Shown: positions 1 through 64,000 of the stretch, one piece after another
Layout of the letters: the number at the start of each line of letters is the position of its first letter
Numbering within the stretch: position 1 is the stretch's first letter
DNA from: Candidatus Onthomonas avicola
GTDB taxonomy: Bacteria > Bacillota > Clostridia > Oscillospirales > Oscillospiraceae
Assembly: GCA_018710845.1 (NCBI GenBank)
Contig: DVJB01000072.1
Span: forward strand, 1-64,000
Length of the DNA: 64,000 nt
Reading direction: 5' to 3'
Program-made: the position numbers and the translations under genes
The notes under the pieces: generated by a model
Database searches by the model: none
Told to the model about the DNA's origin: nothing
What the model saw: only the letters and a program-made list of their open reading frames with translations

Positions 1-120
1 TTCAAAAAGCAGATTGCCGTCTGGAACAGAAAATATAACGCTTTCCCCATGCGCCCCCTCAATTGGAACTCTCCCAAACAGGCCCTCTTCGCTTTCCCTC
101 TTCCTGTAACACATCATTGA
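1..120 (+). CDS. C-terminal end of an integrase/transposase-like protein (partial)
   Basis: Frame 1 is open from the first base to a TGA at 118-120, giving 39 residues. They include WNRKYNAFPMRPLNW and SPKQAL, which resemble the last helix and tail of DDE-type integrase/transposase proteins of Firmicutes (a W.RKYN...RPL.W.SP pattern). Only the tail is present, so neither the family nor activity can be established. No terminal inverted repeat is visible downstream. The alternative is chance coding, since the fragment is short. Confidence 0.4.
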   Translation, partial: FKKQIAVWNRKYNAFPMRPLNWNSPKQALFAFPLPVTHH

Positions 121-155
121 CAAACCTACACCGCAGAAATTGTCCGCCCGCCGCC

Positions 156-183
156 TTGCTTTTTCAGACGGTTCCGATATAAT
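156..183 (+). promoter_or_regulatory. Sigma-A-type promoter for the alcohol dehydrogenase gene
   Basis: TTGCTT at 156-161 and TATAAT at 178-183 are separated by 16 bp. They lie about 60 bp upstream of the start codon at 240, with a GGAGGAGG ribosome binding site in between. Confidence 0.6.
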
Positions 184-239
184 GAAGGCAAAGCGGCGCC
201 CTTGTCCGGCAGGACGGGCAGGCGGAGGAGGTTTTCCCC

Positions 240-1415
240 ATGAATTCATTTACATTCTACAGCCCCACCAAGGTGATCTTCGGCGCCGGGACGGCGGACC
301 GGGCCGGAGAGGCCGTGCGCGCGGCGGGCGGCAGCTATGTCCTGGTGCTCTATGGCGGCGGCTCGGCGGTGCGCAGCGGCGTGCTCGGCCGGGTGACCGA
401 TTCCCTCGAGCGGGCCGGGCTGCGCTGGGCGAGCGTGGGCGGCGTGCAGCCCAACCCCCGCCTCGCCCTGGCCCAGCAGATTGCCGACGAGTGGCGGGAT
501 AAGGGCATCGACTTTCTGCTCGCCGTCGGCGGCGGCTCGGTGCTCGACACGATGAAGGCCGTCTCCATGAGCCTGGCCTGCGGCGGGCCGGTCTGGGACT
601 TCTTCTCCGGGGCGCGGGAGGTGACTGCCGCGGTGCCGATGGGCAGCGTGATCACCATCGCCGCCGCCGGCAGCGAGACGAGCGACTCGGCGGTGCTCAC
701 CAATGAGGCCCTGGGCACCAAGCGCGGCAAGAACACCGACTTTAACCGCCCGCGCTTTGCCATCATGGACCCGGAGCTGACCTATACCCTGCCGCCGCGG
801 CAGACCGCCTGCGGTGTGACCGATATCATGATGCATACCTTGGAGCGCTATTTCTCCGACTGTGAGGGGGACTATCTCACCGACGCGATCGCCGAGGCGC
901 TGCTGCGCGACGTGATGGACGCCGGGCTGCTGGCCATGCGCGAGCCGGAGAGCTACGCCGCCCGCAGCGAGATCATGTGGTGCGGCAGCCTCTCGCACAA
1001 CGATCTGACCGGCCTGGGACATCCAAAGGACTTCTCCGTCCACCAGCTCGGGCACGAGCTGTCGGCGATGTTTGACGTGCCGCACGGAGAGAGCCTGTCC
1101 ATGATGTGGGGCGCGTGGGCACGCTTCGTCTGCGCGCAGAACCCCGCCCGCTTCGCCGGGCTGGGCCGTAAGGTGCTCGCCGTCACCGAGCGCGACGACG
1201 AGGCGGCCGCTCAGCTCACCATCTCCGGCTTTGAGGCCTACTGGCAGCGGCTCGGGATGCCGGTCAGCCTGGGCCAGGGCATCGGCGTGCAGAGCGAGGA
1301 GACGCTGCGCCGTCTGGCGGAGGGCTGCTCGCGCCAGGGCAGCCGGAAGGTGGGCGTCTTCCGCCCGATCGACACGGCGGACATGCTGGCCATCTACCAG
1401 GCCGCCAACCGCTGA
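240..1415 (+). CDS. Iron-containing alcohol dehydrogenase (butanol dehydrogenase/YqhD-like)
   Basis: Predicted cytoplasmic group III alcohol dehydrogenase of 391 residues, interconverting aldehydes and alcohols with NAD(P)H. The N-terminal nucleotide-binding half carries VGGGSVLD (around residue 97). The helical metal-binding half carries GVTDIMMHTLERY, DFSVHQLGHELS and DVPHGES, supplying the Asp and three His expected to bind the divalent metal. Length matches the BdhA/YqhD family. A GGAGGAGG motif precedes the ATG. A paralogue of the same family lies at 53571-54716. The physiological substrate cannot be read from sequence; NADPH-dependent aldehyde reduction is the family's common role. Confidence 0.9.
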   Translation: MNSFTFYSPTKVIFGAGTADRAGEAVRAAGGSYVLVLYGGGSAVRSGVLGRVTDSLERAGLRWASVGGVQPNPRLALAQQIADEWRDKGIDFLLAVGGGSVLDTMKAVSMSLACGGPVWDFFSGAREVTAAVPMGSVITIAAAGSETSDSAVLTNEALGTKRGKNTDFNRPRFAIMDPELTYTLPPRQTACGVTDIMMHTLERYFSDCEGDYLTDAIAEALLRDVMDAGLLAMREPESYAARSEIMWCGSLSHNDLTGLGHPKDFSVHQLGHELSAMFDVPHGESLSMMWGAWARFVCAQNPARFAGLGRKVLAVTERDDEAAAQLTISGFEAYWQRLGMPVSLGQGIGVQSEETLRRLAEGCSRQGSRKVGVFRPIDTADMLAIYQAANR

Positions 1416-1428
1416 GGAGGCCGGGAAT

Positions 1429-2277
1429 TTGTTCGGCTATGTGGTGGCGGACCAGGCAAACCTCACGCCGGAGCAGGCACAGCGATACCGCGCCGCCTAC
1501 TGCGGCCTGTGTCGGACGATCGGCCAGCGCCACGGACAGCCCGCCCGGCTGACGCTGACCTACGACATGACCTTTCTCCTGCTCCTGCTCGACTCGCTCT
1601 ATGAGCCGGAGCAGGCACAGGGCGTGTGCCGCTGCCCGCCGCACCCTATCCGCGCGCAGCATTGGCGCGCCAGCCGCTATACCGAGTACGCCGCCGACCT
1701 GAACGTGGCCCTGGCCTACTACAACTGCCTGGATGACTGGCGGGACGACCACAACGCCGCCAAGTGGGCGGCCGCGAAGGCGCTCGCCGGCCGCTACCGG
1801 GCGGTTCAGTCCCAGTGGCCGGAGCAGTGCCGGGCGATCGAGGAGGGGCTCAGCCATCTCTCCCGGCTGGAACAGGAGGAGAGCGCCGCGCTCGACGAGG
1901 CCGCCCGCAGCTTTGGCGGCATTCTCGCCGCCCTCTTCGCCGTGCGCGACGACCGCTGGGCGGATACCCTGCGGGAGACAGGGGATAAGCTGGGGCAGTT
2001 TATCTACCTGATGGACGCCGTGCTCGACCGGGAGGCGGACGAGAAGCGCGGGCGCTACAACCCCGTCTCCGCCTTTGAGCGCGCGCACGGCCCGTTTCAG
2101 GCGCCGCAGGCGCTGACCATGCTGATCGGGGACTGCACTCTCGCCTTTGAGCGGCTGCCGCTCGAGCAAGACCTCGACCTGCTGCGCAATATCCTTTATT
2201 CCGGCGTGTGGGCCAGATATGCCATCGCGCAGCAGCGCAAGGCCCGCACATCCCATAAGGGGGAACACACGACATGA
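1429..2277 (+). CDS. DUF5685 family protein
   Basis: A 282-residue, mostly helical protein, recognised as DUF5685-like from its N-terminus ([16 protein letters not shown]) and the motif [13 protein letters not shown] near residue 25. I chose the TTG at 1429 because GAGGAGG (1415-1421) precedes it and the family begins MFGY; longer in-frame extensions read back into the alcohol dehydrogenase. Acidic stretches LDDWRDD and [10 protein letters not shown] recall prenyl-synthase-type folds, but this is only resemblance and no function is assigned. Its stop overlaps the next gene's start (ATGA), so it is translationally coupled to the J-domain protein. Confidence 0.75.
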
Positions 2278-2996
2278 TCCAAGACCCATATAAGGTCTTA
2301 GGGGTATCGCCCGACGCCTCAGCCGACGAGATCAAAAAGGCTTACCGCCGTCTGGCCAAACAGTACCATCCCGATCTCCATCCGAACGACCCGGAGGCCG
2401 CCCAGAAGATGAACGAGATCAATGCCGCCTATGACCAGATCAATAACCCGCAGAAGTACCAGCAGCAACAGGCGCAGTCTTCCGGCGGCGGCGCGGGCGC
2501 GGGCTATGCCGACCCCTTCGGCGGCTATGGCGACCCGTTTGGCGGCTTTTACGGCAATCCCTTCGGCGGCTATCAGCAGCAACAGCAGCGCCAGACCACC
2601 TATCACACCCGCGGAAGCGACTCGCCCGACTTTCAGGCCGCGCAGCACTTCATCCAGGTGGGCAGCTATGAGGACGCGCTGTCGGTGCTCGAACGGATGA
2701 GCCAGCGGGAGCGCAACGCGCGCTGGTACTATCTGGCGGGACTGGCCAACTCCGGCCTCGGCAATAAAATTCTCGCCCTGCAGTATCTGCAGCAGGCCGT
2801 GCGCATGGAGCCGGGCAACAGCGAGTACCAGGCCGCCTTCCAGCGCATCCAGCAGGGCGGACAGTATTATCAGAACGCGAGCATGGAGTTCTGCGCGCCC
2901 GGCGGCCGGGCCGCAATGCTCCCGCTGTGCCTGACGTGTTACTGTCTGAGCGGCGGAAGCTGCTGCTACTATCCTATGGGCTTTTTCTGGTGCTGA
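2274..2996 (+). CDS. J-domain protein with TPR-like region and Cys-rich tail
   Basis: A 240-residue DnaJ-type co-chaperone. Residues 3-60 form the J domain with the HPD motif (QYHPDLHP) that stimulates Hsp70 ATPase. A Gly/Phe/Tyr- and Gln-rich linker follows (to about 115), then a helical segment resembling tetratricopeptide repeats (about 120-195). There is no zinc-finger or client-binding beta domain, so it is not housekeeping DnaJ. The last 34 residues hold seven Cys (207, 219, 222, 224, 230, 231, 240) among aromatic and hydrophobic residues, which is unusual. It overlaps the DUF5685 gene by 4 nt, suggesting the two act together. Confidence 0.85.
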
Positions 2997-3041
2997 CCGG
3001 GGATAAAACAGAACAATTGCCACAGAAAGGACGTGAGACAG

Positions 3042-4511
3042 ATGGGAATTCTCTCCGGCCTGCAGCCGGAGCCGGTCTTCTCCCACTTTGAGGCCATCAG
3101 CGCCATTCCGCGCCCCTCGGGGCAGGAACGGCAGATCTCCGACTATCTGGCCGCCTTTGCCCGCGCGCACCATTTGGCGTACCGGCAGGACGAGAGCGGA
3201 AATGTCATCCTATGGAAGGACGCCGCCCCCGGCTATGAGGACTGTCCCCCGGTCATTCTGCAGGGCCATATGGACATGGTCTGCGAGCAGGAGCCGGGTC
3301 GCGGCATGGATTTCACCACCCAGGGGCTGGAGCTGGAAGTCTCCGACGGCTGGGTCTCCGCCCGCGGCACGACGCTCGGCGGAGACGACGGCATCGCGCT
3401 GGCCTACTGCCTGGCCCTGCTGGAGGCGGAGGACATCCCGCATCCCCCGCTGGAGGTGCTCATCACCACCAGTGAGGAGACCGGCATGGGCGGCGCACGT
3501 GCCGCCGACCTCTCCGGCCTGCGCGGACGGAGGCTCATCAATCTCGACAGTGAGGAGGAGGGGCAGATCATCACCTCCTGCGCCGGCGGCTGCCGGGTGG
3601 ACTGCCGCGTGCCGCTGGAATATCAGACGCAGACCGGACAGCTGTGCTCTCTCACCGTTGGCGGACTGACCGGCGGTCACTCGGGCACCGAGATCGGTAA
3701 GGGCGGGGCCAACGCCTGCCGGCTGCTCAGCCGGGTGCTGATGGAGCTGGGACAGCAGTTTTCCTTCTCCGTCGTCTCCCTGTGCGGCGGCGGCCGGGAC
3801 AATGTGATTCCCCAACAGGCGAGCGCGCGCATCCTCCTCTCCGAGCGGCTGCTGCCCGCCTGCTGCGCGGCGCTGGAGCGCTGCCGCCGGGAGCTGGGCA
3901 AGGAGTACCAGGCCACCGATCCAGACTTGTCCCTCACCTTTACATTAGAGGGAGAGGGGACCTTCCCCGTTCTGACGGTGGACAGCGCGCAGAAGGCGCT
4001 GCTGCTCGTCCAATATCTCCCCAATGGCGTGCAGGCGATGAGCCAGACCATGCCGGGCATGGTGGAGACCTCGCTGAACCTCGGGTATATGGAGACAGGC
4101 CGCGAGGCGCTGGCCCTGCGCTTTAGCCTGCGCAGCTCTTCCCGCCAGGCGCTGGCCGGGCTGAAGCGGCAGCTGGCCGAGGCACTGACCGCCGTGGGCG
4201 GCACGGCCTCCGTTTCAGGGGAATATCCCCCCTGGGAGTATCGGGCCAGCTCACCGCTGCGCGAGCAGGTGGCGCGTGCCTATCGGGAGCTCTATGGCCG
4301 GGATCCGGAGCTGGTGGCCATTCACGCAGGCCTGGAGTGCGGACTGCTGGCGGAAAAGCTCCCCGGCGTGGACGCCGTGTCCATCGGCCCGAATATGCGG
4401 GACATCCATACCCCGCACGAACGGCTGGAGATCGCCTCCGTCAAGCGCACCTGGGACTGGCTGCTGCGTGTGCTGGCCGAGCGGGAGGCGGGGACGACGG
4501 CAGTTTCATAA
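3042..4511 (+). CDS. pepD: Aminoacyl-histidine dipeptidase (M20 family)
   Basis: Cytoplasmic zinc dipeptidase of 489 residues (beta-Ala-His/Xaa-His type) hydrolysing dipeptides. Metal and catalytic motifs are present in the usual order: LQGHMDMVCE, GGDDGIALAY, TTSEETGMGG, NLDSEEEGQI and, near the C-terminus, a conserved His in RDIHTPHERLE. The lid domain contains GGHSGTEI. Length matches PepD. The ATG at 3042 is preferred over an in-frame GTG at 3033 because AGAAAGGA lies about 10 nt upstream of the ATG. The gene is monocistronic, ending before a strong hairpin. Confidence 0.93.
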   Translation: MGILSGLQPEPVFSHFEAISAIPRPSGQERQISDYLAAFARAHHLAYRQDESGNVILWKDAAPGYEDCPPVILQGHMDMVCEQEPGRGMDFTTQGLELEVSDGWVSARGTTLGGDDGIALAYCLALLEAEDIPHPPLEVLITTSEETGMGGARAADLSGLRGRRLINLDSEEEGQIITSCAGGCRVDCRVPLEYQTQTGQLCSLTVGGLTGGHSGTEIGKGGANACRLLSRVLMELGQQFSFSVVSLCGGGRDNVIPQQASARILLSERLLPACCAALERCRRELGKEYQATDPDLSLTFTLEGEGTFPVLTVDSAQKALLLVQYLPNGVQAMSQTMPGMVETSLNLGYMETGREALALRFSLRSSSRQALAGLKRQLAEALTAVGGTASVSGEYPPWEYRASSPLREQVARAYRELYGRDPELVAIHAGLECGLLAEKLPGVDAVSIGPNMRDIHTPHERLEIASVKRTWDWLLRVLAEREAGTTAVS

Positions 4512-4566
4512 CAGCTGTTCAACCGCCCCCTCTGGCAGCAGCAGGCCAAATCTTCCCATAAAGCGA

Positions 4567-4616
4567 CAAAACGGCGCCTTGCAAGAGCCAGAAATGCTCT
4601 GTGAGGCGCCGTTTTG
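4567..4616. terminator. Rho-independent terminator after pepD
   Basis: CAAAACGGCGCC (4567-4578) pairs perfectly with GGCGCCGTTTTG (4605-4616). An inner AGAGC/GCTCT stem lies in the loop, and a T run ends the right arm. Confidence 0.75.
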
Positions 4617-4697
4617 CGCCGCGTCCCCTGCTGGTCTATCATTCAACGTTCTCCCTCCTTTCCCGAATCCGCAGGCAAAAAATGTAATTTTTTGTCA

Positions 4698-4726
4698 TGG
4701 ACATCGGCGATGTCCGCGGTTATAAT
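4698..4726 (+). promoter_or_regulatory. Promoter for the LCP gene
   Basis: TGGACA (4698-4703) and TATAAT (4721-4726) with a 17-bp spacer, 40 bp upstream of the chosen start codon. Confidence 0.6.
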
Positions 4727-4766
4727 GGGACTGTTCCAAAATCAGACGGAAGGAGTGTTGTCATTC

Positions 4767-6248
4767 ATGCGCCGTCTTCAGAAAAAACAATCCGCCGGCG
4801 GCAGCCGAGCCGCGCAGCTCGTGTTCACCCTGTTGATGCTGGCCGGGGCGGCCCTGCTGCTTTGGCGTCTGGCGGCAACCCAGATGCTGCTGCCGCTCCA
4901 TCTGGCCGCGCTCGTCCTGATCGGGCTGCTGGCCGCGCTGGTCACCTTCTTGTTGACGCGAACGCCGGCGCGCAGGGTACGCTTTGTCCTGGGCGTGCTC
5001 TGGACCATCATCTGGCTCGCCCTCTATGCGGTGGGCGGCTGGTACGTCACCCAGGGACAAAACGCGCTGCTGAACATCTCCCAGACGGAGACAGAGGTCT
5101 CCAATGTCTCCATCTACGTGCTGGAGGAGGACCCCGCGCAGACACTGGAGGACGCGGCGGACTATACCTTCGGCATTATGGCCGAGTTGGACCGCGAGAA
5201 CACTGACGCAGCGCTCGCCAGCGCAGGCGAACAGCTCGGCTCCACGCTCACCACGGCAGAGTATGCCGGGCCGACCCAGCTGGTGGATGGTCTGCTGGAC
5301 GGTTCCTGTGGCGCCATCGTGCTCAATCAGGCCTATCTGGATCTCTTCGACGAGCTGGAAGGATATGAGGATATCCCTGACCGGCTGCGTGCCCTGTCCA
5401 CCGAGCAGGTGGAGACCGCCGTTGAGGACCAGCCGGAGGCCGGCGAGACGGAGACGCTCTCCGCTGGCGAGGTGCTCACCGTCTATATCAGCGGCAGTGA
5501 CTCACGCGACAGCGCCATCTCCGCCCGCGCCCGGAGCGACGTGAATATCCTTGCCAGTATCAATCCGGCCACCCGTCAGGTGCTGCTGATCTCCACCCCG
5601 CGGGACTACTACGTCCCCCTGTCCATCTCCGGCGGCGTGCCGGATAAGCTGACGCACGCTGGCATTTACGGCGTACAGGTCAGTATGGACACCCTCGCCA
5701 TGCTCTATGGGGTGGATGTCAACTACTTTTTCCGCGTCAATTTCACCGGTTTTGTGGACATCATCGACGCGCTCGGCGGCGTGGATGTCTACTCCGAATA
5801 CACGTTTGACGCCGGAAATTACCACTTTGACGAGGGCTACAACACCGTTGACGGCGCGGCCGCCTTGGCCTTCTGCCGGGAGCGGCATGCCTTTGCCAGC
5901 GGCGACCGCCAGCGCGGGCGAAACCAGATGGCGCTGATTCAGGCGGTGATCCGCAAGGCCGCCAGCCCGGCCATCCTCTCCGGCTACAGCCAGGTACTCG
6001 AGAGTGCCGCCGGCTGCATGGAGACCAACATCTCCTACGACACCATCGCCGCGCTGGTGCGCGATCAGCTGGAAAACGGCGGGGATTGGAACGTGGTCAC
6101 CTACAGCGTAGACGGCATTGGGGACTCCCAGGTCCCCTACTCCCTGAGCTCCCGCGCTTATGTCATGATTCCCGACACCGATACGGTGGACACAGCAAAG
6201 GAGCTGCTGGCACAGGTCGCAAATGGCGAGAGGCTCATCCAGCCTTGA
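4767..6248 (+). CDS. LCP (LytR-CpsA-Psr) family protein
   Basis: Membrane-anchored enzyme of 493 residues, expected to transfer undecaprenyl-linked glycopolymers to peptidoglycan on the outer face of the membrane. Three hydrophobic segments occur within the first ~100 residues. An extracellular region of ~150 residues follows, then the LCP catalytic core: LISTPRDYYVPL, DKLTHAGIYG, NYFFRVNFTGFVDIIDALGG and RERHAFASGDRQRGRNQ, whose Asp/Arg clusters bind the pyrophosphate lipid. I chose the ATG at 4767 (AGGAG about 11 nt upstream); TTG 4758 is an alternative. It is the sole gene between a promoter and a strong bidirectional terminator. Confidence 0.9.
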   Translation: MRRLQKKQSAGGSRAAQLVFTLLMLAGAALLLWRLAATQMLLPLHLAALVLIGLLAALVTFLLTRTPARRVRFVLGVLWTIIWLALYAVGGWYVTQGQNALLNISQTETEVSNVSIYVLEEDPAQTLEDAADYTFGIMAELDRENTDAALASAGEQLGSTLTTAEYAGPTQLVDGLLDGSCGAIVLNQAYLDLFDELEGYEDIPDRLRALSTEQVETAVEDQPEAGETETLSAGEVLTVYISGSDSRDSAISARARSDVNILASINPATRQVLLISTPRDYYVPLSISGGVPDKLTHAGIYGVQVSMDTLAMLYGVDVNYFFRVNFTGFVDIIDALGGVDVYSEYTFDAGNYHFDEGYNTVDGAAALAFCRERHAFASGDRQRGRNQMALIQAVIRKAASPAILSGYSQVLESAAGCMETNISYDTIAALVRDQLENGGDWNVVTYSVDGIGDSQVPYSLSSRAYVMIPDTDTVDTAKELLAQVANGERLIQP

Positions 6249-6340
6249 CCTGCACGCGGCTGGCATTCCATGTCAGATCGCCTGTCCGGCAAGAACTCAC
6301 GGGCAGCCGGGCGGTATTCCCCGCCTTCAGCCCATTCCAC

Positions 6341-6384
6341 AAACACCTGCGGAACGCCCGATACGGTGCGTTCCGCAGGTGTTT
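6341..6384. terminator. Bidirectional terminator between convergent genes
   Basis: A perfect 17-bp stem: 6341-6357 pairs with 6368-6384. The A-rich left and T-rich right ends fit termination in both directions. It abuts the stop codon of the phosphatase gene. Confidence 0.85.
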
Positions 6385-6852
6385 TCATCCCTTATGGCGG
6401 TCGTGTTCCAGCGCAGCGAGCAGCGCGCGGCAGCCAGCGAGCACATCGCGCCAGGTGGCTTCAAAATCCCCGGTGTACCACGGGTCAGCCACATCACGGC
6501 TCTGGCCGGTATAGTCCAGCAAAAGACGAATCTTGCCGTCCGGGTCGCCGCCGCAGATGCGGTTCATGTTGCGCAGGTTTGCCCGGTCCATGCCGATGAG
6601 CAAATCATAATAGCGGTAATCACTCCGGCGCAGCTGACGTGCGGTTTTGCCCACGCAGCCGATACCATGCTCTGCCAGCTTGCGCCGGGCCGGCGGATAG
6701 ACCGGATTGCCAATTTCCTCTGTACTGGTCGCGGCGGAGGCGATCTCAAACTCAGTCGCGCGGCCGTCCTTCGCGACCAGGTCCTTCATCACGAATTCCG
6801 CCATGGGACTGCGGCAGATGTTGCCGTGGCACACGAAAAGTATTTTTATCAT
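6385..6852 (-). CDS. Low-molecular-weight protein-tyrosine phosphatase
   Basis: Cytoplasmic phosphatase of 155 residues. The N-terminal P-loop VCHGNICRSP provides the CX5R signature (Cys8 nucleophile, Arg14). DPWYTGDF near residue 125 supplies the general-acid Asp. Length matches the LMW-PTP/arginine phosphatase family. Such enzymes commonly regulate exopolysaccharide or stress kinases; the facing LCP gene makes a wall-polymer link possible but is only context. Arg- rather than Tyr-phosphatase activity cannot be excluded. Confidence 0.92.
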   Translation of the reverse strand: MIKILFVCHGNICRSPMAEFVMKDLVAKDGRATEFEIASAATSTEEIGNPVYPPARRKLAEHGIGCVGKTARQLRRSDYRYYDLLIGMDRANLRNMNRICGGDPDGKIRLLLDYTGQSRDVADPWYTGDFEATWRDVLAGCRALLAALEHDRHKG

Positions 6853-7035
6853 CTTTTTATCCCTCCGAAAGTGATTGATTTACTCAATAGCTATCGCTTT
6901 TCTGAACCGATTTGTCCAACGTTTTCCCCTGACCATCCACAGCTCTTTATCAATCGGCACAGGTGACCGATGAACATGTTTATTATACCACTCTCGGCTG
7001 TATCGTGCACTCTGTTCTGTGCGGGATTGCCTTAA

Positions 7036-7064
7036 CAGACATACGCCGGACAGCCGTATGTCTG
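7036..7064. promoter_or_regulatory. Perfect inverted repeat, candidate LysR operator
   Basis: CAGACATACG (7036-7045) and CGTATGTCTG (7055-7064) are perfect 10-bp arms around a 9-nt spacer. The repeat sits about 40 bp upstream of the -35 box of the LysR promoter, a normal distance for a LysR activation or autoregulation site. Confidence 0.45.
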
Positions 7065-7102
7065 CTATATAGGGGGATCCCGCGTCCCAGACGGCTTCCG
7101 CC

Positions 7103-7131
7103 TTGACAGGCGCGGCTGTACACTCTACACT
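7103..7131 (+). promoter_or_regulatory. Promoter for LysR gene 1
   Basis: Consensus TTGACA (7103-7108), 17-bp spacer and TACACT (7126-7131), 53 bp before the start codon. Confidence 0.65.
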
Positions 7132-7183
7132 TGAGTATGAGATCTTGATTTTCAAATCCATCATGTTTTGGAGGGGGGCCCCT

Positions 7184-8101
7184 ATGGAACTGCGGACGCT
7201 GCGCTATTTTCTGGCGGTGGCGCAGGAGAAAAACATCACCCGTGCAGCCGAAAACCTGCACGTGACCCAGCCCACCCTGTCCCGCCAGATCAGCGATCTG
7301 GAGGACGAGCTGGGAACCACACTGTTTATCCGCGGCAAGCGCAGCGTGGAGCTGACCGAGGACGGCGCGCTGCTGCGTCAGCGGGCCCAGGACATTGTAG
7401 AACTGGTCGACCGTACCGAGCATGAGTTCGCCGGCAAGCGGGAGGCTGTGGCGGGCACTGTTGTCATCGGCGCGACGGAGGCGCTGGGCGGCCACGACCT
7501 GGCCATCGCCATCCGGCAGTTTTCCCGGCAGTATCCGGCCGTACGGTTCGAGCTGTACAACGGTATGGCGGACGTGCTGCGGGAGCGCATCGACAAGGGC
7601 GCGCTGGATTTGGGCTTGCTGCTGGAACCAGTGGACACCACACGGTACGAGTTCATCCGGCTGACGACCCCGGAGCGGTGGGGGGTGCTGGTGCACAGTT
7701 CCCATCCCTTCGCCAAGCGGACGGAGGTGGCGGTGCGGGAGCTGATCGACCAGCCGCTGATGCTGCCCAGCCGCCCCAGTGCCCGGAGGGAGATTCTGAA
7801 CTGGATCGGCTGTGAGGAGCACCGGCTGAACATCCTGGTGGGATACAACCTGCTCTCCAACATTGCCCTGCTGGTGGAGCACGGGGTGGGGGTGGCCGTC
7901 TGCATGGACGGCGCGCTCTCGCTGCACGCCAGTCCCGAGTTGCGGTTTGTGCCATTGGTACCGGAGCGCACCACCCGCAGCGTGCTGATCTGGAAGAAAA
8001 ACCAGGTGTTCAACACCGCCACTTCGCTGTTTATCCAAAGTCTGCAGGTGCTGCGGGACGACACCGCGCCGGAAAAATTGTTTCGCCCCTCTCAAACCTG
8101 A
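7184..8101 (+). CDS. LysR family transcriptional regulator (1)
   Basis: A 305-residue DNA-binding regulator. The N-terminal winged helix-turn-helix covers residues 1-60 (MELRTLRYFLAVAQEKN, RAAENLHVTQPTLSRQISDLE). A substrate-binding-like effector domain follows from about residue 90, with the usual RIDKGALDLGLL motif. The ATG at 7184 is preceded by GGAGGGG. It closely resembles the LysR at 14459-15364 in its N-terminus and in the effector domain, so the two are probably paralogues. The target is unknown; the adjacent oxidoreductases on the other strand are candidates. Confidence 0.9.
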   Translation: MELRTLRYFLAVAQEKNITRAAENLHVTQPTLSRQISDLEDELGTTLFIRGKRSVELTEDGALLRQRAQDIVELVDRTEHEFAGKREAVAGTVVIGATEALGGHDLAIAIRQFSRQYPAVRFELYNGMADVLRERIDKGALDLGLLLEPVDTTRYEFIRLTTPERWGVLVHSSHPFAKRTEVAVRELIDQPLMLPSRPSARREILNWIGCEEHRLNILVGYNLLSNIALLVEHGVGVAVCMDGALSLHASPELRFVPLVPERTTRSVLIWKKNQVFNTATSLFIQSLQVLRDDTAPEKLFRPSQT

Positions 8102-8152
8102 ATGGCAGAAAGCCGCAGTCAGGCCGGGAAAATGAAAAGATAGACTTGCAAA

Positions 8153-8189
8153 ACGACCGCACTCTCTTGTGGAAAGAGGGTGCGGTCGT
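8153..8189. terminator. Bidirectional hairpin terminator after LysR gene 1
   Basis: ACGACCGCAC (8153-8162) pairs with GTGCGGTCGT (8180-8189), extended by a TCTCT/AGAGG stem. The rest of the 306-bp convergent gap (8102-8407) has no ORF. It has one further imperfect hairpin, AAAACGGGGGAA (8310-8321) with TTCTCCCGTTTT (8334-8345). Confidence 0.6.
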
Positions 8190-8407
8190 CTGTGTTCACT
8201 GCCTTGGGCGGTTCCTCCGCGTCTCGCAGAACTCAAATGCGGCTTAGGGCGCCGCTGATGAAATCGGCAAGCGCTGACAGCGAGAGCTTTTGTTCCGGCC
8301 AAATCTCTGAAAACGGGGGAAAGCCTGTACGGATTCTCCCGTTTTGAAACGGTACGGATGGGCAAAAGATCCGCCGCTCTGCCGAAGGCGATGGATGCAG
8401 CGGCTTC

Positions 8408-8740
8408 TTAGGTTTTGATAAATTTCTGATCGGCTTCCGGCATCCCTGCGGCGTCGGAGACGTAGCGCTCCGCCTGCATATGCAGATCGTACTTTTCCCG
8501 CAGTGCGGCGATGGTCGCCATCATAGGCGAAGCATGGTGGATGTCGAGCGACGCCTGATCTTTCCAGCTGTCGATCAGCAATACGGTCTCCGGGTCGCTC
8601 ATCGGGAAAAAGTATTCGTACCGCAGGTTCCCGGCTTCGGCGCGGATCAGGCCGGCGGTGCCGCTGGTTTCCATTTCCTCGGCAAATTGGCGCGCGCTGC
8701 CGTTTTGGCCGGTGTAGTACAGATTCATCGTGATGCTCAT
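8408..8740 (-). CDS. Antibiotic biosynthesis monooxygenase (ABM)-domain protein, putative quinol monooxygenase
   Basis: A 110-residue single ABM-fold protein (YgiN-like dimeric alpha/beta barrel). It carries the family pattern ...YEYFFPMSDPETVLLIDSWKD then HHASPMM, followed by a C-terminal helix. Family members oxidise quinols or act without metal or cofactor on reactive aromatics; the substrate here is unknown. I chose the ATG at 8740, with AGGAAAGGGG upstream, over an in-frame TTG at 8767. It is 28 nt downstream of the aldo/keto reductase gene, so the two form an operon. Confidence 0.8.
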   Translation of the reverse strand: MSITMNLYYTGQNGSARQFAEEMETSGTAGLIRAEAGNLRYEYFFPMSDPETVLLIDSWKDQASLDIHHASPMMATIAALREKYDLHMQAERYVSDAAGMPEADQKFIKT

Positions 8741-8768
8741 GGCAGAAACCCCTTTCCTGAAAATCAAC

Positions 8769-9773
8769 TTACTTCTTTACGTCCAGCAGTTTGACGCCCT
8801 CTTCCGGGTTGCGGTCTATGGCCCCGACAATCCGATGGGGAAGATACGGCTCTTCCAGGTAGGCAATGTCCTCATTGGTGAGCTGGACCGAAAGCGCGCC
8901 GGCCGCATCGTCAAAATGTGATGCCTTGGTGGCGCCGATGATGGGAGAAGCGACGCCCTTGGCCCATTCCCAGGCCAGGGCGATCTGCTGCATCTTCACG
9001 CCGTAGTTTTCCGCCAAGGTATGCACCCGGCGCACGATCTCCATGTCCTGCTCCTGCGTCCGGTCATATTTGCCCATCGCGGCCCGGTCGGTCCGGCTGC
9101 GGATCGAGTCGGAATTCCACTCGGGGCGGGTCAGGTGCCCGGCGGCAAGGGGGCTGTACGGCATCAGGGAGACGTTCATCTGGCGGCAGATGGGAATCAG
9201 CTCGCGCTCATCCTCCCGATACAGCAGGTTGTAGTGGTTTTCCATCGCCGAAAACTGCGTCCAGCCGTGATCCCGGGCAGCCAGCTGCATGTTGTAAAAC
9301 TGGTAGCCGTACATGGCCGAAGCCCCGATGGCGCGCACCTTGCCGGCCACGACCAGGTCGTGGAGGGCCTCCATCGTCTCCTCAATCGGGGTGTCGTAGT
9401 CAAACCGGTGGATGATATACAGGTCCAGGTAATCAGTGCCCAGCCGCTTTAAGCTGCCCTCAATCTCCCGGTGGATCGCCTCAGCAGAGAGCCGCCCGGG
9501 GTTGAAGTAGACCTTGGAGGCGATGACCACTTTGTCCCGGGCGATGTTCTTTTGGAGCGCCCGGCCGAGGTACTCCTCACTGGTGCCGTCGGAATAGCCG
9601 TTTGCCGTGTCAAAAAAGTTGATTCCCAGATCCAGCGCGTGCTTGACGATCTTTTCGGTCTCGGTCTCATCCAGCGTCCAGTCGTGCAGCGTGCCGGCTT
9701 TGCCAAAACTCATGCAGCCGACGCAGAGTTTGGATACTTTGATATCGGTGTTTCCAAGATTGGTGTATTCCAT
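8769..9773 (-). CDS. Aldo/keto reductase
   Basis: A 334-residue NADPH-dependent carbonyl reductase with a TIM-barrel fold. The catalytic tetrad is visible: Asp and Tyr in NFFDTANGYSDG, Lys in VVIASKVYF and His in YIIHRFD. The C-terminal cofactor region includes SPIIGATKASH. It resembles the YajO/Tas-like AKR group. First gene of a two-gene operon with the ABM protein, possibly an electrophile detoxification pair. RBS AGGAGAAT precedes ATG 9773. Confidence 0.92.
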   Translation of the reverse strand: MEYTNLGNTDIKVSKLCVGCMSFGKAGTLHDWTLDETETEKIVKHALDLGINFFDTANGYSDGTSEEYLGRALQKNIARDKVVIASKVYFNPGRLSAEAIHREIEGSLKRLGTDYLDLYIIHRFDYDTPIEETMEALHDLVVAGKVRAIGASAMYGYQFYNMQLAARDHGWTQFSAMENHYNLLYREDERELIPICRQMNVSLMPYSPLAAGHLTRPEWNSDSIRSRTDRAAMGKYDRTQEQDMEIVRRVHTLAENYGVKMQQIALAWEWAKGVASPIIGATKASHFDDAAGALSVQLTNEDIAYLEEPYLPHRIVGAIDRNPEEGVKLLDVKK

Positions 9774-10154
9774 ATTGCATTCTCCTTGCGCGGTTCGCTC
9801 CTTTGTGGATATGCGGACCTGGGTTCCCGCTTCTGCGGGTTTGGCCGCAGAAGCAGACGGTTTCTACGCCGGCGGGAAAGCCGCCGCATCCTGACATGGT
9901 GTCAGTCTATTAACAGTATAGGCCCCGCATCGGCACCGCGTCAACCGAAAACGGCGCTGCAAAGCATTGTTTTTTTGTATTGCAAACGATAGAAAATAAG
10001 CATTTCACATCCAGTTTCATGCTGACTACAATGAAACTGACAGCGGAGCAATACTTCGCTGCCGGCTGTTTAACGGTCTCATTCGCACAGAAGAGCTGAA
10101 AGCCCGGGCAGGGTCATATCAACAGTAGCAACAAATCAATCGGAGGGAACAACT
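9774..10154. other. Divergent intergenic region (381 bp)
   Basis: No gene is seen. It lies between the divergent aldo/keto reductase and flavin oxidoreductase genes. It is AT-richer toward 9960-10040 and contains the inverted repeat at 10012-10039. Confidence 0.5.
10012..10039. promoter_or_regulatory. Inverted repeat, candidate operator
   Basis: CAGTTTCAT (10012-10020) and ATGAAACTG (10031-10039) are perfect 9-bp arms with a 10-nt spacer. GAAACTG recurs upstream of the flavin reductase gene (around 10764-10770), so one regulator may control both transcripts. Confidence 0.45.
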
Positions 10155-10688
10155 ATGAAGATTGTCGTACTGGAAGGAAGTCCCAACAAAAACGGTTCCT
10201 CTAACCTGCTGGCCCATGAGTTCATCCGCGGCGCGCAGGAGGCCGGGCACATCTGCACCGTCATTGATACCGCCCACGCCGACATCCATCCCTGCACCGG
10301 CTGTGTCCGCTGCGGGTACGAGGGGCCCTGTGTGCAGAAGGACGATATGGAGCGCTTTCGCCGCCAGATCCTGGAGGCCGATATGATGGTGTTTGTCACG
10401 CCGCTGTACTATTACGGAATGTCGGCCCAGCTGAAAACACTGGTGGACCGCTTCTGCGCGTTCAATACGAGCATTCAGGGGAAATCTATGCAGGCGGCCC
10501 TACTGACCGTCGCCTGGAACGCCGATACCTGGACCTTTGAGGCGCTGGAAGCCCACTACAACACCCTGCTGCGGTATCTCAACCTGACCGACCGGGGCCG
10601 GGTGCTGGGCTACGGCTGCGGCACGCCCGGCATGACCCGGCGGTCGGGGTATCCGCAAAAGGCCTACGAGCTGGGCCGCAGCCTGTGA
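10155..10688 (+). CDS. NAD(P)H-dependent FMN oxidoreductase (flavodoxin-fold) with Cys cluster
   Basis: A 177-residue protein of the NADPH-dependent FMN reductase family. The N-terminal FMN phosphate loop is EGSPNKNGSSN. PCTGCVRCGYEGPC (about residues 47-60) resembles the Cys cluster of iron-sulfur flavoproteins. TPLYYYGMSAQLKTLVDRF is the typical isoalloxazine-side motif. Family enzymes reduce flavins, quinones or azo compounds. GGAGGG precedes the ATG. It shares its fold with three other complete or broken genes within the next 3 kb. Confidence 0.88.
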   Translation: MKIVVLEGSPNKNGSSNLLAHEFIRGAQEAGHICTVIDTAHADIHPCTGCVRCGYEGPCVQKDDMERFRRQILEADMMVFVTPLYYYGMSAQLKTLVDRFCAFNTSIQGKSMQAALLTVAWNADTWTFEALEAHYNTLLRYLNLTDRGRVLGYGCGTPGMTRRSGYPQKAYELGRSL

Positions 10689-10879
10689 ACCGTCATCCAA
10701 AATACTCCCATCGTACCCGACCATCCACAAGTATGTTACGCTAAAGGATTGTGCCCTTATACTGAAACTGTACCGGCAAATCAATACGGGAAGGACGATG
10801 ACACGCCACGAGAAGGCGAATTAGTCTGCTACAGAAGCCTAAATTTTACCCGCTAAATCTATTTTAGGAGGAAATTCCC

Positions 10880-11428
10880 ATGAAAAAGAACATTGGCCAT
10901 TCCATCGCACTCTATCCCACCCCGCTGGTCGTCGTCGGCACGATGGTGAACGGCAAACCCAACTGGGTGCTGGTCGGACACCTGGGCATCATCGGGCATG
11001 ACCGGGTCATGGTCAGCCTGGCTTCCGCCCACTATACCAACCAGGGAATCCGGGAGAGCAAAGCTCTCTCCATCAACATTGTGGACGAGGCCCTGCTGCC
11101 CAAAGCCGACCGCGCCGGCTGCGTCAGCGGCGCCAAGACCGACAAGAGCGAGCTGTTCGACTATGTGGTCGGCGATACCGGCGCGCCGATGATCGCAAGC
11201 GCCCCTGTTTCGATGGAGTGTACGGTGGACGATGTCTACAAGACCCCGAACTTTGAGAGCTTCATCTGCAAAATCGCCGCCACCTGGGCCGACGAGGCGG
11301 TTCTGGGGGCCGACGGCAAGCTGGACTATACCAGGCTCAAGCCGGTGCTGTTCGAGATGCCCACCTACCAGTACCTGCGCACCGGCGAGGTCATCGCCCC
11401 CTGCATGTCCTTCGGCAGGCAGGAGTAA
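10880..11428 (+). CDS. Flavin reductase family protein
   Basis: A 182-residue protein of the split-barrel flavin reductase-like/FMN-binding family. It has the opening YPTPLVVVGT, the FMN-contacting region VSLASAHYTNQGIRESK and a C-terminal strand region CKIAATWADEAVLG. Members transfer electrons from NAD(P)H or flavodoxin partners to FMN or small substrates. TAGGAGGAAA precedes the ATG. It is followed after 20 nt by a flavodoxin gene, a plausible electron-transfer partner. Confidence 0.88.
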   Translation: MKKNIGHSIALYPTPLVVVGTMVNGKPNWVLVGHLGIIGHDRVMVSLASAHYTNQGIRESKALSINIVDEALLPKADRAGCVSGAKTDKSELFDYVVGDTGAPMIASAPVSMECTVDDVYKTPNFESFICKIAATWADEAVLGADGKLDYTRLKPVLFEMPTYQYLRTGEVIAPCMSFGRQE

Positions 11429-11448
11429 AAGAGGTACGCGCCAGAAGT

Positions 11449-11982
11449 ATGATGAAGCAATCTGGAAAGGCTCCAAAACCCCTGATCGTCTGCTACTCGT
11501 ACAGCGGCAACACCTTGGCGCTGGCGCAAAAAATCCAGCGCCTGACCGGCGCGGCGCTGACGCAGGTGTTTCCCACCCAACCCTACCCAAGCCGGTTTGA
11601 GGAGTTGCTTGTTCAGGTGCGGCGGGAACTTCGCGGGCGCCACTACCCGAAACTGCTGCCCGTGAGCGAACCGCCCACCGATTATGACATGATCTTCGTT
11701 GGCAGCCCCAACTGGTGCGGTACCATCGCGCCGCCGCTGGCCTCCTGGCTGCGGCAGCATAACGGTTTGGCCGGCAAGACAGTGCTGCCCTTCTACAGCC
11801 ACTGCGGCGGGGAGACGGGCAATCCGGAAGGCGCTGTCCGGATTTTATGTCCGAAGGCACAGGTGGGCGCGGCGTTCGCGGCGATACCCAACAAATCTGA
11901 CACAGAACCGGCGCTGGAGGCATGGCTGAGACAATGCGGCGCGCTGCCGGCGCGGGCTGTGCAGCTGGGAGGGAACGTATAG
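11449..11982 (+). CDS. Flavodoxin family protein
   Basis: A 177-residue flavodoxin. The FMN phosphate loop YSYSGNTLALAQ lies near residue 16. YDMIFVGSPNWCGTIAPPLASWL follows, and PFYSHCGGETG lies in the third FMN loop. It probably works as a one-electron carrier or NAD(P)H-dependent reductase in the cytoplasm. It is co-transcribed with the flavin reductase. The segment just before its start (11434-11450) shares the string GTACGCGCCAGA with the scar downstream at 12021-12032, hinting that this stretch was duplicated. Confidence 0.87.
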   Translation: MMKQSGKAPKPLIVCYSYSGNTLALAQKIQRLTGAALTQVFPTQPYPSRFEELLVQVRRELRGRHYPKLLPVSEPPTDYDMIFVGSPNWCGTIAPPLASWLRQHNGLAGKTVLPFYSHCGGETGNPEGAVRILCPKAQVGAAFAAIPNKSDTEPALEAWLRQCGALPARAVQLGGNV

Positions 11983-11986
11983 GAAC

Positions 11987-12037
11987 GTGCTGGTGATAAA
12001 CGGGAGTTCCCGCGCCAGATGTACGCGCCAGATGTAG
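11987..12037 (+). pseudogene. N-terminal remnant of a flavodoxin-fold oxidoreductase
   Basis: Immediately after the flavodoxin stop, the frame from GTG 11987 reads V/M-L-V-I-N-G-S-S-R-A and then a few unrelated residues to a stop at 12035-12037. LVINGSSR is the first strand and FMN loop of NADPH-dependent FMN reductases. Only about 10 residues of family sequence remain before the junction with the minus-strand fragment, so this is a rearrangement remnant. Confidence 0.45.
12011..12036. repeat. Tandem 13-nt direct repeat at a rearrangement junction
   Basis: CGCGCCAGATGTA occurs twice in tandem (12011-12023 and 12024-12036), exactly where two oppositely oriented flavoprotein fragments meet. 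A near copy (CGCGCCAGAAGTA) lies at about 11437-11449. It looks like a repair scar. Confidence 0.7.
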
Positions 12038-12346
12038 TTGGAGAACAGAAGCCGCCATGCCGGAGGTGATGTTGTCGTAGTAGATGGGGGACCTCAGAAG
12101 CAGCGCGTCCGTCTCCTTTAGTTCCGTCAGGATGGGGGACAGGTCATCCCGCACCGCGCAAGTGCCATGGGGTTTATCTTTGCGCTTGCAGTAAAAGCAA
12201 CTGACGCAGCCTTTATAGTTCAGCCGGTACAGGTCCACGCGCTTTGTCTCCGCACCCCGGCTCCGGGCACCCTTCATAGCCCGCTCTAAGAGCGTTACGG
12301 TGTTCCCATTGGGCCGGGGACTTCCGTTGATGGCGATGATTTTCAT
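12038..12346 (-). pseudogene. Truncated iron-sulfur flavoprotein/NADPH-dependent FMN reductase
   Basis: From ATG 12346 about 100 residues match the N-terminal half of the family: FMN loop INGSPRPNGNT, Cys cluster GCVSCFYCKRKDKPHGTC, and LLRSPIYYDNITSGM. Homology then stops near 12038. The open frame continues only because it runs antisense through the flavodoxin and flavin reductase genes. The C-terminal half is therefore lost at the junction carrying the 13-nt repeat. Its ATG is 7 nt from the next upstream gene, so it once formed an operon with the intact oxidoreductase at 12353-12988. Confidence 0.75.
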
Positions 12347-12352
12347 GGTCTC

Positions 12353-12988
12353 TCACTCTTCAGGGCCGCGATTAAAGTTGGTCCATTGCTGGGTTTCCGC
12401 ATCGGGCGGTATGACGCCGTGCTCTCTGCCCAGCTGGAGGCACTTGAGCATCCAGGCCATATTCCGCCCCAGATTCCGCATGGTTTGGAGCCCCTCCAGG
12501 TCCCGCGCCACCAGTTCTGGCGCGGGGCCGAATACCATATTCCAGTAGGTGGAGGAGACAACAGGCATCTGAGCGTCGGTGAAATATTTCTGAATGGCAT
12601 CCAGAGAGGCTGTGGTCCCAGCCCGGCGGGCGGTGACCACGGCGGCGGCGGGCTTGTGCGCAAAGACATCCCCGCCGGCGTAGAACATCCGGTCCATTGC
12701 GGCCAGCAGTTGGCCGGACGGGTGGGCGTAGTACACCGGAGAGCCGAAAACAAAGCCGTCCGCCGCCCGGGCTTTTTCAATGCACTGATTCACAATATCG
12801 TCCTGAAAAACACAGCGCCCCAGATCAGTGCACCGACCGCAGGCGACACAGTCCCGAATGGGCGCGCCGCCCATCTCCAGGAGTTCCGTTTCGATGCCCT
12901 CTGCCTCCAACGCCCTGGCCACCTCTGTCAGTGCCAGGGCGGTGCAGCCGTTTTTCCGTGTGCTGCCATTCAACAGTAATACCTTCAT
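12353..12988 (-). CDS. Flavodoxin-family NAD(P)H-dependent oxidoreductase
   Basis: A 211-residue iron-sulfur flavoprotein-like enzyme. The N-terminal FMN loop is NGSTRKNGCTA. DCVACGRCTDLGRCVFQDD (about residues 46-64) is a Cys-rich cluster. GSPVYYAHPSGQLLAAMDRMFY is the flavin-side motif, and VVTARRAGTTASLDAIQKYF follows. Family members reduce quinones or flavins. It is separated by 38 nt from the upstream hydrolase gene on the same strand. Confidence 0.9.
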   Translation of the reverse strand: MKVLLLNGSTRKNGCTALALTEVARALEAEGIETELLEMGGAPIRDCVACGRCTDLGRCVFQDDIVNQCIEKARAADGFVFGSPVYYAHPSGQLLAAMDRMFYAGGDVFAHKPAAAVVTARRAGTTASLDAIQKYFTDAQMPVVSSTYWNMVFGPAPELVARDLEGLQTMRNLGRNMAWMLKCLQLGREHGVIPPDAETQQWTNFNRGPEE

Positions 12989-13026
12989 ATCATGCTCTCC
13001 TTGTGCCTGCTCTCCACCGGGGTCCT

Positions 13027-14016
13027 TTACGCCATGGCCTTCCGGAAGAAATCCACCATCTTGTCGAAGGGAATCACATCCAGCCTGTCATACAGGTCGG
13101 TATGCACCGCGCCGGGGATGATGAGCAGTTCCTTGTTCTCTGGGTTGGGGTTGCCCTCCATCATGGCGGCATAGGCGTCCCGGCTGAAATAACAGGAGTG
13201 GGCCTTCTCGCCGTGGATGATGAGGACGGCGGAGCGGATCTCATTGCTGTAGCGGAGGATGGGCTGGTTCATAAAAGACATCGTGCCGGTGACATTCCAG
13301 CCGCCGTTGGAGTTCAGAGACCGGGGATGATAGCCCCGAGGCGTCTTGTAGTAGTCGTGGTAGTCTTTCACGAAGAAGGGGGCGTCCTCCGGTATCTCCT
13401 CCGCCACGCCGCCGCCCAAGGCATAGGTGCCATTTTGGTAGTCCTCGATCCGCTGGGCGTTGAGGGCCTTTTTCTTCTCGTAACGGGCGGCCTCGCTGTC
13501 CTCGGCGTCGAAGTAGCCGTTGGCGTTTACACGGGTCATGTCGTACATGGTGGATGCCACGGTCGCCTTCACCCGGGTGTCCAGAGCCGCCGCGTTCAGG
13601 GCCATGCCGCCCCAGCCGCAGATGCCGATGATGCCGATCTTCTCCGCGTCTACATCCTCCCGCAGGGAGAGGTAGTCCACCGCCGCCTGGAAATCCTCAG
13701 TGTTGATGTCCGGGGAGGCCATATACCGGGGCTGGCCGCCGCTCTCGCCGGTGAAGGAGGGGTCGAATGCCAAGGTGAGGAAGCCCCGCTCCGCCATGGT
13801 CTGGGCGTACAGGCCGGCGGCCTGCTCCTTCACCGCGCCGAAGGGGCCGCACACGGCGATGGCCGCCAGGCAATTCGCCGCGCCCTTGGGCTTGTAGACA
13901 TCCGCCGCCAGGGTGATGCCGTAACGGTTGTGGAAGGTCACCTTGCTGTGCTCCACCTTATCGCTCTGGGGAAAGGTCTTATCCCACTCCTGCGCCAAAA
14001 CCAGTTTTTCTTCCAT
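13027..14016 (-). CDS. Alpha/beta hydrolase (dienelactone-hydrolase-like) with Cys at the nucleophile elbow
   Basis: A 329-residue alpha/beta hydrolase. The elbow reads IGICGWGGMAL, placing Cys133 where most esterases have Ser. The acid-region and His candidates follow in AVLIIHGEKAHSCYF and IPGAVHTDLYD. The sequence resembles YcjY-type proteins, whose role is poorly known. I chose ATG 14016 (GGAGG 8 nt upstream) over ATG 14031. Promoter-proximal member of the minus-strand group with the flavodoxin oxidoreductase, opposite a LysR gene. Confidence 0.85.
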   Translation of the reverse strand: MEEKLVLAQEWDKTFPQSDKVEHSKVTFHNRYGITLAADVYKPKGAANCLAAIAVCGPFGAVKEQAAGLYAQTMAERGFLTLAFDPSFTGESGGQPRYMASPDINTEDFQAAVDYLSLREDVDAEKIGIIGICGWGGMALNAAALDTRVKATVASTMYDMTRVNANGYFDAEDSEAARYEKKKALNAQRIEDYQNGTYALGGGVAEEIPEDAPFFVKDYHDYYKTPRGYHPRSLNSNGGWNVTGTMSFMNQPILRYSNEIRSAVLIIHGEKAHSCYFSRDAYAAMMEGNPNPENKELLIIPGAVHTDLYDRLDVIPFDKMVDFFRKAMA

Positions 14017-14060
14017 GATGTCGTCCTCCATTTCTTTGTGACAGCTGTATTGATGGTACG

Positions 14061-14288
14061 TTACCGGTTGTTCATTTGATAGATCAGATAGTCCAGGCAG
14101 TCAATCTGGCGCTGACTGACATGGAGCTGATCCAGCAGCGTGGCCCGGTGCATGGCGAGTAGCCGCAGCTGCTCCCGCTGTCTGCCCTCCTGACCCAGCT
14201 TCAGAAACCGTTGGATGTCCGCCTCGGCACAGCCGGCGTCTTTCAGATTGCGGACCAGAAGTTGATCCGCCTGCGGATAAGAGTCCAT
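14061..14288 (-). CDS. Small conserved hypothetical protein (MerR effector-helix-like)
   Basis: A 75-residue, highly charged helical protein. DAGCAEADIQRFLKLGQEGRQREQLRLL and DQLHVSQRQIDCLDYLIYQM resemble the dimerisation helix seen at the C-terminus of MerR regulators, but no DNA-binding domain is present. AGAAGGA precedes ATG 14288. It is divergent from the LysR at 14459 and upstream of the hydrolase, so it may be part of the LysR-controlled transcript. Function unknown. Confidence 0.65.
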   Translation of the reverse strand: MDSYPQADQLLVRNLKDAGCAEADIQRFLKLGQEGRQREQLRLLAMHRATLLDQLHVSQRQIDCLDYLIYQMNNR

Positions 14289-14358
14289 GGCGATCCTTCT
14301 TTCTTCGCGGACGCTTTCTTGTCCTGTCTCTATCATAATGCCCCTTTCTCTAAATAGC

Positions 14359-14416
14359 AAATGCCTTGTTTTTATAACGCAAAATGCTTGACAGGCATTT
14401 TGCTACGGGCTATGAT
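14359..14416 (+). promoter_or_regulatory. LysR promoter with overlapping inverted repeat
   Basis: TTGACA (14388-14393), 17-bp spacer and TATGAT (14411-14416) form a near-consensus promoter. AAATGCC (14359-14365) and GGCATTT (14394-14400) are inverted arms spanning the -35 box, extended imperfectly to AGCAAATGCC/GGCATTTTGCT. This is a likely autoregulatory operator shared with the divergent 14288 gene. Confidence 0.7.
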
Positions 14417-14458
14417 TTGCATATAGAGATTCCTGAAAATACGAAGGAGGAGAGGGCC

Positions 14459-15364
14459 ATGGAACTGCGTGTCCTGCGCTACTTTCTGGCAGTCGCCCGG
14501 GAGGAGAACATCACCGCGGCGGCCAACTCCCTGCACATGACCCAGCCCACCCTGTCCCGGCAGTTACGGGATCTGGAGGAGGAGCTGGGTCAGAAGCTGC
14601 TGATTCGGGGCAATCACCGGATGACCCTGACTGCGGAGGGGATGCTCCTGCGGAAGCGGGCGGAAGAGATCGTAGCCATGGCGGACAAGACCGAGGAGGA
14701 GTTCCGGGCCATGAAGGGGGACCTGTCCGGCGACATCTACATCGGCGGCGGCGAAACGGACGCCATGAACCTCATCGCCGCCGTGTGCCGGGAACTGCAG
14801 GAGGCGCACTCGGGCATCCGATACCACCTGTTCAGCGGCAACGCCCAGGATGTGACGGAGCGGCTGGACAAGGGCTTGCTGGACTTTGGCCTGCTGATTC
14901 AGCCCACGGACATCGCCAAGTACGACTATCTCAGCTTACCGGCCAAGGACACCTGGGGGGTAATTCTGCGGCGGGATGCCCCGCTGGCGGCAAAGTCCTG
15001 CGTCCAAGTGGAGGACCTGGTGGGCGTGCCTCTGATCTTCTCCCGACAGGCGTTGGAGGAGCGGGCAGAGTCCAATGAACTGGCAAGGTGGTTCGGGGCA
15101 GCGTGGAATGACCTCAACATCGTCACCACCTTCAACCTCTGCTACAACGCCGCTGTCATGGCTAAGCAGGGCCTTGGCTATGTGGTCAGCCTGGACAAGC
15201 TGGTGGACACCTCTGAGGACAGCCCGTTATGTTTTCTCCCTCTGGAGCCGCCGCTGGAGTCCGGGCTGGATGTAGTTTGGAAAAAATATCAGGTCTTTTC
15301 TTTGGCGGCACAGTTGTTTTTGCAACGTCTCAAAGAATATGTGCTGCCGGAGAATAAAGAATAA
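14459..15364 (+). CDS. LysR family transcriptional regulator (2)
   Basis: A 301-residue LysR regulator. The helix-turn-helix is in residues 1-60 (MELRVLRYFLAVAREEN, HMTQPTLSRQLRDLE), followed by an effector-binding domain. ATG 14459 follows GAAGGAGGAGAGG. It is divergent from the small helical protein and the hydrolase/flavoprotein genes, which are its most likely targets. It is a paralogue of the LysR at 7184. Confidence 0.9.
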   Translation: MELRVLRYFLAVAREENITAAANSLHMTQPTLSRQLRDLEEELGQKLLIRGNHRMTLTAEGMLLRKRAEEIVAMADKTEEEFRAMKGDLSGDIYIGGGETDAMNLIAAVCRELQEAHSGIRYHLFSGNAQDVTERLDKGLLDFGLLIQPTDIAKYDYLSLPAKDTWGVILRRDAPLAAKSCVQVEDLVGVPLIFSRQALEERAESNELARWFGAAWNDLNIVTTFNLCYNAAVMAKQGLGYVVSLDKLVDTSEDSPLCFLPLEPPLESGLDVVWKKYQVFSLAAQLFLQRLKEYVLPENKE

Positions 15365-15377
15365 AGTGTTGGCCTGT

Positions 15378-15572
15378 TTGATTGGTTTCAGCCCTCTTTT
15401 GGAAACGATGAAGGCGCGGAATATTTCACAGTATGATCTCCTGCAAAACGGGCTTGATAATAAAATGCTCGATTCATAGAAGAAGAACAAAAATATTACA
15501 TTGCTCACATTGGAAGAGCTCTGCGACATCATCGGCTGTACGCCGAACGATATTGTCTACTTCAAGAAATAG
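15378..15572 (+). pseudogene. XRE/Cro-CI-type regulator (HTH_26-like) with in-frame TAG
   Basis: The frame reads IGFSPLLETMKARNISQYDL and DNKMLDS, then TAG at 15477-15479. It continues KKNKNITLLTLEELCDIIGC and TPNDIVYFKK to a normal stop at 15570-15572. Without the TAG this is a complete ~65-residue single-domain helix-turn-helix protein of the family whose members typically read ...L.RLKKN.NITLLTLE.LC.ILGC...DI.E. The TAG occupies a usually basic position between helices. No clear start codon remains upstream (TTG 15378 possible). Lower GC than the neighbouring genes. Confidence 0.7.
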
Positions 15573-15657
15573 GCTGTCGGGGAACTGAAGTCCTCGGCAG
15601 CCATTGTGTTTATGCGGAACACTATCTAAAACATTCATAGTTTCTTTACAAAAAATT

Positions 15658-15711
15658 TATAGACGAGTCCGTCTGCAAGTGCTATGCTCTAAATTGCAGA
15701 CGGATTCGTCT
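15658..15711 (+). promoter_or_regulatory. Double TetR-type operator and promoter
   Basis: Two palindromic half-modules, AGACGAGTCCGTCT (15661-15674) and AGACGGATTCGTCT (15698-15711), are themselves arranged as an inverted repeat. AGACGAGTCCGTCTGCAA pairs with TTGCAGACGGATTCGTCT, with one mismatch. A -10 TATGCT (15683-15688) lies between them, with TAGACG (15660-15665) 17 bp upstream as -35. Binding of the co-transcribed TetR protein would block the promoter. Confidence 0.75.
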
Positions 15712-15739
15712 CTATACCTGCAAAAAGGAGACATCGGTT

Positions 15740-16981
15740 ATGGACATTTTGTTTAATGTGCTTCGTCTATTCGTATCCATTATCATCGCGTTTATCGCTG
15801 GAAAGCTGATTTCCAAGCTAAAACTGCCATCCATCTTGGGTTGGCTGATCGCTGGTATGATCATTGGCCCGCATGCCCTAAACTTATTGGGAACCCCAGT
15901 GCTTGACTCCCAATGGTTTGAGATTGTGGAAAGCATTTTAGAGTGTACTTTTGGTCTGATGATTGGTACAGAACTAATTTGGAAGCAGATGAAGAAAGTG
16001 GGACCGCAGATTTTGATCACCACCATCACCGAATCTCTAGGGACCTTTCTAGTGGTAAGCCTAGTATTTGGTATCATATTCTGGCTTACCGACGTTCCCA
16101 TTTATCTGGCCTTCATGTTCGGCGGCATTGCTCTAGCTACCGCACCTGCTCCCTCGCTGTCGGTAGTCAACGATCTGAAAACGGACGGCCCGGTAACAAA
16201 GACTTTGATTCCCATGGCCGCGTTAGACGATCTAGTAGGAGCCTTAGTCTTTTTCCTGGTTATCGCTTTTGTCTCTGCTCACATTTCCACCACGGGGATA
16301 CCCGTACCAGTTGTCCTCTTTTTGGTGTTACTGCCGGTGATTATCGGAATTATCACTGGGTTTATCACCGGAAAGATACTTCAGCATACTAAAACACCGG
16401 TCAGCACTCTGATCGCCATGCTGAGCATGTTGCTGATCTCGGCCGGTATTGGGTTTGCTATCAATCGTGTGCTGCCCGCTCCAGTGTTGAACTTTATGCT
16501 CATCGGCATGTCTTTTTCCACTGTATTTGCCAACATGATTACAGAAGAGAAGCTCAATGATATGATGAAAATCATGAACCCAATCATCGGCTTCGCTATG
16601 ATTGTAGTAATCTTGAACTTGGCCGCACCGCTGGATTATCACCTGATCTTCGGGGCGGGAATCTACACGGTGGTCTACATTATCACCCGGGCCATTGGAA
16701 AGTACAGCGGAGCCTACTTTGGGGCCGCTATCACCCACGCGCCCGCCACAGTAAAAAAATATTTGGGCTTTACGCTGCTACCCCATTCTGGCGTGTCACT
16801 GGTCTTCACCGGCATCGCAGTGTCAGTCCTGGAAGGGCCCGCCCCAGAGTGCGCATCTATTATCCAAGGGACCATTGCAGCAGCAGCCGTCATCAATGAG
16901 CTCATCGCAATCTTTATGGCCAAGAAGGGCTTTGAGTGGGCCGGTGAATTGCATCAGGCAGCGGCAGGAAATATGTCATGA
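15740..16981 (+). CDS. Cation:proton antiporter (CPA2-type)
   Basis: Integral membrane protein of 413 residues with about 12 hydrophobic segments, expected to exchange Na+ or K+ for protons. Family features are SKLKLPSILGWLIAGMIIGP in helices 1-2, FGGIALATAPAPSLSVV and MAALDDLVGALVFF, whose acidic pair is the transport site. No C-terminal RCK or TrkA domain is present. AAAGGAG precedes the ATG. GC is visibly lower than the surrounding genes. The stop overlaps the TetR start (ATGA), giving a self-regulated operon. Confidence 0.88.
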   Translation: MDILFNVLRLFVSIIIAFIAGKLISKLKLPSILGWLIAGMIIGPHALNLLGTPVLDSQWFEIVESILECTFGLMIGTELIWKQMKKVGPQILITTITESLGTFLVVSLVFGIIFWLTDVPIYLAFMFGGIALATAPAPSLSVVNDLKTDGPVTKTLIPMAALDDLVGALVFFLVIAFVSAHISTTGIPVPVVLFLVLLPVIIGIITGFITGKILQHTKTPVSTLIAMLSMLLISAGIGFAINRVLPAPVLNFMLIGMSFSTVFANMITEEKLNDMMKIMNPIIGFAMIVVILNLAAPLDYHLIFGAGIYTVVYIITRAIGKYSGAYFGAAITHAPATVKKYLGFTLLPHSGVSLVFTGIAVSVLEGPAPECASIIQGTIAAAAVINELIAIFMAKKGFEWAGELHQAAAGNMS

Positions 16982-17652
16982 CACAAAAAGAGCGCCAGGA
17001 GCGCAGCAAAGAGACGATATACCAAGCAGCTTTGGAGGAATTTGGGACTTACGGCTATGACAGAGTAAACATGGAGCGTATCTGTGGAAATCACGGTATC
17101 TCCAAAGGAATGATGTACCATTATTATTCTAGCAAAGATGAACTGTTCCTGCTGTGTGTGAAGAGGACTTTTGATGACCTCAAAGCACATATTGAGCGGG
17201 ATGTTGGCGGTCTGGAAGGATTCAGCACTCAAAATGCCATTAAGCATTACTTTATGATCCGGGAAAATTTTTTCCTGCTTCACCCTAAGCAGAAAGTTAT
17301 TTTTGAAAATGCCGTGTTCCAACCCCCAGAACATTTAAATGAACAAATCATTGCACTGCGCGCTCCTATCCAGGCAATGAACCAGCAATTTATAGGTCGG
17401 TTTATTACTCAAGCATCGTTGCGCTCCGAGTTGAATCAGAAAAAAGCGACCCGCTATTTAGAGAGTGTATCATCTTTTTTCCGGAACATGATGGCATATT
17501 ACCAAGGCGAAAAGTTGGAAACAGATCTTCATTCCATGCTGGAGACCGCTGAAGAATTACTGGATATGGTTCTATTTGGCATTCTCCGACAGACAGAGGC
17601 ACAAGCATCATTCCCGGCCGATCAAACTCAGGCGCCGACCGATCTGCTTTGA
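16978..17652 (+). CDS. TetR/AcrR family regulator
   Basis: A 224-residue repressor. The N-terminal TetR helix-turn-helix has the pattern TIYQAALEEFGTYGYDRVNM and then HGISKGMMYHYYSSKDELF (residues 10-60). The C-terminal ligand domain is all helical. It is translationally coupled to the antiporter and probably binds the AGACG-type operators at 15661-15711, inducing the pump when its ligand or ionic signal is present. It shares the lower GC of the antiporter. Confidence 0.9.
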   Translation: MTQKERQERSKETIYQAALEEFGTYGYDRVNMERICGNHGISKGMMYHYYSSKDELFLLCVKRTFDDLKAHIERDVGGLEGFSTQNAIKHYFMIRENFFLLHPKQKVIFENAVFQPPEHLNEQIIALRAPIQAMNQQFIGRFITQASLRSELNQKKATRYLESVSSFFRNMMAYYQGEKLETDLHSMLETAEELLDMVLFGILRQTEAQASFPADQTQAPTDLL

Positions 17653-17731
17653 ATACGAATATTTTCCTGAAAGCTTTTTCACACTCCCCAGCAAAGCTAG
17701 GGAGTCTCATATCGCTAAAGCATACAAAGGA

Positions 17732-17755
17732 GCCCCCGGCCATCAAGCCGGGGGC
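17732..17755. terminator. Bidirectional hairpin between convergent genes
   Basis: GCCCCCGGC (17732-17740), loop CATCAA and GCCGGGGGC (17747-17755). A smaller ACTCCC/GGGAGT hairpin lies just upstream around 17686-17707. Confidence 0.6.
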
Positions 17756-17785
17756 AATATGCTTTCATTGGTTACAGTAGCACAA

Positions 17786-18619
17786 TTACAGCGCAATCTC
17801 CAGGCCGTCATAGGCAGCGATGATGCCGCGCGCCGCCCCCCAGGCGGTGAGCTCCTCGTGGGTCATTCCGCCGTTGTGGCTGAAGTGGTTGATCACCTTG
17901 ACTGTGCCGTCATGGATACAGCCGCGGCGGGCCATCTCGGCCAGGAAGGGCTCGATATCCGGCAGTCCCATGTGGTAGCCGCCGATGGATCTCTGCCCCA
18001 TCGTGGCGTCCAGGCTGACGAGGTCAAACCGCTCTCGTGCCAGCAGGTCCCACGCCTGCGCGGAGAGGTTGGCCCCGGTGTCATGGCCGTAGAAGACGGT
18101 CTTACCGCCCTTCTTGCAGATATAGACCAGACACTCCTCCCGCTTGTCATGGTCGGCGGGGACGGCGACAATCTCCCAGTCACCCGCACGGATAACGTCT
18201 CCCCCGTGCGTGCGGTGGAAATGCACCGCGTCGTCCAGCGGGTGGGGCTTGAAGCGGTCGATCAGGATATGCTCGTAAAATGCCTGTTCGACCGCCTCGT
18301 TGCCATAGACGTCCAGTATCCCCTCCGCGCCGTGGCCGAAGTGCTCATGGCGGTGAATCAGCTCGGTGGGAAACCAGTGATCCATGTGGCTGTGGGTGAC
18401 CAGAAGGGTGTGAATCCCACCCAGATTCAGGCCGTGGCGCAGGGCGTGGCAGTAGGTGTCAGGCGGAAAGTCCAATAGCAGCTCGCCGTCCAGCATAGCC
18501 TGGGTCCGGGTGCGCAGATTGCGTCCCCCCGCTTGGCGGGCGTTGGAACAGATCGGGCAGGAGCAGAACAGGGCGGGCCACCCCTCCGCGGCGGCGGTGC
18601 CCAGGTAACACATTTTCAT
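17786..18619 (-). CDS. PhnP-like MBL-fold metallo-hydrolase
   Basis: A 277-residue metallo-beta-lactamase-fold protein. The metal motif HSHMDHWFP lies near residue 76, further ligands in VPADHDKRE and FYGHDTGAN, and a C-terminal His in NHFSHNGG. Near the N-terminus CSCPICSNAR followed by RTRTQAML resembles the zinc-binding insert of PhnP-type phosphodiesterases. No phosphonate genes are nearby, so a cyclic phosphodiester or phosphosugar substrate is possible but not shown. Last gene of the PTS-LacI operon. Confidence 0.82.
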   Translation of the reverse strand: MKMCYLGTAAAEGWPALFCSCPICSNARQAGGRNLRTRTQAMLDGELLLDFPPDTYCHALRHGLNLGGIHTLLVTHSHMDHWFPTELIHRHEHFGHGAEGILDVYGNEAVEQAFYEHILIDRFKPHPLDDAVHFHRTHGGDVIRAGDWEIVAVPADHDKREECLVYICKKGGKTVFYGHDTGANLSAQAWDLLARERFDLVSLDATMGQRSIGGYHMGLPDIEPFLAEMARRGCIHDGTVKVINHFSHNGGMTHEELTAWGAARGIIAAYDGLEIAL

Positions 18620-18657
18620 GAAACGTCCTCGTCCTTTCCAAGATGCGGCGTGAGCCG

Positions 18658-19644
18658 TCAGACCGAGTCACGCTGCACCACGGTGTAGCCCAGCATGGTC
18701 TGCCGGACGGGCGTGTCCTCCTGCTGCCCGTCCACCAGAGAGAGCAGCATCTGCGCGGCCTCAGCTCCGCACTGTTCATAGTAAAAGTGGGCGGTGGTCA
18801 GGCGCGGGGTGACGTGAACCCCCGCCCAGCTGTCGTCGATGCCGGCCACGCTCACGTCCTCCGGCAGGCGGCGCCCCGCCGCCCGCAGGGCTTCCATGGC
18901 CCCCAGGGCGATCTGGTCGGTCGCGCACATCACCCCGTCCAGGTCAGGATGGGCGCCGAGCAGCTCCTCCATGGCCTTCCGGCCGCCTTCCACGGTGAAG
19001 GGGCTGACAGCGCAGGGGACAGCAGCCGGGTCCAGACCAGCCTCCTCCATGGCGGCCAACGCTCCCTGCCGGCGGCGCTGTCCCACCGCCACATCCCGCT
19101 CGGTGACTCCGATGTAGGCCAGCCTTCTCCGCCCCCGGCGCAGGAGCAATTCTGTGAGCTCCCGGGCGGCGTTTCGGTCGTCGTGGTAGACGCAGGGGAC
19201 GCCCTTGAACTGCTGCCCCGCCACCACCACCGGGACGGAGCAGGTGCGCAGCATCTCCTCATGCTGCGGGGTGAGAATGGTCGCCATCAGGATGACGCCT
19301 GCCACCGGGCGACTCTGAAAGAGGCGCAGGTAGGCCAGCTCCTTGTCCGGGTCGTTATCCGTATTGGCCAGCAGACACAGGTAGCCCCGCTCCTCCAGCA
19401 CCTGGGTGACGCCGGCGGTCACGCGTCCTACCGCGTCCGAGCTGATTTTGGGGACAATGACCCCGATATGGTCCGCGCCTTTGCCGCGCAGCATCTGGGC
19501 CGCCACGTCCGGCCGATAGCCCGTCTCTTCTACCACGGCGCGGATGGCCTCCCTCTTTTGTTGGCTGAGCGAGCCGCCATTGAGATAGCGGCTGACCGCC
19601 GCGCTGGAGACACCCGCGCGCTGGGCAATTTCCTTGATGGTCAT
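18658..19644 (-). CDS. LacI family regulator of the PTS operon
   Basis: A 328-residue LacI-type regulator. The helix-turn-helix TIKEIAQRAGVSSAAVSRYL is at residues 2-21 and the hinge at PDVAAQMLRG. A periplasmic-binding-like sugar domain follows, including VAGIDDSWAGVHVTPRLTT. It lies 142 bp downstream of the PTS gene on the same strand. It probably represses the promoter at 21713-21743, relieved by a sugar or sugar phosphate. Confidence 0.9.
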   Translation of the reverse strand: MTIKEIAQRAGVSSAAVSRYLNGGSLSQQKREAIRAVVEETGYRPDVAAQMLRGKGADHIGVIVPKISSDAVGRVTAGVTQVLEERGYLCLLANTDNDPDKELAYLRLFQSRPVAGVILMATILTPQHEEMLRTCSVPVVVAGQQFKGVPCVYHDDRNAARELTELLLRRGRRRLAYIGVTERDVAVGQRRRQGALAAMEEAGLDPAAVPCAVSPFTVEGGRKAMEELLGAHPDLDGVMCATDQIALGAMEALRAAGRRLPEDVSVAGIDDSWAGVHVTPRLTTAHFYYEQCGAEAAQMLLSLVDGQQEDTPVRQTMLGYTVVQRDSV

Positions 19645-19786
19645 GGGGGAACCTCCTTGCCGGGGAATCGAGGTATCTGTAAATCCTCGCCTGTATTCTC
19701 CTCTTTATTGTAGACGCTTCCGCTCTCGTTTGCAACCGCCGGGCGCGGCGAGGCCGCGCCCGGCCACTGGCGGAGAGAGCGGCAGT

Positions 19787-21679
19787 TTAGTGTACTGCAG
19801 CCGGGACAGTGAGAATCGGGTCGAGCTCGTTTGTCTCGCCTGTCCGGACGGACACGGCCCCCAGGTCCTCCGCGTTGGTGACCAGCACGGCGGTTGTGGT
19901 GGAGAGCCCGGCGGACTGGATGATCTGCCGGTCAAACTCCAGCAGGAGCTGGCCCGCCTTCACCGTGTCGCCCTCGGCGCAGTGGACCTGAAAACCCTTG
20001 CCGTCCAACTCGACGGTGTTGATGCCCACATGGATGAGCAGCTCCATGCCGTCCGGGGACTCCAGACCAATGGCGTGTTTGGTCTCGGCTACCGTGCTGA
20101 TGGTGCCGTCAAAGGGGGCCACCACCCGGCCCGCGGCGGGTTCGATGCCGCAGCCCTCGCCCAGAACGCCGGCGGCGAAGGTGGCGTCGGGGATGTCGGC
20201 CATCGGGATGACCTTGCCCTGGAGGGGGCTGTAAACCGTGCCCGGCTGGCAGTCCAGCTGGGACTGCGCAGGCTCATCGCTCTGCGCGGCGTGGGACTCA
20301 GAACCCTCGTCCCGATAGAGCGCCCAGCTCACCGCGAAGGCCACCGCAAAGGAGACCGCCAGCTCGATGGCATAGGGGATGATGTAGTCCGTCGTGGTGA
20401 GGAAGCCAAACAGGCCTGTCACGCCGTAGGCGGTCGCACCGATGCCGAAGAGGGAGCCGACCACAGAGCCGGCCGCGCCGCCGATCATACCGGCAACCAG
20501 CGGCTTGACCAGGCGGAGGTTGACGCCGAAGATCGCGGGCTCGGTGATGCCGAGCGCGGCGGACATGGCGGAGGGCAGGGCGAGGGCTTTGGTCTTGCGC
20601 TCCCGGGTCTTGAGGGCCACCGCCAGGCAGGCCGCCCCCTGGGCAAAGTTGGCAGCGGAGGCGATAGGCATCCAGGTGTTCAGTCCGGTGGACGAAAGCA
20701 TGCCGGCCTCAATCACATTGTACATATGGTGGACGCCGCACACGACGGTGAGCGGATAGATCGCGCCCATAATAGCCGCGCCGATGCCGAAGGGGATGGT
20801 GATGAGCTGCTGCACGCCGGTGAGCACCCAGTTCTCCACCGTGGAGAACACCGGCCCAAAGATGGTCAGGGTGAGATAGCCGGTGGCACAGACGGTGACC
20901 AGCGGCGTGACAAAGAGGTCCAGCATCTCGGGCACAATCTTGTGCAGCCGTTTTTCAATCTGACACATAAACCAGACCGCGATGATGACGGGGATGACGT
21001 GTCCCTGGTAGCCGGTCAGGTTGATGTCGTACAGTCCAAACCACACGTCGGCAGTCGGGATGGCGGTCCCGCTGGCCACATAGTCGGCCACAGACCAGGC
21101 ATTCACCAGGTCGGTGTGGATCATAATCATACCGATGACCGCGCCGAGGAACAGGTTGCCGCCGAAGACCCGCGCGGCGGAGATCGCCACCAGAATGGGC
21201 AGGAAGACAAAGGCGGCGTTGCTGAACAGATGGAAAATGGTATAGGTGCCCGACTCCGCCAGCGCGGGCCAGGCCTTGCTCAATCCCTCCAGAATACCCA
21301 TGATGAGGCCAGAGGCCACAATGGCCGGCAGAATGGGAACGAATACGTCGCCCAGCGCCTTGACCATCCGCTGCGGCAGGGGCTGACGCGAGGCCGCGGC
21401 CGCCTTGACCTCCTCCTTCGTGGCGGCGGTCAGGCCGGAGACCGCCAGAAACTCGTCATAGACCTTGTTGACCGTGCCGGTGCCCAGGATCAGCTGGAGC
21501 TGTCCGGCATTGCTGAATACACCCTTCACCCCGTCGATGTTCTCCAGGGCCTTCATGTCCATCTTGCTGTTGTCCGCGATCACCAGACGCAGCCGGGTGG
21601 CGCAGTGGGCGGCGCTGATCAGATTTTCCCGGCCACCGACCTTTTGAAAAATCTCTTGGGCACATTTCCGATAATCCAT
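19787..21679 (-). CDS. PTS glucoside/sucrose-type transporter subunit IIBCA
   Basis: A 630-residue fused phosphotransferase permease. IIB (1-90) carries phosphorylation Cys26 in AAHCATRLRL. IIC (about 105-450) has ten or so membrane helices and the GITEPAIFGVN signature. IIA (about 475-625) carries the active His in ELLIHVGINTVEL and the second His in ETKHAIGLES. The order B-C-A matches BglF-type proteins. The sugar could be a beta-glucoside, sucrose or trehalose. No phospho-glycosidase is adjacent; the GH1 enzyme at 51491 is far away. Confidence 0.92.
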   Translation of the reverse strand: MDYRKCAQEIFQKVGGRENLISAAHCATRLRLVIADNSKMDMKALENIDGVKGVFSNAGQLQLILGTGTVNKVYDEFLAVSGLTAATKEEVKAAAASRQPLPQRMVKALGDVFVPILPAIVASGLIMGILEGLSKAWPALAESGTYTIFHLFSNAAFVFLPILVAISAARVFGGNLFLGAVIGMIMIHTDLVNAWSVADYVASGTAIPTADVWFGLYDINLTGYQGHVIPVIIAVWFMCQIEKRLHKIVPEMLDLFVTPLVTVCATGYLTLTIFGPVFSTVENWVLTGVQQLITIPFGIGAAIMGAIYPLTVVCGVHHMYNVIEAGMLSSTGLNTWMPIASAANFAQGAACLAVALKTRERKTKALALPSAMSAALGITEPAIFGVNLRLVKPLVAGMIGGAAGSVVGSLFGIGATAYGVTGLFGFLTTTDYIIPYAIELAVSFAVAFAVSWALYRDEGSESHAAQSDEPAQSQLDCQPGTVYSPLQGKVIPMADIPDATFAAGVLGEGCGIEPAAGRVVAPFDGTISTVAETKHAIGLESPDGMELLIHVGINTVELDGKGFQVHCAEGDTVKAGQLLLEFDRQIIQSAGLSTTTAVLVTNAEDLGAVSVRTGETNELDPILTVPAAVH

Positions 21680-21712
21680 CTCGACATCTCTCCTTTTACT
21701 GAAATATTGTTG

Positions 21713-21743
21713 AAATCGTTTACGTTATATTTTCATTATAACG
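21713..21743 (-). promoter_or_regulatory. PTS operon promoter/operator
   Basis: CGTTATA (21723-21729) and TATAACG (21737-21743) are perfect inverted arms. On the minus strand they contain TATAAT, with TGTACA 17 bp upstream as -35. AAATCGTTTACGTT at 21713-21726 resembles a LacI-family operator overlapping the transcription start. Confidence 0.55.
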
Positions 21744-21883
21744 ATCGTCATTCCATTTGTACACACGGAATATTCCCCAATCTTTTTCCCTCTGTTTTGT
21801 GCACAATGCTTACAAGAACGGCCGGCCGGTCCTTTGCCCCATCAGAATTCTCCAAATCGACCTTCTCCAAAGCAAAATAGCCC

Positions 21884-21915
21884 GGCGGCATGAAGTGAAC
21901 CCACCCCATGCCGCC
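21884..21915 (-). terminator. Terminator of the SirTM operon
   Basis: GGCGGCATG (21884-21892) and CATGCCGCC (21907-21915) form a 9-bp stem. On the minus strand it is followed by GGGCTATTTTGCTTT, a moderately T-rich tail. Confidence 0.55.
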
Positions 21916-21942
21916 TGGCCCTCGTCTCCTGCCAGGCATCGG

Positions 21943-22824
21943 TTATTCCGACCATTGGCACAGCTTTTGGAGAACGGCGCCGATATCCCCGTCGATGCAG
22001 ATTGACTGCCGTCCAATCTCCCGCGGCGCCGTCGCCTGCCCTGCGTTCAGGCAGGCATAGGTCGCCTCCGGATTCTGGTGCACCATCTGCCAAAAGGGGT
22101 ATTTGATAATGCCAGGGGTGTTATACCCCACACCCAGCTCCAGGTAGAGCACCCGCATTCCCTGATGCCGCCGCAAAAAGTCCTCATACCGCGCCGCCGC
22201 CCGGTACCATCCCGCGTCCTGCACAAAGCTGTCATCCGCGCGCAGGTTCATGGTCATCGGCGCGCCACACACCGGGCAGCGCGGGATCAGCTCGGACGGG
22301 ATGCGCCTCTCCCGCTGTTCCTGCACCATCTGGCGCACGAGCTGCTCATTGTCATAAGTCCGGCTGTGGCAGGGCTTGGAACACTGCCAGAGGCCGTAGT
22401 CCCCCTGCGTGTAAAACAGGCGCTGCTTGTCAAAGCCAGAGCGCTGGAAGCAGTGATCGACGTTGGTCGTCAGAACAAAGTAGTCCCTGTCCTGCACCAG
22501 TGCGAGCAGGTCGGCGTAGACCGGCCCCGGCGCGTCCTGATAACGGTTGAGGAAGATCATCCTGCTCCAGTAGGCCCAGTACTCCTCCGGCGTATCAAAA
22601 GGGTAAAAGCCGCCGGTATACATATCATGAAAGCCGTATTTCGCCTCAAAATCCGAAAAGTGCTCCCGAAAGCGCGCCCCGTCATAGGAAAACCCCGCCG
22701 AGGTGGACAGGCCTGCCCCCGCGCCGATCACCACTGCGTCACTTTGCGCAAGGCACGCGCGCAGCCGCTCCACCTGCTCCGAGGATGTCCTGGTAGATGT
22801 CTCTGTCCTGGTCCTGAAATACAT
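21943..22824 (-). CDS. SirTM-class sirtuin (protein ADP-ribosyltransferase)
   Basis: A 293-residue Sir2-fold NAD+-dependent enzyme. The NAD loop GAGAGLSTSAGF is at residues 35-46 and TTNVDHCFQRSG at 119-130. The position of the deacetylase catalytic His is Gln140 (FYTQGDYG), a hallmark of class M sirtuins, which ADP-ribosylate proteins rather than deacylate. Zinc ligands are Cys148, Cys152, Cys183 and Cys186. ATG 22824 is preceded by GGAGG 9 nt away, inside the macrodomain gene, which it overlaps by 86 bp. SirTM and macrodomain are a known writer/eraser pair. Its target here is unknown because no lipoyl-carrier gene is present. Confidence 0.88.
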   Translation of the reverse strand: MYFRTRTETSTRTSSEQVERLRACLAQSDAVVIGAGAGLSTSAGFSYDGARFREHFSDFEAKYGFHDMYTGGFYPFDTPEEYWAYWSRMIFLNRYQDAPGPVYADLLALVQDRDYFVLTTNVDHCFQRSGFDKQRLFYTQGDYGLWQCSKPCHSRTYDNEQLVRQMVQEQRERRIPSELIPRCPVCGAPMTMNLRADDSFVQDAGWYRAAARYEDFLRRHQGMRVLYLELGVGYNTPGIIKYPFWQMVHQNPEATYACLNAGQATAPREIGRQSICIDGDIGAVLQKLCQWSE

Positions 22825-23548
22825 TAAAGATGACCTCCATTTTGTTCCGGGACTGCGCCAGATATGCTGTGACCGTCCCCACCGCGATCTCCGCCGCCCG
22901 GCGGTTCGGGAAACGAAATTCCCCCGTTGAAATGCAGCAAAACGCCACGCTGCGCAGCCCGTTCACCTCCGCCAGCTCCAGGCAGGACCGGTAACAGGAC
23001 GCCAGCAGGCGCTCATCCTCCCTGGTCAGGCGTCCGCGCACGATAGGTCCGACGGTGTGCAGCACAAAACGGCTTGGCAGGTTAAAGGCCGGCGTCAGCT
23101 TTGCCGTCCCCGTCTCCTCCTCGTGTCCCTGCCGCTCCATCTGTTCGGCGCAGGCGAGGCGGAGCTGCACCCCGGAATAGGTGTGGATGGCATTGTCGAT
23201 ACATCCGTGATTGGGGCAAAAGCACCCGAGCAGCTGGCTGTTGGCGGCGTTGACAATGGCATCGCAGCGGAGGGTTGTGATATCCCCCTGCCAGAGATAG
23301 AGCCCGGGCCGGACCGGGCTCAGCGCAGCGACGTCGGTAATTCCCTTGCGCCGGATCTCCTCGCGCAGGTAGGCGTCCTGTACCGAGAGGAATTCCTCTG
23401 AGGCCGGCAGCGGCGGGCGGACGTTCAGCAGCGCACGCAGCAGGCGCCTCTGCTCCGATTCCTCCTCCGGCAGCGAGACCGCGCCCCACTCAGGGCTCTC
23501 CCGCAGCAGCGCGCGGATCAGCCAGCGTCTTCTCTCCTCCTGCCTCAT
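22739..23548 (-). CDS. Zinc-containing macrodomain protein (ADP-ribosyl hydrolase)
   Basis: A 269-residue protein. An ~80-residue helical N-terminal region precedes a macrodomain with the ADP-ribose loop GDITTLRCDAIVNAAN (88-103). LLGCFCPNHGCIDNAIH (107-122) has Cys109/His114/Cys116 positioned as the catalytic zinc site of SirTM-linked macrodomains. HTVGPIV and FCCISTGEFRFPNRRAAEIA follow. It is expected to remove ADP-ribose from proteins modified by the adjacent SirTM. It overlaps the upstream FMN/Fe-S gene by 4 nt and the downstream SirTM gene by 86 nt. Confidence 0.9.
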   Translation of the reverse strand: MRQEERRRWLIRALLRESPEWGAVSLPEEESEQRRLLRALLNVRPPLPASEEFLSVQDAYLREEIRRKGITDVAALSPVRPGLYLWQGDITTLRCDAIVNAANSQLLGCFCPNHGCIDNAIHTYSGVQLRLACAEQMERQGHEEETGTAKLTPAFNLPSRFVLHTVGPIVRGRLTREDERLLASCYRSCLELAEVNGLRSVAFCCISTGEFRFPNRRAAEIAVGTVTAYLAQSRNKMEVIFNVFQDQDRDIYQDILGAGGAAARVPCAK

Positions 23549-24168
23549 GTCTCCTCCCCCCTTCTCCGGACAGCGGAGACCGGACAGTGCTCATAGCAGT
23601 TCCCGCAGTGCAGGCAGTGCTCCTGCTCAATGGAGAACGGGGCGCCCGGCGTGATGCAGCCCTGCGGACAGTTTGCCTCACAGGTTCCGCAGCCGATGCA
23701 GTCATCGCCGATCTCGTAGCCCTTGATCGGAGCCGCCGCGCCGCCGACGGTATAGCTCTCCCGGAAAATCGGGCGCACCCCGAGATGGAAGTACTCGATG
23801 GCGGCCTGTCGGATGACAAACACCAGGCCGATCTCCCGCGTGCCGCCGGGATAGACGTTGGCGAGGTAGGGCTGCTCGGCAAAGATGGTGTCTATCCAGT
23901 GCGCCTGCTCCTCCTGTGGGGCGGGTACCGCCCGGGCGGAAAGGCGGATCATTTCCTTATAACGGGTGTAGGCCAAAATCTGTACCCGGCCGTCCGCCAG
24001 CAGCTCCCGGCAGAAGTCCTTGCCGCGCGCCGTAAAGAAGTAAATCGCGTCCGGCTCGTAGTGAATGGCGCTGATGTTTCGCACCTGGGGCGCGCCCTGC
24101 GCGTCCACAGTGGCAAACGCCAGCACGCCCACATACTGCATCTTTTGCAGGCAGGTCTTTGCGTCCAT
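23545..24168 (-). CDS. PPOX-type FMN-binding protein fused to 2x[4Fe-4S] ferredoxin
   Basis: A 207-residue two-domain redox protein. Residues 1-135 form a pyridoxamine-phosphate-oxidase-like split barrel (FATVDAQGAPQVRNISA, IYFFTARGKDFCREL) expected to bind FMN. Residues 150-200 hold two ferredoxin motifs: Cys157/160/163/167 and Cys185/188/191/195. It may pass low-potential electrons to the radical SAM enzyme's clusters or to the nitroreductase; this is inferred from position only. Its stop overlaps the macrodomain start (4 nt). Confidence 0.88.
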   Translation of the reverse strand: MDAKTCLQKMQYVGVLAFATVDAQGAPQVRNISAIHYEPDAIYFFTARGKDFCRELLADGRVQILAYTRYKEMIRLSARAVPAPQEEQAHWIDTIFAEQPYLANVYPGGTREIGLVFVIRQAAIEYFHLGVRPIFRESYTVGGAAAPIKGYEIGDDCIGCGTCEANCPQGCITPGAPFSIEQEHCLHCGNCYEHCPVSAVRRRGEET

Positions 24169-24184
24169 CTGTTCTCCTCTCCTT

Positions 24185-24775
24185 TCAGAACCGCAGCACG
24201 CGCCCCTCTTTGCGCGGCTTCGGCGTGGGGTGGGCGTCCCCCGCGCGCGGATAGCCGAGCAGGAGCTGCATCACTGCGTAATAGTCTGTACGGACATTCC
24301 AGCGGCGCAGCGTCTCCTGCCCGTACGGGTCGGCAAAGGCGGTCCAGCCCTGGCCGATGTAGCACGAGCCGATGCCCAGCGCATCCGCCGCCAGCATCAT
24401 GTTCTCCGCCGCAACGGCGCAGTCCTCCGCGGCGAAGAGGAAGTTCTTTGGCCCGAAGAGCGTGATCACTGTCGGCGCGTCGTAAAAGGCGTTTGTCAGC
24501 TTGGGGTCGTCCGCGATGCTGAGCTGCTCCCGGGAGACGTAGCTCGTGGCGGTGGCCATGCGGGGGCGGGAGTTCGCGCGCTTGATCCTGCCCAGCCGGG
24601 CATTGACCCCGGCGTCCTGGCAGACAACGAACAGCGGCCCCTGCCGTCCGCCCGCGCTCGGGGCGTAGAGGCCCGCCTGCAGAATCTGCCGCAGGGCGTC
24701 CTCCTCGATCTGCCGCGCCGTGTCAAACCGACGGATCGCGCGGCGGTGCAGAATGGTCTCCATCACGTCTTTCAT
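24185..24775 (-). CDS. Nitroreductase family protein
   Basis: A 196-residue FMN-dependent oxidoreductase of the NfsA/NfnB-like fold. The N-terminal RRAIRRFDTARQIEEDAL gives the flavin phosphate-binding Arg residues. LYAPSAGGRQGPLFVVCQD and ALGIGSCYIGQGW follow in the usual order. ATG 24775 overlaps the radical SAM stop (ATGA), with GGAGG 10 nt upstream. In peptide-modification operons such enzymes can dehydrogenate side chains or azoline rings; here that is only a possibility. Confidence 0.9.
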   Translation of the reverse strand: MKDVMETILHRRAIRRFDTARQIEEDALRQILQAGLYAPSAGGRQGPLFVVCQDAGVNARLGRIKRANSRPRMATATSYVSREQLSIADDPKLTNAFYDAPTVITLFGPKNFLFAAEDCAVAAENMMLAADALGIGSCYIGQGWTAFADPYGQETLRRWNVRTDYYAVMQLLLGYPRAGDAHPTPKPRKEGRVLRF

Positions 24776-25812
24776 GCCGGGGCAACCTCCTTCCAACACT
24801 GCGGATCGGCGGCGTAAAAGTTGCCGTCTCTTCCGCTGGCAACCGCCGGGCAGCCCCGGCACCACGCCAGCAGCTCACACCGGGCGCACTTTTCAAATTT
24901 TGTGTAGTCCCGGTACTGCTCCATCTGGCAGACCCAGACGTCAGCCAGACGGTCCTCAAAAACATTGCCCACCCTACTGTTTTGCACGCGGCGGCAGGCG
25001 AAAATCTCTCCGGTGGGCAGGATGGTCAGATGGCAGTTGCCGCAGTTGCAGCCGCCGTAGATCATCCCATCCTCTGCCGTCTCGGGAATCCGGAACGCGC
25101 CCGTCTCATATTCGTACAGCGTCCAGAGATGGTCCTTTTTGTTGAAATAGGTCTGGCAGCCGGCCGCCTCGTAGGCGCGGAACTTCCGGTCGCAGTCTGC
25201 CAGAAGCTTCCGGTAGCGCTGCGGCGTGATGCCGACGTCCTTCTCCTCGCTGGTCGGGCAATAGCGCGCAAAGGCGAAGACATTGGCCCCAGCGGCGACC
25301 ACCGCGTCGATGATGTCGGGCACCTCGTCAATGTTGGTGCCGGACACCGTCGTCATGATGACGCTGCGGATGCCCGCGCGGTTGACGCAGCCGATTTTTT
25401 CCAGGGTGATATCAAAGCTGCCCGACTTGCGGAACCAGTCGTGCGTCTGGCGCATCCCGTCAAGCGAGAGTTGGTACTTCTCACAGCCATACTCCTTCAG
25501 CCGCCGGCAGACCGCGTCGGTCAGGTGGAAGGGGTTGCCGAGGATGGTAAACGGGACGCCGTGCTCCTTGAGCAGGCCCAGCAACTTCCAGAAGTCGGGG
25601 TGGAGAATGGGATCTCCCCCGGTGAGGTAAAAGTAGGGCAGGCGGCCGTACACCCGGCAGAAGTCGAGGCAGTTATAAAAAGTGTCCTGCATCTGCGGCC
25701 AGGTCATCGCGTCAAGCGCTTTGCAGTTGTCCTCCGAGAAGATGTAGCAGTGCTTGCACCGCTGGTCACACGCGTCGGTGATATGCCATTGAAAGGAAAA
25801 ATATTGCTTCAT
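24772..25812 (-). CDS. Radical SAM/SPASM peptide-modifying enzyme (ACGX-system type)
   Basis: A 346-residue radical SAM enzyme. Cys15, Cys19 and Cys22 (DACDQRCKHCYIF) bind the SAM cluster. YLTGGDPILHPDF is the GGE-like SAM contact. A C-terminal SPASM domain begins at GGCNCGNCHLTILPTGEIFAC and ends in CARCELLAWCRGCP, supplying Cys for auxiliary clusters. The family is named for adjacent Ala-Cys-Gly-X repeat peptides, and such a peptide is encoded 115 bp upstream (25928-26122). It probably forms radical-based links on the precursor's Cys or neighbouring carbons; the chemistry is not determined by sequence. Confidence 0.9.
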   Translation of the reverse strand: MKQYFSFQWHITDACDQRCKHCYIFSEDNCKALDAMTWPQMQDTFYNCLDFCRVYGRLPYFYLTGGDPILHPDFWKLLGLLKEHGVPFTILGNPFHLTDAVCRRLKEYGCEKYQLSLDGMRQTHDWFRKSGSFDITLEKIGCVNRAGIRSVIMTTVSGTNIDEVPDIIDAVVAAGANVFAFARYCPTSEEKDVGITPQRYRKLLADCDRKFRAYEAAGCQTYFNKKDHLWTLYEYETGAFRIPETAEDGMIYGGCNCGNCHLTILPTGEIFACRRVQNSRVGNVFEDRLADVWVCQMEQYRDYTKFEKCARCELLAWCRGCPAVASGRDGNFYAADPQCWKEVAPA

Positions 25813-25884
25813 AGAGAGAACCTCGCTTCCGGCCGTGGCCGATCATTTATCTCTGTCCGGCACGGGGCCGGCGGTTGGGGCGGT

Positions 25885-25908
25885 GCCCCGGCGGCGAACC
25901 GCCGGGGC
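25885..25908 (-). terminator. Hairpin between precursor and radical SAM gene (attenuator-like)
   Basis: GCCCCGGCGG (25885-25894), tetraloop CGAA and CCGCCGGGGC (25899-25908) form a perfect 10-bp GC stem with no T run. Placed between the precursor and its modifying enzyme, it probably stabilises or partly terminates the message so that precursor exceeds enzyme. Confidence 0.65.
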
Positions 25909-25927
25909 GAGGAGGGACGGGGCGATC

Positions 25928-26122
25928 TTACCGGTCGCCGGCGCCGCAGGCAGAGCCGCAGGCGCTGGGGGTTTTACCCGGCTGATCGGCGGCGCCGCAG
26001 GCGGACCCACAGGCGGCCGGCGTTTTGGCCGGCTGGTCAGACGCTCCGCAGGCGGAGCCGCAGGCAGCGGCGGGGGCTGCCTCCATCTTTCGGTTCCATC
26101 CGAACAGATTGGAAAGGGCCAT
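25928..26122 (-). CDS. ACGX-repeat precursor peptide (RiPP substrate)
   Basis: A 64-residue peptide. The leader-like segment (1-18, MALSNLFGWNRKMEAAPA) is followed by three copies of a 17-residue unit ACGSACGAxDQPxKTP, the last cut to ACGSACGAGDR. Six Cys at 21/25, 38/42 and 55/59 form three C-x3-C pairs. Position-specific repeats of Ala-Cys-Gly-X define substrates of the ACGX radical SAM system. GGGAGG lies 8 nt before the ATG. First gene of the minus-strand operon, separated from the enzyme by a GC hairpin. Final product, export and activity are unknown; no protease or exporter gene is adjacent. Confidence 0.88.
   Translation of the reverse strand: MALSNLFGWNRKMEAAPAAACGSACGASDQPAKTPAACGSACGAADQPGKTPSACGSACGAGDR
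25931..26068 (-). repeat. 51-nt tandem coding repeat in the precursor gene
   Basis: Two complete and one partial copies of a 51-nt unit encode (A/S)ACGSACGAxDQPxKTP. Differences are concentrated at the x positions (S/A/G and A/G). Confidence 0.8.
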
Positions 26123-26185
26123 GGTTGTTACCTCCCTGGTGTGATGTCAGACGGTGATTTGTCCTTTCTTCCCGCCTGCAAGTCT

Positions 26186-26289
26186 ATTGTAGTTCGCGCG
26201 GCGGGCGAAGAAAAGTACGCACAAATCTATTACCTAGTCACCTTTTCGTAACCAGTCCCCTTGCTTTTTCTTGCACGCTGCACTATAAT
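26186..26289. promoter_or_regulatory. Divergent promoters between the ACGX operon and hxlR
   Basis: Rightward: TTGCTT (26261-26266), 17-bp spacer, TATAAT (26284-26289), serving the HxlR gene. Leftward: TACAAT (complement of 26186-26191) is a possible -10 for the precursor operon with a poor -35, as expected if transcription needs activation or is kept low. AT-rich sequence between them (26215-26245) is the natural site for HxlR binding. Confidence 0.5.
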
Positions 26290-26333
26290 AAGAATGCAAC
26301 ACTCGTACAGAAACTATCGGAAGGGGAATCTGC

Positions 26334-26660
26334 ATGCTTACCAAGGAAGAGATGCCCGCCTGCCCGGTCGCGACCACGGTGCAGCTGATCGGAAGCAAGT
26401 GGAAGCTGCTGATCCTGCGCAACCTCCGCACCCGTCCCTGGCGCTTTAACGAACTGCGCCGGGACCTGGAGGGCATCAGCCAGAAGGTGCTCACCGACAG
26501 TCTGCGCGCGCTGGAGGAGGACGGCATCATCACCCGGACGGTCTACCCAGAGGTGCCGCCGCGGGTGGAGTACGCCCTGTCGCCGCTCGGCGAGGAGATG
26601 AAGCCCATCCTCGACGCGATGGAGCAGTTCGGCATCGAGTATAAGAGACGGCTGGCCTGA
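26334..26660 (+). CDS. HxlR-type winged-helix regulator with N-terminal Cys
   Basis: A 108-residue HxlR/MarR-like DNA-binding protein: CPVATTVQLIGSKWKLLILRNL, then RFNELRRDLEGISQKVLTDSLRALEEDG and the wing VPPRVEYALSPLGE. Cys10 lies in the position used for thiol sensing by HxlR regulators of electrophile or disulfide stress. It is divergent from the ACGX/SirTM operon across 211 bp and is therefore the likely regulator of that operon. AAGGGG precedes the ATG. Confidence 0.9.
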   Translation: MLTKEEMPACPVATTVQLIGSKWKLLILRNLRTRPWRFNELRRDLEGISQKVLTDSLRALEEDGIITRTVYPEVPPRVEYALSPLGEEMKPILDAMEQFGIEYKRRLA

Positions 26661-26681
26661 CCGGCCGCCCCGGCGGCGGAG

Positions 26682-26725
26682 GGCAGGGATGGCAGCGCGC
26701 CATGCGCGGCTATCCCTGCCTTTTT
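26682..26725 (+). terminator. Rho-independent terminator after hxlR
   Basis: GGCAGGGAT (26682-26690) pairs with ATCCCTGCC (26712-26720), followed by TTTTT. An inner GCGCGC/GCGCGG hairpin occupies the loop. Confidence 0.8.
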
Positions 26726-26798
26726 GCGCGCCGGTTTTGCCCCGTGCCGCCTTTTCTCCCGTGTCCGGAGTGCATTTTTTACCGTTTATTCATCTTTT

Positions 26799-26831
26799 TT
26801 TCAGCTTGCTTTCAGCCTGAACTCCTATAAT
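26799..26831 (+). promoter_or_regulatory. Efflux operon promoter with 11-bp direct repeats
   Basis: TTTCAGC occurs at 26799-26805 and 26810-26816, an 11-bp period typical of OmpR-family response-regulator sites. It overlaps the -35 position of a promoter whose TATAAT is at 26826-26831. No two-component genes are in the window. Confidence 0.55.
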
Positions 26832-26863
26832 GATGACATCATTTATCCTAGGAGGCATGCAAC

Positions 26864-29305
26864 ATGAAGCAGACCACCCCCTCTTCCCGGCCGGGGGACA
26901 ATCTCCCGTCAGCCGCCGCGGCCGGGAAAAAAACGCGCCGCAGGCGGGTCATCATTCTGATCGTCGTCCTGCTGCTTGTCCTGGCTGCGGCGATCTTCTT
27001 TCTTCTCCCCCGTCTGCTCGGCGGCGCGCCGGAGACCGCGGCGTCCGTCGCGCAGTCCGCGCAGGTCACGACGGGCACCGTCTCCAACTCCATCGTCGGC
27101 ACCGGCTCGCTCACCGCCGGAGAGACGGCGTCGGTGGATCTGCCCAGCGGGCTGGTGATTGACGAGGTGTATGTCTCCTCCGGTGACGCGGTACAGGCGG
27201 GTGACCTCCTGGCCAGCGTGGAGGAGTCCTCCCTCACCGGCGTGCTCCAATCCCTGCAATCGTCCATTGACAGTGTGGACGAGGAGCTGGAGGCCGCGCT
27301 GGAGGACTCGGAGGACGAGACCGAGCTGACCTCCTCCCTCTCCGGCCGCGTCATCAAAATTTACGCCGCGGAGGGCGACAGCGCCGCCGACGTCGTGGCG
27401 GAGCACGGCGCGCTGATGCTGCTGAGCGTGGACGGCAAGATGGCCCTGCGCCTGGAGGACGCCGGCTCGCTCGCCGCCGGCGACGAGGTCACCGTCACCC
27501 TCTCAGACGGGACGGAAAAAGAGGGCACCGTGGAGAGCACGGAAAACGGCGCCGTCATCACCATCGGAGACAGCGGCACCGCGCTGGATGAGACCGTCAC
27601 CGTCACCGACGCGGACGGGAACGATCTGGGCAATGCCTCCCTCTACATCCACCAGGAGATCGCCGTCACCGCCGTCAGCGGCACAGTCGTGGATCTGGAA
27701 GTCTCAGAGGGCGAGTCCATCGACGCCGGGGACACGCTCTGCACGCTGGAGAACACCGGCGCCTCCGCCGCTGTGCAGGAGCTGACCAGCCAGCGCACGT
27801 CACTGCAGGAGCAGCTCCAGACCGCGCTGCAGATCGCGCAGGACGGCGGGATCGCTGCCCCGGCGGACGGCGTCGTCCAGTCGGTCAATGTCTCCTCCAC
27901 CAGCAGCGACAGCACGAGCACTTCCAGCGGCACAACCAGCTACCTGAGCGCGGGCAGCAGCGGGACGCAGACCGCGGCGCTGACACTCCTGAGCGCGTCT
28001 CTGGACCCGGACGGAGAGAGCGGTCAGACCCCGTCGGAGGATGCGGAGTCAGAGGGGACAGAGGATGGCGGCGAGACGCCATCTGACGATACCGAGGAGA
28101 CTCCGTCGGACGATACAGAGGAGACGCCGCCGGTGGACGACACGGAAAATTCCGGAGCAGACGCCGATGACGGCACAGAGGAGACCCCTGAGACGGTGAT
28201 CTCCGACTTCTCCGCCCTCACTGTCACCGCGCCCGCCACCGGCAATGCGCCGCAGGCCGAGATCGCAGAGACGGAGGCCTATACCGGCCAGATCGTCTGG
28301 CAGACCAGCGACACTGTCTTTGCCGCCGATACCACCTATCAGGCCCGCGTGACACTGACGGCAAAGGAGGGTTATTGCTTCTCCTCCCTTCAGACGCCGC
28401 TGGTCAATGAGGGCGTGGGCTGCCTGGTCTCCGGCCTGAGCTGGTCGGAGGACGGCAAGACGGTCTCCTTCCTGGTCACCTTTGCCGCCACGGAGGCGGA
28501 GAGCGTGACACCGGAGACCCCGGACACTGGTTCGGAGGACAGCCAAAACAGCGGCTCTCTCCCCTCCGGGACGGGGAGCGGCTTCTCTTCCGGCGGGTAT
28601 TCCTTCGGCGGAGGGGCCTCTTCCGGCGGCAGCTCCGTCTCGGTCAGCGCGGCGGACTCGGTCAGCAGTATAGAAAGCGCTGCCTCTTCGGACGAGACTT
28701 CCTCCGACACGGTGAGCGCGTTTACGCTCTCCACCAGTGACAGCATGCTCATCAGCATCTCGGTGGACGAGCTGGACATCAATACAATTGCCGTCGGTCA
28801 GAGCGCCCAGATCGCGCTGGACGCCATCGACGGAGAGACCTTCTCGGGGACGGTCACCTCCGTCTCCTCCATCGGAACCTCCAGCGGCGGCTCGACGCAG
28901 TACACCGTCTCCATCTCCTTTGAGGCCACGGAGGAGATGAAGCTCGGCATGAACGCCACTGCCACCATCACCACGGAGGAGGCCGCCGACGTCCTCACCA
29001 TCCCGGTCAACGCCCTGCAGCAGAGCGGCAGCCAGGTCTTTGTCTACACCTCGGTGGGGGAGGACGGCAGCCTCTCCGGTGAGGTTGAAGTGGAGACCGG
29101 CCTTTCTGACGGAGAGACCGTCGAGATCATCTCCGGCTTGGAGGAGGGACAGACCGTCTACTACCTGCGCACCGGCTCGGACAGCACAGGCGACGCCATG
29201 AGCTTCGGCGGAGGCATGGACTTCGGCGGCGAGATGCCGGACATGGGCGGCGGTCAAAGACCGGACATGGGCGGCGGCCAGATGCCGGGTGCGGCAGGGG
29301 GCTGA
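26864..29305 (+). CDS. HlyD/MacA-like efflux adaptor with acidic and YDG-like insert
   Basis: An 813-residue membrane-anchored adaptor, far longer than the usual ~400-500. One N-terminal membrane helix (about 28-50) is followed by a barrel-sandwich region (SGLVIDEVYVSSGDAVQAGDLL) and a helical hairpin near 300-325. An insert spans about 388-625: an acidic Thr/Pro/Asp/Glu stretch, then a segment (ALTVTAPATGNAPQAE, TLTAKEGYCF) resembling extracellular YDG-type repeats, then a Ser/Gly-rich linker. The beta-barrel continues with VDELDINTIAVGQSAQIALD and a C-terminal Gly/Met-rich tail. It should connect the MacB-like ABC pair to outside substrates or wall. Confidence 0.87.
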   Translation: MKQTTPSSRPGDNLPSAAAAGKKTRRRRVIILIVVLLLVLAAAIFFLLPRLLGGAPETAASVAQSAQVTTGTVSNSIVGTGSLTAGETASVDLPSGLVIDEVYVSSGDAVQAGDLLASVEESSLTGVLQSLQSSIDSVDEELEAALEDSEDETELTSSLSGRVIKIYAAEGDSAADVVAEHGALMLLSVDGKMALRLEDAGSLAAGDEVTVTLSDGTEKEGTVESTENGAVITIGDSGTALDETVTVTDADGNDLGNASLYIHQEIAVTAVSGTVVDLEVSEGESIDAGDTLCTLENTGASAAVQELTSQRTSLQEQLQTALQIAQDGGIAAPADGVVQSVNVSSTSSDSTSTSSGTTSYLSAGSSGTQTAALTLLSASLDPDGESGQTPSEDAESEGTEDGGETPSDDTEETPSDDTEETPPVDDTENSGADADDGTEETPETVISDFSALTVTAPATGNAPQAEIAETEAYTGQIVWQTSDTVFAADTTYQARVTLTAKEGYCFSSLQTPLVNEGVGCLVSGLSWSEDGKTVSFLVTFAATEAESVTPETPDTGSEDSQNSGSLPSGTGSGFSSGGYSFGGGASSGGSSVSVSAADSVSSIESAASSDETSSDTVSAFTLSTSDSMLISISVDELDINTIAVGQSAQIALDAIDGETFSGTVTSVSSIGTSSGGSTQYTVSISFEATEEMKLGMNATATITTEEAADVLTIPVNALQQSGSQVFVYTSVGEDGSLSGEVEVETGLSDGETVEIISGLEEGQTVYYLRTGSDSTGDAMSFGGGMDFGGEMPDMGGGQRPDMGGGQMPGAAGG

Positions 29306-29308
29306 GCC

Positions 29309-29973
29309 ATGATCGTCTTTCACAACGTCACCAAGCGCTATTACATTGGTCAAAACGTCGTACAGGCGCTCGACCGGGCCAGCCTGTACATCTATCCCGG
29401 CGAGTTTGTCAGCATTGTCGGCCCGTCCGGCAGTGGAAAGTCCACGCTGATGAACATCATCGGCTGCCTGGATACGGCGGACGAGGGGGAGTACCTGCTC
29501 GATGGACAGAATATCGGGCATTACACCCAGCGTCAGCTCACGCATATCCGCCGGCGGAAGATCGGCTTTATCTTCCAGAGTTTTAACCTGATCGGCAAGA
29601 TGACCGCTCTGGAGAACGTGGAGCTCCCCCTGATTTACCAGAAGGTGCCCCGGAAGGAGCGGCAGCTGCGGGCGATGGAGGCGCTGCGTTCGGTCGGCCT
29701 GCTGGACCGAATGAACCACCGTCCGAGCGAGCTCTCCGGCGGCCAGCAGCAGCGCATCGCCATCGCACGCGCCCTGGCCACCCGCCCCTCCCTCTTCCTG
29801 GCCGACGAGCCAACGGGCAACCTGGACTCGCGTACCAGCGAGGAGATCATGAGCCTGTTTCACCGCCTGCACGAGGATGGGAACACCATCGTGCTCATCA
29901 CCCACGACACCGAGGTCTCCCTGCAGGCCCAGCGGCGGCTGCACATCCGCGACGGAAGGGTGGTGCATGAGGA

Positions 29974-29977
<4 letters not shown>
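29309..29977 (+). CDS. MacB-type ABC transporter ATP-binding protein
   Basis: A 222-residue ATPase. Walker A is GPSGSGKST (residues 39-47). The LolD/MacB-specific [20 protein letters not shown] follows, then signature [15 protein letters not shown] and Walker [13 protein letters not shown], with the H-loop in VLITHDTE. It starts 3 nt after the adaptor stop and overlaps the permease start by 4 nt, so the three form one operon. It powers extrusion or mechanotransmission; the substrate (peptide, drug or lipid) is unknown. Confidence 0.95.
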
Positions 29978-31161
<1,184 letters not shown>

Positions 31162-31189
31162 TCTCTGCCACTCCTCCGGGAGGCAGGGC

Positions 31190-31222
31190 AATCCCGCCGG
31201 GTATCCATCCGGCGGGATTTTC
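31190..31222 (+). terminator. Terminator of the efflux operon
   Basis: AATCCCGCCGG (31190-31200) pairs perfectly with CCGGCGGGATT (31209-31219), followed by TTCTC. Confidence 0.75.
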
Positions 31223-31403
31223 TCGAAAATCCATCGTCCATCCGGGCGGCCGCACCGCTTCAGACGGCGCGAAATAAAATCTGATCTCTATGACAAATTC
31301 GTCCTGTTCAAGCCAAACCGGCGCGTGTAAAATAGTCTTATCTTCTTACTCCAGACGAAATGGGACGCCGTTTCCCACCCCGCCGCATGGGAGGTCTGCC
31401 ATC

Positions 31404-32390
31404 ATGGAAAAGCCTGTTTCCGTCACCCCGGATATGACGCTGGGCGAGCTGCTGCGCCTGCCAGAGTTTGCACCGCTGCGCGATCAGCTGCTGATTCCGG
31501 CCTTTTTCTCGCCGGAGGAGCACGGTGATGTCCCGCTCCGCGCGCTCTCGGACACCTGGAACCTCCCGCTGCTCTGTATGGGCCTGAACCGGGCGCTGGA
31601 GGTACGGCGCGCGGGCGCGCCGCTGCTCTACCGCTCGGGCGCGGATTCGGAGCAGTTCCTCTTCCACTTTCCCGGCCCGGCGGGCGGCAAAGCGGTAGTG
31701 ATCTGCGCCGGCGGCGGCTATGGGCTGGTCTGGTCGCCGGGCGAGGGCTACCCCGTCGCGGCCCGGCTCAACCGGATGGGTTATCACGCCTTTGTGGTCA
31801 ACTACCGCACCGGGGACCGTGCGCGCGCGCCCGGACCCCTGGACGACCTTGCCGCCTCGCTGCGATACCTCTTTGATCACCGGGAGCGCTGGGACGCCGA
31901 TCTGGACGGATATGCCCTCATGGGCTTCTCCGCCGCCGGGCATCTGGCCGGCTGCTTTGGGACAAAAGCGCTCGGCTGGCAGGCGTACGGCCTGCCGCGC
32001 CCGGGCGCGCTGATGCTGTGTTATCCGGTCGTTACAATGGGATCGGACAGCGAGCCGGGCAGCCGCCTGAACCTGCTCGGGCCTGACCCGGACCCCGAGC
32101 TGGCGCGGCGCTACAGCCTGGAGGAGCAGATCGACCCGGACTACCCGCCCACCTATCTCTGGCATTGCAGCGAGGACGCCGTCGTGCCCGGTGTCAACAG
32201 CCGGATGCTGCGCGACCAGCTGACTGCCGCCGGGGTGCCGCACTGGTACCGTGCCTATTCCGGGACCGACCACGGGATCGGCCTGGCGGATGGGACACAG
32301 GCCGCCGGGTGGCTGGAGGAGGCGGTCGCCTTCTGGCGTCAGGTGTCCGCCGCGGCGGGCACACATTCCCATCGGAGGATCTTGCCATGA
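31404..32390 (+). CDS. Alpha/beta hydrolase (carbohydrate esterase-like)
   Basis: A 328-residue esterase-like protein. A ~70-residue N-terminal region (MTLGELLRLPEFAPLRDQLL) precedes the hydrolase core. The core has an oxyanion segment VVICAGGGYGLVWSPGEGYP, nucleophile elbow MGFSAAGHLAG, Asp in HCSEDAVVPG and His in GTDHGIGLADG. It resembles acetyl-xylan/feruloyl esterases of the BD-FAE type. ATG 31404 follows GGGAGG; an upstream in-frame ATG at 31290 lacks a good RBS. It overlaps the GH43 gene by 4 nt, so it probably deacetylates the same hemicellulose oligomers. Confidence 0.85.
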   Translation: MEKPVSVTPDMTLGELLRLPEFAPLRDQLLIPAFFSPEEHGDVPLRALSDTWNLPLLCMGLNRALEVRRAGAPLLYRSGADSEQFLFHFPGPAGGKAVVICAGGGYGLVWSPGEGYPVAARLNRMGYHAFVVNYRTGDRARAPGPLDDLAASLRYLFDHRERWDADLDGYALMGFSAAGHLAGCFGTKALGWQAYGLPRPGALMLCYPVVTMGSDSEPGSRLNLLGPDPDPELARRYSLEEQIDPDYPPTYLWHCSEDAVVPGVNSRMLRDQLTAAGVPHWYRAYSGTDHGIGLADGTQAAGWLEEAVAFWRQVSAAAGTHSHRRILP

Positions 32391-33958
32391 ATACCTTTAC
32401 CAACCCCATTCTCAGCGGCTTTCGCCCCGACCCCTCCATCTGCCGGGTCGGAGAGGACTATTATCTGGTCACCTCTTCCTTTGCCTACTTCCCCGGCCTG
32501 CCGGTCTATCACAGCCGTGACCTGGTCCACTGGGAACAGATCGGCCACGCGATTGACCGCCCCGGGCAGCTAGACTACCGCAATTGCGAGGTCAAGGAGG
32601 GGCTGTGGGCCCCCACCATCCGCCATCACGACGGCGTCTGGTACATCGTCAACACGTTGGTAAGCGACCACTACCAGTCCTGGCGCAATTTTATTCTCAC
32701 CGCGCGCGACCCCGCCGGCCCCTGGAGTGACCCGGTCTTTCTCGACGGGCTGGGCGGGATTGACCCCAGCCTGTTCTTCGGTGCGGACGGTGCGCTCTGG
32801 TACCTGGGCAGCGATGCGCAGGAGCCGTCTGCCTATCCCGGCCACAACATCCTCTACCTCCAGCCGCTGGACCGCACGACCTTCCAGCCGGCAGGCGAAC
32901 GCCACATCCTGCTCGACGGAGCAGACTTTCACGGCAACTGGATCGAGGCCCCGCATCTCTACGAGCATGACGGCTGGTATATCCTGATTTTTGCCGAGGG
33001 CGGGACCTACCGGGACCACAGCGTGATGGCGGCCCGGTCCCGCGCGCTCACCGGCCCCTATGAGCTCTGCCCGCGCAATCCCATCGTGACGCACCGGCAC
33101 CTGCCCTACCAGTCCGAGCTGTCCGTCGTCGGGCATGCCGACCTGGTGGAGACGCAGAACGGGGACTGGTGGGCGGCGCTGCTGGCAGTACGCCCCTACG
33201 AGGGCGGCGGCTACACGCTGGGCCGGGAGACCTGCCTGCTGCCGATGGACTGGTCGGAGGACGGCTGGCCGATGGCGGCGAGCCGGGACGGCCTGGTCCA
33301 CCGCCGGGAACGCGCGCCGCGCCTTCCGGAGACATTCCTCCCGCTCCCCTGCCCCGCCGACTCCTTTGAGGCCCCCACGCTCGGTCCAGTATGGAACACC
33401 ATCCACCCGTCCAGCGAGCCGTTTTGGTCGCTGAGCGCGCGGCCGGGCTGTCTGCGCCTCTCCCTGCGTCCGGAGACGCTGGAGGCGTCAGGCGCGACCC
33501 CCGCCTTTGTCGGCCGGCGGCAGGAACACCGGCTCTGCCTGGCGGTGACGGCGATGGACTTCACCCCGCAGACGGCGGGGGAGGAGGCCGGGCTGGCCCT
33601 CTTTGCCGACTGCGAATACCACTTCCTTCTCTGCAAGGCGCTACATGAGGGCCGCGAGGCACTTCAGCTCTGGCAGACGGAGGCCGGTGTACGCACCCTG
33701 CTGGCCGAGCAGACCGTCACACCGGGCGCGCGGCTCTATCTGGCCGCCCAGTGCAACCGCAGCCGCTATGTCCTCTCCTGGGGACACCGCCCGGACCGTC
33801 TGACGCCGCTGGCAGAGGTGAACGCCGACCTGTTGAGCACCACCACCAACGGCGGCTTCACCGGGACCTACTTTGGACTGTATGCCAGCGCGAACGGCGC
33901 CCCCTCCTCCAATCACGCCGACTTTGACTGGTTCTCCTATCACGGCATCGACATCTGA
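32387..33958 (+). CDS. Glycoside hydrolase family 43 (beta-xylosidase/arabinofuranosidase)
   Basis: A 523-residue GH43 enzyme without a signal peptide, so cytoplasmic. The five-blade propeller opens with NPILSGFRPDPSICRVGEDYY. Catalytic residues are Asp in RPDPS (base), Asp in GGIDPSLFF (modulator) and Glu in GNWIEAPHLY (acid). A C-terminal beta-sandwich (about 330-523, from ADSFEAPTLGPVWNTI) matches the extra domain of the xylosidase subgroup. It removes xylose or arabinose from oligosaccharides. It is coupled to the esterase gene. Confidence 0.92.
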   Translation: MNTFTNPILSGFRPDPSICRVGEDYYLVTSSFAYFPGLPVYHSRDLVHWEQIGHAIDRPGQLDYRNCEVKEGLWAPTIRHHDGVWYIVNTLVSDHYQSWRNFILTARDPAGPWSDPVFLDGLGGIDPSLFFGADGALWYLGSDAQEPSAYPGHNILYLQPLDRTTFQPAGERHILLDGADFHGNWIEAPHLYEHDGWYILIFAEGGTYRDHSVMAARSRALTGPYELCPRNPIVTHRHLPYQSELSVVGHADLVETQNGDWWAALLAVRPYEGGGYTLGRETCLLPMDWSEDGWPMAASRDGLVHRRERAPRLPETFLPLPCPADSFEAPTLGPVWNTIHPSSEPFWSLSARPGCLRLSLRPETLEASGATPAFVGRRQEHRLCLAVTAMDFTPQTAGEEAGLALFADCEYHFLLCKALHEGREALQLWQTEAGVRTLLAEQTVTPGARLYLAAQCNRSRYVLSWGHRPDRLTPLAEVNADLLSTTTNGGFTGTYFGLYASANGAPSSNHADFDWFSYHGIDI

Positions 33959-33970
33959 ACCACACACGCA

Positions 33971-34017
33971 AACGCTGCCCTGAACACCGGCGGAGACCGG
34001 AGGTTCAGGGCAGCGTT
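33971..34017. terminator. Bidirectional terminator between GH43 and the serine hydrolase
   Basis: AACGCTGCCCTGAAC (33971-33985) pairs perfectly over 15 bp with GTTCAGGGCAGCGTT (34003-34017). A small CCGG/CCGG stem is in the loop. Confidence 0.8.
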
Positions 34018-34028
34018 GCATTTTGTCT

Positions 34029-35159
34029 CTATTGGTCCAGACAGCGGTAGATGGTGTGCATCAGCCGCGGATGCAGGTCGGCGTAATTGGGCAGATAGTT
34101 GAGCACGTGCTGGACGTAAAAGACGGACAGGCGGCGCTTTGGTTCTATCGAGGCGTTCGCGCCCGCCGCCCCGTCCCAGCCGAACTCGCCGGGCGGGATG
34201 ACGCCGTCCTCCCCCAGGCGAACCCGCATCCCGAGGCCGTAGCCCTCGATCGGGAGCTTCATCGTCCGGTGGTAGTCCGCCATCGGCACGCCGGTGAGCT
34301 GGTTCGTACGCAGCAGCGCGACGCTCTCCGGGCGCAGAATCCGCGCCCCGTTAGCGCCCACCCCGCCGCAGGCGAGCGCGTCGAGGAAGGGGATATAGTC
34401 CTCCGCCCGGCAGCAGATCCCCGCGCCGCCAGAGTCATAGCACTCCGTGAGTCGATGGGTATTGTCCCGCTCTACCTGGAAAATGATCTGTTTCTGGTCG
34501 TGATAGCACCACTGGGCGGGCATCCGCGCCATCTCCTCCGCTCCGGGGTGAAAGGTGATGCCGCTAATCCCCAGCGGAGCGGCGATGTGGGCCTGGATAT
34601 AGTCGGAGAACCGCTCCCCGGAGGCCGCCTCGATCACCGCCCCCATCACGTCGTGGCAGAGGCTGTACTGAAAGTGCGTGCCCGGGTCAAAGTCCAGCGG
34701 CTCGCTCGCCAGGGCGCGGATCATCTCACGGGTGGTCGCGCGGTTGTCCGACTCCGCCCGCGTCTGGACAATGGCCGGGCAGGACTGGTTGTAGTGGAAT
34801 CCGCCGGTCATCGTCATCAGGTGCCGCACGGTGAGCACCGTGTGTGCCGGGCGGAGGGTATTGCCGTCACGCACCGTCGGATGGGCATATTCCGGCAGAT
34901 AGCGGCAGACGGGGTCGTCCAGGCGGAGCTTTCTGGCCTCCACGAGCTGCATGGCCGCCGTCATCGTCATCAGTTTGGTACACGAGTAGATCCAGTACCA
35001 CTCCCCGCCCCGGAGCGGCACGGTGCGCTCCCGGTCCAGCCAGCCGGCGGTGTGGCGGTAGAGCGGGCGGTGGTCCATCCAGATCTCGCATTCGCAGGCG
35101 GGAACGCCGAAGGTCTCGTCCACGGCGTCCAGAAAATCTGTCACCGGTTGAAAGTTCAA
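34029..35159 (-). CDS. Beta-lactamase-fold serine hydrolase (class C/EstB-like)
   Basis: A 376-residue serine hydrolase. The nucleophile motif is SCTK (YSCTKLMTMTAAMQLVE, near residue 55), with a Tyr motif around HFQYSLCHDVMGAVIE. No signal peptide is seen, so it is not a secreted penicillinase. ATG 35159 overlaps the GH42 stop by 4 nt, coupling it to the glycan genes. In that setting an esterase acting on acetylated oligosaccharides is plausible, but this is inference. Confidence 0.87.
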   Translation of the reverse strand: MNFQPVTDFLDAVDETFGVPACECEIWMDHRPLYRHTAGWLDRERTVPLRGGEWYWIYSCTKLMTMTAAMQLVEARKLRLDDPVCRYLPEYAHPTVRDGNTLRPAHTVLTVRHLMTMTGGFHYNQSCPAIVQTRAESDNRATTREMIRALASEPLDFDPGTHFQYSLCHDVMGAVIEAASGERFSDYIQAHIAAPLGISGITFHPGAEEMARMPAQWCYHDQKQIIFQVERDNTHRLTECYDSGGAGICCRAEDYIPFLDALACGGVGANGARILRPESVALLRTNQLTGVPMADYHRTMKLPIEGYGLGMRVRLGEDGVIPPGEFGWDGAAGANASIEPKRRLSVFYVQHVLNYLPNYADLHPRLMHTIYRCLDQ

Positions 35160-37120
35160 AGCCAGTCCCCCTCTCCCGTCTGAATTTTGACCTCCAGCGG
35201 CCGCAGTTTCAGCCGCGCCCCGTCCAGCGGGAAGGTCTGCGTGTGCAGCGTATCATTAAACAGGAAGCGGTAGCGCCCGCCCGGGCCGCTCCGCTCGGTC
35301 ACCTCCACCCCGCGCGGCAGAGAGGGCAAGGCGGGAATCCCCTGCTCCCGGAAGATCTCCAGCAGCAGGGCGCGGTAGAGAGCTTTCTCCCCCACCGTGC
35401 CGACGTAATAGGCCGTGCCTGCGCCGAAGTGATTCTTTGTGATCGCCGGCGTCCCGGCGTAGAAGCGGCCGGTATACCAGGCCCAGGGCTCGGCGGTGTC
35501 CGTCTCCAGCAGGTCGCACCAGCTCGTGATGGCACACGTCTCTCCGGAGGGCAGGGTCAGGGTCTGTCTGGCCGGGCCGATCGCGTCGTACTCCGTCACG
35601 TGGCAGCCGCAGAGCGCGCCGAACAGGGTGGGGAGAGGCTGCCCGAGAATGCAGTTTCCATTTTGGTCCTTCACGCCGCTGCGGTTGGTCACCACCACCG
35701 TGCCGCCGGCGCGGGCAAACGCCTCCAGGCGCGCGACCACGTCCGGATTGGTGATGAAATGAGTGGGGACGAGCACAACCCGGTATCCCTCCAGAGATGC
35801 GCTCTCCGGCAGGATGTCCACGTTTACCCCCAGATTCATACATCCGTCGTGAAACAGGCGCAGCTGCGTCCAGTAGGCAAAGCCCGCCGACTGGGGCTGA
35901 TTTTTGAAGGCAAACTCCTGCTCAGCGGAGTAGAGCAGGGCGACCTGGCTCACCACATCTGTCCGGTCCAGCTCCGGCATTCGCGCCAGGCGGCGGCAGA
36001 GCACCTCCAGCTCGGCAAGACGGCGGTTGGACGCGTTGCTGTGGTCCAGCAGGCCGTGGCAGAACATCTCCGCCCCGGTGGCGGCGGTCCGCCAGCGGAA
36101 AAAGCTGAGCAGGTCCGCCCCGTGCGCCACCGCCTGAAGGGCATAGCCCTCCAGCATTCCCGGCTCCATCGCCGGAGAGATCGGCCCCCAGCAGCCCATC
36201 GGTCCGCCGAGCTGCTCCAGAATCCAGAAGTTCCTCTGCTTGAAGCTGCGGATAAAGTCGAGGGCAAAGGCGTTGGAGGTGAGTGCCTCCGGATCCTCCG
36301 GCAGGACAATGGGCGGATAGTTGTCATAGGCGGCCACGTCCAGCGCGGCAAACTCCTGATGGAAATCGGGCAAATTGGCGCAGAAGCAGCTGTTCGTCGT
36401 GATGACCGCATGGGGGTCATAGCGACGGATGATCTCGCTCTGAAAACGGACGTAGTCCGCCGTACAGGCGGCGGCAAAGCGCTCATAGTCCAGCATCCAG
36501 GCGGGATTATACCAGCCCGTATCGTTCTCCGGACCGAGCAGCGGGGTGATCTGGTCCCAGCGGCTCACCTCGCCGCTCCAGACCTGGCTGCCCCAGGTGC
36601 GGTTGAGGGTGTCGAGATCGCCGTATTTCTCCTTCAGGAAGGACCGAAAGCCCTCCGTACAGGCCGGGCAGGTGCAGTGGTTGCTCTCCAGCTCGTTGTC
36701 AAGCTGCCAGGCGAAGACCTCCGGCCGTCCGGCATAGCGCCGGGCCATCTCTTCCACAATCCGCCCGGCGTAGCGGCGGAAGACCGGGCTGTAAATGCAG
36801 CGGTGTCCGCGGATCCCGAGCGCGGTGGGCCGGCCGTCGCGGCCCCACTGAACCGTCTCCGGGTGATCTTGATAGAGCCAGAGCGGCGCACAGTTGGTCG
36901 GGGTGCCCAAGATGACCCGCAGGCCGTGGCGGTAGAGGACGGCAATGGCCTCGTCCAGCCAGGCAAAGTCAAACCTGCCCTCCTCCGGCTCCATCCGGCT
37001 CCAGGCGAACTCCGCGATTCGGACGACATGCGCCCCCGCGCGGGCCATTCGCGCCGCGTCCTCCTCCCAGAGGGCGCGGTCCCAGTGCTCGGGGTAGTAG
37101 TCGATGCCAATGGTAATCAT
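35156..37120 (-). CDS. Beta-galactosidase, GH42
   Basis: A 654-residue intracellular beta-galactosidase. The TIM-barrel opens with IGIDYYPEHWDRALWEEDAARM. General acid Glu is in WQLDNELESN and nucleophile Glu in FWILEQLGGPMG. The zinc-type Cys cluster CTCPACTEGF is present. A trimerisation domain (about 380-590) and C-terminal beta domain follow. Length matches GH42. It would remove galactose from galactosylated side chains. It sits 24 nt downstream of the GH31 gene in the same operon. Confidence 0.94.
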   Translation of the reverse strand: MITIGIDYYPEHWDRALWEEDAARMARAGAHVVRIAEFAWSRMEPEEGRFDFAWLDEAIAVLYRHGLRVILGTPTNCAPLWLYQDHPETVQWGRDGRPTALGIRGHRCIYSPVFRRYAGRIVEEMARRYAGRPEVFAWQLDNELESNHCTCPACTEGFRSFLKEKYGDLDTLNRTWGSQVWSGEVSRWDQITPLLGPENDTGWYNPAWMLDYERFAAACTADYVRFQSEIIRRYDPHAVITTNSCFCANLPDFHQEFAALDVAAYDNYPPIVLPEDPEALTSNAFALDFIRSFKQRNFWILEQLGGPMGCWGPISPAMEPGMLEGYALQAVAHGADLLSFFRWRTAATGAEMFCHGLLDHSNASNRRLAELEVLCRRLARMPELDRTDVVSQVALLYSAEQEFAFKNQPQSAGFAYWTQLRLFHDGCMNLGVNVDILPESASLEGYRVVLVPTHFITNPDVVARLEAFARAGGTVVVTNRSGVKDQNGNCILGQPLPTLFGALCGCHVTEYDAIGPARQTLTLPSGETCAITSWCDLLETDTAEPWAWYTGRFYAGTPAITKNHFGAGTAYYVGTVGEKALYRALLLEIFREQGIPALPSLPRGVEVTERSGPGGRYRFLFNDTLHTQTFPLDGARLKLRPLEVKIQTGEGDWL

Positions 37121-37144
37121 GCGCGCACTCCCCTTCCCGCCTGG

Positions 37145-39397
37145 TCAGATATACTCGACATTCATACGACAGTCAGTTCCCACCTGTTCTGCCCGGATAT
37201 CCCGGGCCGAGCCGCGCACAGTGAGATCGATCTTGTCTCTCGTTCGGCGGGCCACAGCGGTCAGCACAGGTTCCCCGGCGGTGTTGCAGACCGTCCGAGT
37301 GACCTCGGCCCCGTCGGCAATCTGGTACAGCCGCAGCGTCAGGCCGTCCGTGTAGTCATAGTCTGGGCGGTCCGCGCGGCTGCCGACCGGAAGAATGGTG
37401 TTCTCCCGTACAAACAGCGGCAGAGAGAAAAAGTCATATTGTCCGCGCCGCCAGCCGCCGCCGTTCTCCGTCTCGCCGGTGAGCAGGTGGGTCCAGGTGC
37501 CCTCGGGGAGATAGTAGTCCACCACGCCGTCCGCGCGCATCACCGGCGCAACCAGGAGCGCGTCGCCGAGCATATACTGCCGGTCACAGTCCTCGCAGCC
37601 AAGGTCGTCAAACTCGAGGAGCATGGCACGCATCATCGGCACGCCGGTCGCGCTGGTCTGGACCGCCTGGGCGTAGAGATAGGGCATGAGGGTGTTCTTC
37701 AGCTGGGAGAAGACGCGGCAGACCTCCACCGCCTCTTCGCCGAACAGCCAGGGCACCCGGTAGGACTGCGAGCCGTGCAGGCGGGAGTGGGAGCTGAGCA
37801 GGCCGAAGGCCAGCCAGCGCTTGTAGAGATCGGCGGGGGCGGTGCCCTCAAAGCCGCCGATGTCGTGGCTCCAGAAGCCGAAGCCGGACAGGCACAGGCT
37901 CAGCCCGCCGCGCAGCGACTCGGCCATGGAGACATAGGTCGAATTGCAGTCTCCACCCCAATGGACAGGAAATTTCTGTCCGCCGACGGTCGCGCTGCGG
38001 GCAAAGAGACAAGCCTCTCGCTCGCCCTTCACCTCGGCAATCACCTCATAGACCGCCCGATTGTACAGATAGGTGTAGTAGTTGTGCATCCGCTCAGGGT
38101 CGCTGCCGTCATAATAGGCCACGTCGGTCGGAATCCGCTCTCCGAAGTCGGTTTTGAAGGCGTCCACTCCCTGGGCCATCAGGCCCCGCAGCTTGTCCTT
38201 ATACCACTCCACCGCCTCCGGGTTGGTGAAATCCACCACGGCAAGTCCGGCCTGCCAGAGGTCCCACTGCCAGATGTCTCCGTTTGGCTTTTTCAGGAGA
38301 TAGCCGCGCTCGGCAGCCTCGTCAAAGGCGCGGGCGTGCTGGGCGAGATAGGGGTTGATCCAGACGCAGACCTTCAGGCCCTTGTCATGCATCCGCCGGA
38401 GCATTCCCTCCACGTCAGGGAACATCTCATGGTCCCAGTCAAAGCCGCACCACTCGTTTTCCCGCATCCAGAAACAGTCAAAGTGGAACACAGAGAGGGG
38501 AATTTCCCGCTCGGCCATGCCGTCGACAAAGCTCATCACCGTCTGCTCATCGTAGGAGGTAGTGAAGGAGGAGGTGAGCCAGAGGCCAAAGGTCCACGCC
38601 GGGGGCAGCGCTGGACGGCCGGAGAGGGCGGTATAGCGCTCCAGGACGCCCTTGCGGTCCGCCGCGCCGATCACCATAAAGTCAAGGCGCTGGCCGGGAA
38701 CGCTGAACTGCACCTTCGTCACCGCCTCAGAGCAGACCTCAAAAGAGACGGGACCGGGATCGTTGACCAACACGCCGTAGCTGCGGCTGCTGAGATAGAA
38801 GGGAATGTTCTTGTACGACAGCTCGCTGGAGGTGCCGCCGTCCTCATTCCACATGTCCACTACCTGGCCGTTGCGGACGAAGGGTGTGAAGCGCTCGCCC
38901 ATGCCATAGAGCTTTTCTCCCACGTCCACCTGGAGCTGACCGCGCATAAAGGGGCCCTCCGGAGTGGAGATATAGCTGAGCATGGCCGAGCCGTAGCGGT
39001 TCCCCACCGACGTGAGCAGCCGGCCCCGATAGTAATAGGTAAAGGAGCAGGGATTTCTCTTGCCAATCACCAGCGAGGTGTCGCCGGAGGTGACGGTAAT
39101 CTTCTCCCCCTCCTCTGTCACGGTCAGCGGGCAGCGCCGGTCGTCCAGCTCAAATTGAGGCATCTTGCGCCGGTCGCCCTTGAAGTGGACGGTCTGGAGC
39201 CGGATGATATCCGGCTGCGGGGAGGACACGGTCAGCTCCTGCGCCGGGCCGTCCATGCTCCGCTCTTCCTTCCGGTAGGGCACGGCAAACAGATGCAGCT
39301 GCGTCCCGTCCGCCGAGCGGCGGACGTCGCGGATCTGTTCACATTGATAGGTCGTCACGCCAGGCTTGAGGCGCCATTCGCCGAGGTTGAATTTCAT
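37145..39397 (-). CDS. Alpha-xylosidase-like GH31 enzyme
   Basis: A 750-residue GH31 enzyme of YicI type. Nucleophile Asp is in DAFKTDFGERIPTD and general acid Asp in HWGGDCNSTY. DCFWMRENEWCGFDWD is the substrate-site loop of alpha-xylosidases, and KVCVWINPYLAQ is the conserved strand. No signal peptide is seen. It should remove alpha-1,6-xylose from the non-reducing end of xyloglucan oligosaccharides. AGGAGG precedes the ATG. It heads a GH31-GH42-serine hydrolase run. Confidence 0.92.
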   Translation of the reverse strand: MKFNLGEWRLKPGVTTYQCEQIRDVRRSADGTQLHLFAVPYRKEERSMDGPAQELTVSSPQPDIIRLQTVHFKGDRRKMPQFELDDRRCPLTVTEEGEKITVTSGDTSLVIGKRNPCSFTYYYRGRLLTSVGNRYGSAMLSYISTPEGPFMRGQLQVDVGEKLYGMGERFTPFVRNGQVVDMWNEDGGTSSELSYKNIPFYLSSRSYGVLVNDPGPVSFEVCSEAVTKVQFSVPGQRLDFMVIGAADRKGVLERYTALSGRPALPPAWTFGLWLTSSFTTSYDEQTVMSFVDGMAEREIPLSVFHFDCFWMRENEWCGFDWDHEMFPDVEGMLRRMHDKGLKVCVWINPYLAQHARAFDEAAERGYLLKKPNGDIWQWDLWQAGLAVVDFTNPEAVEWYKDKLRGLMAQGVDAFKTDFGERIPTDVAYYDGSDPERMHNYYTYLYNRAVYEVIAEVKGEREACLFARSATVGGQKFPVHWGGDCNSTYVSMAESLRGGLSLCLSGFGFWSHDIGGFEGTAPADLYKRWLAFGLLSSHSRLHGSQSYRVPWLFGEEAVEVCRVFSQLKNTLMPYLYAQAVQTSATGVPMMRAMLLEFDDLGCEDCDRQYMLGDALLVAPVMRADGVVDYYLPEGTWTHLLTGETENGGGWRRGQYDFFSLPLFVRENTILPVGSRADRPDYDYTDGLTLRLYQIADGAEVTRTVCNTAGEPVLTAVARRTRDKIDLTVRGSARDIRAEQVGTDCRMNVEYI

Positions 39398-39503
39398 GGA
39401 AATTCCTCCTGAATCCGAATCAATTTAGATGGAGTATTTTAACACCCGCACACATCGCCGCGAGTGCTGTCATTCGATTTCAAGCGATAAGATTGGCCGC
39501 GCG

Positions 39504-40157
39504 TCACTCGTACACGCTGGCCCCAACGGCAAAGCCGTCGTCTGCCTTGCTGTCCCGCTCCAACTGGCGGAAGATGGGCATCACCATCCGGCTGGTGGTG
39601 TAGATCATCAGAACCGGCAGGCAGAAGATGCCGATATAGAGCAACAGATAGCTGACCTGGGTGAAGAGAAGCACCTGGATGACCAGGGTGCACAGCAGGC
39701 CCAGGCTTTTGAGGAAGAACCGGCTGAAAATCCGCCGGGCATTGTTCAGATTTTTCCAAAAGCTGTTTGCATACCGGGCCTCAATGGGACAGATGTAGAG
39801 ACCATGGTAGACCGTGAGGAGGAGCAGGACCAGTCCCATGAGGAGAAATCCAAATCCGTCCTCCAGAGCAACGAAGAGCTGCCAGTAGATCCAGCAGATG
39901 TAGATCACCGCCCCGCAGAGCAGGGTCAGCGGGATGCCGTGCTTCAGATTTTTCACATAGGCTGACCAAAACTGTTTTGTGATGCCCGGTTCCTCGCGGT
40001 CCTCCACGATCTTTAAGGTGACAGAGAAAGCGGCAATGGTGGAAGCGCCAATGGTGACAATCGGGATACAGCCGATGATCCAGAAGAGATTGATCATCAG
40101 CAGATTGGTAATCCGAATCCCCTTCTGGATAATGGGGGAGTCGATGGTCAGTTTCAT
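39504..40157 (-). CDS. YesL family (DUF624) membrane protein
   Basis: A 217-residue membrane protein with about five hydrophobic helices (TNLLMINLFWIIGCIPIVTIG at the start). Family members accompany LplABC/YtcQP-type oligosaccharide ABC transporters; their exact role is not established. ATG 40157 is preceded by AAAGGAG, rather than the longer TTG/GTG-type extension. It lies downstream of the solute-binding protein gene across hairpins. Confidence 0.88.
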   Translation of the reverse strand: MKLTIDSPIIQKGIRITNLLMINLFWIIGCIPIVTIGASTIAAFSVTLKIVEDREEPGITKQFWSAYVKNLKHGIPLTLLCGAVIYICWIYWQLFVALEDGFGFLLMGLVLLLLTVYHGLYICPIEARYANSFWKNLNNARRIFSRFFLKSLGLLCTLVIQVLLFTQVSYLLLYIGIFCLPVLMIYTTSRMVMPIFRQLERDSKADDGFAVGASVYE

Positions 40158-40280
40158 AGCCTTCTCCTTTCGTCGAAATGGCGCCGGTCGGCGAGTCACA
40201 GGGAGCATTGGGGGAAGGGGTGCCCGGCGGCAAAAGAGGAGGGCGTATCGCCGCCAGGCATTCCCCTAAAGGTTGTTGGG

Positions 40281-40339
40281 GAGGGCCGGGAGAGGCCTCT
40301 CTCCCGGCCCTCCGGTACAAATGCACACGCATTTGTGCC
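40281..40339. terminator. Tandem hairpins after the solute-binding protein gene
   Basis: GAGGGCCGGGAGAG (40281-40294) pairs with CTCTCCCGGCCCTC (40299-40312). A second stem, CCGGTACAAATGC with GCATTTGTGCCGG (to 40339), overlaps its edge. No strong T run follows on the minus strand, so message protection or partial termination is likelier than full termination. Nothing else is seen in 40158-40393. Confidence 0.5.
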
Positions 40340-40393
40340 GGATTTTTCAATTCGCTCCCGGCAGCTTACGGCATGCCGAGAACCGGCGGGAAG

Positions 40394-42234
40394 TTAACCC
40401 GCGGCGATGGTCTCAGCCAGAATCTCAGCCTGGCCGCGATACCACTCCAGAATCTGGTCATAGCCGTAGGCGGCGCACTCAGACTGCATGGTATCGATAA
40501 TGCTATCAAACTCCGCGTCGCTGGCGGCGTAGATGGCCTGCCAGGAGTACTTGTTGATGCTGCCGGAGACCTGCTCCACAACCAACTTCAGCTCGGTAGA
40601 GCCCTCGTCCATGATGAAGTTGTTGGCCGCGGCCGGCTTGATGTTGTAGGCCTGGTCTGCCAGATAGGCCTGCTGCGTCTCATAGCCGGTGGTCTCCTGC
40701 CAGTCATGAACGATATCGTAGTCCATGGTGGCATCAATGTAGCTGGTCCAGGTCTTCTTGCTGAATGTCTCGCCCTCAACGGAGTCAGGATTGTTCACAT
40801 AGGGAGACATCGTCTGGCTGTTCCACTGGCAGCTGCCGTCCACATAGGTGTTGTTCAAGGTATAGGTCTCACCGGTGTAAGGAGAGGTCCACTCCGTGCC
40901 GCTCAGGTCATAGGAGCCGTCGCTCATGCAGGCCAGGCCGACATCGGTGAGGACGGTGTTGCCGTTCTCATCATAGTCCCACATCAGGCCGCGCAGGCCG
41001 GCATTGTTGGTCATCATTCCCTCGGGGGTGTACAGCCAGTTGATGATCTGCATGACCAGCTCGGGATATTCGCAATTTCCGCCGATCGCCCACAGATAGC
41101 TGCTGCCACTGGTGGAAACCTCGTCAACGTAGTTGGTGACGCTGCCGGGCTGGATGCTGGCCATATACTTGCCTTCGGACATATGCGCCTCGGTATTGTA
41201 CTTCTCGCTGCCCATAAAGGCCTGCTCGGCAAAGAGCGTTCCGCCGGCCTGAGCCTTCGCCTCGAACTCAGCCCAGGTGTTGGTCATGGAGTCCGGGTCG
41301 ATCAGGTCGTTCTGATAGAGCTGGTTCAGGAAGCGCAGCGCCTCAATATAGGGGCTTCCCCCCTCCAGATAGCCGGTGTAGGTGTCGGTGGTGTAGTCAT
41401 AGGTACCCAGCTTGAGGATATCGTGGTCCACACCATAGAGCATCGTGACCAGGCAGGTGGCGAACATCAGCGGGCCGTTGCCGTCCCAGTCACCGAAGAG
41501 GCTCAGGGCATAGGTGGGGTTGCCGTTATCGTCGGTGGGCTCGAGCGCCTTCATATCGATGAGTACCTGAAGCAGATCGTCCAGGGTGTTGATCTCCGGA
41601 TAGCCCAGCTCCTTATACAGATCCCAGCGCAGCTCCCAGGCATAGGAGAACTCGCCGATGCCGGCCTTGGTGGCCACCTGATTGGGAATGCCGTACAGGT
41701 TGCCATCGCCGGCAGCCTCACGGCTGCGCTCGAGCGCATCGGGGTAGTTCGCCTCGATGTAGCTGCCGTAGTTGCTCAGCAGATCCTCGTCATCCCAGCA
41801 GAACAGCAGGTTGTTCTCCACAGCGGTCTGGAAATACTCGCCCACCGAGCCGAAGATAACCAGGTCGCCCAGATCGCCGCTCTCCACGCGGGTCTCCCAG
41901 GTGCCGTCGGTGACCGGGATGATGTTGAACTCCACGTTGAAGAGATCCTTGAGCAGGGTGGCCGCCCAGCCGGTCATGGTGCCGGAATAGTTGGCCACCT
42001 GAGAGTAAACTGTCAGGTCACTGGCTCCTCGCTGCGCTCAATGCCGCTGAGATAGTAGGGGTCGTCCGTGCCGGCGCCCTGCTCCTCCGCGACGACAGGC
42101 GCCGAGCCGCCCTCGTCCGCCGTATCGCCGTCCGCGCCGTCATCCGTCGTTGTCGGGGTGCCGCCGCAGGCTGCCAGAGACAGCACCATGGCCAGTGCCA
42201 ACAGCAGGGCCATCAGCTTTTTCATTTTTTTCAT
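40394..42234 (-). pseudogene. Oligosaccharide ABC transporter solute-binding lipoprotein (frameshifted)
   Basis: The start encodes a lipoprotein signal (MALLLALAMVLSLAAC, lipobox LAAC) and an acidic linker. It then stops at TGA 42013-42015 after SEEPVT. The next frame resumes at once with VYSQVANYSGTMTGWAATLL and runs as a full LplA/YtcQ-like binding domain to 40394. One missing base in ACC(C)TGACAG restores ...EEPVT-L-TVYSQVANYSG, and 1841+1 nt is divisible by three (613 residues). So it is either a single-base mutation or a sequence error. It would capture imported glycan fragments at the cell surface for the two permeases upstream. Confidence 0.85.
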
Positions 42235-42258
42235 ACTGCACTTCCTTTCATGATATGA

Positions 42259-43197
42259 TCAGCCCTTGACAGCGCCCAGCATGATGCCCTCTTCAAAGTA
42301 GCGCTGCATAAAGGGATAGACCATTGCGATTGGAATGACCGTCACCATGGAGATGGTGTACTGGATCACCTTGGTATTCAGGCTGGATGCGGAGACAGCG
42401 TTGCCCGACTGCATCGCGCTGGCCAGGTTCGAGGAGGTGTTCAGGTAGACATACAGCCGGTGCTGCAGGGTGTACAGCTCGGGGGAGTTTGCCATGTAGA
42501 TCAGGGAGTCCTGGAAGGAGTTCCAGTTGGCCACGGCGCCAAATACGGCAATGGTGGCCAAGATGGGCTTTGCCAAGGGCAGAATGATCTTGGTAAACAC
42601 CTGCATCGTGCTCGCGCCGTCGATATAGGCGCTCTCCTGAAGCTCTCCGGGAATGGACTCGATGTAGGTCTTGGTCAGGATGATGTTGTACGGCGCCACA
42701 ATGCCGGGCAGGATATAGCCCAGATAGTTGTCCGTCAGCCCCAGGCCCATCATATTCAGATAGGTGGGGATCAGGCCGGCATTGAAGTACATGGTAATAA
42801 CCAAGACACGATACCAGAGGCTCCGGTGCCACATCCGATGCTTCGTGGTCAGGTACCCGGCAAAGGCGGAGGCCAGTACCATCAGGGCGGTGCCGAGGAT
42901 GGTGCGGGAGATCGTGACACCGATGGAGTTGATAAAGTCGGACACGCTCAGCAGCGAAATATAGTTGGAGAAATGAATCCCCTGCGGCACCAGCGTGATC
43001 GCGCCGGAGTTCACCAGGCTGTTGTCCGAGATCGTGTTGATCAGAATATAGTAGAAGGGGAAAATGCAGATAAACGCAAAGAGCGAGAAAAACAGGACGT
43101 CAAAGACCATGAAGATCTTGTCCCCCACCGTGGTCTTGTACTCGATGCCCATGGCGGTCTGGCGGGCCTTTGCGATTTTTCTGGTTGTCTGTGCCAT
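42259..43197 (-). CDS. Carbohydrate ABC transporter permease (LplC/YtcP-like)
   Basis: A 312-residue inner-membrane permease with six hydrophobic helices. The EAA-loop region reads ESIPGELQESAYIDGASTMQVFTKIILPLAKP, the ATPase-contact motif of the MalFG family. The C-terminal RYFEEGIMLGAVKG is typical of LplC/YtcP. It is intact. It lies between the frameshifted permease and the binding-protein gene. The ATPase is not in this cluster, so a shared MsmX-type ATPase is expected elsewhere. Confidence 0.94.
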   Translation of the reverse strand: MAQTTRKIAKARQTAMGIEYKTTVGDKIFMVFDVLFFSLFAFICIFPFYYILINTISDNSLVNSGAITLVPQGIHFSNYISLLSVSDFINSIGVTISRTILGTALMVLASAFAGYLTTKHRMWHRSLWYRVLVITMYFNAGLIPTYLNMMGLGLTDNYLGYILPGIVAPYNIILTKTYIESIPGELQESAYIDGASTMQVFTKIILPLAKPILATIAVFGAVANWNSFQDSLIYMANSPELYTLQHRLYVYLNTSSNLASAMQSGNAVSASSLNTKVIQYTISMVTVIPIAMVYPFMQRYFEEGIMLGAVKG

Positions 43198-43211
43198 ATT
43201 CGCCCACCTCC

Positions 43212-44659
43212 TCAGATGATGCTCTCGCCGCGGACCTTCTTGGAGAAGGTGTTGGCAGCAAAGAGCAGAATGACGCTGACGATGGATTTCGCCATGCCGA
43301 TGACGGTGGACATGGAGATCTGGCCGCTGCCAATGCCCAGGTTGTAGACATACAGGTCCAGCACCTCGATCGCGCTGCCATTGGCGGCGTTGGAGAACAC
43401 CAGGTACTGATCTAGGCCGTTGGACAGGATGCCCGCAATGCCCATGAGGAGCATGACGAAGAAGGTGGGCATCAGCTGGGGAATGGTCACATTCCAGATC
43501 TTGGCAAAGCGCCCGGCGCCGTCCATCGTCGCCGCCTCGTAGAGCGTCGGGTCAATGCCCGAGATGGAGGAGATGTAGACGATGGCGCTCCAGCCGACCC
43601 CCTTCCAGGTGCCCCACAGCCACATCTTGAGCCACATATGGCTGGAATCCATCAGCCAGTTGACATCGGAGGGCGTGCCCAGAATGTTGGTCAAAAATCC
43701 GTTGACAAAACCGGTGGTGGAGAAGAGGGCCACGGCGATGGCGTAGACGATAACCCAGCCCAGGAAGTTGGGGATCGTCGTCAGGGTCTGGACCACGCGG
43801 CGGAACCGCTTGCTGTTGACCTGGGTGAGCAGGATGGCAAAGACCATCGGCAGCCAGAGGGTAATGATATTGATGCCGCTAATGGCCAGCGTGTTCTTGA
43901 GCACCCGGAGCAGATCGTTGCGCGTGGCCTCGTTCTCAAACAGGTAGGTGAACCACCGCAGGCCCACGAAGTTCTCCATGCTCAGCGTTCCGCCGGCCGT
44001 GTAGTCAAAGAAGGCGTACCGCCAGCCCCACAGGGGCAGGTAGCAGAACACGAAGGCCAGTGCCAAAATGGGCAGGAACAGCAGGAAGAGGTGATAGTCC
44101 TCCAGCATCTCCATCTTGGGCTCCAGGACAGCCCCCTTGCCGCGGACCAGCTCGATGAGGCTGGTCGCCAGGATGACAACGGCCAAGACGAGATAGAACC
44201 AGAAGCCCATCGGGAAATATGCCGGTGCTCTGGAGTAGTCCGCCGCCACGATCTGGGTGTAGGACACATAGATCCCCGCCAGGCCTGCAACATCAGAAGC
44301 GAGCCGATGATGGGAAAGCGCAGCCCCTTGCGCTTCATCCGGGTATTGCCGGCCGACATACAGCCGCCGACGGCACTGAGGATGACACCCACCAGGCAGA
44401 CGATGCTGGCCACCATCAACAGCTGGAAGGTGCTCGTCGCCAGGTATCCTCTGTTCAGGGCCCGGCTCAGCCCGCTGGTCAGAGAGGGCCAGGAGATCGC
44501 AGAGGTCAGCAGGGAGGTGTACTGGCTAATCTGGGTGGTGATACGGGTCGGACTGAGCGCAGGGTAAAACACCGCTGCACAGGCGACCAGGATGGCGATC
44601 CGGTGCAGCAGATAGAGCTTGCTGCCAGCCGGTCTCGCGATTTCTTTTGTGCTGGTCAT
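43212..44659 (-). pseudogene. LplB-like sugar ABC permease with N-terminal membrane extension (frameshifted)
   Basis: Two overlapping frames make one protein. The first (from ATG 44659, GGAGG 7 nt upstream) encodes ~125 residues with hydrophobic helices, ending FPIIGSLLML. The second resumes with AGLAGIYVSYTQIVAADYS and contains the complete LplB permease (DYHLFLLFLPILALAFVFCY; EAA loop DPTLYEAATMDGAGRFAKIWNVTIP). One missing base near 44288-44290 rejoins them: 1448+1 nt gives 482 residues. LplB proteins usually start near the second part, so the N-terminal four-helix-like extension is unusual. The transporter is non-functional if the indel is real. Confidence 0.8.
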
Positions 44660-45010
44660 GAACGTTCCTCCAAATCTTCATCTGGTGGCCCGGGCAAAGC
44701 ATCGCCCTGCACGGACCAGCGTCAAACGGACCTATCTGTCCAGCCCCGCCGGCACGCTGCGGCCGCAGGCGCCCTCCGCCATACGCCGGCCCTCTCAGCA
44801 GCCGGAATCCAACATGGCGGTCGGGAAGAAAACGTTTTCGCCTTCCGTCTGACGGCCCTGACGCCGGAACTGTCCCGGCGCCCGGCCGAACGGGGTTCTG
44901 GATGGGCTTTCCCTCCTCTCTCAAATGCAGCGCGCCCGCCCTGTCGGGCCGCCGGCCGTACCGGCCGGGGCTGCGTCAGGTACAGAGCTGTTTGAATGAC
45001 TGACCGTAGA
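44660..45010. other. Intergenic region upstream of the ABC operon, with operator
   Basis: No convincing gene in 351 bp. It contains the perfect palindrome GAAAACGTTTTC at 44828-44839, inside the wider near-palindrome GGAAG...CTTCC. This matches motifs near the LacI gene at 47955 and fits a LacI operator controlling the transporter. Confidence 0.65.
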
Positions 45011-47915
45011 TCAGAGGCAGATGCTCAGCCGGTGCGTTCCCCCATGCGGCCTCGGAATCGTCTGCCCGACGGTCTCCCCGTCGAGCCGGTATTCCGTGCC
45101 GCTGCCGGGACGGACGCGCCCCGCTTTGCCTGTGATCTCCACCTCGATCAAGGTATCTTCCAGCTGGAGGCGATAGCCCATGCGCTCCCTTCCCGGCAGG
45201 AGTACCGGAGTCAAGGTGAGCGTTTCGGCTGCCACATCCAGGCCAAGGAATTCGTAAATGGCCAGCGTCAACCAGGAGGCCGTGCCGGAGAGCATCGGCC
45301 CGATCTGCTCGCAGGTCTCGCTGTTGTTATATTGCGTGCAGAAACGCGGATTGCCCTTGAGCACATAGGGCCGGTCCATCGTGGCGTAGGGTACGGTCCG
45401 CTCGATCATGAAGGAGGCAAGCGCGATCAGCTCCTTTGCCAGCGTCTCGCTCTTGACCCACTTGGCCGCCTGGAGAGAGGCGACGGTGGCCATCATCGCC
45501 GCGTGCTTGAACACGCCGCCATTCTCCCGGTCCCCCGGGAAGTAAAGGGCGCTGCCGCCGTTGATGCCCAACCGGCCATACTCCACGATCGTGCACAGCT
45601 TCAGGCCCGCCTCCGTCTTGAGATACTGATTGACCCGGCCCAGCATCGTCGCGATCTGCTCCTCTGTCGCCACACCGGCGAGGACCGACCAGCTGTAAGA
45701 GTTGAGGAAATAGGTGCCGGGGTGCTCCGGATCGTGGGCCAAGCCGTCGCCGCCCGCACCCAGATAGGTATAACCACCGGCCCGTCCATCGTTGATCAGG
45801 CAGCGGGCAAAGAAGTCCCCCTTCCAGGCGTTTTGCTGCATGCTCCGGGTCACCCGGCGCGCCAGGTCTGCCGCCCAGGCCCCGTCCGCGTCCTTTCCGA
45901 TCCCCGGGGCCATGGCGGCCACCTGGTCGGCGGCGATCTTGAGCAGGCAGGCGTTCATCACGCTCTCGCTCAGGTCGTTCTCCAGCGGCGCGCCATAGGT
46001 CTGGCCCTTTTCCTCCAGCTGACGGCGGTAGCGCGCCTCCTTCTCCGGGCCCTTCATCACCACGTGGTCCAGGCGCAGCGCGTCGTTCCAGTCCGCCTTG
46101 TCCAGCAGGGGCAGGCCGTGCCGGCCGACGGAGATGCAGCCGCTGTAGGTCAGGATGCTCATCAGGGTCTCCCAGAGCGGGCGTGTAGCCCCTTCCTCGC
46201 CCGCCACCGGATACTCAGCAGGAACTGCCGGTCTCCGGTCAGCGTGACGTAGCGGTAGACCGCCGGGACCAGCCAGAGCTGGTCATCCGAGCAGTCGCCC
46301 GGCTCCTTCCCTGGAAGGTAAAGTCGTGGTAGGCATAGCCCATGCGAAAGACACTGCGCACCCAGTTGGAGATCAGGTCCTTGATCAGGCCGTTTTTCCC
46401 CATCGCGCTGAGGTAGTACATGGAGGCGTAGATATCCTGAATCTCGCGGAACCCCGTCTCGCGGTACGATTTCTGGGTCCAGGCAAAGGCACGGGAGACG
46501 TAGGTCTGATAGAGCACCTGAAACGGCAGGTTGTGGCTGACATAGGCGGTGAAGCGCTTATCCCCGATCTCCGGCGTCAGATAGGCGGGATAGCGATCCC
46601 AGAAGTCGATCACTCGCGCCAGCGTCTCGCCCAGGGCGGCAGGATCGGCATACTTTTCCATCAGGTTGTGCAGCGCCGCGTCGAAGGGGGCCATCACGTC
46701 CTCCTCCGTCTCCAGCATGCCGACAAATTCGTCCACCGTCTCGCCGGCGTCCTGGGCGAGGTTAAACGTTTTACTTAGGGCAAAAAAGGGCGCTGTCTTC
46801 CGGCTGTACCGGCTGGGCAGGTGGGCTACCAGCTCAGGGTGCTCCAAAGTGCCGCTGCCCACGAAGTCGGACTGGCTGGTGCAGAACGCGTCCATCGTCT
46901 CGCCGCGGCAGAGAAGGGCGGCAAACCGCTTTTCCCCGGCACTCTCCCGCGGCTGGTGGTGGAGCGTGAGCGCCGCGGGATGTCCGTCCCGATAGAACAG
47001 TTCGCTCTCGACGACGATGTTGGCGAAGACCACGTCGTTGGCGATGGTAACCGGTCCGGTGATGCCGAAGACGCCGGTCATGACAATCGTGAGCCGGCGG
47101 GGACGTCCGGAATGGTTGATGATCTCCACCCGCTGCGCCTCCACCGCGGTGGGCATGCCGTCCTCCTGCGGGAGGATGAAGATGGTCCGGCGAATTTCCA
47201 GGCCGCACTCCGTCCGGTATGTAATGACGCTCCGGTTCTGGGAGTGCAGGCAGGTGGCAGAGTAAACGTTTTCGTTGACATTCGCAGAATAGAAGATCTG
47301 TTTTCCGTCTTCTACCAGGTAGAACTGCCGGTTCGCCGGCTCACCGTTCTCTTCCAGTGCGAGCACACAGCGGGTCGCCAGAATTTGCTGGCCGCCCACT
47401 CCGCGAAAGGAGCCGCGTCCCAGTCCGTCCAGCGCGCTCTTGGGGGTGGTGCACAGGGGATAGGGATAACCCGACCGGTCCCCGAGCAGGAGGTTGACGG
47501 GATAGTGCGGGCCGACGGCGTAGGCCTTCAGGTCCAGCAGCAGCTCCCCCCGCTCATTGAGCGTGCCGGGACTGGCCAGGACGCGGCGGTAGATCCGCTC
47601 TACCGCGCCGGCGACCTCATCGGGCAACTCGCGCTCGCCCGTCTCATCGGCAAAGTGCAGCCCGTCTTCGGTCCGCCAGAACAGGGCGCTCCCCGTCTGC
47701 CGGGCGAGAAATTCTGCCACCTCCGGGCAGTTCATCAGGTGGGCGCAGATGGGCGCCGCGAACGGCAGGCCCGCAAAGCCAAGCGCCGCGGCACGGTCGG
47801 CCGCGCAGAATTCCGCGTCCAGCGCGCCGAGAGCGGACTGGGCGGGAAAGCGCTGGCCAATCCGGTCTGCGGCGGTCAGCGTCTGCGTCCGCGCTCTCTC
47901 ATAGGTATAGTACAT
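45011..47915 (-). pseudogene. GH94 glycoside phosphorylase (two frameshifts)
   Basis: Three frame segments join into one GH94-type phosphorylase. From ATG 47915 the frame runs to ...MGYAYHDFTFQG. One missing base near 46307-46311 leads to KEPGDCSDDQLWLVPAVYRY...DRQFLL. A second near 46212-46218 leads to EYPVAGEEGATRPLWETLMS and on to 45011. Adding two bases gives exactly 968 residues. DKADWNDAL holds the general-acid Asp of the family, and ENGGVFKHAAMMATVA is also typical. It would phosphorolyse cello-type disaccharides or oligosaccharides to sugar 1-phosphate. The GGAGGAGAGG RBS supports the start. Two LacI-operator-like strings lie inside the gene (46761-46774, 47262-47274). Confidence 0.82.
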
Positions 47916-47954
47916 GGTCCTCTCCTCCGGTCTCTTCCATTTGGATTCTTCCAC

Positions 47955-48983
47955 TTATGCAAAGCGTCTGCTTTTCTTCTCTCCGCCCCACTTTTTCACC
48001 GTCGCGCCCGGCTGAATCGTGCCAGTGACGCGGATCGTCTGCGGCAGATAGATTTTGGGCTGCTCAATCGCGCTGATCAGCTGATCCGCCGCCTCTCGTC
48101 CCATCCGCTCCGCGTCCTGCCGGTAGGTGGTCAGCTGTGGCCGGAGCACATCTGCCAGATAGATGCCGTCATAGCCAAAGCAGCTCATATCGTCCGGCAC
48201 TGACAGGCCCTGCCGTTCCAGCTCGGACAGCCCGCCCAGATACGCCATGTCGTCCGGGTAGAGGATGCAGGTGGGACGCTCCCGCAGGGTGAGCAGCTTG
48301 CGGGTGGCCAAACCGGAGGCCTCCGGCCTGGCGTAGAGGGCGGGCAGGACGTAGTCGTCCGGCACCTCAATCCCGCAGGCGAGACAGCCGCGATAGAATC
48401 CGGCCAGACGCTGACGGGTGACGTCACCGTCCTCACCGTGAATAAACGCGATTTTGCAGTGCCCCATCTCATCGTGGAGATAGCGGACCACCTGCTCCAT
48501 GCTGCCGGCATTATCATTGACCACCGCCGTGCGTCCGTTATAGATATGGTCGATCGAGACAACCGGGATCTCGCTCTCCGCCAGGCGCTGCAGGCTCGGG
48601 CTGGAGAAGTCGCCCTGCACGATAATCACCCCGTCACATTGACGGTATTTCGCGTGTTCATAGTAGCTCATGTGCAGATCGCTGATACTGTTGCTCAAAA
48701 AGGTCACATCGTAGCCATAGCGCTCCGCCTGGCAGCGCGCCGCCTCCAAAATGACAGAGAACAGGCGGTGAAACAGCTGATCCTGGAACAGAACGCCGAT
48801 ATTATGGCTCCGATTTGTCTTCAGCGTGCGCGCCGCGGCGTTGGGGTAGTACCCCATCTCCCGCGCCACCTGGCGCACCTGCTCCGCCTTTTCCACACTG
48901 ATGCCGGGCTGGCCGTTGAGCGCCTTGGAGACCGCCGCAATAGACAGGCCGCAGCGCTCCGAGATCATCTTAATGGTGACCAC
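47955..48983 (-). CDS. LacI family regulator of the glycan locus
   Basis: A 342-residue repressor. The helix-turn-helix TIKMISERCGLSIAAVSKAL is at residues 3-22 and the hinge at PNAAARTLK. The sugar-binding domain includes VVSIDHIYNGRTAVVNDNAG and CFGYDGIYLADVLRPQLTT. It is first in a LacI-GH94 operon and divergent from GH95-GH1. GAAAACG(T/A)TT motifs flank it (49024-49035, 49208-49220) and precede the ABC operon (44828-44839), making it the probable local regulator. Confidence 0.92.
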   Translation of the reverse strand: MVTIKMISERCGLSIAAVSKALNGQPGISVEKAEQVRQVAREMGYYPNAAARTLKTNRSHNIGVLFQDQLFHRLFSVILEAARCQAERYGYDVTFLSNSISDLHMSYYEHAKYRQCDGVIIVQGDFSSPSLQRLAESEIPVVSIDHIYNGRTAVVNDNAGSMEQVVRYLHDEMGHCKIAFIHGEDGDVTRQRLAGFYRGCLACGIEVPDDYVLPALYARPEASGLATRKLLTLRERPTCILYPDDMAYLGGLSELERQGLSVPDDMSCFGYDGIYLADVLRPQLTTYRQDAERMGREAADQLISAIEQPKIYLPQTIRVTGTIQPGATVKKWGGEKKSRRFA

Positions 48984-49023
48984 AGCACGTTTCCTCCTAT
49001 CAAATCGGCCAGATAGCCGAAAA

Positions 49024-49035
49024 TTAATCGTTTTC
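49024..49035 (-). promoter_or_regulatory. LacI-type operator upstream of its own gene
   Basis: TTAATCGTTTTC, i.e. GAAAACGATTAA on the minus strand, 41 bp from the LacI start codon. It differs by one base from the operator at 49208 and suggests autoregulation. Confidence 0.6.
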
Positions 49036-49164
49036 TCAATGTGAATTATAGATTCCTTTTACATTCCAGTCAATTATTTTTTTCTATTTTTCTGAAAATT
49101 GTAACATTGCCCAAGCCGGTTTTGCCAATCTGAAAAATCGGCACGTTTTCCGGGTAAAAACCGC

Positions 49165-49220
49165 TTGCATTTTGGTGATTTTTCCAATACAATAGAAGCC
49201 AAGGAAAGAAAACGTTTAAC
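49165..49220 (+). promoter_or_regulatory. GH95-GH1 promoter with LacI operator
   Basis: TTGCAT (49165-49170), 17-bp spacer and TACAAT (49188-49193). GAAAACGTTTAAC at 49208-49220 lies just downstream of the expected transcription start, a typical repressor position. Confidence 0.7.
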
Positions 49221-49243
49221 TTCCAAATGTGAGGTGAATTTCT

Positions 49244-51466
49244 ATGGAAACCGCAGCGCCCACGCGAATGCTCTGGTATGACCGCCCCGCCGCCTGCTGG
49301 GAGGAGGCGCTGCCGCTCGGCAGCGGCAGCCTCGGCATGATGGTGCACGGCGGCACAGCGCGGGAGGTACTGCAGCTCAATGAGGAGAGTCTCTGGAGCG
49401 GCTTCCCTGCCGAGTGGGACAGCCCGGACTGTGCCGAGCATCTGGATGAGATGCGCGCGCTCCTGTTTCAGCGCCGCTACCGCGAGGCGCAGGAGCTCTG
49501 CTGCCGCTATCTGGTCTGCGCCGGGCGCGGCAGCGATGACCCCTACTACGGGAGCTTCCAGACCGCGGGCGAGCTGGTGATCGAGAGCCCAGAGGCGGCC
49601 GACTGCTCCGGTTACCGGCGCTCCCTTGATCTGGACACCGGCATCTGCACTGTCCGCTTCGGCACTGTCCGCCGGGAGCACCTCACCTCACAGCGCTATC
49701 AGGTGACCGCCAGCCGCCTGGAGGGTGGGAGCGGATGCTATCGTCTCTCCTTTGCGCGGGAAAACTGCCGCGTCTCCTGTCGCGGGGCAGAGCTGGTCGC
49801 CGCCGGGCAAAATGAGGCGCTGGATTTCTGCACCGCGGTGCAGGTGGAGACGGACGGCACAGTTTCCGCCGGAGACGGAGCGCTCCAAATCACCGGCGCG
49901 CGGCGCCTTACCCTCTGGACAAGCACCGCCACCTCCTACTGCACGGACGAGCGCCCGGAGGACATCTGCCGCACCCGCCTCGCCGCCGCGCGGACGGTGG
50001 GATATACGGCAGTCCGGGCAGAGCAGGCGGAGCGAATGCGCGAGGCGATGGGCCGCTGTACCCTCACCCTGCCGGAGAACCCGGCACTGACAGCCCTCCC
50101 CACCGATGAGCGGCTCGCGCGCATGCAGGCGGGAGAGGAGGACCACGGTCTCGTTCGTCTTTACTTTGACTACGGGCGCTATCTGTTTATCAGCTCGGCC
50201 GCCGGGCGGTTGCCCGCCAATCTCCAGGGCGTCTGGTCCAAGGACCTCTGGACTCCCTGGACCGGTGACTATCACCTCAATATCAATCTCCAGATGAACT
50301 ACTGGTTTGTAGACGCGGTGGGGCTGGAGGAGTATGGCCAGCCGCTCTACCGCTACCTCGCCTTTCTCGCCCGGCACGGGGAGAAGACGGCGCGGGTGAT
50401 GTACCGCTGCCGCGGCTGGGTGGCGCACACCCTCTCCAACCCCTGGGGATTTACCGCGCCGGGGCAGGACCCGGCCTGGGGCAGCTTCCACTGCGGCGGG
50501 GCGTGGTGCTGCCGCCACCTCTATGAGCACTATCTCTACACCGGAGATCTCCGCTTCCTGCGGGAGTACTGGCCGGTCATCCGGGGCAGCGCCCAGTTCT
50601 TTGCGGACTTCCTGGTGCGCGACCCGGGCAGTGGCTATCTGGTCACCGCCCCGTCCAACTCCCCGGAAAACAGCTATCGCAATCCGGCCGACGGGGAGAA
50701 GACGGCTGTCTGCGCCGGGCCGACGATGGACACCATGATCGTACGCGAGCTGTTCACCATCGCGCTGCGCTGCGGCGCGGCGCTGGGAGAAAAGGACGAG
50801 CTGTTGGAGCAGCTGCCGGACCTGTTGGCACAGCTTCCCCCCACCCGAATCAGCGCGCAGGGCGGCATTCAGGAGTGGCTGGAGAACTTCGAGGAGTGGG
50901 AGCCGGGTCACCGGCACATCTCCCAGCTCTACGGCCTCTATCCCGGCTGGGAGATCACGCCCGACGGCACACCTGATCTGGCTGAGGCGAGCCGCGTCAC
51001 CCTGTGCCGCCGCCTGGCGCACGGCGGGGGGCACACCGGCTGGAGCCGGGCCTGGATCATCAACTTCTACGCCCGCCTGCTCGACGGGGCAAGCGCTGGG
51101 GAACATCTGCGCGCCCTGCTCGCCCGGAGCACGCAGCCCAACCTGCTCGACACCCATCCCCCCTTTCAGATTGACGGCAACTTCGGCGCAACGGCAGGCA
51201 TTCTGGAGATGCTCGTGCAGAGCCACGAGGGCTTTCTCCGCCTGCTGCCCGCCCTGCCACCCGCGTGGCCGGAGGGCACGCTGGAGGGCGTACGGGTGCG
51301 CGGCGGGTTCCGGCTCTCCTTTCGGTGGGCGGCGGGCCGCGTCGTGGAGGGGAGGCTCTTCTCCTCCCTCGGCGGGCCTGTCACGCTTCTTCTCAACGGC
51401 GAAACGGTCCGGCTGGAGACGGCCGCCGGGGAGACCTATCCCCTGCCGGTGTCCGGCCGAATATAA
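49244..51466 (+). CDS. GH95 alpha-L-fucosidase (or alpha-L-galactosidase)
   Basis: A 740-residue GH95 enzyme. The N-terminal beta domain begins MLWYDRPAACWEEALPLGSGSLGMMV and VLQLNEESLWSG. The (alpha/alpha)6 catalytic domain includes LPANLQGVWSKDLWTPWTGD, HLNINLQMNYW, TAPSNSPENSY and IQEWLENFEEWEPGHRHISQLYGLYPG. It ends GVRVRGGFRLSF. No signal peptide, so it acts on imported oligosaccharides. GH95 inverts alpha-1,2-fucose, the linkage on fucosylated xyloglucan side chains. Operon leader with GH1, 24 nt apart. Confidence 0.93.
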   Translation: METAAPTRMLWYDRPAACWEEALPLGSGSLGMMVHGGTAREVLQLNEESLWSGFPAEWDSPDCAEHLDEMRALLFQRRYREAQELCCRYLVCAGRGSDDPYYGSFQTAGELVIESPEAADCSGYRRSLDLDTGICTVRFGTVRREHLTSQRYQVTASRLEGGSGCYRLSFARENCRVSCRGAELVAAGQNEALDFCTAVQVETDGTVSAGDGALQITGARRLTLWTSTATSYCTDERPEDICRTRLAAARTVGYTAVRAEQAERMREAMGRCTLTLPENPALTALPTDERLARMQAGEEDHGLVRLYFDYGRYLFISSAAGRLPANLQGVWSKDLWTPWTGDYHLNINLQMNYWFVDAVGLEEYGQPLYRYLAFLARHGEKTARVMYRCRGWVAHTLSNPWGFTAPGQDPAWGSFHCGGAWCCRHLYEHYLYTGDLRFLREYWPVIRGSAQFFADFLVRDPGSGYLVTAPSNSPENSYRNPADGEKTAVCAGPTMDTMIVRELFTIALRCGAALGEKDELLEQLPDLLAQLPPTRISAQGGIQEWLENFEEWEPGHRHISQLYGLYPGWEITPDGTPDLAEASRVTLCRRLAHGGGHTGWSRAWIINFYARLLDGASAGEHLRALLARSTQPNLLDTHPPFQIDGNFGATAGILEMLVQSHEGFLRLLPALPPAWPEGTLEGVRVRGGFRLSFRWAAGRVVEGRLFSSLGGPVTLLLNGETVRLETAAGETYPLPVSGRI

Positions 51467-51490
51467 TTTCATCTTTCAGGAAGAATCGCT

Positions 51491-52858
51491 ATGGCAACGC
51501 AAGCACATCCGTTTCCCCAGGACTTTCTCTGGGGCGCCGCCACCTCCGCCTACCAGATTGAGGGCGGCTGGAACGCAGACGGGAAAGGTCCCAGCATCTG
51601 GGACCACTTCTGTCACACACCGGGACATATCGCCAACGGGGAGACCGGAGACGTCGCCTGTGACCACTACCACCGCTTTCGCGAGGACGTGGCGCTCATG
51701 CGGAAGTTGGGACTGCAGTCCTATCGCTTCTCCATCAACTGGCCGCGCGTGCTCCCGGAGGGCACGGGCACTGTGAATCAGGCCGGACTGGACTTCTATC
51801 GTCGTCTGACCGACGAGCTGCTGGAGGCGGGCATCACCCCCTTTGTCACCCTCTACCACTGGGAGCTGCCGCTGGCCCTGCACCGCCGTGGCGGGTGGCT
51901 GAATCCGGAGACGGCAAAGGCATTCGGCGAGCTGGCAGAGGTCGTCTCCCGCGCCCTAGGAGACCGCGTCCGGCATTACATGACGCTCAATGAGCCGCAG
52001 TGCGCCGTTTTTCTCGGCTATGGCACCGGCAGCCACGCACCCGGCTGCCAGACCGATCTGGTGACGCAGGCCGCCGCGGCGCACCACCTTCTGCTCGCCC
52101 ACGGCCACGCCGTGCAGGCCCTGCGCGCCAACGCGGCGGAAGGCGCACAGGTCGGCATCGCCTCCACCGGCGGTATCAGTTACCCCAGTGAGGACACCCC
52201 GGAAAACCGCGCGGCCGCTTACCGCGCCACCTTCCGCCTTCGGGAAAGGGCGCTCTTCTCTCACGCCTGGTTCCTCGACCCGGCCATTCTGGGACATTAT
52301 CCGGCATCGGACGGCCTCTCACCGGAGCTGGGGGACTTCCTCTCTCAGATTCCTCCGGAGGATCTGGCTCTGATCCGTCAGCCGCTCGACTTTCTCGGAC
52401 TGAATCTCTATAACGGGGATGAGGTCGCCCCGGACGGCACGCGGGTCCCCCGCGCCACCGGCGCGGCACGCACGGCGCTGCACTGGTCGGTCTCCCCGCA
52501 GGCGATGCGCTATGCCGTCACTTTCCTGCACCAGCGCTACGGACTTCCCCTGTATGTGACGGAAAACGGCCAATCCTGCGACGACCGTATCTTCCTCGAC
52601 GGACAGGTACACGACCCTGACCGCATTGACTTCACCGCGCGCTACCTGATCGCCCTGCGTCAGGCAGTGGAGGAAGGGGTCCCGGTCCGCGGCTACTTCC
52701 ACTGGAGCCTGATGGACAACTTCGAGTGGAACAGCGGCTATGGCGAGCGCTTCGGCCTGGTCTATGTGGACTACGCGGACAGCCAGCGCCGCATCATCAA
52801 GGACTCCGGCCGCTGGTATCGTCAGGTGATCGAGAGCAACGGCGCCAGCCTCCCCTGA
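51491..52858 (+). CDS. GH1 beta-glucosidase
   Basis: A 455-residue cytoplasmic family 1 beta-glycosidase. The N-terminal signature is FPQDFLWGAATSAYQIEGGW. Acid/base Glu is in MTLNEPQC and nucleophile Glu in LYVTENGQSCDD. DNFEWNSGYGERFGLVYVDY is the C-terminal substrate loop; its end lacks the Ser and Lys pair expected for 6-phospho-glucosidases, so free glucosides are likelier. It would release glucose from the cello-type backbone. Co-transcribed with GH95. Confidence 0.95.
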   Translation: MATQAHPFPQDFLWGAATSAYQIEGGWNADGKGPSIWDHFCHTPGHIANGETGDVACDHYHRFREDVALMRKLGLQSYRFSINWPRVLPEGTGTVNQAGLDFYRRLTDELLEAGITPFVTLYHWELPLALHRRGGWLNPETAKAFGELAEVVSRALGDRVRHYMTLNEPQCAVFLGYGTGSHAPGCQTDLVTQAAAAHHLLLAHGHAVQALRANAAEGAQVGIASTGGISYPSEDTPENRAAAYRATFRLRERALFSHAWFLDPAILGHYPASDGLSPELGDFLSQIPPEDLALIRQPLDFLGLNLYNGDEVAPDGTRVPRATGAARTALHWSVSPQAMRYAVTFLHQRYGLPLYVTENGQSCDDRIFLDGQVHDPDRIDFTARYLIALRQAVEEGVPVRGYFHWSLMDNFEWNSGYGERFGLVYVDYADSQRRIIKDSGRWYRQVIESNGASLP

Positions 52859-52910
52859 CCGCTTCGCCCGCGCCGCCCGGCCAGATGCAGCGGCCCGCAT
52901 ACACGCAGTA

Positions 52911-52947
52911 CACCCCCTGTCCCGTTTCTTCCGCGGGGCGGGGGGTG
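52911..52947 (+). terminator. Probable terminator after GH1
   Basis: CACCCCC (52911-52917) pairs with GGGGGTG (52941-52947), with an imperfect CCCG/CGGG inner stem. It is followed by GTCCTTTGT, a weak T tract. Confidence 0.35.
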
Positions 52948-52969
52948 GTCCTTTGTCCGCTCTCCGGGC

Positions 52970-53386
52970 CTATTTCGCCTCCGGCTCCGGTGCGGGGATC
53001 AGGTTGCTGATATACGGCCGCTGGCCGGAGAGCACCTCACTGTAAAATGTCTGTTTCCAGTCGATATAGGCGATGCTGTCCTGCAGCTCGGCGATCTGCT
53101 CCTGCAGCGCCTGCTGTTTCTGCTCGAGCAGGACCTTGCGCTGCGGGATGCTCGCAGGCCCTTCCAGACAGAGAGCCAGGTAGTCCTTCATCTCCTGGAT
53201 GCTCATACCGCACTTTTTCAGACAGACGAGGTCCTTGATCCAGCCGACGTCGTGCTCGTCAAAGATGCGCCGGTTGTTGTGGTCGCGTTTGACATGTGGA
53301 ATCAGCCCGGCGTTGCAGTAAAATTTCAGCGTCTCATAGGTCATGCCGGCCTCGCGGCAGACCTCCATCATCGTGTAGACAGCCAT
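52970..53386 (-). CDS. MerR family regulator
   Basis: A 138-residue MerR-type regulator. The N-terminal winged helix is TMMEVCREAGMTYETLKFYC and RRIFDEHDVGWIKDLVCLKKCG. A long dimerisation helix (about 80-115) follows. The C-terminal tail is short with no metal-binding Cys pair, as in aldehyde- or thiol-stress MerR proteins. ATG 53386 follows AGGAGAGG. It is divergent from the alcohol dehydrogenase, whose promoter has the MerR 19-bp spacer. Confidence 0.9.
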   Translation of the reverse strand: MAVYTMMEVCREAGMTYETLKFYCNAGLIPHVKRDHNNRRIFDEHDVGWIKDLVCLKKCGMSIQEMKDYLALCLEGPASIPQRKVLLEQKQQALQEQIAELQDSIAYIDWKQTFYSEVLSGQRPYISNLIPAPEPEAK

Positions 53387-53453
53387 ACCTCTCCTTTCCC
53401 GCTTATGAGCGTGAAAATTCATACAATGTTCAAAAAATTTTCGCCGATGGGCC

Positions 53454-53484
53454 TTGACCGGTAGTTACCCCCGGAAGCTATGAT
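53454..53484 (+). promoter_or_regulatory. MerR-controlled promoter with 19-bp spacer
   Basis: TTGACC (53454-53459) and TATGAT (53479-53484) are separated by 19 bp rather than 17. The spacer carries an imperfect dyad CTTGACCGG/CCGGAAG. This over-long spacing is the classic MerR-activated architecture. Confidence 0.75.
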
Positions 53485-53570
53485 ATCAGTGTACCGCAGC
53501 GGCGGGGTCCGCGTCAACCGTCCGCCCCGCCCCGATTTCAAATTTTATGAACTGACAGGATGGTTTTGCA

Positions 53571-54716
53571 ATGCAATCGTTTGTCTATTCCTATCCCACC
53601 AAGGTTTATTTCGGACAGGGCGCCGCCCGGCAAGCGCTGGAGGCAGAGCTGAGTCACTACGGCCCCCAGGTGCTGCTGGCCTACGGCGGCGGCTCGGTCA
53701 AGCGCAACGGTGTCTATGACGAGCTGATGGCGCTGCTGCGGGCCGCCGGAAAGACGGTGACCGAGTTCTCGGGCATTATGTCCAACCCCACCTATGCCAA
53801 GGTGCAGGAGGGCGCGGCACTGGCGCGGGAGCATCAGATTGACCTGATCCTGGCCGTCGGCGGCGGCTCGGTGATCGACTGCTGCAAGATCGTCGCCGCG
53901 CAGGCCAAGACGGAGGAGGACCTCTGGGAGATGGAGTTCACGGCCCACCGGCTCCCCGCCGACGTCATCCCGATGGGGGCCGTCGTGACTGCCTCCGGTA
54001 CCGGCGCAGAGATGAACGGCGGCGCCGTCATCACGAATGAGAAGAAAAAGCTCAAGGCTGGCATGGCGGCCGCCGCGCCGCGTTTCGCGGTGCTCGACCC
54101 CGCCTATACGCTGACCCTGCCGATGGGCCAGGTGATCTCCGGCGCATTTGACACGCTGAGTCACGCGATGGAGACCTATTTCGGCCAGTCGGACGCCGAC
54201 AACGTCTCAGACGAGGTGGCGCTGGCGATCATGAAGAACACCGTTGTCAACATCCGCCGCGTGCTGAAGGACAACCAGGACCTCGAGGCCCACAGCAACC
54301 TGATGTGGGACTCCGCGATGGCGGAAAATGGTATCATGAAGGTGGGACGCAAGACCGACTTCCAAGCCCACCAGATGGAACACCAGCTCGGCGCCTACAC
54401 CGACTGCAACCACGGCCAGGGTCTGGCGGTGATTCATCCTGCCTACTACCGCCATATCGTTCAGGACGCGCCGGAGAAGTTCGCGCGTCTGGGCAAGACC
54501 GTCTTCGGCGTGGACGGCGCCGAGGCGGCGGTGGACGCGCTGGCCGCCTTCATCCAGGAGTGCGGACTGCCCACCCGTATGGGTCAGCTGCGCAGCACGA
54601 TGGAGATCACGCCCGAGCTGCTGCGTCAGGTGGCGGACAGCTGCAACCTGATTTCCTCCAATCCCCGCACGCTGACCCACGATGAGGTCTATGACATCCT
54701 GTGTGAGTGCCTGTAA
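53571..54716 (+). CDS. Iron-containing alcohol dehydrogenase (2)
   Basis: A 381-residue group III alcohol dehydrogenase, paralogous to the one at 240. Cofactor motif AVGGGSVIDCCK lies near residue 100. Metal ligands are in SGAFDTLSHAMETYFG, FQAHQMEHQLG and DCNHGQGLAV. It probably reduces aldehydes using NAD(P)H. The MerR-type promoter immediately upstream suggests induction by an aldehyde or other electrophile. A flavodoxin lipoprotein gene follows after 37 nt. Confidence 0.93.
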   Translation: MQSFVYSYPTKVYFGQGAARQALEAELSHYGPQVLLAYGGGSVKRNGVYDELMALLRAAGKTVTEFSGIMSNPTYAKVQEGAALAREHQIDLILAVGGGSVIDCCKIVAAQAKTEEDLWEMEFTAHRLPADVIPMGAVVTASGTGAEMNGGAVITNEKKKLKAGMAAAAPRFAVLDPAYTLTLPMGQVISGAFDTLSHAMETYFGQSDADNVSDEVALAIMKNTVVNIRRVLKDNQDLEAHSNLMWDSAMAENGIMKVGRKTDFQAHQMEHQLGAYTDCNHGQGLAVIHPAYYRHIVQDAPEKFARLGKTVFGVDGAEAAVDALAAFIQECGLPTRMGQLRSTMEITPELLRQVADSCNLISSNPRTLTHDEVYDILCECL

Positions 54717-54753
54717 CGGTGCCGCACCGCCGCATGAAAGGAAGGATTCTGCT

Positions 54754-55461
54754 ATGAAAAAACTCATCGCCCTTGCTATGAGCGCACTGTTGCTGCTGGG
54801 GCTCTCCGCCTGCCAGTATGCCGCCGCGCCGGAGGAGGACGCCGCTGGCACAGACAGCACGGACACCTCCGCACAGAGCACTTCGGAAGAAGAGGCCGGC
54901 GCCGCCGGCGACACAGCTGACACCGCCGATCCGGCGGATGCCGCGGAATCCGATGCGCAGAGCGCCCCGGAGACGGAGGGCGGCGTCCTGATCGTCTACT
55001 TCTCCGCAACGGGGAATACCGAGACGGCCGCGAACTATATCGCCGAGGCCACCGGCGGCGACCTGTTCGCCCTCGAGCCCGCTGAGCCCTATACCGATGA
55101 GGACCTGAACTACAACGACGAGAACAGCCGCGTGGTCTATGAGCACGAGCATCCGGAGGAGCAGGCAGTGGAACTGGTAGCCGACACGGTGGACAACTGG
55201 GACTCCTATGATACCGTGTTCCTCGGCTATCCCATCTGGTGGCAGGAGGCCGCCTGGCCGGTCAACGGCTTTATCGAGGCCAACGATTTTACCGGCAAGA
55301 CGGTGATTCCGTTCTGCACCTCCGGCAGCTCCGCCCTGGGCGACAGCGCCGCGCTGCTTGAGGAGATGGCCGGTACCGGGACCTGGCTGGAGGGCCAGCG
55401 CTTCTCCTCCTCTGTCTCACAGGACGAGGTACAGACCTGGCTGGATAGCCTGGATTTCTGA
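54754..55461 (+). CDS. Flavodoxin-domain lipoprotein
   Basis: A 235-residue surface lipoprotein. The signal is ALAMSALLLLGLSAC, with lipobox LSAC (Cys near residue 18). An acidic Ala/Asp/Thr-rich linker runs to about residue 80. The flavodoxin domain follows: VLIVYFSATGNTETAANYIAE as FMN phosphate loop, YDTVFLGYPIWWQEAAWPVNGF and VIPFCTSGSS. An extracytoplasmic flavodoxin implies electron transfer outside the membrane. ATG 54754 (GAAAGGAAGG upstream) is chosen over an ATG at 54682 that lies inside the dehydrogenase gene. Confidence 0.88.
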   Translation: MKKLIALAMSALLLLGLSACQYAAAPEEDAAGTDSTDTSAQSTSEEEAGAAGDTADTADPADAAESDAQSAPETEGGVLIVYFSATGNTETAANYIAEATGGDLFALEPAEPYTDEDLNYNDENSRVVYEHEHPEEQAVELVADTVDNWDSYDTVFLGYPIWWQEAAWPVNGFIEANDFTGKTVIPFCTSGSSALGDSAALLEEMAGTGTWLEGQRFSSSVSQDEVQTWLDSLDF

Positions 55462-55503
55462 GCCGCAAATCGCCCGTTTCCCCCTTCTGTCGGAGGCAAA
55501 TGG

Positions 55504-55539
55504 AGCGCGCCGGAGGAGATCGCTCTCCTCCGGCGCGCT
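55504..55539. terminator. Bidirectional terminator
   Basis: A perfect 16-bp stem, AGCGCGCCGGAGGAGA (55504-55519) with TCTCCTCCGGCGCGCT (55524-55539), loop TCGC, between convergent genes. Confidence 0.8.
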
Positions 55540-55587
55540 GTTGCTTTCTGCCTGTGTCGGTCTAAAAGATACGGTCAGGCCGCCGTC

Positions 55588-56124
55588 TTAATAGTTTTCG
55601 CTGCGGAGCTCAAAGTAGCTCTGCGGATGCGCGCAGGTGGGGCAGATCTCCGGCGCGGAGGTGCCCACCACGATATGTCCGCAGTTGCGGCATTCCCAGA
55701 CCTTGACCTCGCTCTTGGCAAAGACCTCCGCCATCTCCACGTTGCGCAGCAGCGCCCGATAGCGCTCCTCGTGGTGCTTCTCCACAGCGGCCACCAGGCG
55801 GAACTTGGCCGCCAGCTCCGGGAAGCCCTCCTCTTCGGCAGTCTTGGCAAAGCCGTCGTACATGTCGGTCCACTCGTAGTTCTCCCCCTCGGCGGCGTGC
55901 AGCAGGTTCTCCGCCGTGCTGCCGATGCCGCTGAGCTCCTTGAACCACATCTTGGCGTGCTCCTTCTCGTTGTCCGCCGTTCTCAGGAAGAGGGCCGCGA
56001 TCTGCTCATAGCCCTCCTTCTTTGCCACGGAGGCAAAATAGGTATACTTGTTGCGGGCCTGGGACTCGCCGGCAAAGGCGGCCTCCAGGTTCTTCTCGGT
56101 CTGCGTTCCTGCGTACTTGCTCAT
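55588..56124 (-). CDS. rbr: Rubrerythrin
   Basis: A 178-residue non-haem iron peroxidase that removes hydrogen peroxide in anaerobes. The four-helix diiron domain has [31 protein letters not shown] and a second set in [10 protein letters not shown]-terminal rubredoxin domain holds CRNCGH and [11 protein letters not shown]. It is 84 nt downstream of the PerR-like gene on the same strand and likely under the same peroxide control. Confidence 0.96.
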
Positions 56125-56208
56125 GTCGTTTCCTCACTTTCTTTTTGATCGTAGATTTATGCTGATATGGCGGCCAGCGACGGGACATCCGGCCGGCCAT
56201 TGCGCACT

Positions 56209-56583
56209 TTAGGCCTGTCCCCTCTCCCGTCGCCGGCAGTCCGGGCACAGATAGTACACCTTCAGGTCGTAAAACAGGAAGTCCTCCCCCAGCTGGCGCC
56301 GCAGCGAGTCAGTCATATCCTCAAAACAGACGTCCGTCAGCGCACCACACCTGCGGCATACCACGTGGTCGTGGCGCGCCACGCGGTCATATCGGTCGGG
56401 AGAGCCCTCGATGGGGATCCGGCGGACCAGTCCGGCCGCACAGAGCTTGTTGAGATTGTTGTAGATCGTGGCCAGCGAAATGGTCGGATATGTCCTCTTC
56501 AGCTCAGAAAAAACCTGATCTGCGGTCATATGACGGGTGGACTGTGTGACCAGCTGATAGATGGCCCTTTCGTACTTCGTCAT
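56209..56583 (-). CDS. perR: Fur-family peroxide regulator (PerR-like)
   Basis: A 124-residue Fur-family repressor. The winged helix is HMTADQVFSELKRTYPTISLATIYNNL. The regulatory-metal region is RYDRVARHDHVVCRRCG and the structural zinc Cys pair is CPDC near the C-terminus. It faces a Per-box sequence in its own promoter and precedes rubrerythrin, favouring PerR over Fur or Zur. The protein is slightly short but complete. Confidence 0.88.
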   Translation of the reverse strand: MTKYERAIYQLVTQSTRHMTADQVFSELKRTYPTISLATIYNNLNKLCAAGLVRRIPIEGSPDRYDRVARHDHVVCRRCGALTDVCFEDMTDSLRRQLGEDFLFYDLKVYYLCPDCRRRERGQA

Positions 56584-56600
56584 GAAAATTCCCGCCTATA

Positions 56601-56648
56601 CTAGAATGATTCTAAAATAATTATAAATGGTCTAAAGGCACTTGTCAA
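56601..56648 (-). promoter_or_regulatory. perR promoter with Per box
   Basis: On the minus strand TTGACA (complement of 56643-56648), 17-bp spacer and TATAAT (complement of 56620-56625) form a near-perfect promoter. CTAGAATGATTCTAA at 56601-56615 is a Per-box-like palindrome just downstream of the -10. Confidence 0.8.
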
Positions 56649-56901
56649 GAGCAAATCTGCTGCCGGCAACGCAAAATAGCCGGTTTTCTGCTTTGCGCAT
56701 TGGAGTTATCTTCAGCTAATGTGCACATATTGAAATCGTGCCGCCGCGGAGAAGAGACGGGAGAAGACGGCGTCCGCACAGGGCGCCGCTGTTCCGCGTA
56801 ATCCGGCATCCCTCTGCCAGAAGCGCTCAGGCGGGATGGATGGTCTTAAAAACTTATGTATATCAGGCATTTTGCCCTGAGATAGAAAGGAGATTGTCCC
56901 T
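56649..56901. other. Intergenic region upstream of the pgmB operon
   Basis: No gene is recognised. A GAAAGGAG ribosome binding site precedes 56902. No convincing promoter hexamers are seen apart from AT-rich sequence around 56846-56865. Confidence 0.4.
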
Positions 56902-57525
56902 ATGAAATTCAACAAGAAAGCAGTCATTTTCGATCTGGATGGCGTCATCTGCTTTACTGACAAGTTCCACTATCAGGCGTGGAAGGCGCTGGCAGACCGG
57001 CTGGGCATCTACTTTGACGAGAAGATCAACGACCGTCTGCGCGGTGTGAGCCGTATGGCCAGCCTGGAGATCATTCTGGAACGCTCCGACGTGGCCTACA
57101 CCCAGGAGGAGAAGGAGGCCTTCGCCACCGAGAAGAACAACACCTATCGCGAGCTGCTCAAGAACATGTCCCCCGCCGACCTGTCCGACGAGGTGAAGAA
57201 TACCCTGATTGAGCTGCGCAACCGCGGCTATAAGCTCAGCATCGGCTCCTCGAGCAAGAACACCAAGTTCATCCTGGGACAGATCGGGCTGGGCGACTTC
57301 TTTGACGCGATTGACGACGGCACCGACATCCCCCACTCCAAGCCCGACCCAGAGGTGTTCCTGAAGTCGGCCGAGAAGATCGGCGTTGCCCCGGCGGACT
57401 GCGCCGTGGTAGAGGACGCCAAGGCCGGCGGCATGACGGCGCTGGCTCTCTTCGGCGATGCCAAGGACTGCGGCATGGAGGATTACAATCTGACCTCTTT
57501 CTCCGATCTGCTCAACATTCTGTAA
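56902..57525 (+). CDS. pgmB: Beta-phosphoglucomutase
   Basis: A 207-residue HAD-superfamily mutase interconverting beta-glucose 1-phosphate and glucose 6-phosphate. Nucleophile and acid Asp are in VIFDLDGVICFTD. The cap helix has HYQAWKALADRLGI, substrate loop LRGVSRMASLE, phosphate-binding SSSKN and acidic EDAKAG. The product of an inverting GH65 phosphorylase is its usual substrate, and a truncated GH65 gene lies in the same operon. Confidence 0.94.
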   Translation: MKFNKKAVIFDLDGVICFTDKFHYQAWKALADRLGIYFDEKINDRLRGVSRMASLEIILERSDVAYTQEEKEAFATEKNNTYRELLKNMSPADLSDEVKNTLIELRNRGYKLSIGSSSKNTKFILGQIGLGDFFDAIDDGTDIPHSKPDPEVFLKSAEKIGVAPADCAVVEDAKAGGMTALALFGDAKDCGMEDYNLTSFSDLLNIL

Positions 57526-57535
57526 GGGGCGTCGC

Positions 57536-58483
57536 ATGAGACCGTATGCCTTTGGGGTGGACGTCGGTGGGACGGCGATCAAGCTCGGCTTCTTTCAAAC
57601 CGACGGAACCCTGGTAAAAAAGTTTCAGATCCCTACGCGGACGGAGGAAAACGGCATCTATATTCTCCCGGATATTCTGCACGCGATGCTCACGACGATG
57701 GTGGAGCAGCAGATCACCTGGGACGACGTAGAGGGCGTCGGCATGGGCGTCCCCGGTCCGGTGACGGAGGACGGGACGGTGCTGCGCTGCATCAATCTGG
57801 GGTGGGACGTCTTTTCCATCCCGGAGAAGCTGCGCGAGCTGGAGCCCAGAATTTTTAAGATTCGGGTGACCAACGACGTCAATGCCGCCACACTGGGCGA
57901 GATGTGGCAGGGCGGCGGCAAGGGCTACCGCAACCTGTTTATGATTACGCTGGGCACCGGGATTGGCGGCGGCGTGATTCTCAACGGGCAGATGATCTAC
58001 GGAAAGGGCGGCGCGGCTGGAGAGATCGGCCACATCTGCGTCAACACGGAGGAGACGGAGCCGTGCAAGTGCGGCCATCGTGGCTGCCTGGAGCAGTACT
58101 GCTCGGCCACCGGCCTGCTGCGCACGGCGAAACGGCGGCTGGAGGAGCGGCCTAAGGAGCAGACGCTGCTGCGCGGCCATAAGAATCTGACGGCCAAGCA
58201 GGTCTGTGACGACGCGAAAAAGGGAGACGCCGTGGCCCTGGAGCTGCTCGACGAGTTGGGCAGCCGCCTGGGCCTGGCCCTGAACGCGGTGGCGGGTACC
58301 CTCGACCCGGAGATCTTCGTGATCGGCGGCGGCCTGTCCAACGCGGGGGATATCCTGCTCCAGCCCATCGTCACCCACTACCGCCGTCACGCGTTTCACG
58401 CCTACAACGACACCACCTTTGCCCTGGCCAAGCTGGGCAATGACGCCGGTATCTACGGCTGTGTCAATATGGTTTTATCCTAA
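57536..58483 (+). CDS. ROK family glucokinase
   Basis: A 315-residue sugar kinase. ATP loop is VDVGGTAIKLGFF, the sugar site GVPGPV, catalytic Asp in TNDVNAATLGE and LGTGIGGGVI. The ROK zinc motif is EPCKCGHRGCLEQYCS. It phosphorylates glucose released alongside glucose 1-phosphate by a phosphorylase. It is 10 nt after pgmB and 20 nt before the GH65 remnant. Confidence 0.93.
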   Translation: MRPYAFGVDVGGTAIKLGFFQTDGTLVKKFQIPTRTEENGIYILPDILHAMLTTMVEQQITWDDVEGVGMGVPGPVTEDGTVLRCINLGWDVFSIPEKLRELEPRIFKIRVTNDVNAATLGEMWQGGGKGYRNLFMITLGTGIGGGVILNGQMIYGKGGAAGEIGHICVNTEETEPCKCGHRGCLEQYCSATGLLRTAKRRLEERPKEQTLLRGHKNLTAKQVCDDAKKGDAVALELLDELGSRLGLALNAVAGTLDPEIFVIGGGLSNAGDILLQPIVTHYRRHAFHAYNDTTFALAKLGNDAGIYGCVNMVLS

Positions 58484-58503
58484 GAGGAGGAGAGGCAGAG
58501 ATT

Positions 58504-59178
58504 ATGCTGGATTTTAGCAAAGCAAGCGAGTGGAAGATCGTAGAGACCGATTTCAATCCGAACGCGCTGGGCAAGGTGGAAGCCAACTTCTGCCTGGGCA
58601 ACGGCTATCTGGGGCTGCGCTCCGCCACGGAGGAGAAATACCTGGGCGAGACGCGTGACCTGCTGGTGGCGGGCACCTTCGACCAGTTCTCTCCGGAGGA
58701 GGTCACCGAGCTGCCCAACGCCGCCGACGTGACCAATATCGAGCTGACGCTCAACGGCAGCCGCTTCGACCTGACGCAGGGGACCATCCACTCTTATCAC
58801 CGGACGCTCAACCTGAGGACCGGCCTGCTGTGCCGCGAGGTGGAGTGGACCTCTCCCAAGGGGGAGACGTTCTGCCTGCGCTTTGAGCGGATTGTCTCCC
58901 TCAAGCGGCTGCACACCATCTCCCTGCGCGTCACCGTGACGCCCAAGACGGACGCGGTCATCACCTTCCAGTCCGGCATTGACGGGCGGATGACCTGCGA
59001 CGGCTCGCAGCATTTCACCGAGGGGCAGACCCGCTTCTATGACAAGCACTACCTCCAGTTCGTCCCGCGCACCATTCAGTCGGACATCACCTTTGTGGTG
59101 GACGCCACCCATCTGCTGGACTCCCAGCCGCTCTCCGGCGGCGCGCTGTGGCTCCGGTACGAGGTAGCCGCCGGTTGA
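58504..59178 (+). pseudogene. GH65 glycoside phosphorylase, N-terminal domain only (truncated)
   Basis: An open frame of 224 residues with its own start (GGAGGAGAGG upstream) and stop. It contains only the N-terminal beta-sandwich of maltose/kojibiose/trehalose-type phosphorylases: KVEANFCLGNGYLGLRSAT, then HSYHRTLNLRTGLLCREV. The family is ~750 residues. The (alpha/alpha)6 catalytic domain with its acid Glu is absent, and no downstream frame continues it before the SDR promoter region. A deletion of ~1.5 kb is the simplest explanation. A functional stand-alone domain is unlikely. Confidence 0.8.
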
Positions 59179-59269
59179 GCGGCGCCCCGGTATCCGCCCG
59201 GCAAACGCCCTGATAAAAATAGTCACTTCCACCTTTACGCGTACAGGAACAGAAAGGATGAAATCGACA

Positions 59270-60022
59270 ATGGAAGCACTCAGCGGAAAAGTGGCCGTTG
59301 TCACCGGCGGCGGGTCCGGCATCGGCCGGGCCATCGCCCAACGCTTCGCCCGGGAGGGCCCGCATGTCATCATCGTCGGCCGGAAGGAGGCCCCGCTGCA
59401 GGAGACCGCTGCGGCGGATGAGAAGATCTCCTATCTGTCCGGCGACATCACCAGGACGGAGACGATCGAGCGAATCATCGACGCCGTCAACAGCCGTTTC
59501 AGCGGGCTGCTGGATATCCTGGTCAACAACGCCGGCTGGTGCCCCGTCCAGCCGCTCAAGGAGCTCAGCATCGAGGACTATGACCGTGCCTTCAGCCTGG
59601 ACGTGCGCGCGCTGGTCGATATGACCATCCACGCGCTGCCGCTGCTGTGCAGGGCCAAGGGCTGCATCATCAACCTCTCCAGCGTCGGGGCGGCGCACCG
59701 CGCTCCCAACCTCTCGATGTATGTCGGCGCCAAGGCAGCGGTGGAAAACTTCACCCGCGTCTGGGCGCTGGAGCTGGCCGCCGACGGCGTGCGTGTCAAC
59801 GCCATCGCCCCCGGGGCCATCCGGACCAATATCTGGAACGTGACCGATCTCTCCCCAGAGGCCGCAAAGGCGCATGAGGAGGGCATCGCCAAAAGCATCC
59901 CCTTCCAACGCTTCGGCGCACCGGAGGAGATCGCCAACGTGGCTGCGTTCCTGGCCTCTGACCAGGCCAGCTACGTCAGCGGCGCGATCTACGCCGTGGA
60001 CGGCGCGCAGGGCGCGGTCTGA
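59270..60022 (+). CDS. SDR family oxidoreductase
   Basis: A 250-residue short-chain dehydrogenase/reductase. Cofactor motif VVTGGGSGIGRAIA, NNAG in LVNNAGW, catalytic Ser in INLSSVG, and Tyr/Lys in MYVGAKAA. The C-terminus SDQASYVSGAIYAVDGAQG is standard for the FabG-like group. ATG 59270 is preferred; ATG 59258 overlaps the AGAAAGG ribosome site. The substrate (3-oxoacyl, sugar or hydroxysteroid) is not determined. Confidence 0.92.
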   Translation: MEALSGKVAVVTGGGSGIGRAIAQRFAREGPHVIIVGRKEAPLQETAAADEKISYLSGDITRTETIERIIDAVNSRFSGLLDILVNNAGWCPVQPLKELSIEDYDRAFSLDVRALVDMTIHALPLLCRAKGCIINLSSVGAAHRAPNLSMYVGAKAAVENFTRVWALELAADGVRVNAIAPGAIRTNIWNVTDLSPEAAKAHEEGIAKSIPFQRFGAPEEIANVAAFLASDQASYVSGAIYAVDGAQGAV

Positions 60023-60040
60023 GACAGCTCTTTTCACGCA

Positions 60041-60072
60041 ACGCCCCCGGGGACTTCGCTCTCCGGGGGTGT
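60041..60072 (+). terminator. Terminator after the SDR gene
   Basis: ACGCCCCCGG (60041-60050) and CCGGGGGTGT (60063-60072) form a 10-bp stem (one G-T). The tail is weak. Confidence 0.5.
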
Positions 60073-60112
60073 CCCATATCCGGCCGCAAGTCCAAGATCT
60101 GAGGTGACCACT

Positions 60113-60271
60113 ATGTTCTCCCGTACTTATTTTGTCCCAAACATCCTGCTCCTGACGGCATTCCTGCTGGCCATGACGGCCGGCTGCACCGCTCAGCACG
60201 CCGGCGGGCAGACCTTTGCCCAGGATGCCCAGATCATGGGCTGGCTGTTCCAGGGGGAGTCCGGCCGGTGA
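60113..60271 (+). CDS. Small putative lipoprotein
   Basis: A 52-residue ORF. GAGGTG ribosome site, ATG 60113 and a hydrophobic signal NILLLTAFLLAMTAGC with a lipobox-like TAGC at residue 25. A short Gln/Gly-rich tail ends at TGA 60271. I do not recognise a family. It lies between the SDR terminator and the sbcD promoter on the same strand. Codon use is GC-rich like the neighbours. It could be a real small lipoprotein or a chance ORF. Confidence 0.5.
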   Translation: MFSRTYFVPNILLLTAFLLAMTAGCTAQHAGGQTFAQDAQIMGWLFQGESGR

Positions 60272-60358
60272 GTCCGGTCCACTCCGAGGGCGCGCGCCGG
60301 GAGAAAGTGTGCTATAATGTCCCTACCGGACAGAACGTGCCGGGAGAGGAGTGTGCCC

Positions 60359-61498
60359 ATGAAACTGATTCACCTGTCCGACCTGCACCTGGGCAAGCGG
60401 CTCAATGAGTGTTCCCTGCTGGAGGACCAGCAGTACATCCTGCGCGTTCTCTTGGAGATCGCCGCGCGGGAGCGGCCGGATGCCGTGCTGATCGCTGGCG
60501 ATCTGTATGACAAGCCGGTCCCGCCCGTCGAGGCGGTGGCGCTGCTGGACGAGTTTCTCGTCCGGCTGACCGCGCTCGGCATCCGGGTGCTGCTCATCAG
60601 CGGCAACCACGACTCCCCGGAGCGCACGGCCTTCGGCGGGCGGCTGATGGCCGCCGAGGGCGTCCACTTCGCCCCGGTCTATGACGGTGCGGTGCGCCCC
60701 GTCGTGCTGGAGGACGGGCATGGGCCGGTCTTCTTCTACCTTCTCCCCTTCCTCAAGCCGGCCCACGTCCGGCGGTATTTCCCGGACGAGGAGATCTCCT
60801 CCTACACCGACGCGCTGCGCGTGGCGGTGGGGGCGATGGGAGTGAACTACGCCGCGCGCAATGTGCTGCTCACCCACCAGTTTGTCACCGGCGCGCGCAC
60901 CTGCGACTCGGAGGAGCGCTCCGTCGGCGGGTCAGACCAGGTAGACGCTTCCGTATTCGACGGCTTTGACTACGTCGCGCTCGGGCACCTGCACAATCCT
61001 CAGTCCGTCGGCCGGCCGGAGGTGCGCTATTGCGGCACGCCGCTGAAATACTCCTTCTCCGAGGCGGGCGTGCAGAAATCCGCCACCGTGGTCGAGCTGG
61101 GAGAGAAGGGGGACGTCGCCATCCGCACCGTCCCGCTCACGCCGCTGCGCGAGCTGCGGGAGCTGCGCGGCCGGTACGAGGAGCTGACGCTGCGCAGCTT
61201 CTACGAGGGGACGACCTGGCAGGAGGACTACGTCCACATCACCCTCACCGATGAGGAGGACATTCCGGACGCGGTGGGAAAGCTGCGGGTGATCTACCAC
61301 AACCTGATGAAGCTGGACTATGACAACGCGCGCACCCGCTCAGACGCCGGCGCGCTGGAGACAGCTGACCCGGTGCGCCGCTCGCCGCTGGAGCTGTTTG
61401 AGGCGCTCTACGAGCGTCAGAACCATCAGCCGCTGACGGCGCAACAGCGGGAATTCCTCTCCGGCCTGATGGAGGAGATCTGGGAGGAGATGCCATGA
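60359..61498 (+). CDS. sbcD: Exonuclease SbcCD subunit D
   Basis: A 379-residue Mre11-like nuclease that cleaves hairpins and blocked DNA ends with SbcC. Metal motifs: HLSDLHLGKRLNE, LIAGDLYDKP, ISGNHDSPERT, LLTHQFV and LGHLHNPQS. The C-terminal capping domain is complete. ATG 60359 follows GGGAGAGGAG, with TATAAT at 60313-60318. It overlaps sbcC by 4 nt. Confidence 0.95.
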   Translation: MKLIHLSDLHLGKRLNECSLLEDQQYILRVLLEIAARERPDAVLIAGDLYDKPVPPVEAVALLDEFLVRLTALGIRVLLISGNHDSPERTAFGGRLMAAEGVHFAPVYDGAVRPVVLEDGHGPVFFYLLPFLKPAHVRRYFPDEEISSYTDALRVAVGAMGVNYAARNVLLTHQFVTGARTCDSEERSVGGSDQVDASVFDGFDYVALGHLHNPQSVGRPEVRYCGTPLKYSFSEAGVQKSATVVELGEKGDVAIRTVPLTPLRELRELRGRYEELTLRSFYEGTTWQEDYVHITLTDEEDIPDAVGKLRVIYHNLMKLDYDNARTRSDAGALETADPVRRSPLELFEALYERQNHQPLTAQQREFLSGLMEEIWEEMP

Positions 61499-64000
61499 GA
61501 CCGCTGAAATTGACGCTCTGCGCCTTTGGGCCCTACGCCGGGCGGACCGTCCTGGAGCTCGACCGCCTCGGCCGCCAGGGGCTCTATCTGATCTGCGGCG
61601 ACACCGGGGCGGGCAAGACCACCCTCTTTGACGCGATCACCTTCGCCCTCTACGGCGAGCCGAGCGGGCAGACGCGGGAAAACTCCATGCTGCGCTCCCA
61701 GTACGCCGCGCCGGAGACGCCGACCGAGGTGGAGCTGGTCTTCTCCTGCGGGGAGAAGACCTACCGCGTTCGCCGCAGTCCCGAGTACCGCCGCCCCGCC
61801 CGCCGCGGCAGCGGCACCGTCACCCAGCGGGCGGAGGCGGAGCTGGAATATCCCGATGGCCGTCTGGTCACCCGCTGGCGGGAGGTAACCGCCGCCGTCA
61901 ACGCGATCATCGGGCTGGACCGGAACCAGTTCTCCCGCATCGCCATGATCGCGCAGGGGGACTTTCTCAAGCTGCTGCTCGCCTCTACGGAGGAGCGCAA
62001 GGCGATTTTCCGCCAGCTCTTTCAGACCGCGCCCTATCAGCGCTTGCAGGAGCGGCTCAAGGCGGAGTCAGGCGCGCTGGCCACCCAGTGCGAGCAGCTG
62101 CGGGCGGGGCTGCGGCAGTACCTCTCCGGCATCGACTGCCCGGAGGAGCACCCCCTCGCCCCGCAGGCGGAACGCGCCCGCAGCGGCGAGCTGCCGGTAA
62201 GCGAGTCAGAAGACCTGCTCTCCCGGCTGCTGCGCGAGGACGAACAGGCGCGCGCCGACCGGCAGGCCGAGTTGGAGCAGGCGGAACAGGCGCTCGCGGC
62301 GGTGAACGCCCGTCTCGGCCAGGCAGAGGGGCAGGCACGGTTGCGCGACGCCCTGCGCCGGACGGAGGAGAGTCTGACTCGCCGCCAGGCGGAGCTGGAC
62401 GGGCTGGAGACCGCCTGGCAGGCAGAGCAGGCGCGCGCCCCGGAGCGGGAGACGCTCGCGCGGCAGATCGCCCAGGCGGAGGGCCTGCTGCCGCGCTATG
62501 ACGAGCTGGAGCAGACACGCGGCCAGCTCGCCCGGCTGTCCAAGGAGACGGCGGCGCAGGAGCAGGCGCTGCATCAAAGCCGGGAGACACAGCGCCGCCG
62601 CCGAGACGCGCTCGAGGCCCGGCGCACCGAGCTGGACGGGCTGCGGGAGAGCGGCGGCGCGCGGGAACGGCTCGCCGCCCGACGGGAGCAGCTCACCGCC
62701 CGGCAGAAGTCTCTCGACGAATTGGACGCGCTGCTGCGCGCTGCGGCGGAGCTGGAGGCCGCGCTCGCGCGGGCCCAGGCGGACTACCGCGCGGCGGCAG
62801 ACCGCGCGGACCGGGCGCGTGAGGACTACGGTCAGGCCAACCGCGCCTTTCTGGACGGACAGGCCGGACTGCTGGCCGAGTCGCTGCGGGAGGGGGAGCC
62901 ATGCCCGGTCTGCGGCTCCCGCAGCCACCCCGCCCCCGCCGGTCGGGCACAGCAGGTACCGACCGAGGCACGGCTGAAAGCGCTCCGGCAGGCCAGCGAG
63001 CGCGCCGGGAAGGACGCCGCTGAGGCGAGCGCCGGGGCCGCCCGTCTGGCAGGACAGCTCGCCGCGGGCCGGCAGACGCTGGCTGCGCGCTGCTCTGACC
63101 TGCTGGGCTGTCCGTCCGAGGCGGCGGAGACCCGTCTGCCGCAGGCGCGCCGTGAGAGCACGGCAGAACTGCGCGAGACGGAACAGGCCCTCGCCGCCGA
63201 GGAGGCAAAGCTGCGCCGCAGGGCGGAGCTGGAGCGGGTACTGCCCGGCGAGGAGAAGGCCCTCCGGGCGCTGGAGGAAGAGCTGCTGTCGGCCGACCGC
63301 GCCCTCGCGCTGCTCGAGCAGGACCGGGAGCGGACCGCCTCCGCGCTGGAAACCCTCGCAGCGCAGCTGCCCCATCCGGACCTCCGCACGGCGCAGGAGG
63401 AATTGGCGCGCTTGCGCCGGCGGCAGACGGACATGCAGCAGGCCCTCCAGCGCGTCCAGGACGCCCGGCAGGACGCCAGGACCGCCTGCGACACGCTGCG
63501 CGGACAGCGCGAGGGCTATCAGGCGCAGCTGCGCGGCGCGCCCGCCATTGACGCGGCGGCGGAGCGCACCCGCCAAGCAGAATACACCGCGCGCAAGGAC
63601 GCCTGCACCGCTGCGCTCCAGGCCCTCGCCGCCCGTCTCCGGCAAAATACCGCCGCGCTGGAGGGCATCCGGCGGCAGAGCGGCGCGCTGGAGGAGGCAG
63701 AGCGGCGGTGGTCGTGGGTCCGCGCGCTCTCCAACACCGCCAACGGCAACCTTCCCGGCAAGGAGAAGCTGATGCTGGAGACCTACGTACAGGCCGCCTG
63801 CTTTGAGCGCGTACTTGCGCGGGCAAACACCCGCTTTTTCACCATGTCGGACGGACAGTACGAGCTGGTACGCCGGACGGAGGCGGAGAACAACCGCAGC
63901 CAGAGCGGGCTGGAGCTGGACGTGATTGACCACTATAACGGCACCCGGCGCAGCGTGAAGTCTCTCTCCGGCGGGGAGTCCTTCCTCGCCTCCCTCGCCC
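61495..64000 (+). CDS. sbcC: Exonuclease SbcCD subunit C (partial, runs off the window)
   Basis: The first 835 codons of the Rad50-like ATPase partner. Walker A is GDTGAGKTTLFDAI (residues 35-48) and a Q-loop region is in AMIAQGDFLKLLL. Long Arg/Glu/Ala-rich coiled coils flank the zinc hook CPVC (Cys470, Cys473), then the returning coil. The C-terminal lobe reaches the ABC signature SLSGGESFLASLA, where the window ends, so Walker B lies outside. Starts at ATG 61495, overlapping the sbcD stop. Confidence 0.95.
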   Translation, partial: MRPLKLTLCAFGPYAGRTVLELDRLGRQGLYLICGDTGAGKTTLFDAITFALYGEPSGQTRENSMLRSQYAAPETPTEVELVFSCGEKTYRVRRSPEYRRPARRGSGTVTQRAEAELEYPDGRLVTRWREVTAAVNAIIGLDRNQFSRIAMIAQGDFLKLLLASTEERKAIFRQLFQTAPYQRLQERLKAESGALATQCEQLRAGLRQYLSGIDCPEEHPLAPQAERARSGELPVSESEDLLSRLLREDEQARADRQAELEQAEQALAAVNARLGQAEGQARLRDALRRTEESLTRRQAELDGLETAWQAEQARAPERETLARQIAQAEGLLPRYDELEQTRGQLARLSKETAAQEQALHQSRETQRRRRDALEARRTELDGLRESGGARERLAARREQLTARQKSLDELDALLRAAAELEAALARAQADYRAAADRADRAREDYGQANRAFLDGQAGLLAESLREGEPCPVCGSRSHPAPAGRAQQVPTEARLKALRQASERAGKDAAEASAGAARLAGQLAAGRQTLAARCSDLLGCPSEAAETRLPQARRESTAELRETEQALAAEEAKLRRRAELERVLPGEEKALRALEEELLSADRALALLEQDRERTASALETLAAQLPHPDLRTAQEELARLRRRQTDMQQALQRVQDARQDARTACDTLRGQREGYQAQLRGAPAIDAAAERTRQAEYTARKDACTAALQALAARLRQNTAALEGIRRQSGALEEAERRWSWVRALSNTANGNLPGKEKLMLETYVQAACFERVLARANTRFFTMSDGQYELVRRTEAENNRSQSGLELDVIDHYNGTRRSVKSLSGGESFLASLA

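Follow-up and report, generated by a model that had tools for sequence, protein, structure and literature searches.

The 64,000-nt stretch of gut-bacterial DNA analysed here (the window) carries a single minus-strand operon that encodes an ACGX-repeat peptide, a radical SAM/SPASM enzyme, a nitroreductase, an FMN (PPOX)-ferredoxin protein, a zinc macrodomain (Zn-Macro) and a class M sirtuin (SirTM), with a divergent HxlR gene. The combination of ACGX and SirTM recurs across many families. We give even chances to its being a thiol/electrophile-stress operon whose SirTM and macrodomain would toggle an operon-encoded redox component.

All seven genes claimed by an earlier note on this DNA are present (Table 1). 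Its title called the two halves fused; there is no protein fusion, and the halves are joined in one operon. After the radical SAM gene, the coordinates give a 4-nt overlap, a 16-nt gap, a 4-nt overlap and an 86-nt overlap, so the three overlaps stand as described while the gap, given there as 9 nt, does not. Besides the hairpin after SirTM, five other terminator-like matches in 21600-26700 were weak and all inside genes. Rfam at gathering thresholds returned no RNA-element matches in 20000-28500. A special hairpin element between the peptide and radical SAM genes was considered (-51.3 kcal/mol) but rejected, with a z of only -1.5.

Table 1. Features of the ACGX/SirTM locus in the window.
Feature	Position	Strand	Evidence
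HxlR/DUF24-family regulator, N-terminal Cys (PACPV)	26334..26660	+	PF01638, 108.6 bits vs cut-off 20.8
Operator-like imperfect dyad GTTAC-N6-GTGAC	26237..26252	-	read from sequence
Conserved promoter box GTGCGTACTT	26213..26222	-	present in 68/80 homologous regions
-10-like TACAAT, 21 nt after box	26186..26191	-	read from conservation; box-to-hexamer match 26186-26222
ACGX-repeat peptide, 64 aa, 6 Cys	25928..26122	-	TIGR04341, 53.6 bits vs cut-off 28
Radical SAM/SPASM maturase, ACGX system	24772..25812	-	TIGR04340, 596.1 bits vs cut-off 400
Nitroreductase-family flavoenzyme	24185..24775	-	PF00881 over Pfam cut-off
PPOX-type FMN split-barrel + 2x[4Fe-4S] ferredoxin domain	23545..24168	-	PF01243 + Fer4 over Pfam cut-offs
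Zinc macrodomain (Zn-Macro), predicted ADP-ribose eraser	22739..23548	-	NF003163, 358 bits vs cut-off 272
Class M sirtuin (SirTM), Gln variant, predicted ADP-ribose writer	21943..22824	-	nearest PDB 5a3a, 268 bits
Terminator-like hairpin after SirTM	21884..21915	-	14-pair stem; consensus match only

The peptide and the maturase both score above the curated cut-offs, which places the locus in the ACGX system. Among solved structures, the radical SAM enzyme best matches SkfB, a peptide maturase (48 bits). The cysteines of the window peptide form three C-X3-D and three C-X3-C units. Performing register statistics on the 87 of 96 relatives' peptides with a clear start, we find D/E or C at +4 of 572/588 cysteines; 318 of the 588 are C-X3-D/E (312 D and 6 E), against a shuffle maximum of 64. 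The peptides thus show the CX3D precursor motif of PapB-type ranthipeptides, known for CX3D thioethers in PapA/PapB (PMC9413430). The maturase reaches 54.5 bits against NF047865, the PapB family, far below the cut-off of 340. We rejected the CX3D Asp as a SirTM signature. Two ACGX genomes that lack SirTM (L041, L059) retain it, so its conservation needs no SirTM; the third such genome, L050, has mostly Glu (CX3E) at this position. Literature searches found no paper on ACGX peptides and nothing on ranthipeptides in Lachnospiraceae.

SirTM was found in 34/37 ACGX genomes sampled, and in 23/37 the radical SAM gene lies no more than 5 kb away from it, so the halves co-occur beyond chance. The earlier note had named relatives consistently without SirTM as the condition against the pairing, and no such pattern was found. 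Family-stratified counts of the order sample give SirTM in 22/25 ACGX genomes versus 9.3 expected (P 1.7e-8, taking every SirTM match at E <= 1e-40); a stricter count that omits low score-per-position matches expects 8.4 (P 1.4e-9). These per-family counts were compiled by hand from the genome rows of the radical SAM and SirTM searches, and of the genomes that had no radical SAM match, 39 entered only where listed in the SirTM search. No SirTM was found in the other 3/25. In the class sample, at a SirTM threshold of 1e-75, all 16/16 ACGX genomes bear SirTM, compared with 47/375 others. No SirTM of an ACGX genome scores below the 315 bits of G693.

The two halves are nevertheless separable modules. 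The first 80 ACGX loci were the best 80 of 449 stretches, and neighbourhood counts use 69 of 102 ACGX loci, leaving out the 33 with <5 kb downstream and keeping L061 and L062, whose maturase gene is below cut-off (broken or cut). SirTM is absent within 5 kb in 28 of these 69 loci. Conversely, of the 93 order-sample genomes with SirTM, 71 have no ACGX above cut-off, so the peptide cannot be the general SirTM target. L058 and L189, of one genus, differ cleanly by a 2.5-kb cassette, present in one and absent from the other, that sits between the promoter and the macrodomain gene; this rules out an obligate unit. The earlier proposal that both halves work in one pathway, with possible ADP-ribosylation of the peptide or its maturase, is partly supported: the halves occur together, yet as separable modules. 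On a quick tree of 109 SirTM rows (rows <220 aa or with a stop omitted), the linkage labels, set by a 6-kb rule, change 24 times, with at least 7 changes forced by starred branches. Distance matrices of linked loci, compared with no species-tree control, correlate at r 0.72 for macrodomain-SirTM and 0.36 for radical SAM-SirTM; radical SAM-PPOX-ferredoxin gives r 0.30 (32/500 permutations as high) and HxlR-SirTM r 0.12, not significant.

The window SirTM and all 109 SirTM sequences compared carry TQGD, where other sirtuins read HG. This catalytic HG-to-QG change and the 86-nt overlap with the zinc macrodomain gene place it in class M; against Pfam it has no match at E 0.01. A macrodomain match accompanies 58/60 further SirTM loci. 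The window macrodomain is nearest to PDB 8rsi/5kiv (about 260 bits), and 96/98 macrodomains of the fetched loci have the zinc motif (GC..P.H.C.DN..H-type), the zinc-binding loop that replaces the glycine-rich catalytic loop in Zn-Macro. By homology, SirTM is a putative ADP-ribosyltransferase, predicted like others of class M to have no deacylase activity, and the macrodomain its predicted eraser. We rejected the idea that macrodomain-less SirTM loci are eraser-free: of the 15 genomes with such loci, 13 carry a strong macrodomain match (>350 bits) elsewhere, the exceptions being G398 and G404. We also rejected lipoyl-GcvH-L as the SirTM target in this host. The GcvH family has no match in the window's genome or among the seven locus proteins, nor in 18/25 ACGX genomes, and the window pair is encoded without the GcvH-like carrier of the extended GcvH-L/LplA2 operon. 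Although it gave no GcvH match, the genome places both writer and eraser behind the promoter of a peptide-modification system.

The slot after the maturase holds a nitroreductase or a zinc-type/MDR dehydrogenase, never both (44 and 20, together 64/69 ACGX loci, with zero overlap). The AlphaFold2 model of the PPOX-ferredoxin protein (pLDDT 91.4) gave PPOX-family matches, which confirms the FMN split-barrel family only.

The box GTGCGTACTT stands ahead of 68 of 80 ACGX operons, the 80 being the window's own plus those of 79 loci in which an HxlR gene was detected and >100 nt of upstream sequence was present; shuffles preserving base composition only gave a mean of 0.09. Exact GTCAC-N6 dyads occur in 14/80 and GTTAC-N6 dyads in 11/80 of these regions. 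Upstream of the peptide gene, a sigma-70 consensus scan called no promoter-like site, TACAAT included. Among the 60 further SirTM loci, 18 carry the box and 32 carry it relaxed at one position, versus 0/60 in reversed controls. The 18 include L220 and L221, unlinked SirTM loci of ACGX genomes; the halves can thus share a promoter element even when apart, in line with the proposed common pathway. In L082 a second box of this type lies directly ahead of SirTM. Together with the nine order genomes in which SirTM is unlinked, this suggests separate transcripts for the two halves in some relatives. CPV is retained in 75/79 HxlR proteins adjoining ACGX, which gives them the N-terminal Cys of DUF24/HxlR redox regulators. 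In B. subtilis such regulators sense quinones and diamide through this Cys, and a nitroreductase is under their control (PMC6943732). The redox gating suggested earlier fits such a regulator, and we infer a stress-type promoter with an HxlR-linked redox element.

We propose the following scheme, built from homology and motif register. The HxlR/DUF24 regulator would sense quinones or other thiol-reactive stress via its N-terminal Cys and act at the conserved dyad and GTGCGTACTT element. The radical SAM enzyme would cross-link the Cys-X3-Asp units as thioethers, ranthipeptide-like; in each doubled unit the first Cys would keep its thiol free, and the matured peptide would remain in the cell. Reducing power would come from the nitroreductase (the MDR dehydrogenase in relatives) and the FMN/2x[4Fe-4S] PPOX protein. 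SirTM would add, and the macrodomain remove, ADP-ribose on an operon-encoded redox component, keeping it inactive until stress. A carboxylate in the repeat peptide would be the first-choice target and the PPOX-ferredoxin protein the second. The peptide is the leading candidate by analogy with lipoyl-GcvH-L, whose part in Staphylococcus it would play. The fullest version is tentative and, as a whole, rather doubtful: a thioether-cross-linked, thiol-bearing redox carrier, the ribosomal counterpart of lipoyl-GcvH-L, whose repeat carboxylates SirTM would ADP-ribosylate and Zn-Macro release under stress.

A quite plausible alternative, though short of an even chance, is that two stress modules with separate chemistry share one HxlR-type promoter, each being useful under redox stress, and SirTM modifies another cell component. 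The promoter element, a search for which gave 37 matches (two of them one and the same site), also marks flavin-reductase (FMN-reductase-type) genes beside HxlR-type genes, so sharing it may mean nothing beyond one stress regulon. The clean L058/L189 cassette, the second box in L082 and SirTM pairs behind varied genes without ACGX point the same way. Genome-level co-presence is nevertheless near complete (34/37) and persists where SirTM is unlinked (9/22 order genomes bearing both), and in G375 writer and eraser are divided: the sole SirTM found has the box and no macrodomain nearby, and the sole Zn-Macro found lies inside the ACGX operon.

It is unlikely, if conceivable, that SirTM targets the PPOX-ferredoxin flavoprotein with the peptide a mere neighbour. 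This protein is encoded in 33/41 SirTM-bearing ACGX loci (>=5 kb downstream), and PPOX matches occur in 20/60 further SirTM loci, 18 of them directly ahead of the macrodomain on its strand; however, it was not detected in 8/41, and the matches of the further loci are remote, at 26-39% identity apart from L185 (65%) and L199 (77%). We hold it very improbable that the peptide is an exported RiPP, a bacteriocin or signal, with the ADP-ribosylation pair as self-protection. The maturase and short repeat peptide do form a RiPP-like layout, but neither a peptidase nor a dedicated exporter was seen to recur among the gene clusters from -3.5 to +8 kb of ACGX loci, judged from the cluster table and from eleven clusters inspected by eye (two sequences each). 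A MATE-type cluster occurs in 6 loci and mixed ABC ATPases in 6. PADLOC returned merely generic radical SAM, ferredoxin and HTH similarity, which speaks against this reading, and a defence island was rejected on the same matches. Chance neighbours or an assembly artefact have a negligible probability: nothing was found in support, and the recurrence, with identical gene order across many independent assemblies and families, excludes chance.

The recurrent pairing points to new targets of SirTM ADP-ribosylation, and the operon yields a short list of candidates. If the fullest version, with the peptide as redox carrier, is true, then within the literature surveyed the peptide would be the first SirTM target besides GcvH-L, and the first product of a radical SAM enzyme to carry a reversible ADP-ribose switch. 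SirTM in these bacteria is tied to an HxlR-type redox promoter element, and for the ACGX peptides we can propose both a chemistry (CX3D thioethers) and a role in stress. The earlier note knew of no described system joining these parts; our literature searches likewise found no such paper, nor any that describes an extended SirTM/Zn-Macro operon of this type.

The window peptide and maturase pass both models of the NCBIfam ACGX system (TIGR04340/TIGR04341). Those models name the peptide and radical SAM enzyme only; the present analysis adds the HxlR box, the reductase slot and the connection with SirTM/Zn-Macro. With PapA/PapB (PMC9413430), the locus shares the Cys-X3-Asp register (CX3E in L050) and a radical SAM/SPASM enzyme; it differs in a maturase far under the PapB cut-off, in doubled units with C-X3-C, and in that its thioether chemistry is predicted. 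Compared with the YodB/CatR/HypR regulons of Bacillus (PMC6943732), it has a similar HxlR-family regulator with N-terminal Cys and adjoining flavin/nitro reductases, whereas the window regulator lies beside a peptide-maturase and ADP-ribosylation cassette. Its conserved box is GTGCGTACTT. The extended SirTM operon of Lactobacillales/Staphylococcaceae encodes GcvH-L, LplA2, Zn-Macro, SirTM, OYE and LLM (Rack 2015, PMC4518038; Ariza 2024, PMC11490716). In both operons the SirTM and Zn-Macro genes adjoin and overlap, and each encodes two redox enzymes as well as a small carrier of sulfur (here the Cys peptide) together with the enzyme that modifies it. An oxidative-stress association, proposed for the window locus, is a further common point. 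In the window operon, the ACGX peptide and radical SAM enzyme replace GcvH-L and the lipoate ligase, the nitroreductase/MDR and PPOX-ferredoxin proteins replace OYE/LLM, and the promoter carries the HxlR box.

Six co-directional genes occupy the minus strand of the window, with an HxlR-family gene divergent from them, as the earlier note had claimed. NCBIfam and Pfam back every assignment but that of the sirtuin, for which the Pfam search gave no match. Its nearest PDB entry is annotated as a SIR2 family protein, which we take to be the SirTM from S. pyogenes (Rack 2015; SirTM, the ADP-ribose-writing class M sirtuin). TQGD replaces the catalytic His of other sirtuins in the window's protein, as it does in 109/109 SirTM sequences compared. 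The macrodomain is nearest to PDB entries 8rsi and 5kiv, and 96 of 98 macrodomains carry the zinc-loop pattern of the ADP-ribose eraser Zn-Macro. The junction distances proposed earlier were right except for the gap from the nitroreductase to the PPOX gene, which is 16 nt and not 9. A terminator-like hairpin lies 3' of the sirtuin gene; a sigma-70 consensus scan called no promoter upstream of the peptide gene. The gene groups on either side of the locus are listed in the table.

Features of the ACGX locus in the window and of related loci (L, fetched loci; G, sampled genomes, G000 being the window's own; C, contigs)
Feature	Location	Strand	Match or remark
Six-gene operon	26122 down to 21943	-	
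ACGX-repeat peptide, 64 aa	first operon gene	-	TIGR04341 over cut-off (NCBIfam)
Radical SAM/SPASM maturase	second operon gene	-	TIGR04340 over cut-off (NCBIfam)
Nitroreductase-family protein	third operon gene	-	Pfam
PPOX-type FMN protein, two Fer4 motifs	fourth operon gene	-	Pfam
Macrodomain protein	fifth operon gene	-	NF003163 over cut-off (NCBIfam)
Sirtuin	last operon gene, ends 21943	-	closest PDB 5a3a
HxlR-family gene	26334-26660	+	Pfam
Promoter box	26213..26222	-	
Metallo-hydrolase-like gene, LacI-type regulator, PTS permease	17786-21679	-	translations read only
Efflux-type adaptor, ABC ATPase, permease	26864-31161	+	translations read only
Further box, between HxlR-type and FMN-reductase-type genes (L252)	G000:C41:6140-6175		
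Boxes in a linked ACGX locus	L082:6407 and 10177		relaxed form searched
Radical SAM inserts	L136:9339-9386 and 9873-9917		
Radical SAM inserts	L111:781-827 and 1315-1358		
Radical SAM inserts	L099:2246-2326; L109:10744-10822; L110:789-908		
Tandem SirTM-like arrays	G293:C29:1730-4308; G139:C22:4282-6798; G295:C262:9428-11112; G159:C34:6262-7946		
SirTM genes with in-frame stops	G237:C2:1128493-1129356; G130:C15:2417-3276; G301:C22:119085-119579		

The pairing of ACGX and SirTM is not due to chance. Sampling 394 genomes of the window's order, we found the maturase over its cut-off in 25 (ACGX genomes) and SirTM at E <= 1e-40 in 93. SirTM was present in 22 of the 25 ACGX genomes, against a family-stratified expectation of 9.3 (P 1.7e-8; per-family counts tallied by hand from the listed rows). 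It lay within 5 kb of ACGX in 13 of these and apart in nine, one of which (G094) has its ACGX operon close to a contig end. Neither SirTM nor Zn-Macro was found in the other three, G151, G316 and G319; the sole macrodomain match among them was a weak one in G316 (133 bits). A class-wide sample of 391 genomes, at a stricter SirTM threshold (E <= 1e-75), had SirTM in 16/16 ACGX genomes versus 47/375 others (Fisher P 3.5e-14, kinship not corrected for). Twelve of the 16, from six genera, lie outside the window's order, and 10 of the 12 have the genes within 5 kb. Pooling both samples gives 37 distinct ACGX genomes, with SirTM in 34 and linked in 23. The earlier note had proposed counting neighbors within 5 kb. 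A contig scan of GTDB genomes gave 449 stretches with a maturase relative, of which the best 80 were kept; removal of five duplicates left 102 loci from both sources, 69 with 5 kb downstream. Among these 69, SirTM occurred within 5 kb in 41, the PPOX-ferredoxin protein in 45 and a macrodomain in 33. L072, from a cultured gut commensal Agathobaculum strain, has the HxlR, peptide, maturase, nitroreductase, macrodomain and SirTM genes, and no PPOX-ferredoxin gene was detected in it. ACGX was not found over the cut-off in 71 of the order's 93 SirTM genomes, which rules the peptide out as the general SirTM target.

Could shared regulation alone explain the pairing? An exact 10-mer, GTGCGTACTT, lies between the HxlR and peptide genes in 68 of 80 ACGX regions, the window included (shuffled mean 0.09), and always points toward the peptide gene. 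In the window, an operator-like imperfect dyad, GTTAC-N6-GTGAC (26237..26252), accompanies it. Of 60 loci fetched around SirTM, 18 also have the box, no more than 4.5 kb upstream of the SirTM gene. These include the unlinked SirTM loci of ACGX genomes G375 and G378, and L185, which adjoins a maturase fragment. Relaxing one position raised the count to 32/60, with 0/60 in reversed sequences. When a -10-like hexamer was required after the element, there were 37 matches, two of them at one site, in 22 of 25 ACGX genomes (control, 2). We read ten further sites, identifying the genes by reading, with Pfam run on two examples. At four of them (L239, L242, L252, L266) the neighbor is an FMN-reductase-type gene, and by eye L252 and L239 also have a divergent HxlR-type gene; L244 adjoins an NAD(P)H-binding-type gene, L260 falls within a long gene and the rest gave no clear reading. 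As the element also stands beside FMN-reductase-type genes, it marks a wider set of HxlR-type promoters, which supports co-regulation and not a private ACGX-SirTM link. Co-regulation by itself could account for the pairing. In Bacillus, DUF24/HxlR-family regulators use an N-terminal Cys to sense quinones, diamide and HOCl, and have a nitroreductase under their control (PMC6943732). This Cys is conserved in 75 of our 79 HxlR sequences.

The two halves are separable modules. On a quick SirTM tree of 109 rows (SH-aLRT only), the label 'linked to ACGX' changes 24 times, at least seven of these forced by starred branches. Matching flanks enclose different contents in two genomes of one genus (loci L058 and L189): identity is 95% on the HxlR flank and 90% over macrodomain and SirTM, and between these flanks L058 holds 2,551 bp (peptide, maturase, nitroreductase and PPOX-ferredoxin) versus 17 bp in L189. 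Pairs without ACGX are preceded by varied genes, some redox-type by reading. Writer and eraser need not share a locus, either. In G375 the search gave one Zn-Macro, inside the ACGX operon, and one SirTM, at another locus that also has the box. We picked 15 genomes with SirTM in the ACGX locus and no adjoining macrodomain; 13 had a strong macrodomain match elsewhere. Next to that match, no SirTM was seen in eight of the 13 stretches fetched, and the other five had a second SirTM, whole or partial. In L082 a second box stands directly before SirTM, which may mean that the two halves are transcribed separately at that locus. Some order genomes have two or three divergent SirTM-like sirtuin genes in tandem (~190-246 bits each). 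In-frame stops break three SirTM genes, apparently decaying copies.

The peptides have a Cys register. Across 588 Cys, from 87 peptides whose start was clear, the residue at +4 of Cys is Asp in 312, Glu in 6, Cys in 254 and another in 16, and 312 of 350 Asp sit at this spacing. Cys-X3-Asp/Glu occurs 318 times, against a mean of 46.8 (max 64) on shuffling the other residues; within-peptide repeats and kinship are not corrected for in this comparison. The unit is A-C-G-x-x-D, frequently doubled as A-C-G-S/T-A-C-G-A-x-D. The best solved relative of the maturase is SkfB (48 bits), a thioether-forming enzyme. PapB acts on the substrate motif Cys-X3-Asp/Glu, linking Cys to the beta-carbon of Asp or the gamma-carbon of Glu (PMC9413430). 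ACGX peptides share this motif, but the score of their maturase, 54.5 bits vs a cut-off of 340, leaves it outside the PapB family. Thioether formation by this maturase is thus putative. Of 69 loci, 64 have one of two enzymes after the maturase, a nitroreductase in 44 and an MDR dehydrogenase in 20, and no locus has both; this position fits a slot for a detoxifying reductase. Read by eye, the surroundings of ACGX loci show no peptidase or dedicated exporter that recurs, which suggests that the peptide is intracellular. In some relatives, the radical SAM gene contains short in-frame inserts of 45-120 nt that bear inverted repeats; L111 and L136 each have a pair of similar inserts in a single gene. 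These look like palindromic in-frame mobile elements.

Searching the open-access literature, we found no description of ACGX with radical SAM or of a macrodomain-sirtuin-radical SAM operon; the TIGR families are not named among the matches listed, which by title concern other subjects. Rack 2015 (PMC4518038) places SirTM pairs in independent or extended operons and describes the lipoate type. We class the ACGX locus as a new type of extended SirTM operon. We favor a stress operon whose SirTM and Zn-Macro would toggle an operon-encoded redox component, because its parts have plausible counterparts in the extended GcvH-L operon and no GcvH match was found in the window's genome. Against this reading stand the 71 SirTM genomes without ACGX and the possibility that co-regulation alone accounts for the pairing. 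GcvH was likewise unmatched in 18 of 25 ACGX genomes; the other seven gave two strong and five weak matches (20-24 bits). The data show which genes are present and in what order, their recurrence, the promoter element and the Cys register, whereas we infer the stress signal, the thioether chemistry, the target and the direction of the switch; the peptide would be the first choice of target and the PPOX protein the second. In the known system, LplA2 lipoylates GcvH-L, SirTM ADP-ribosylates it and Zn-Macro releases it, with two redox enzymes alongside in an oxidative-stress setting (PMC4518038, PMC11490716); Ariza et al. also predicted a Zn-Macro:GcvH-L complex. The ACGX operon has the same writer and eraser; its peptide is a plausible counterpart of GcvH-L, the radical SAM enzyme of LplA2, and the nitroreductase or MDR dehydrogenase with the PPOX-ferredoxin protein of OYE/LLM.
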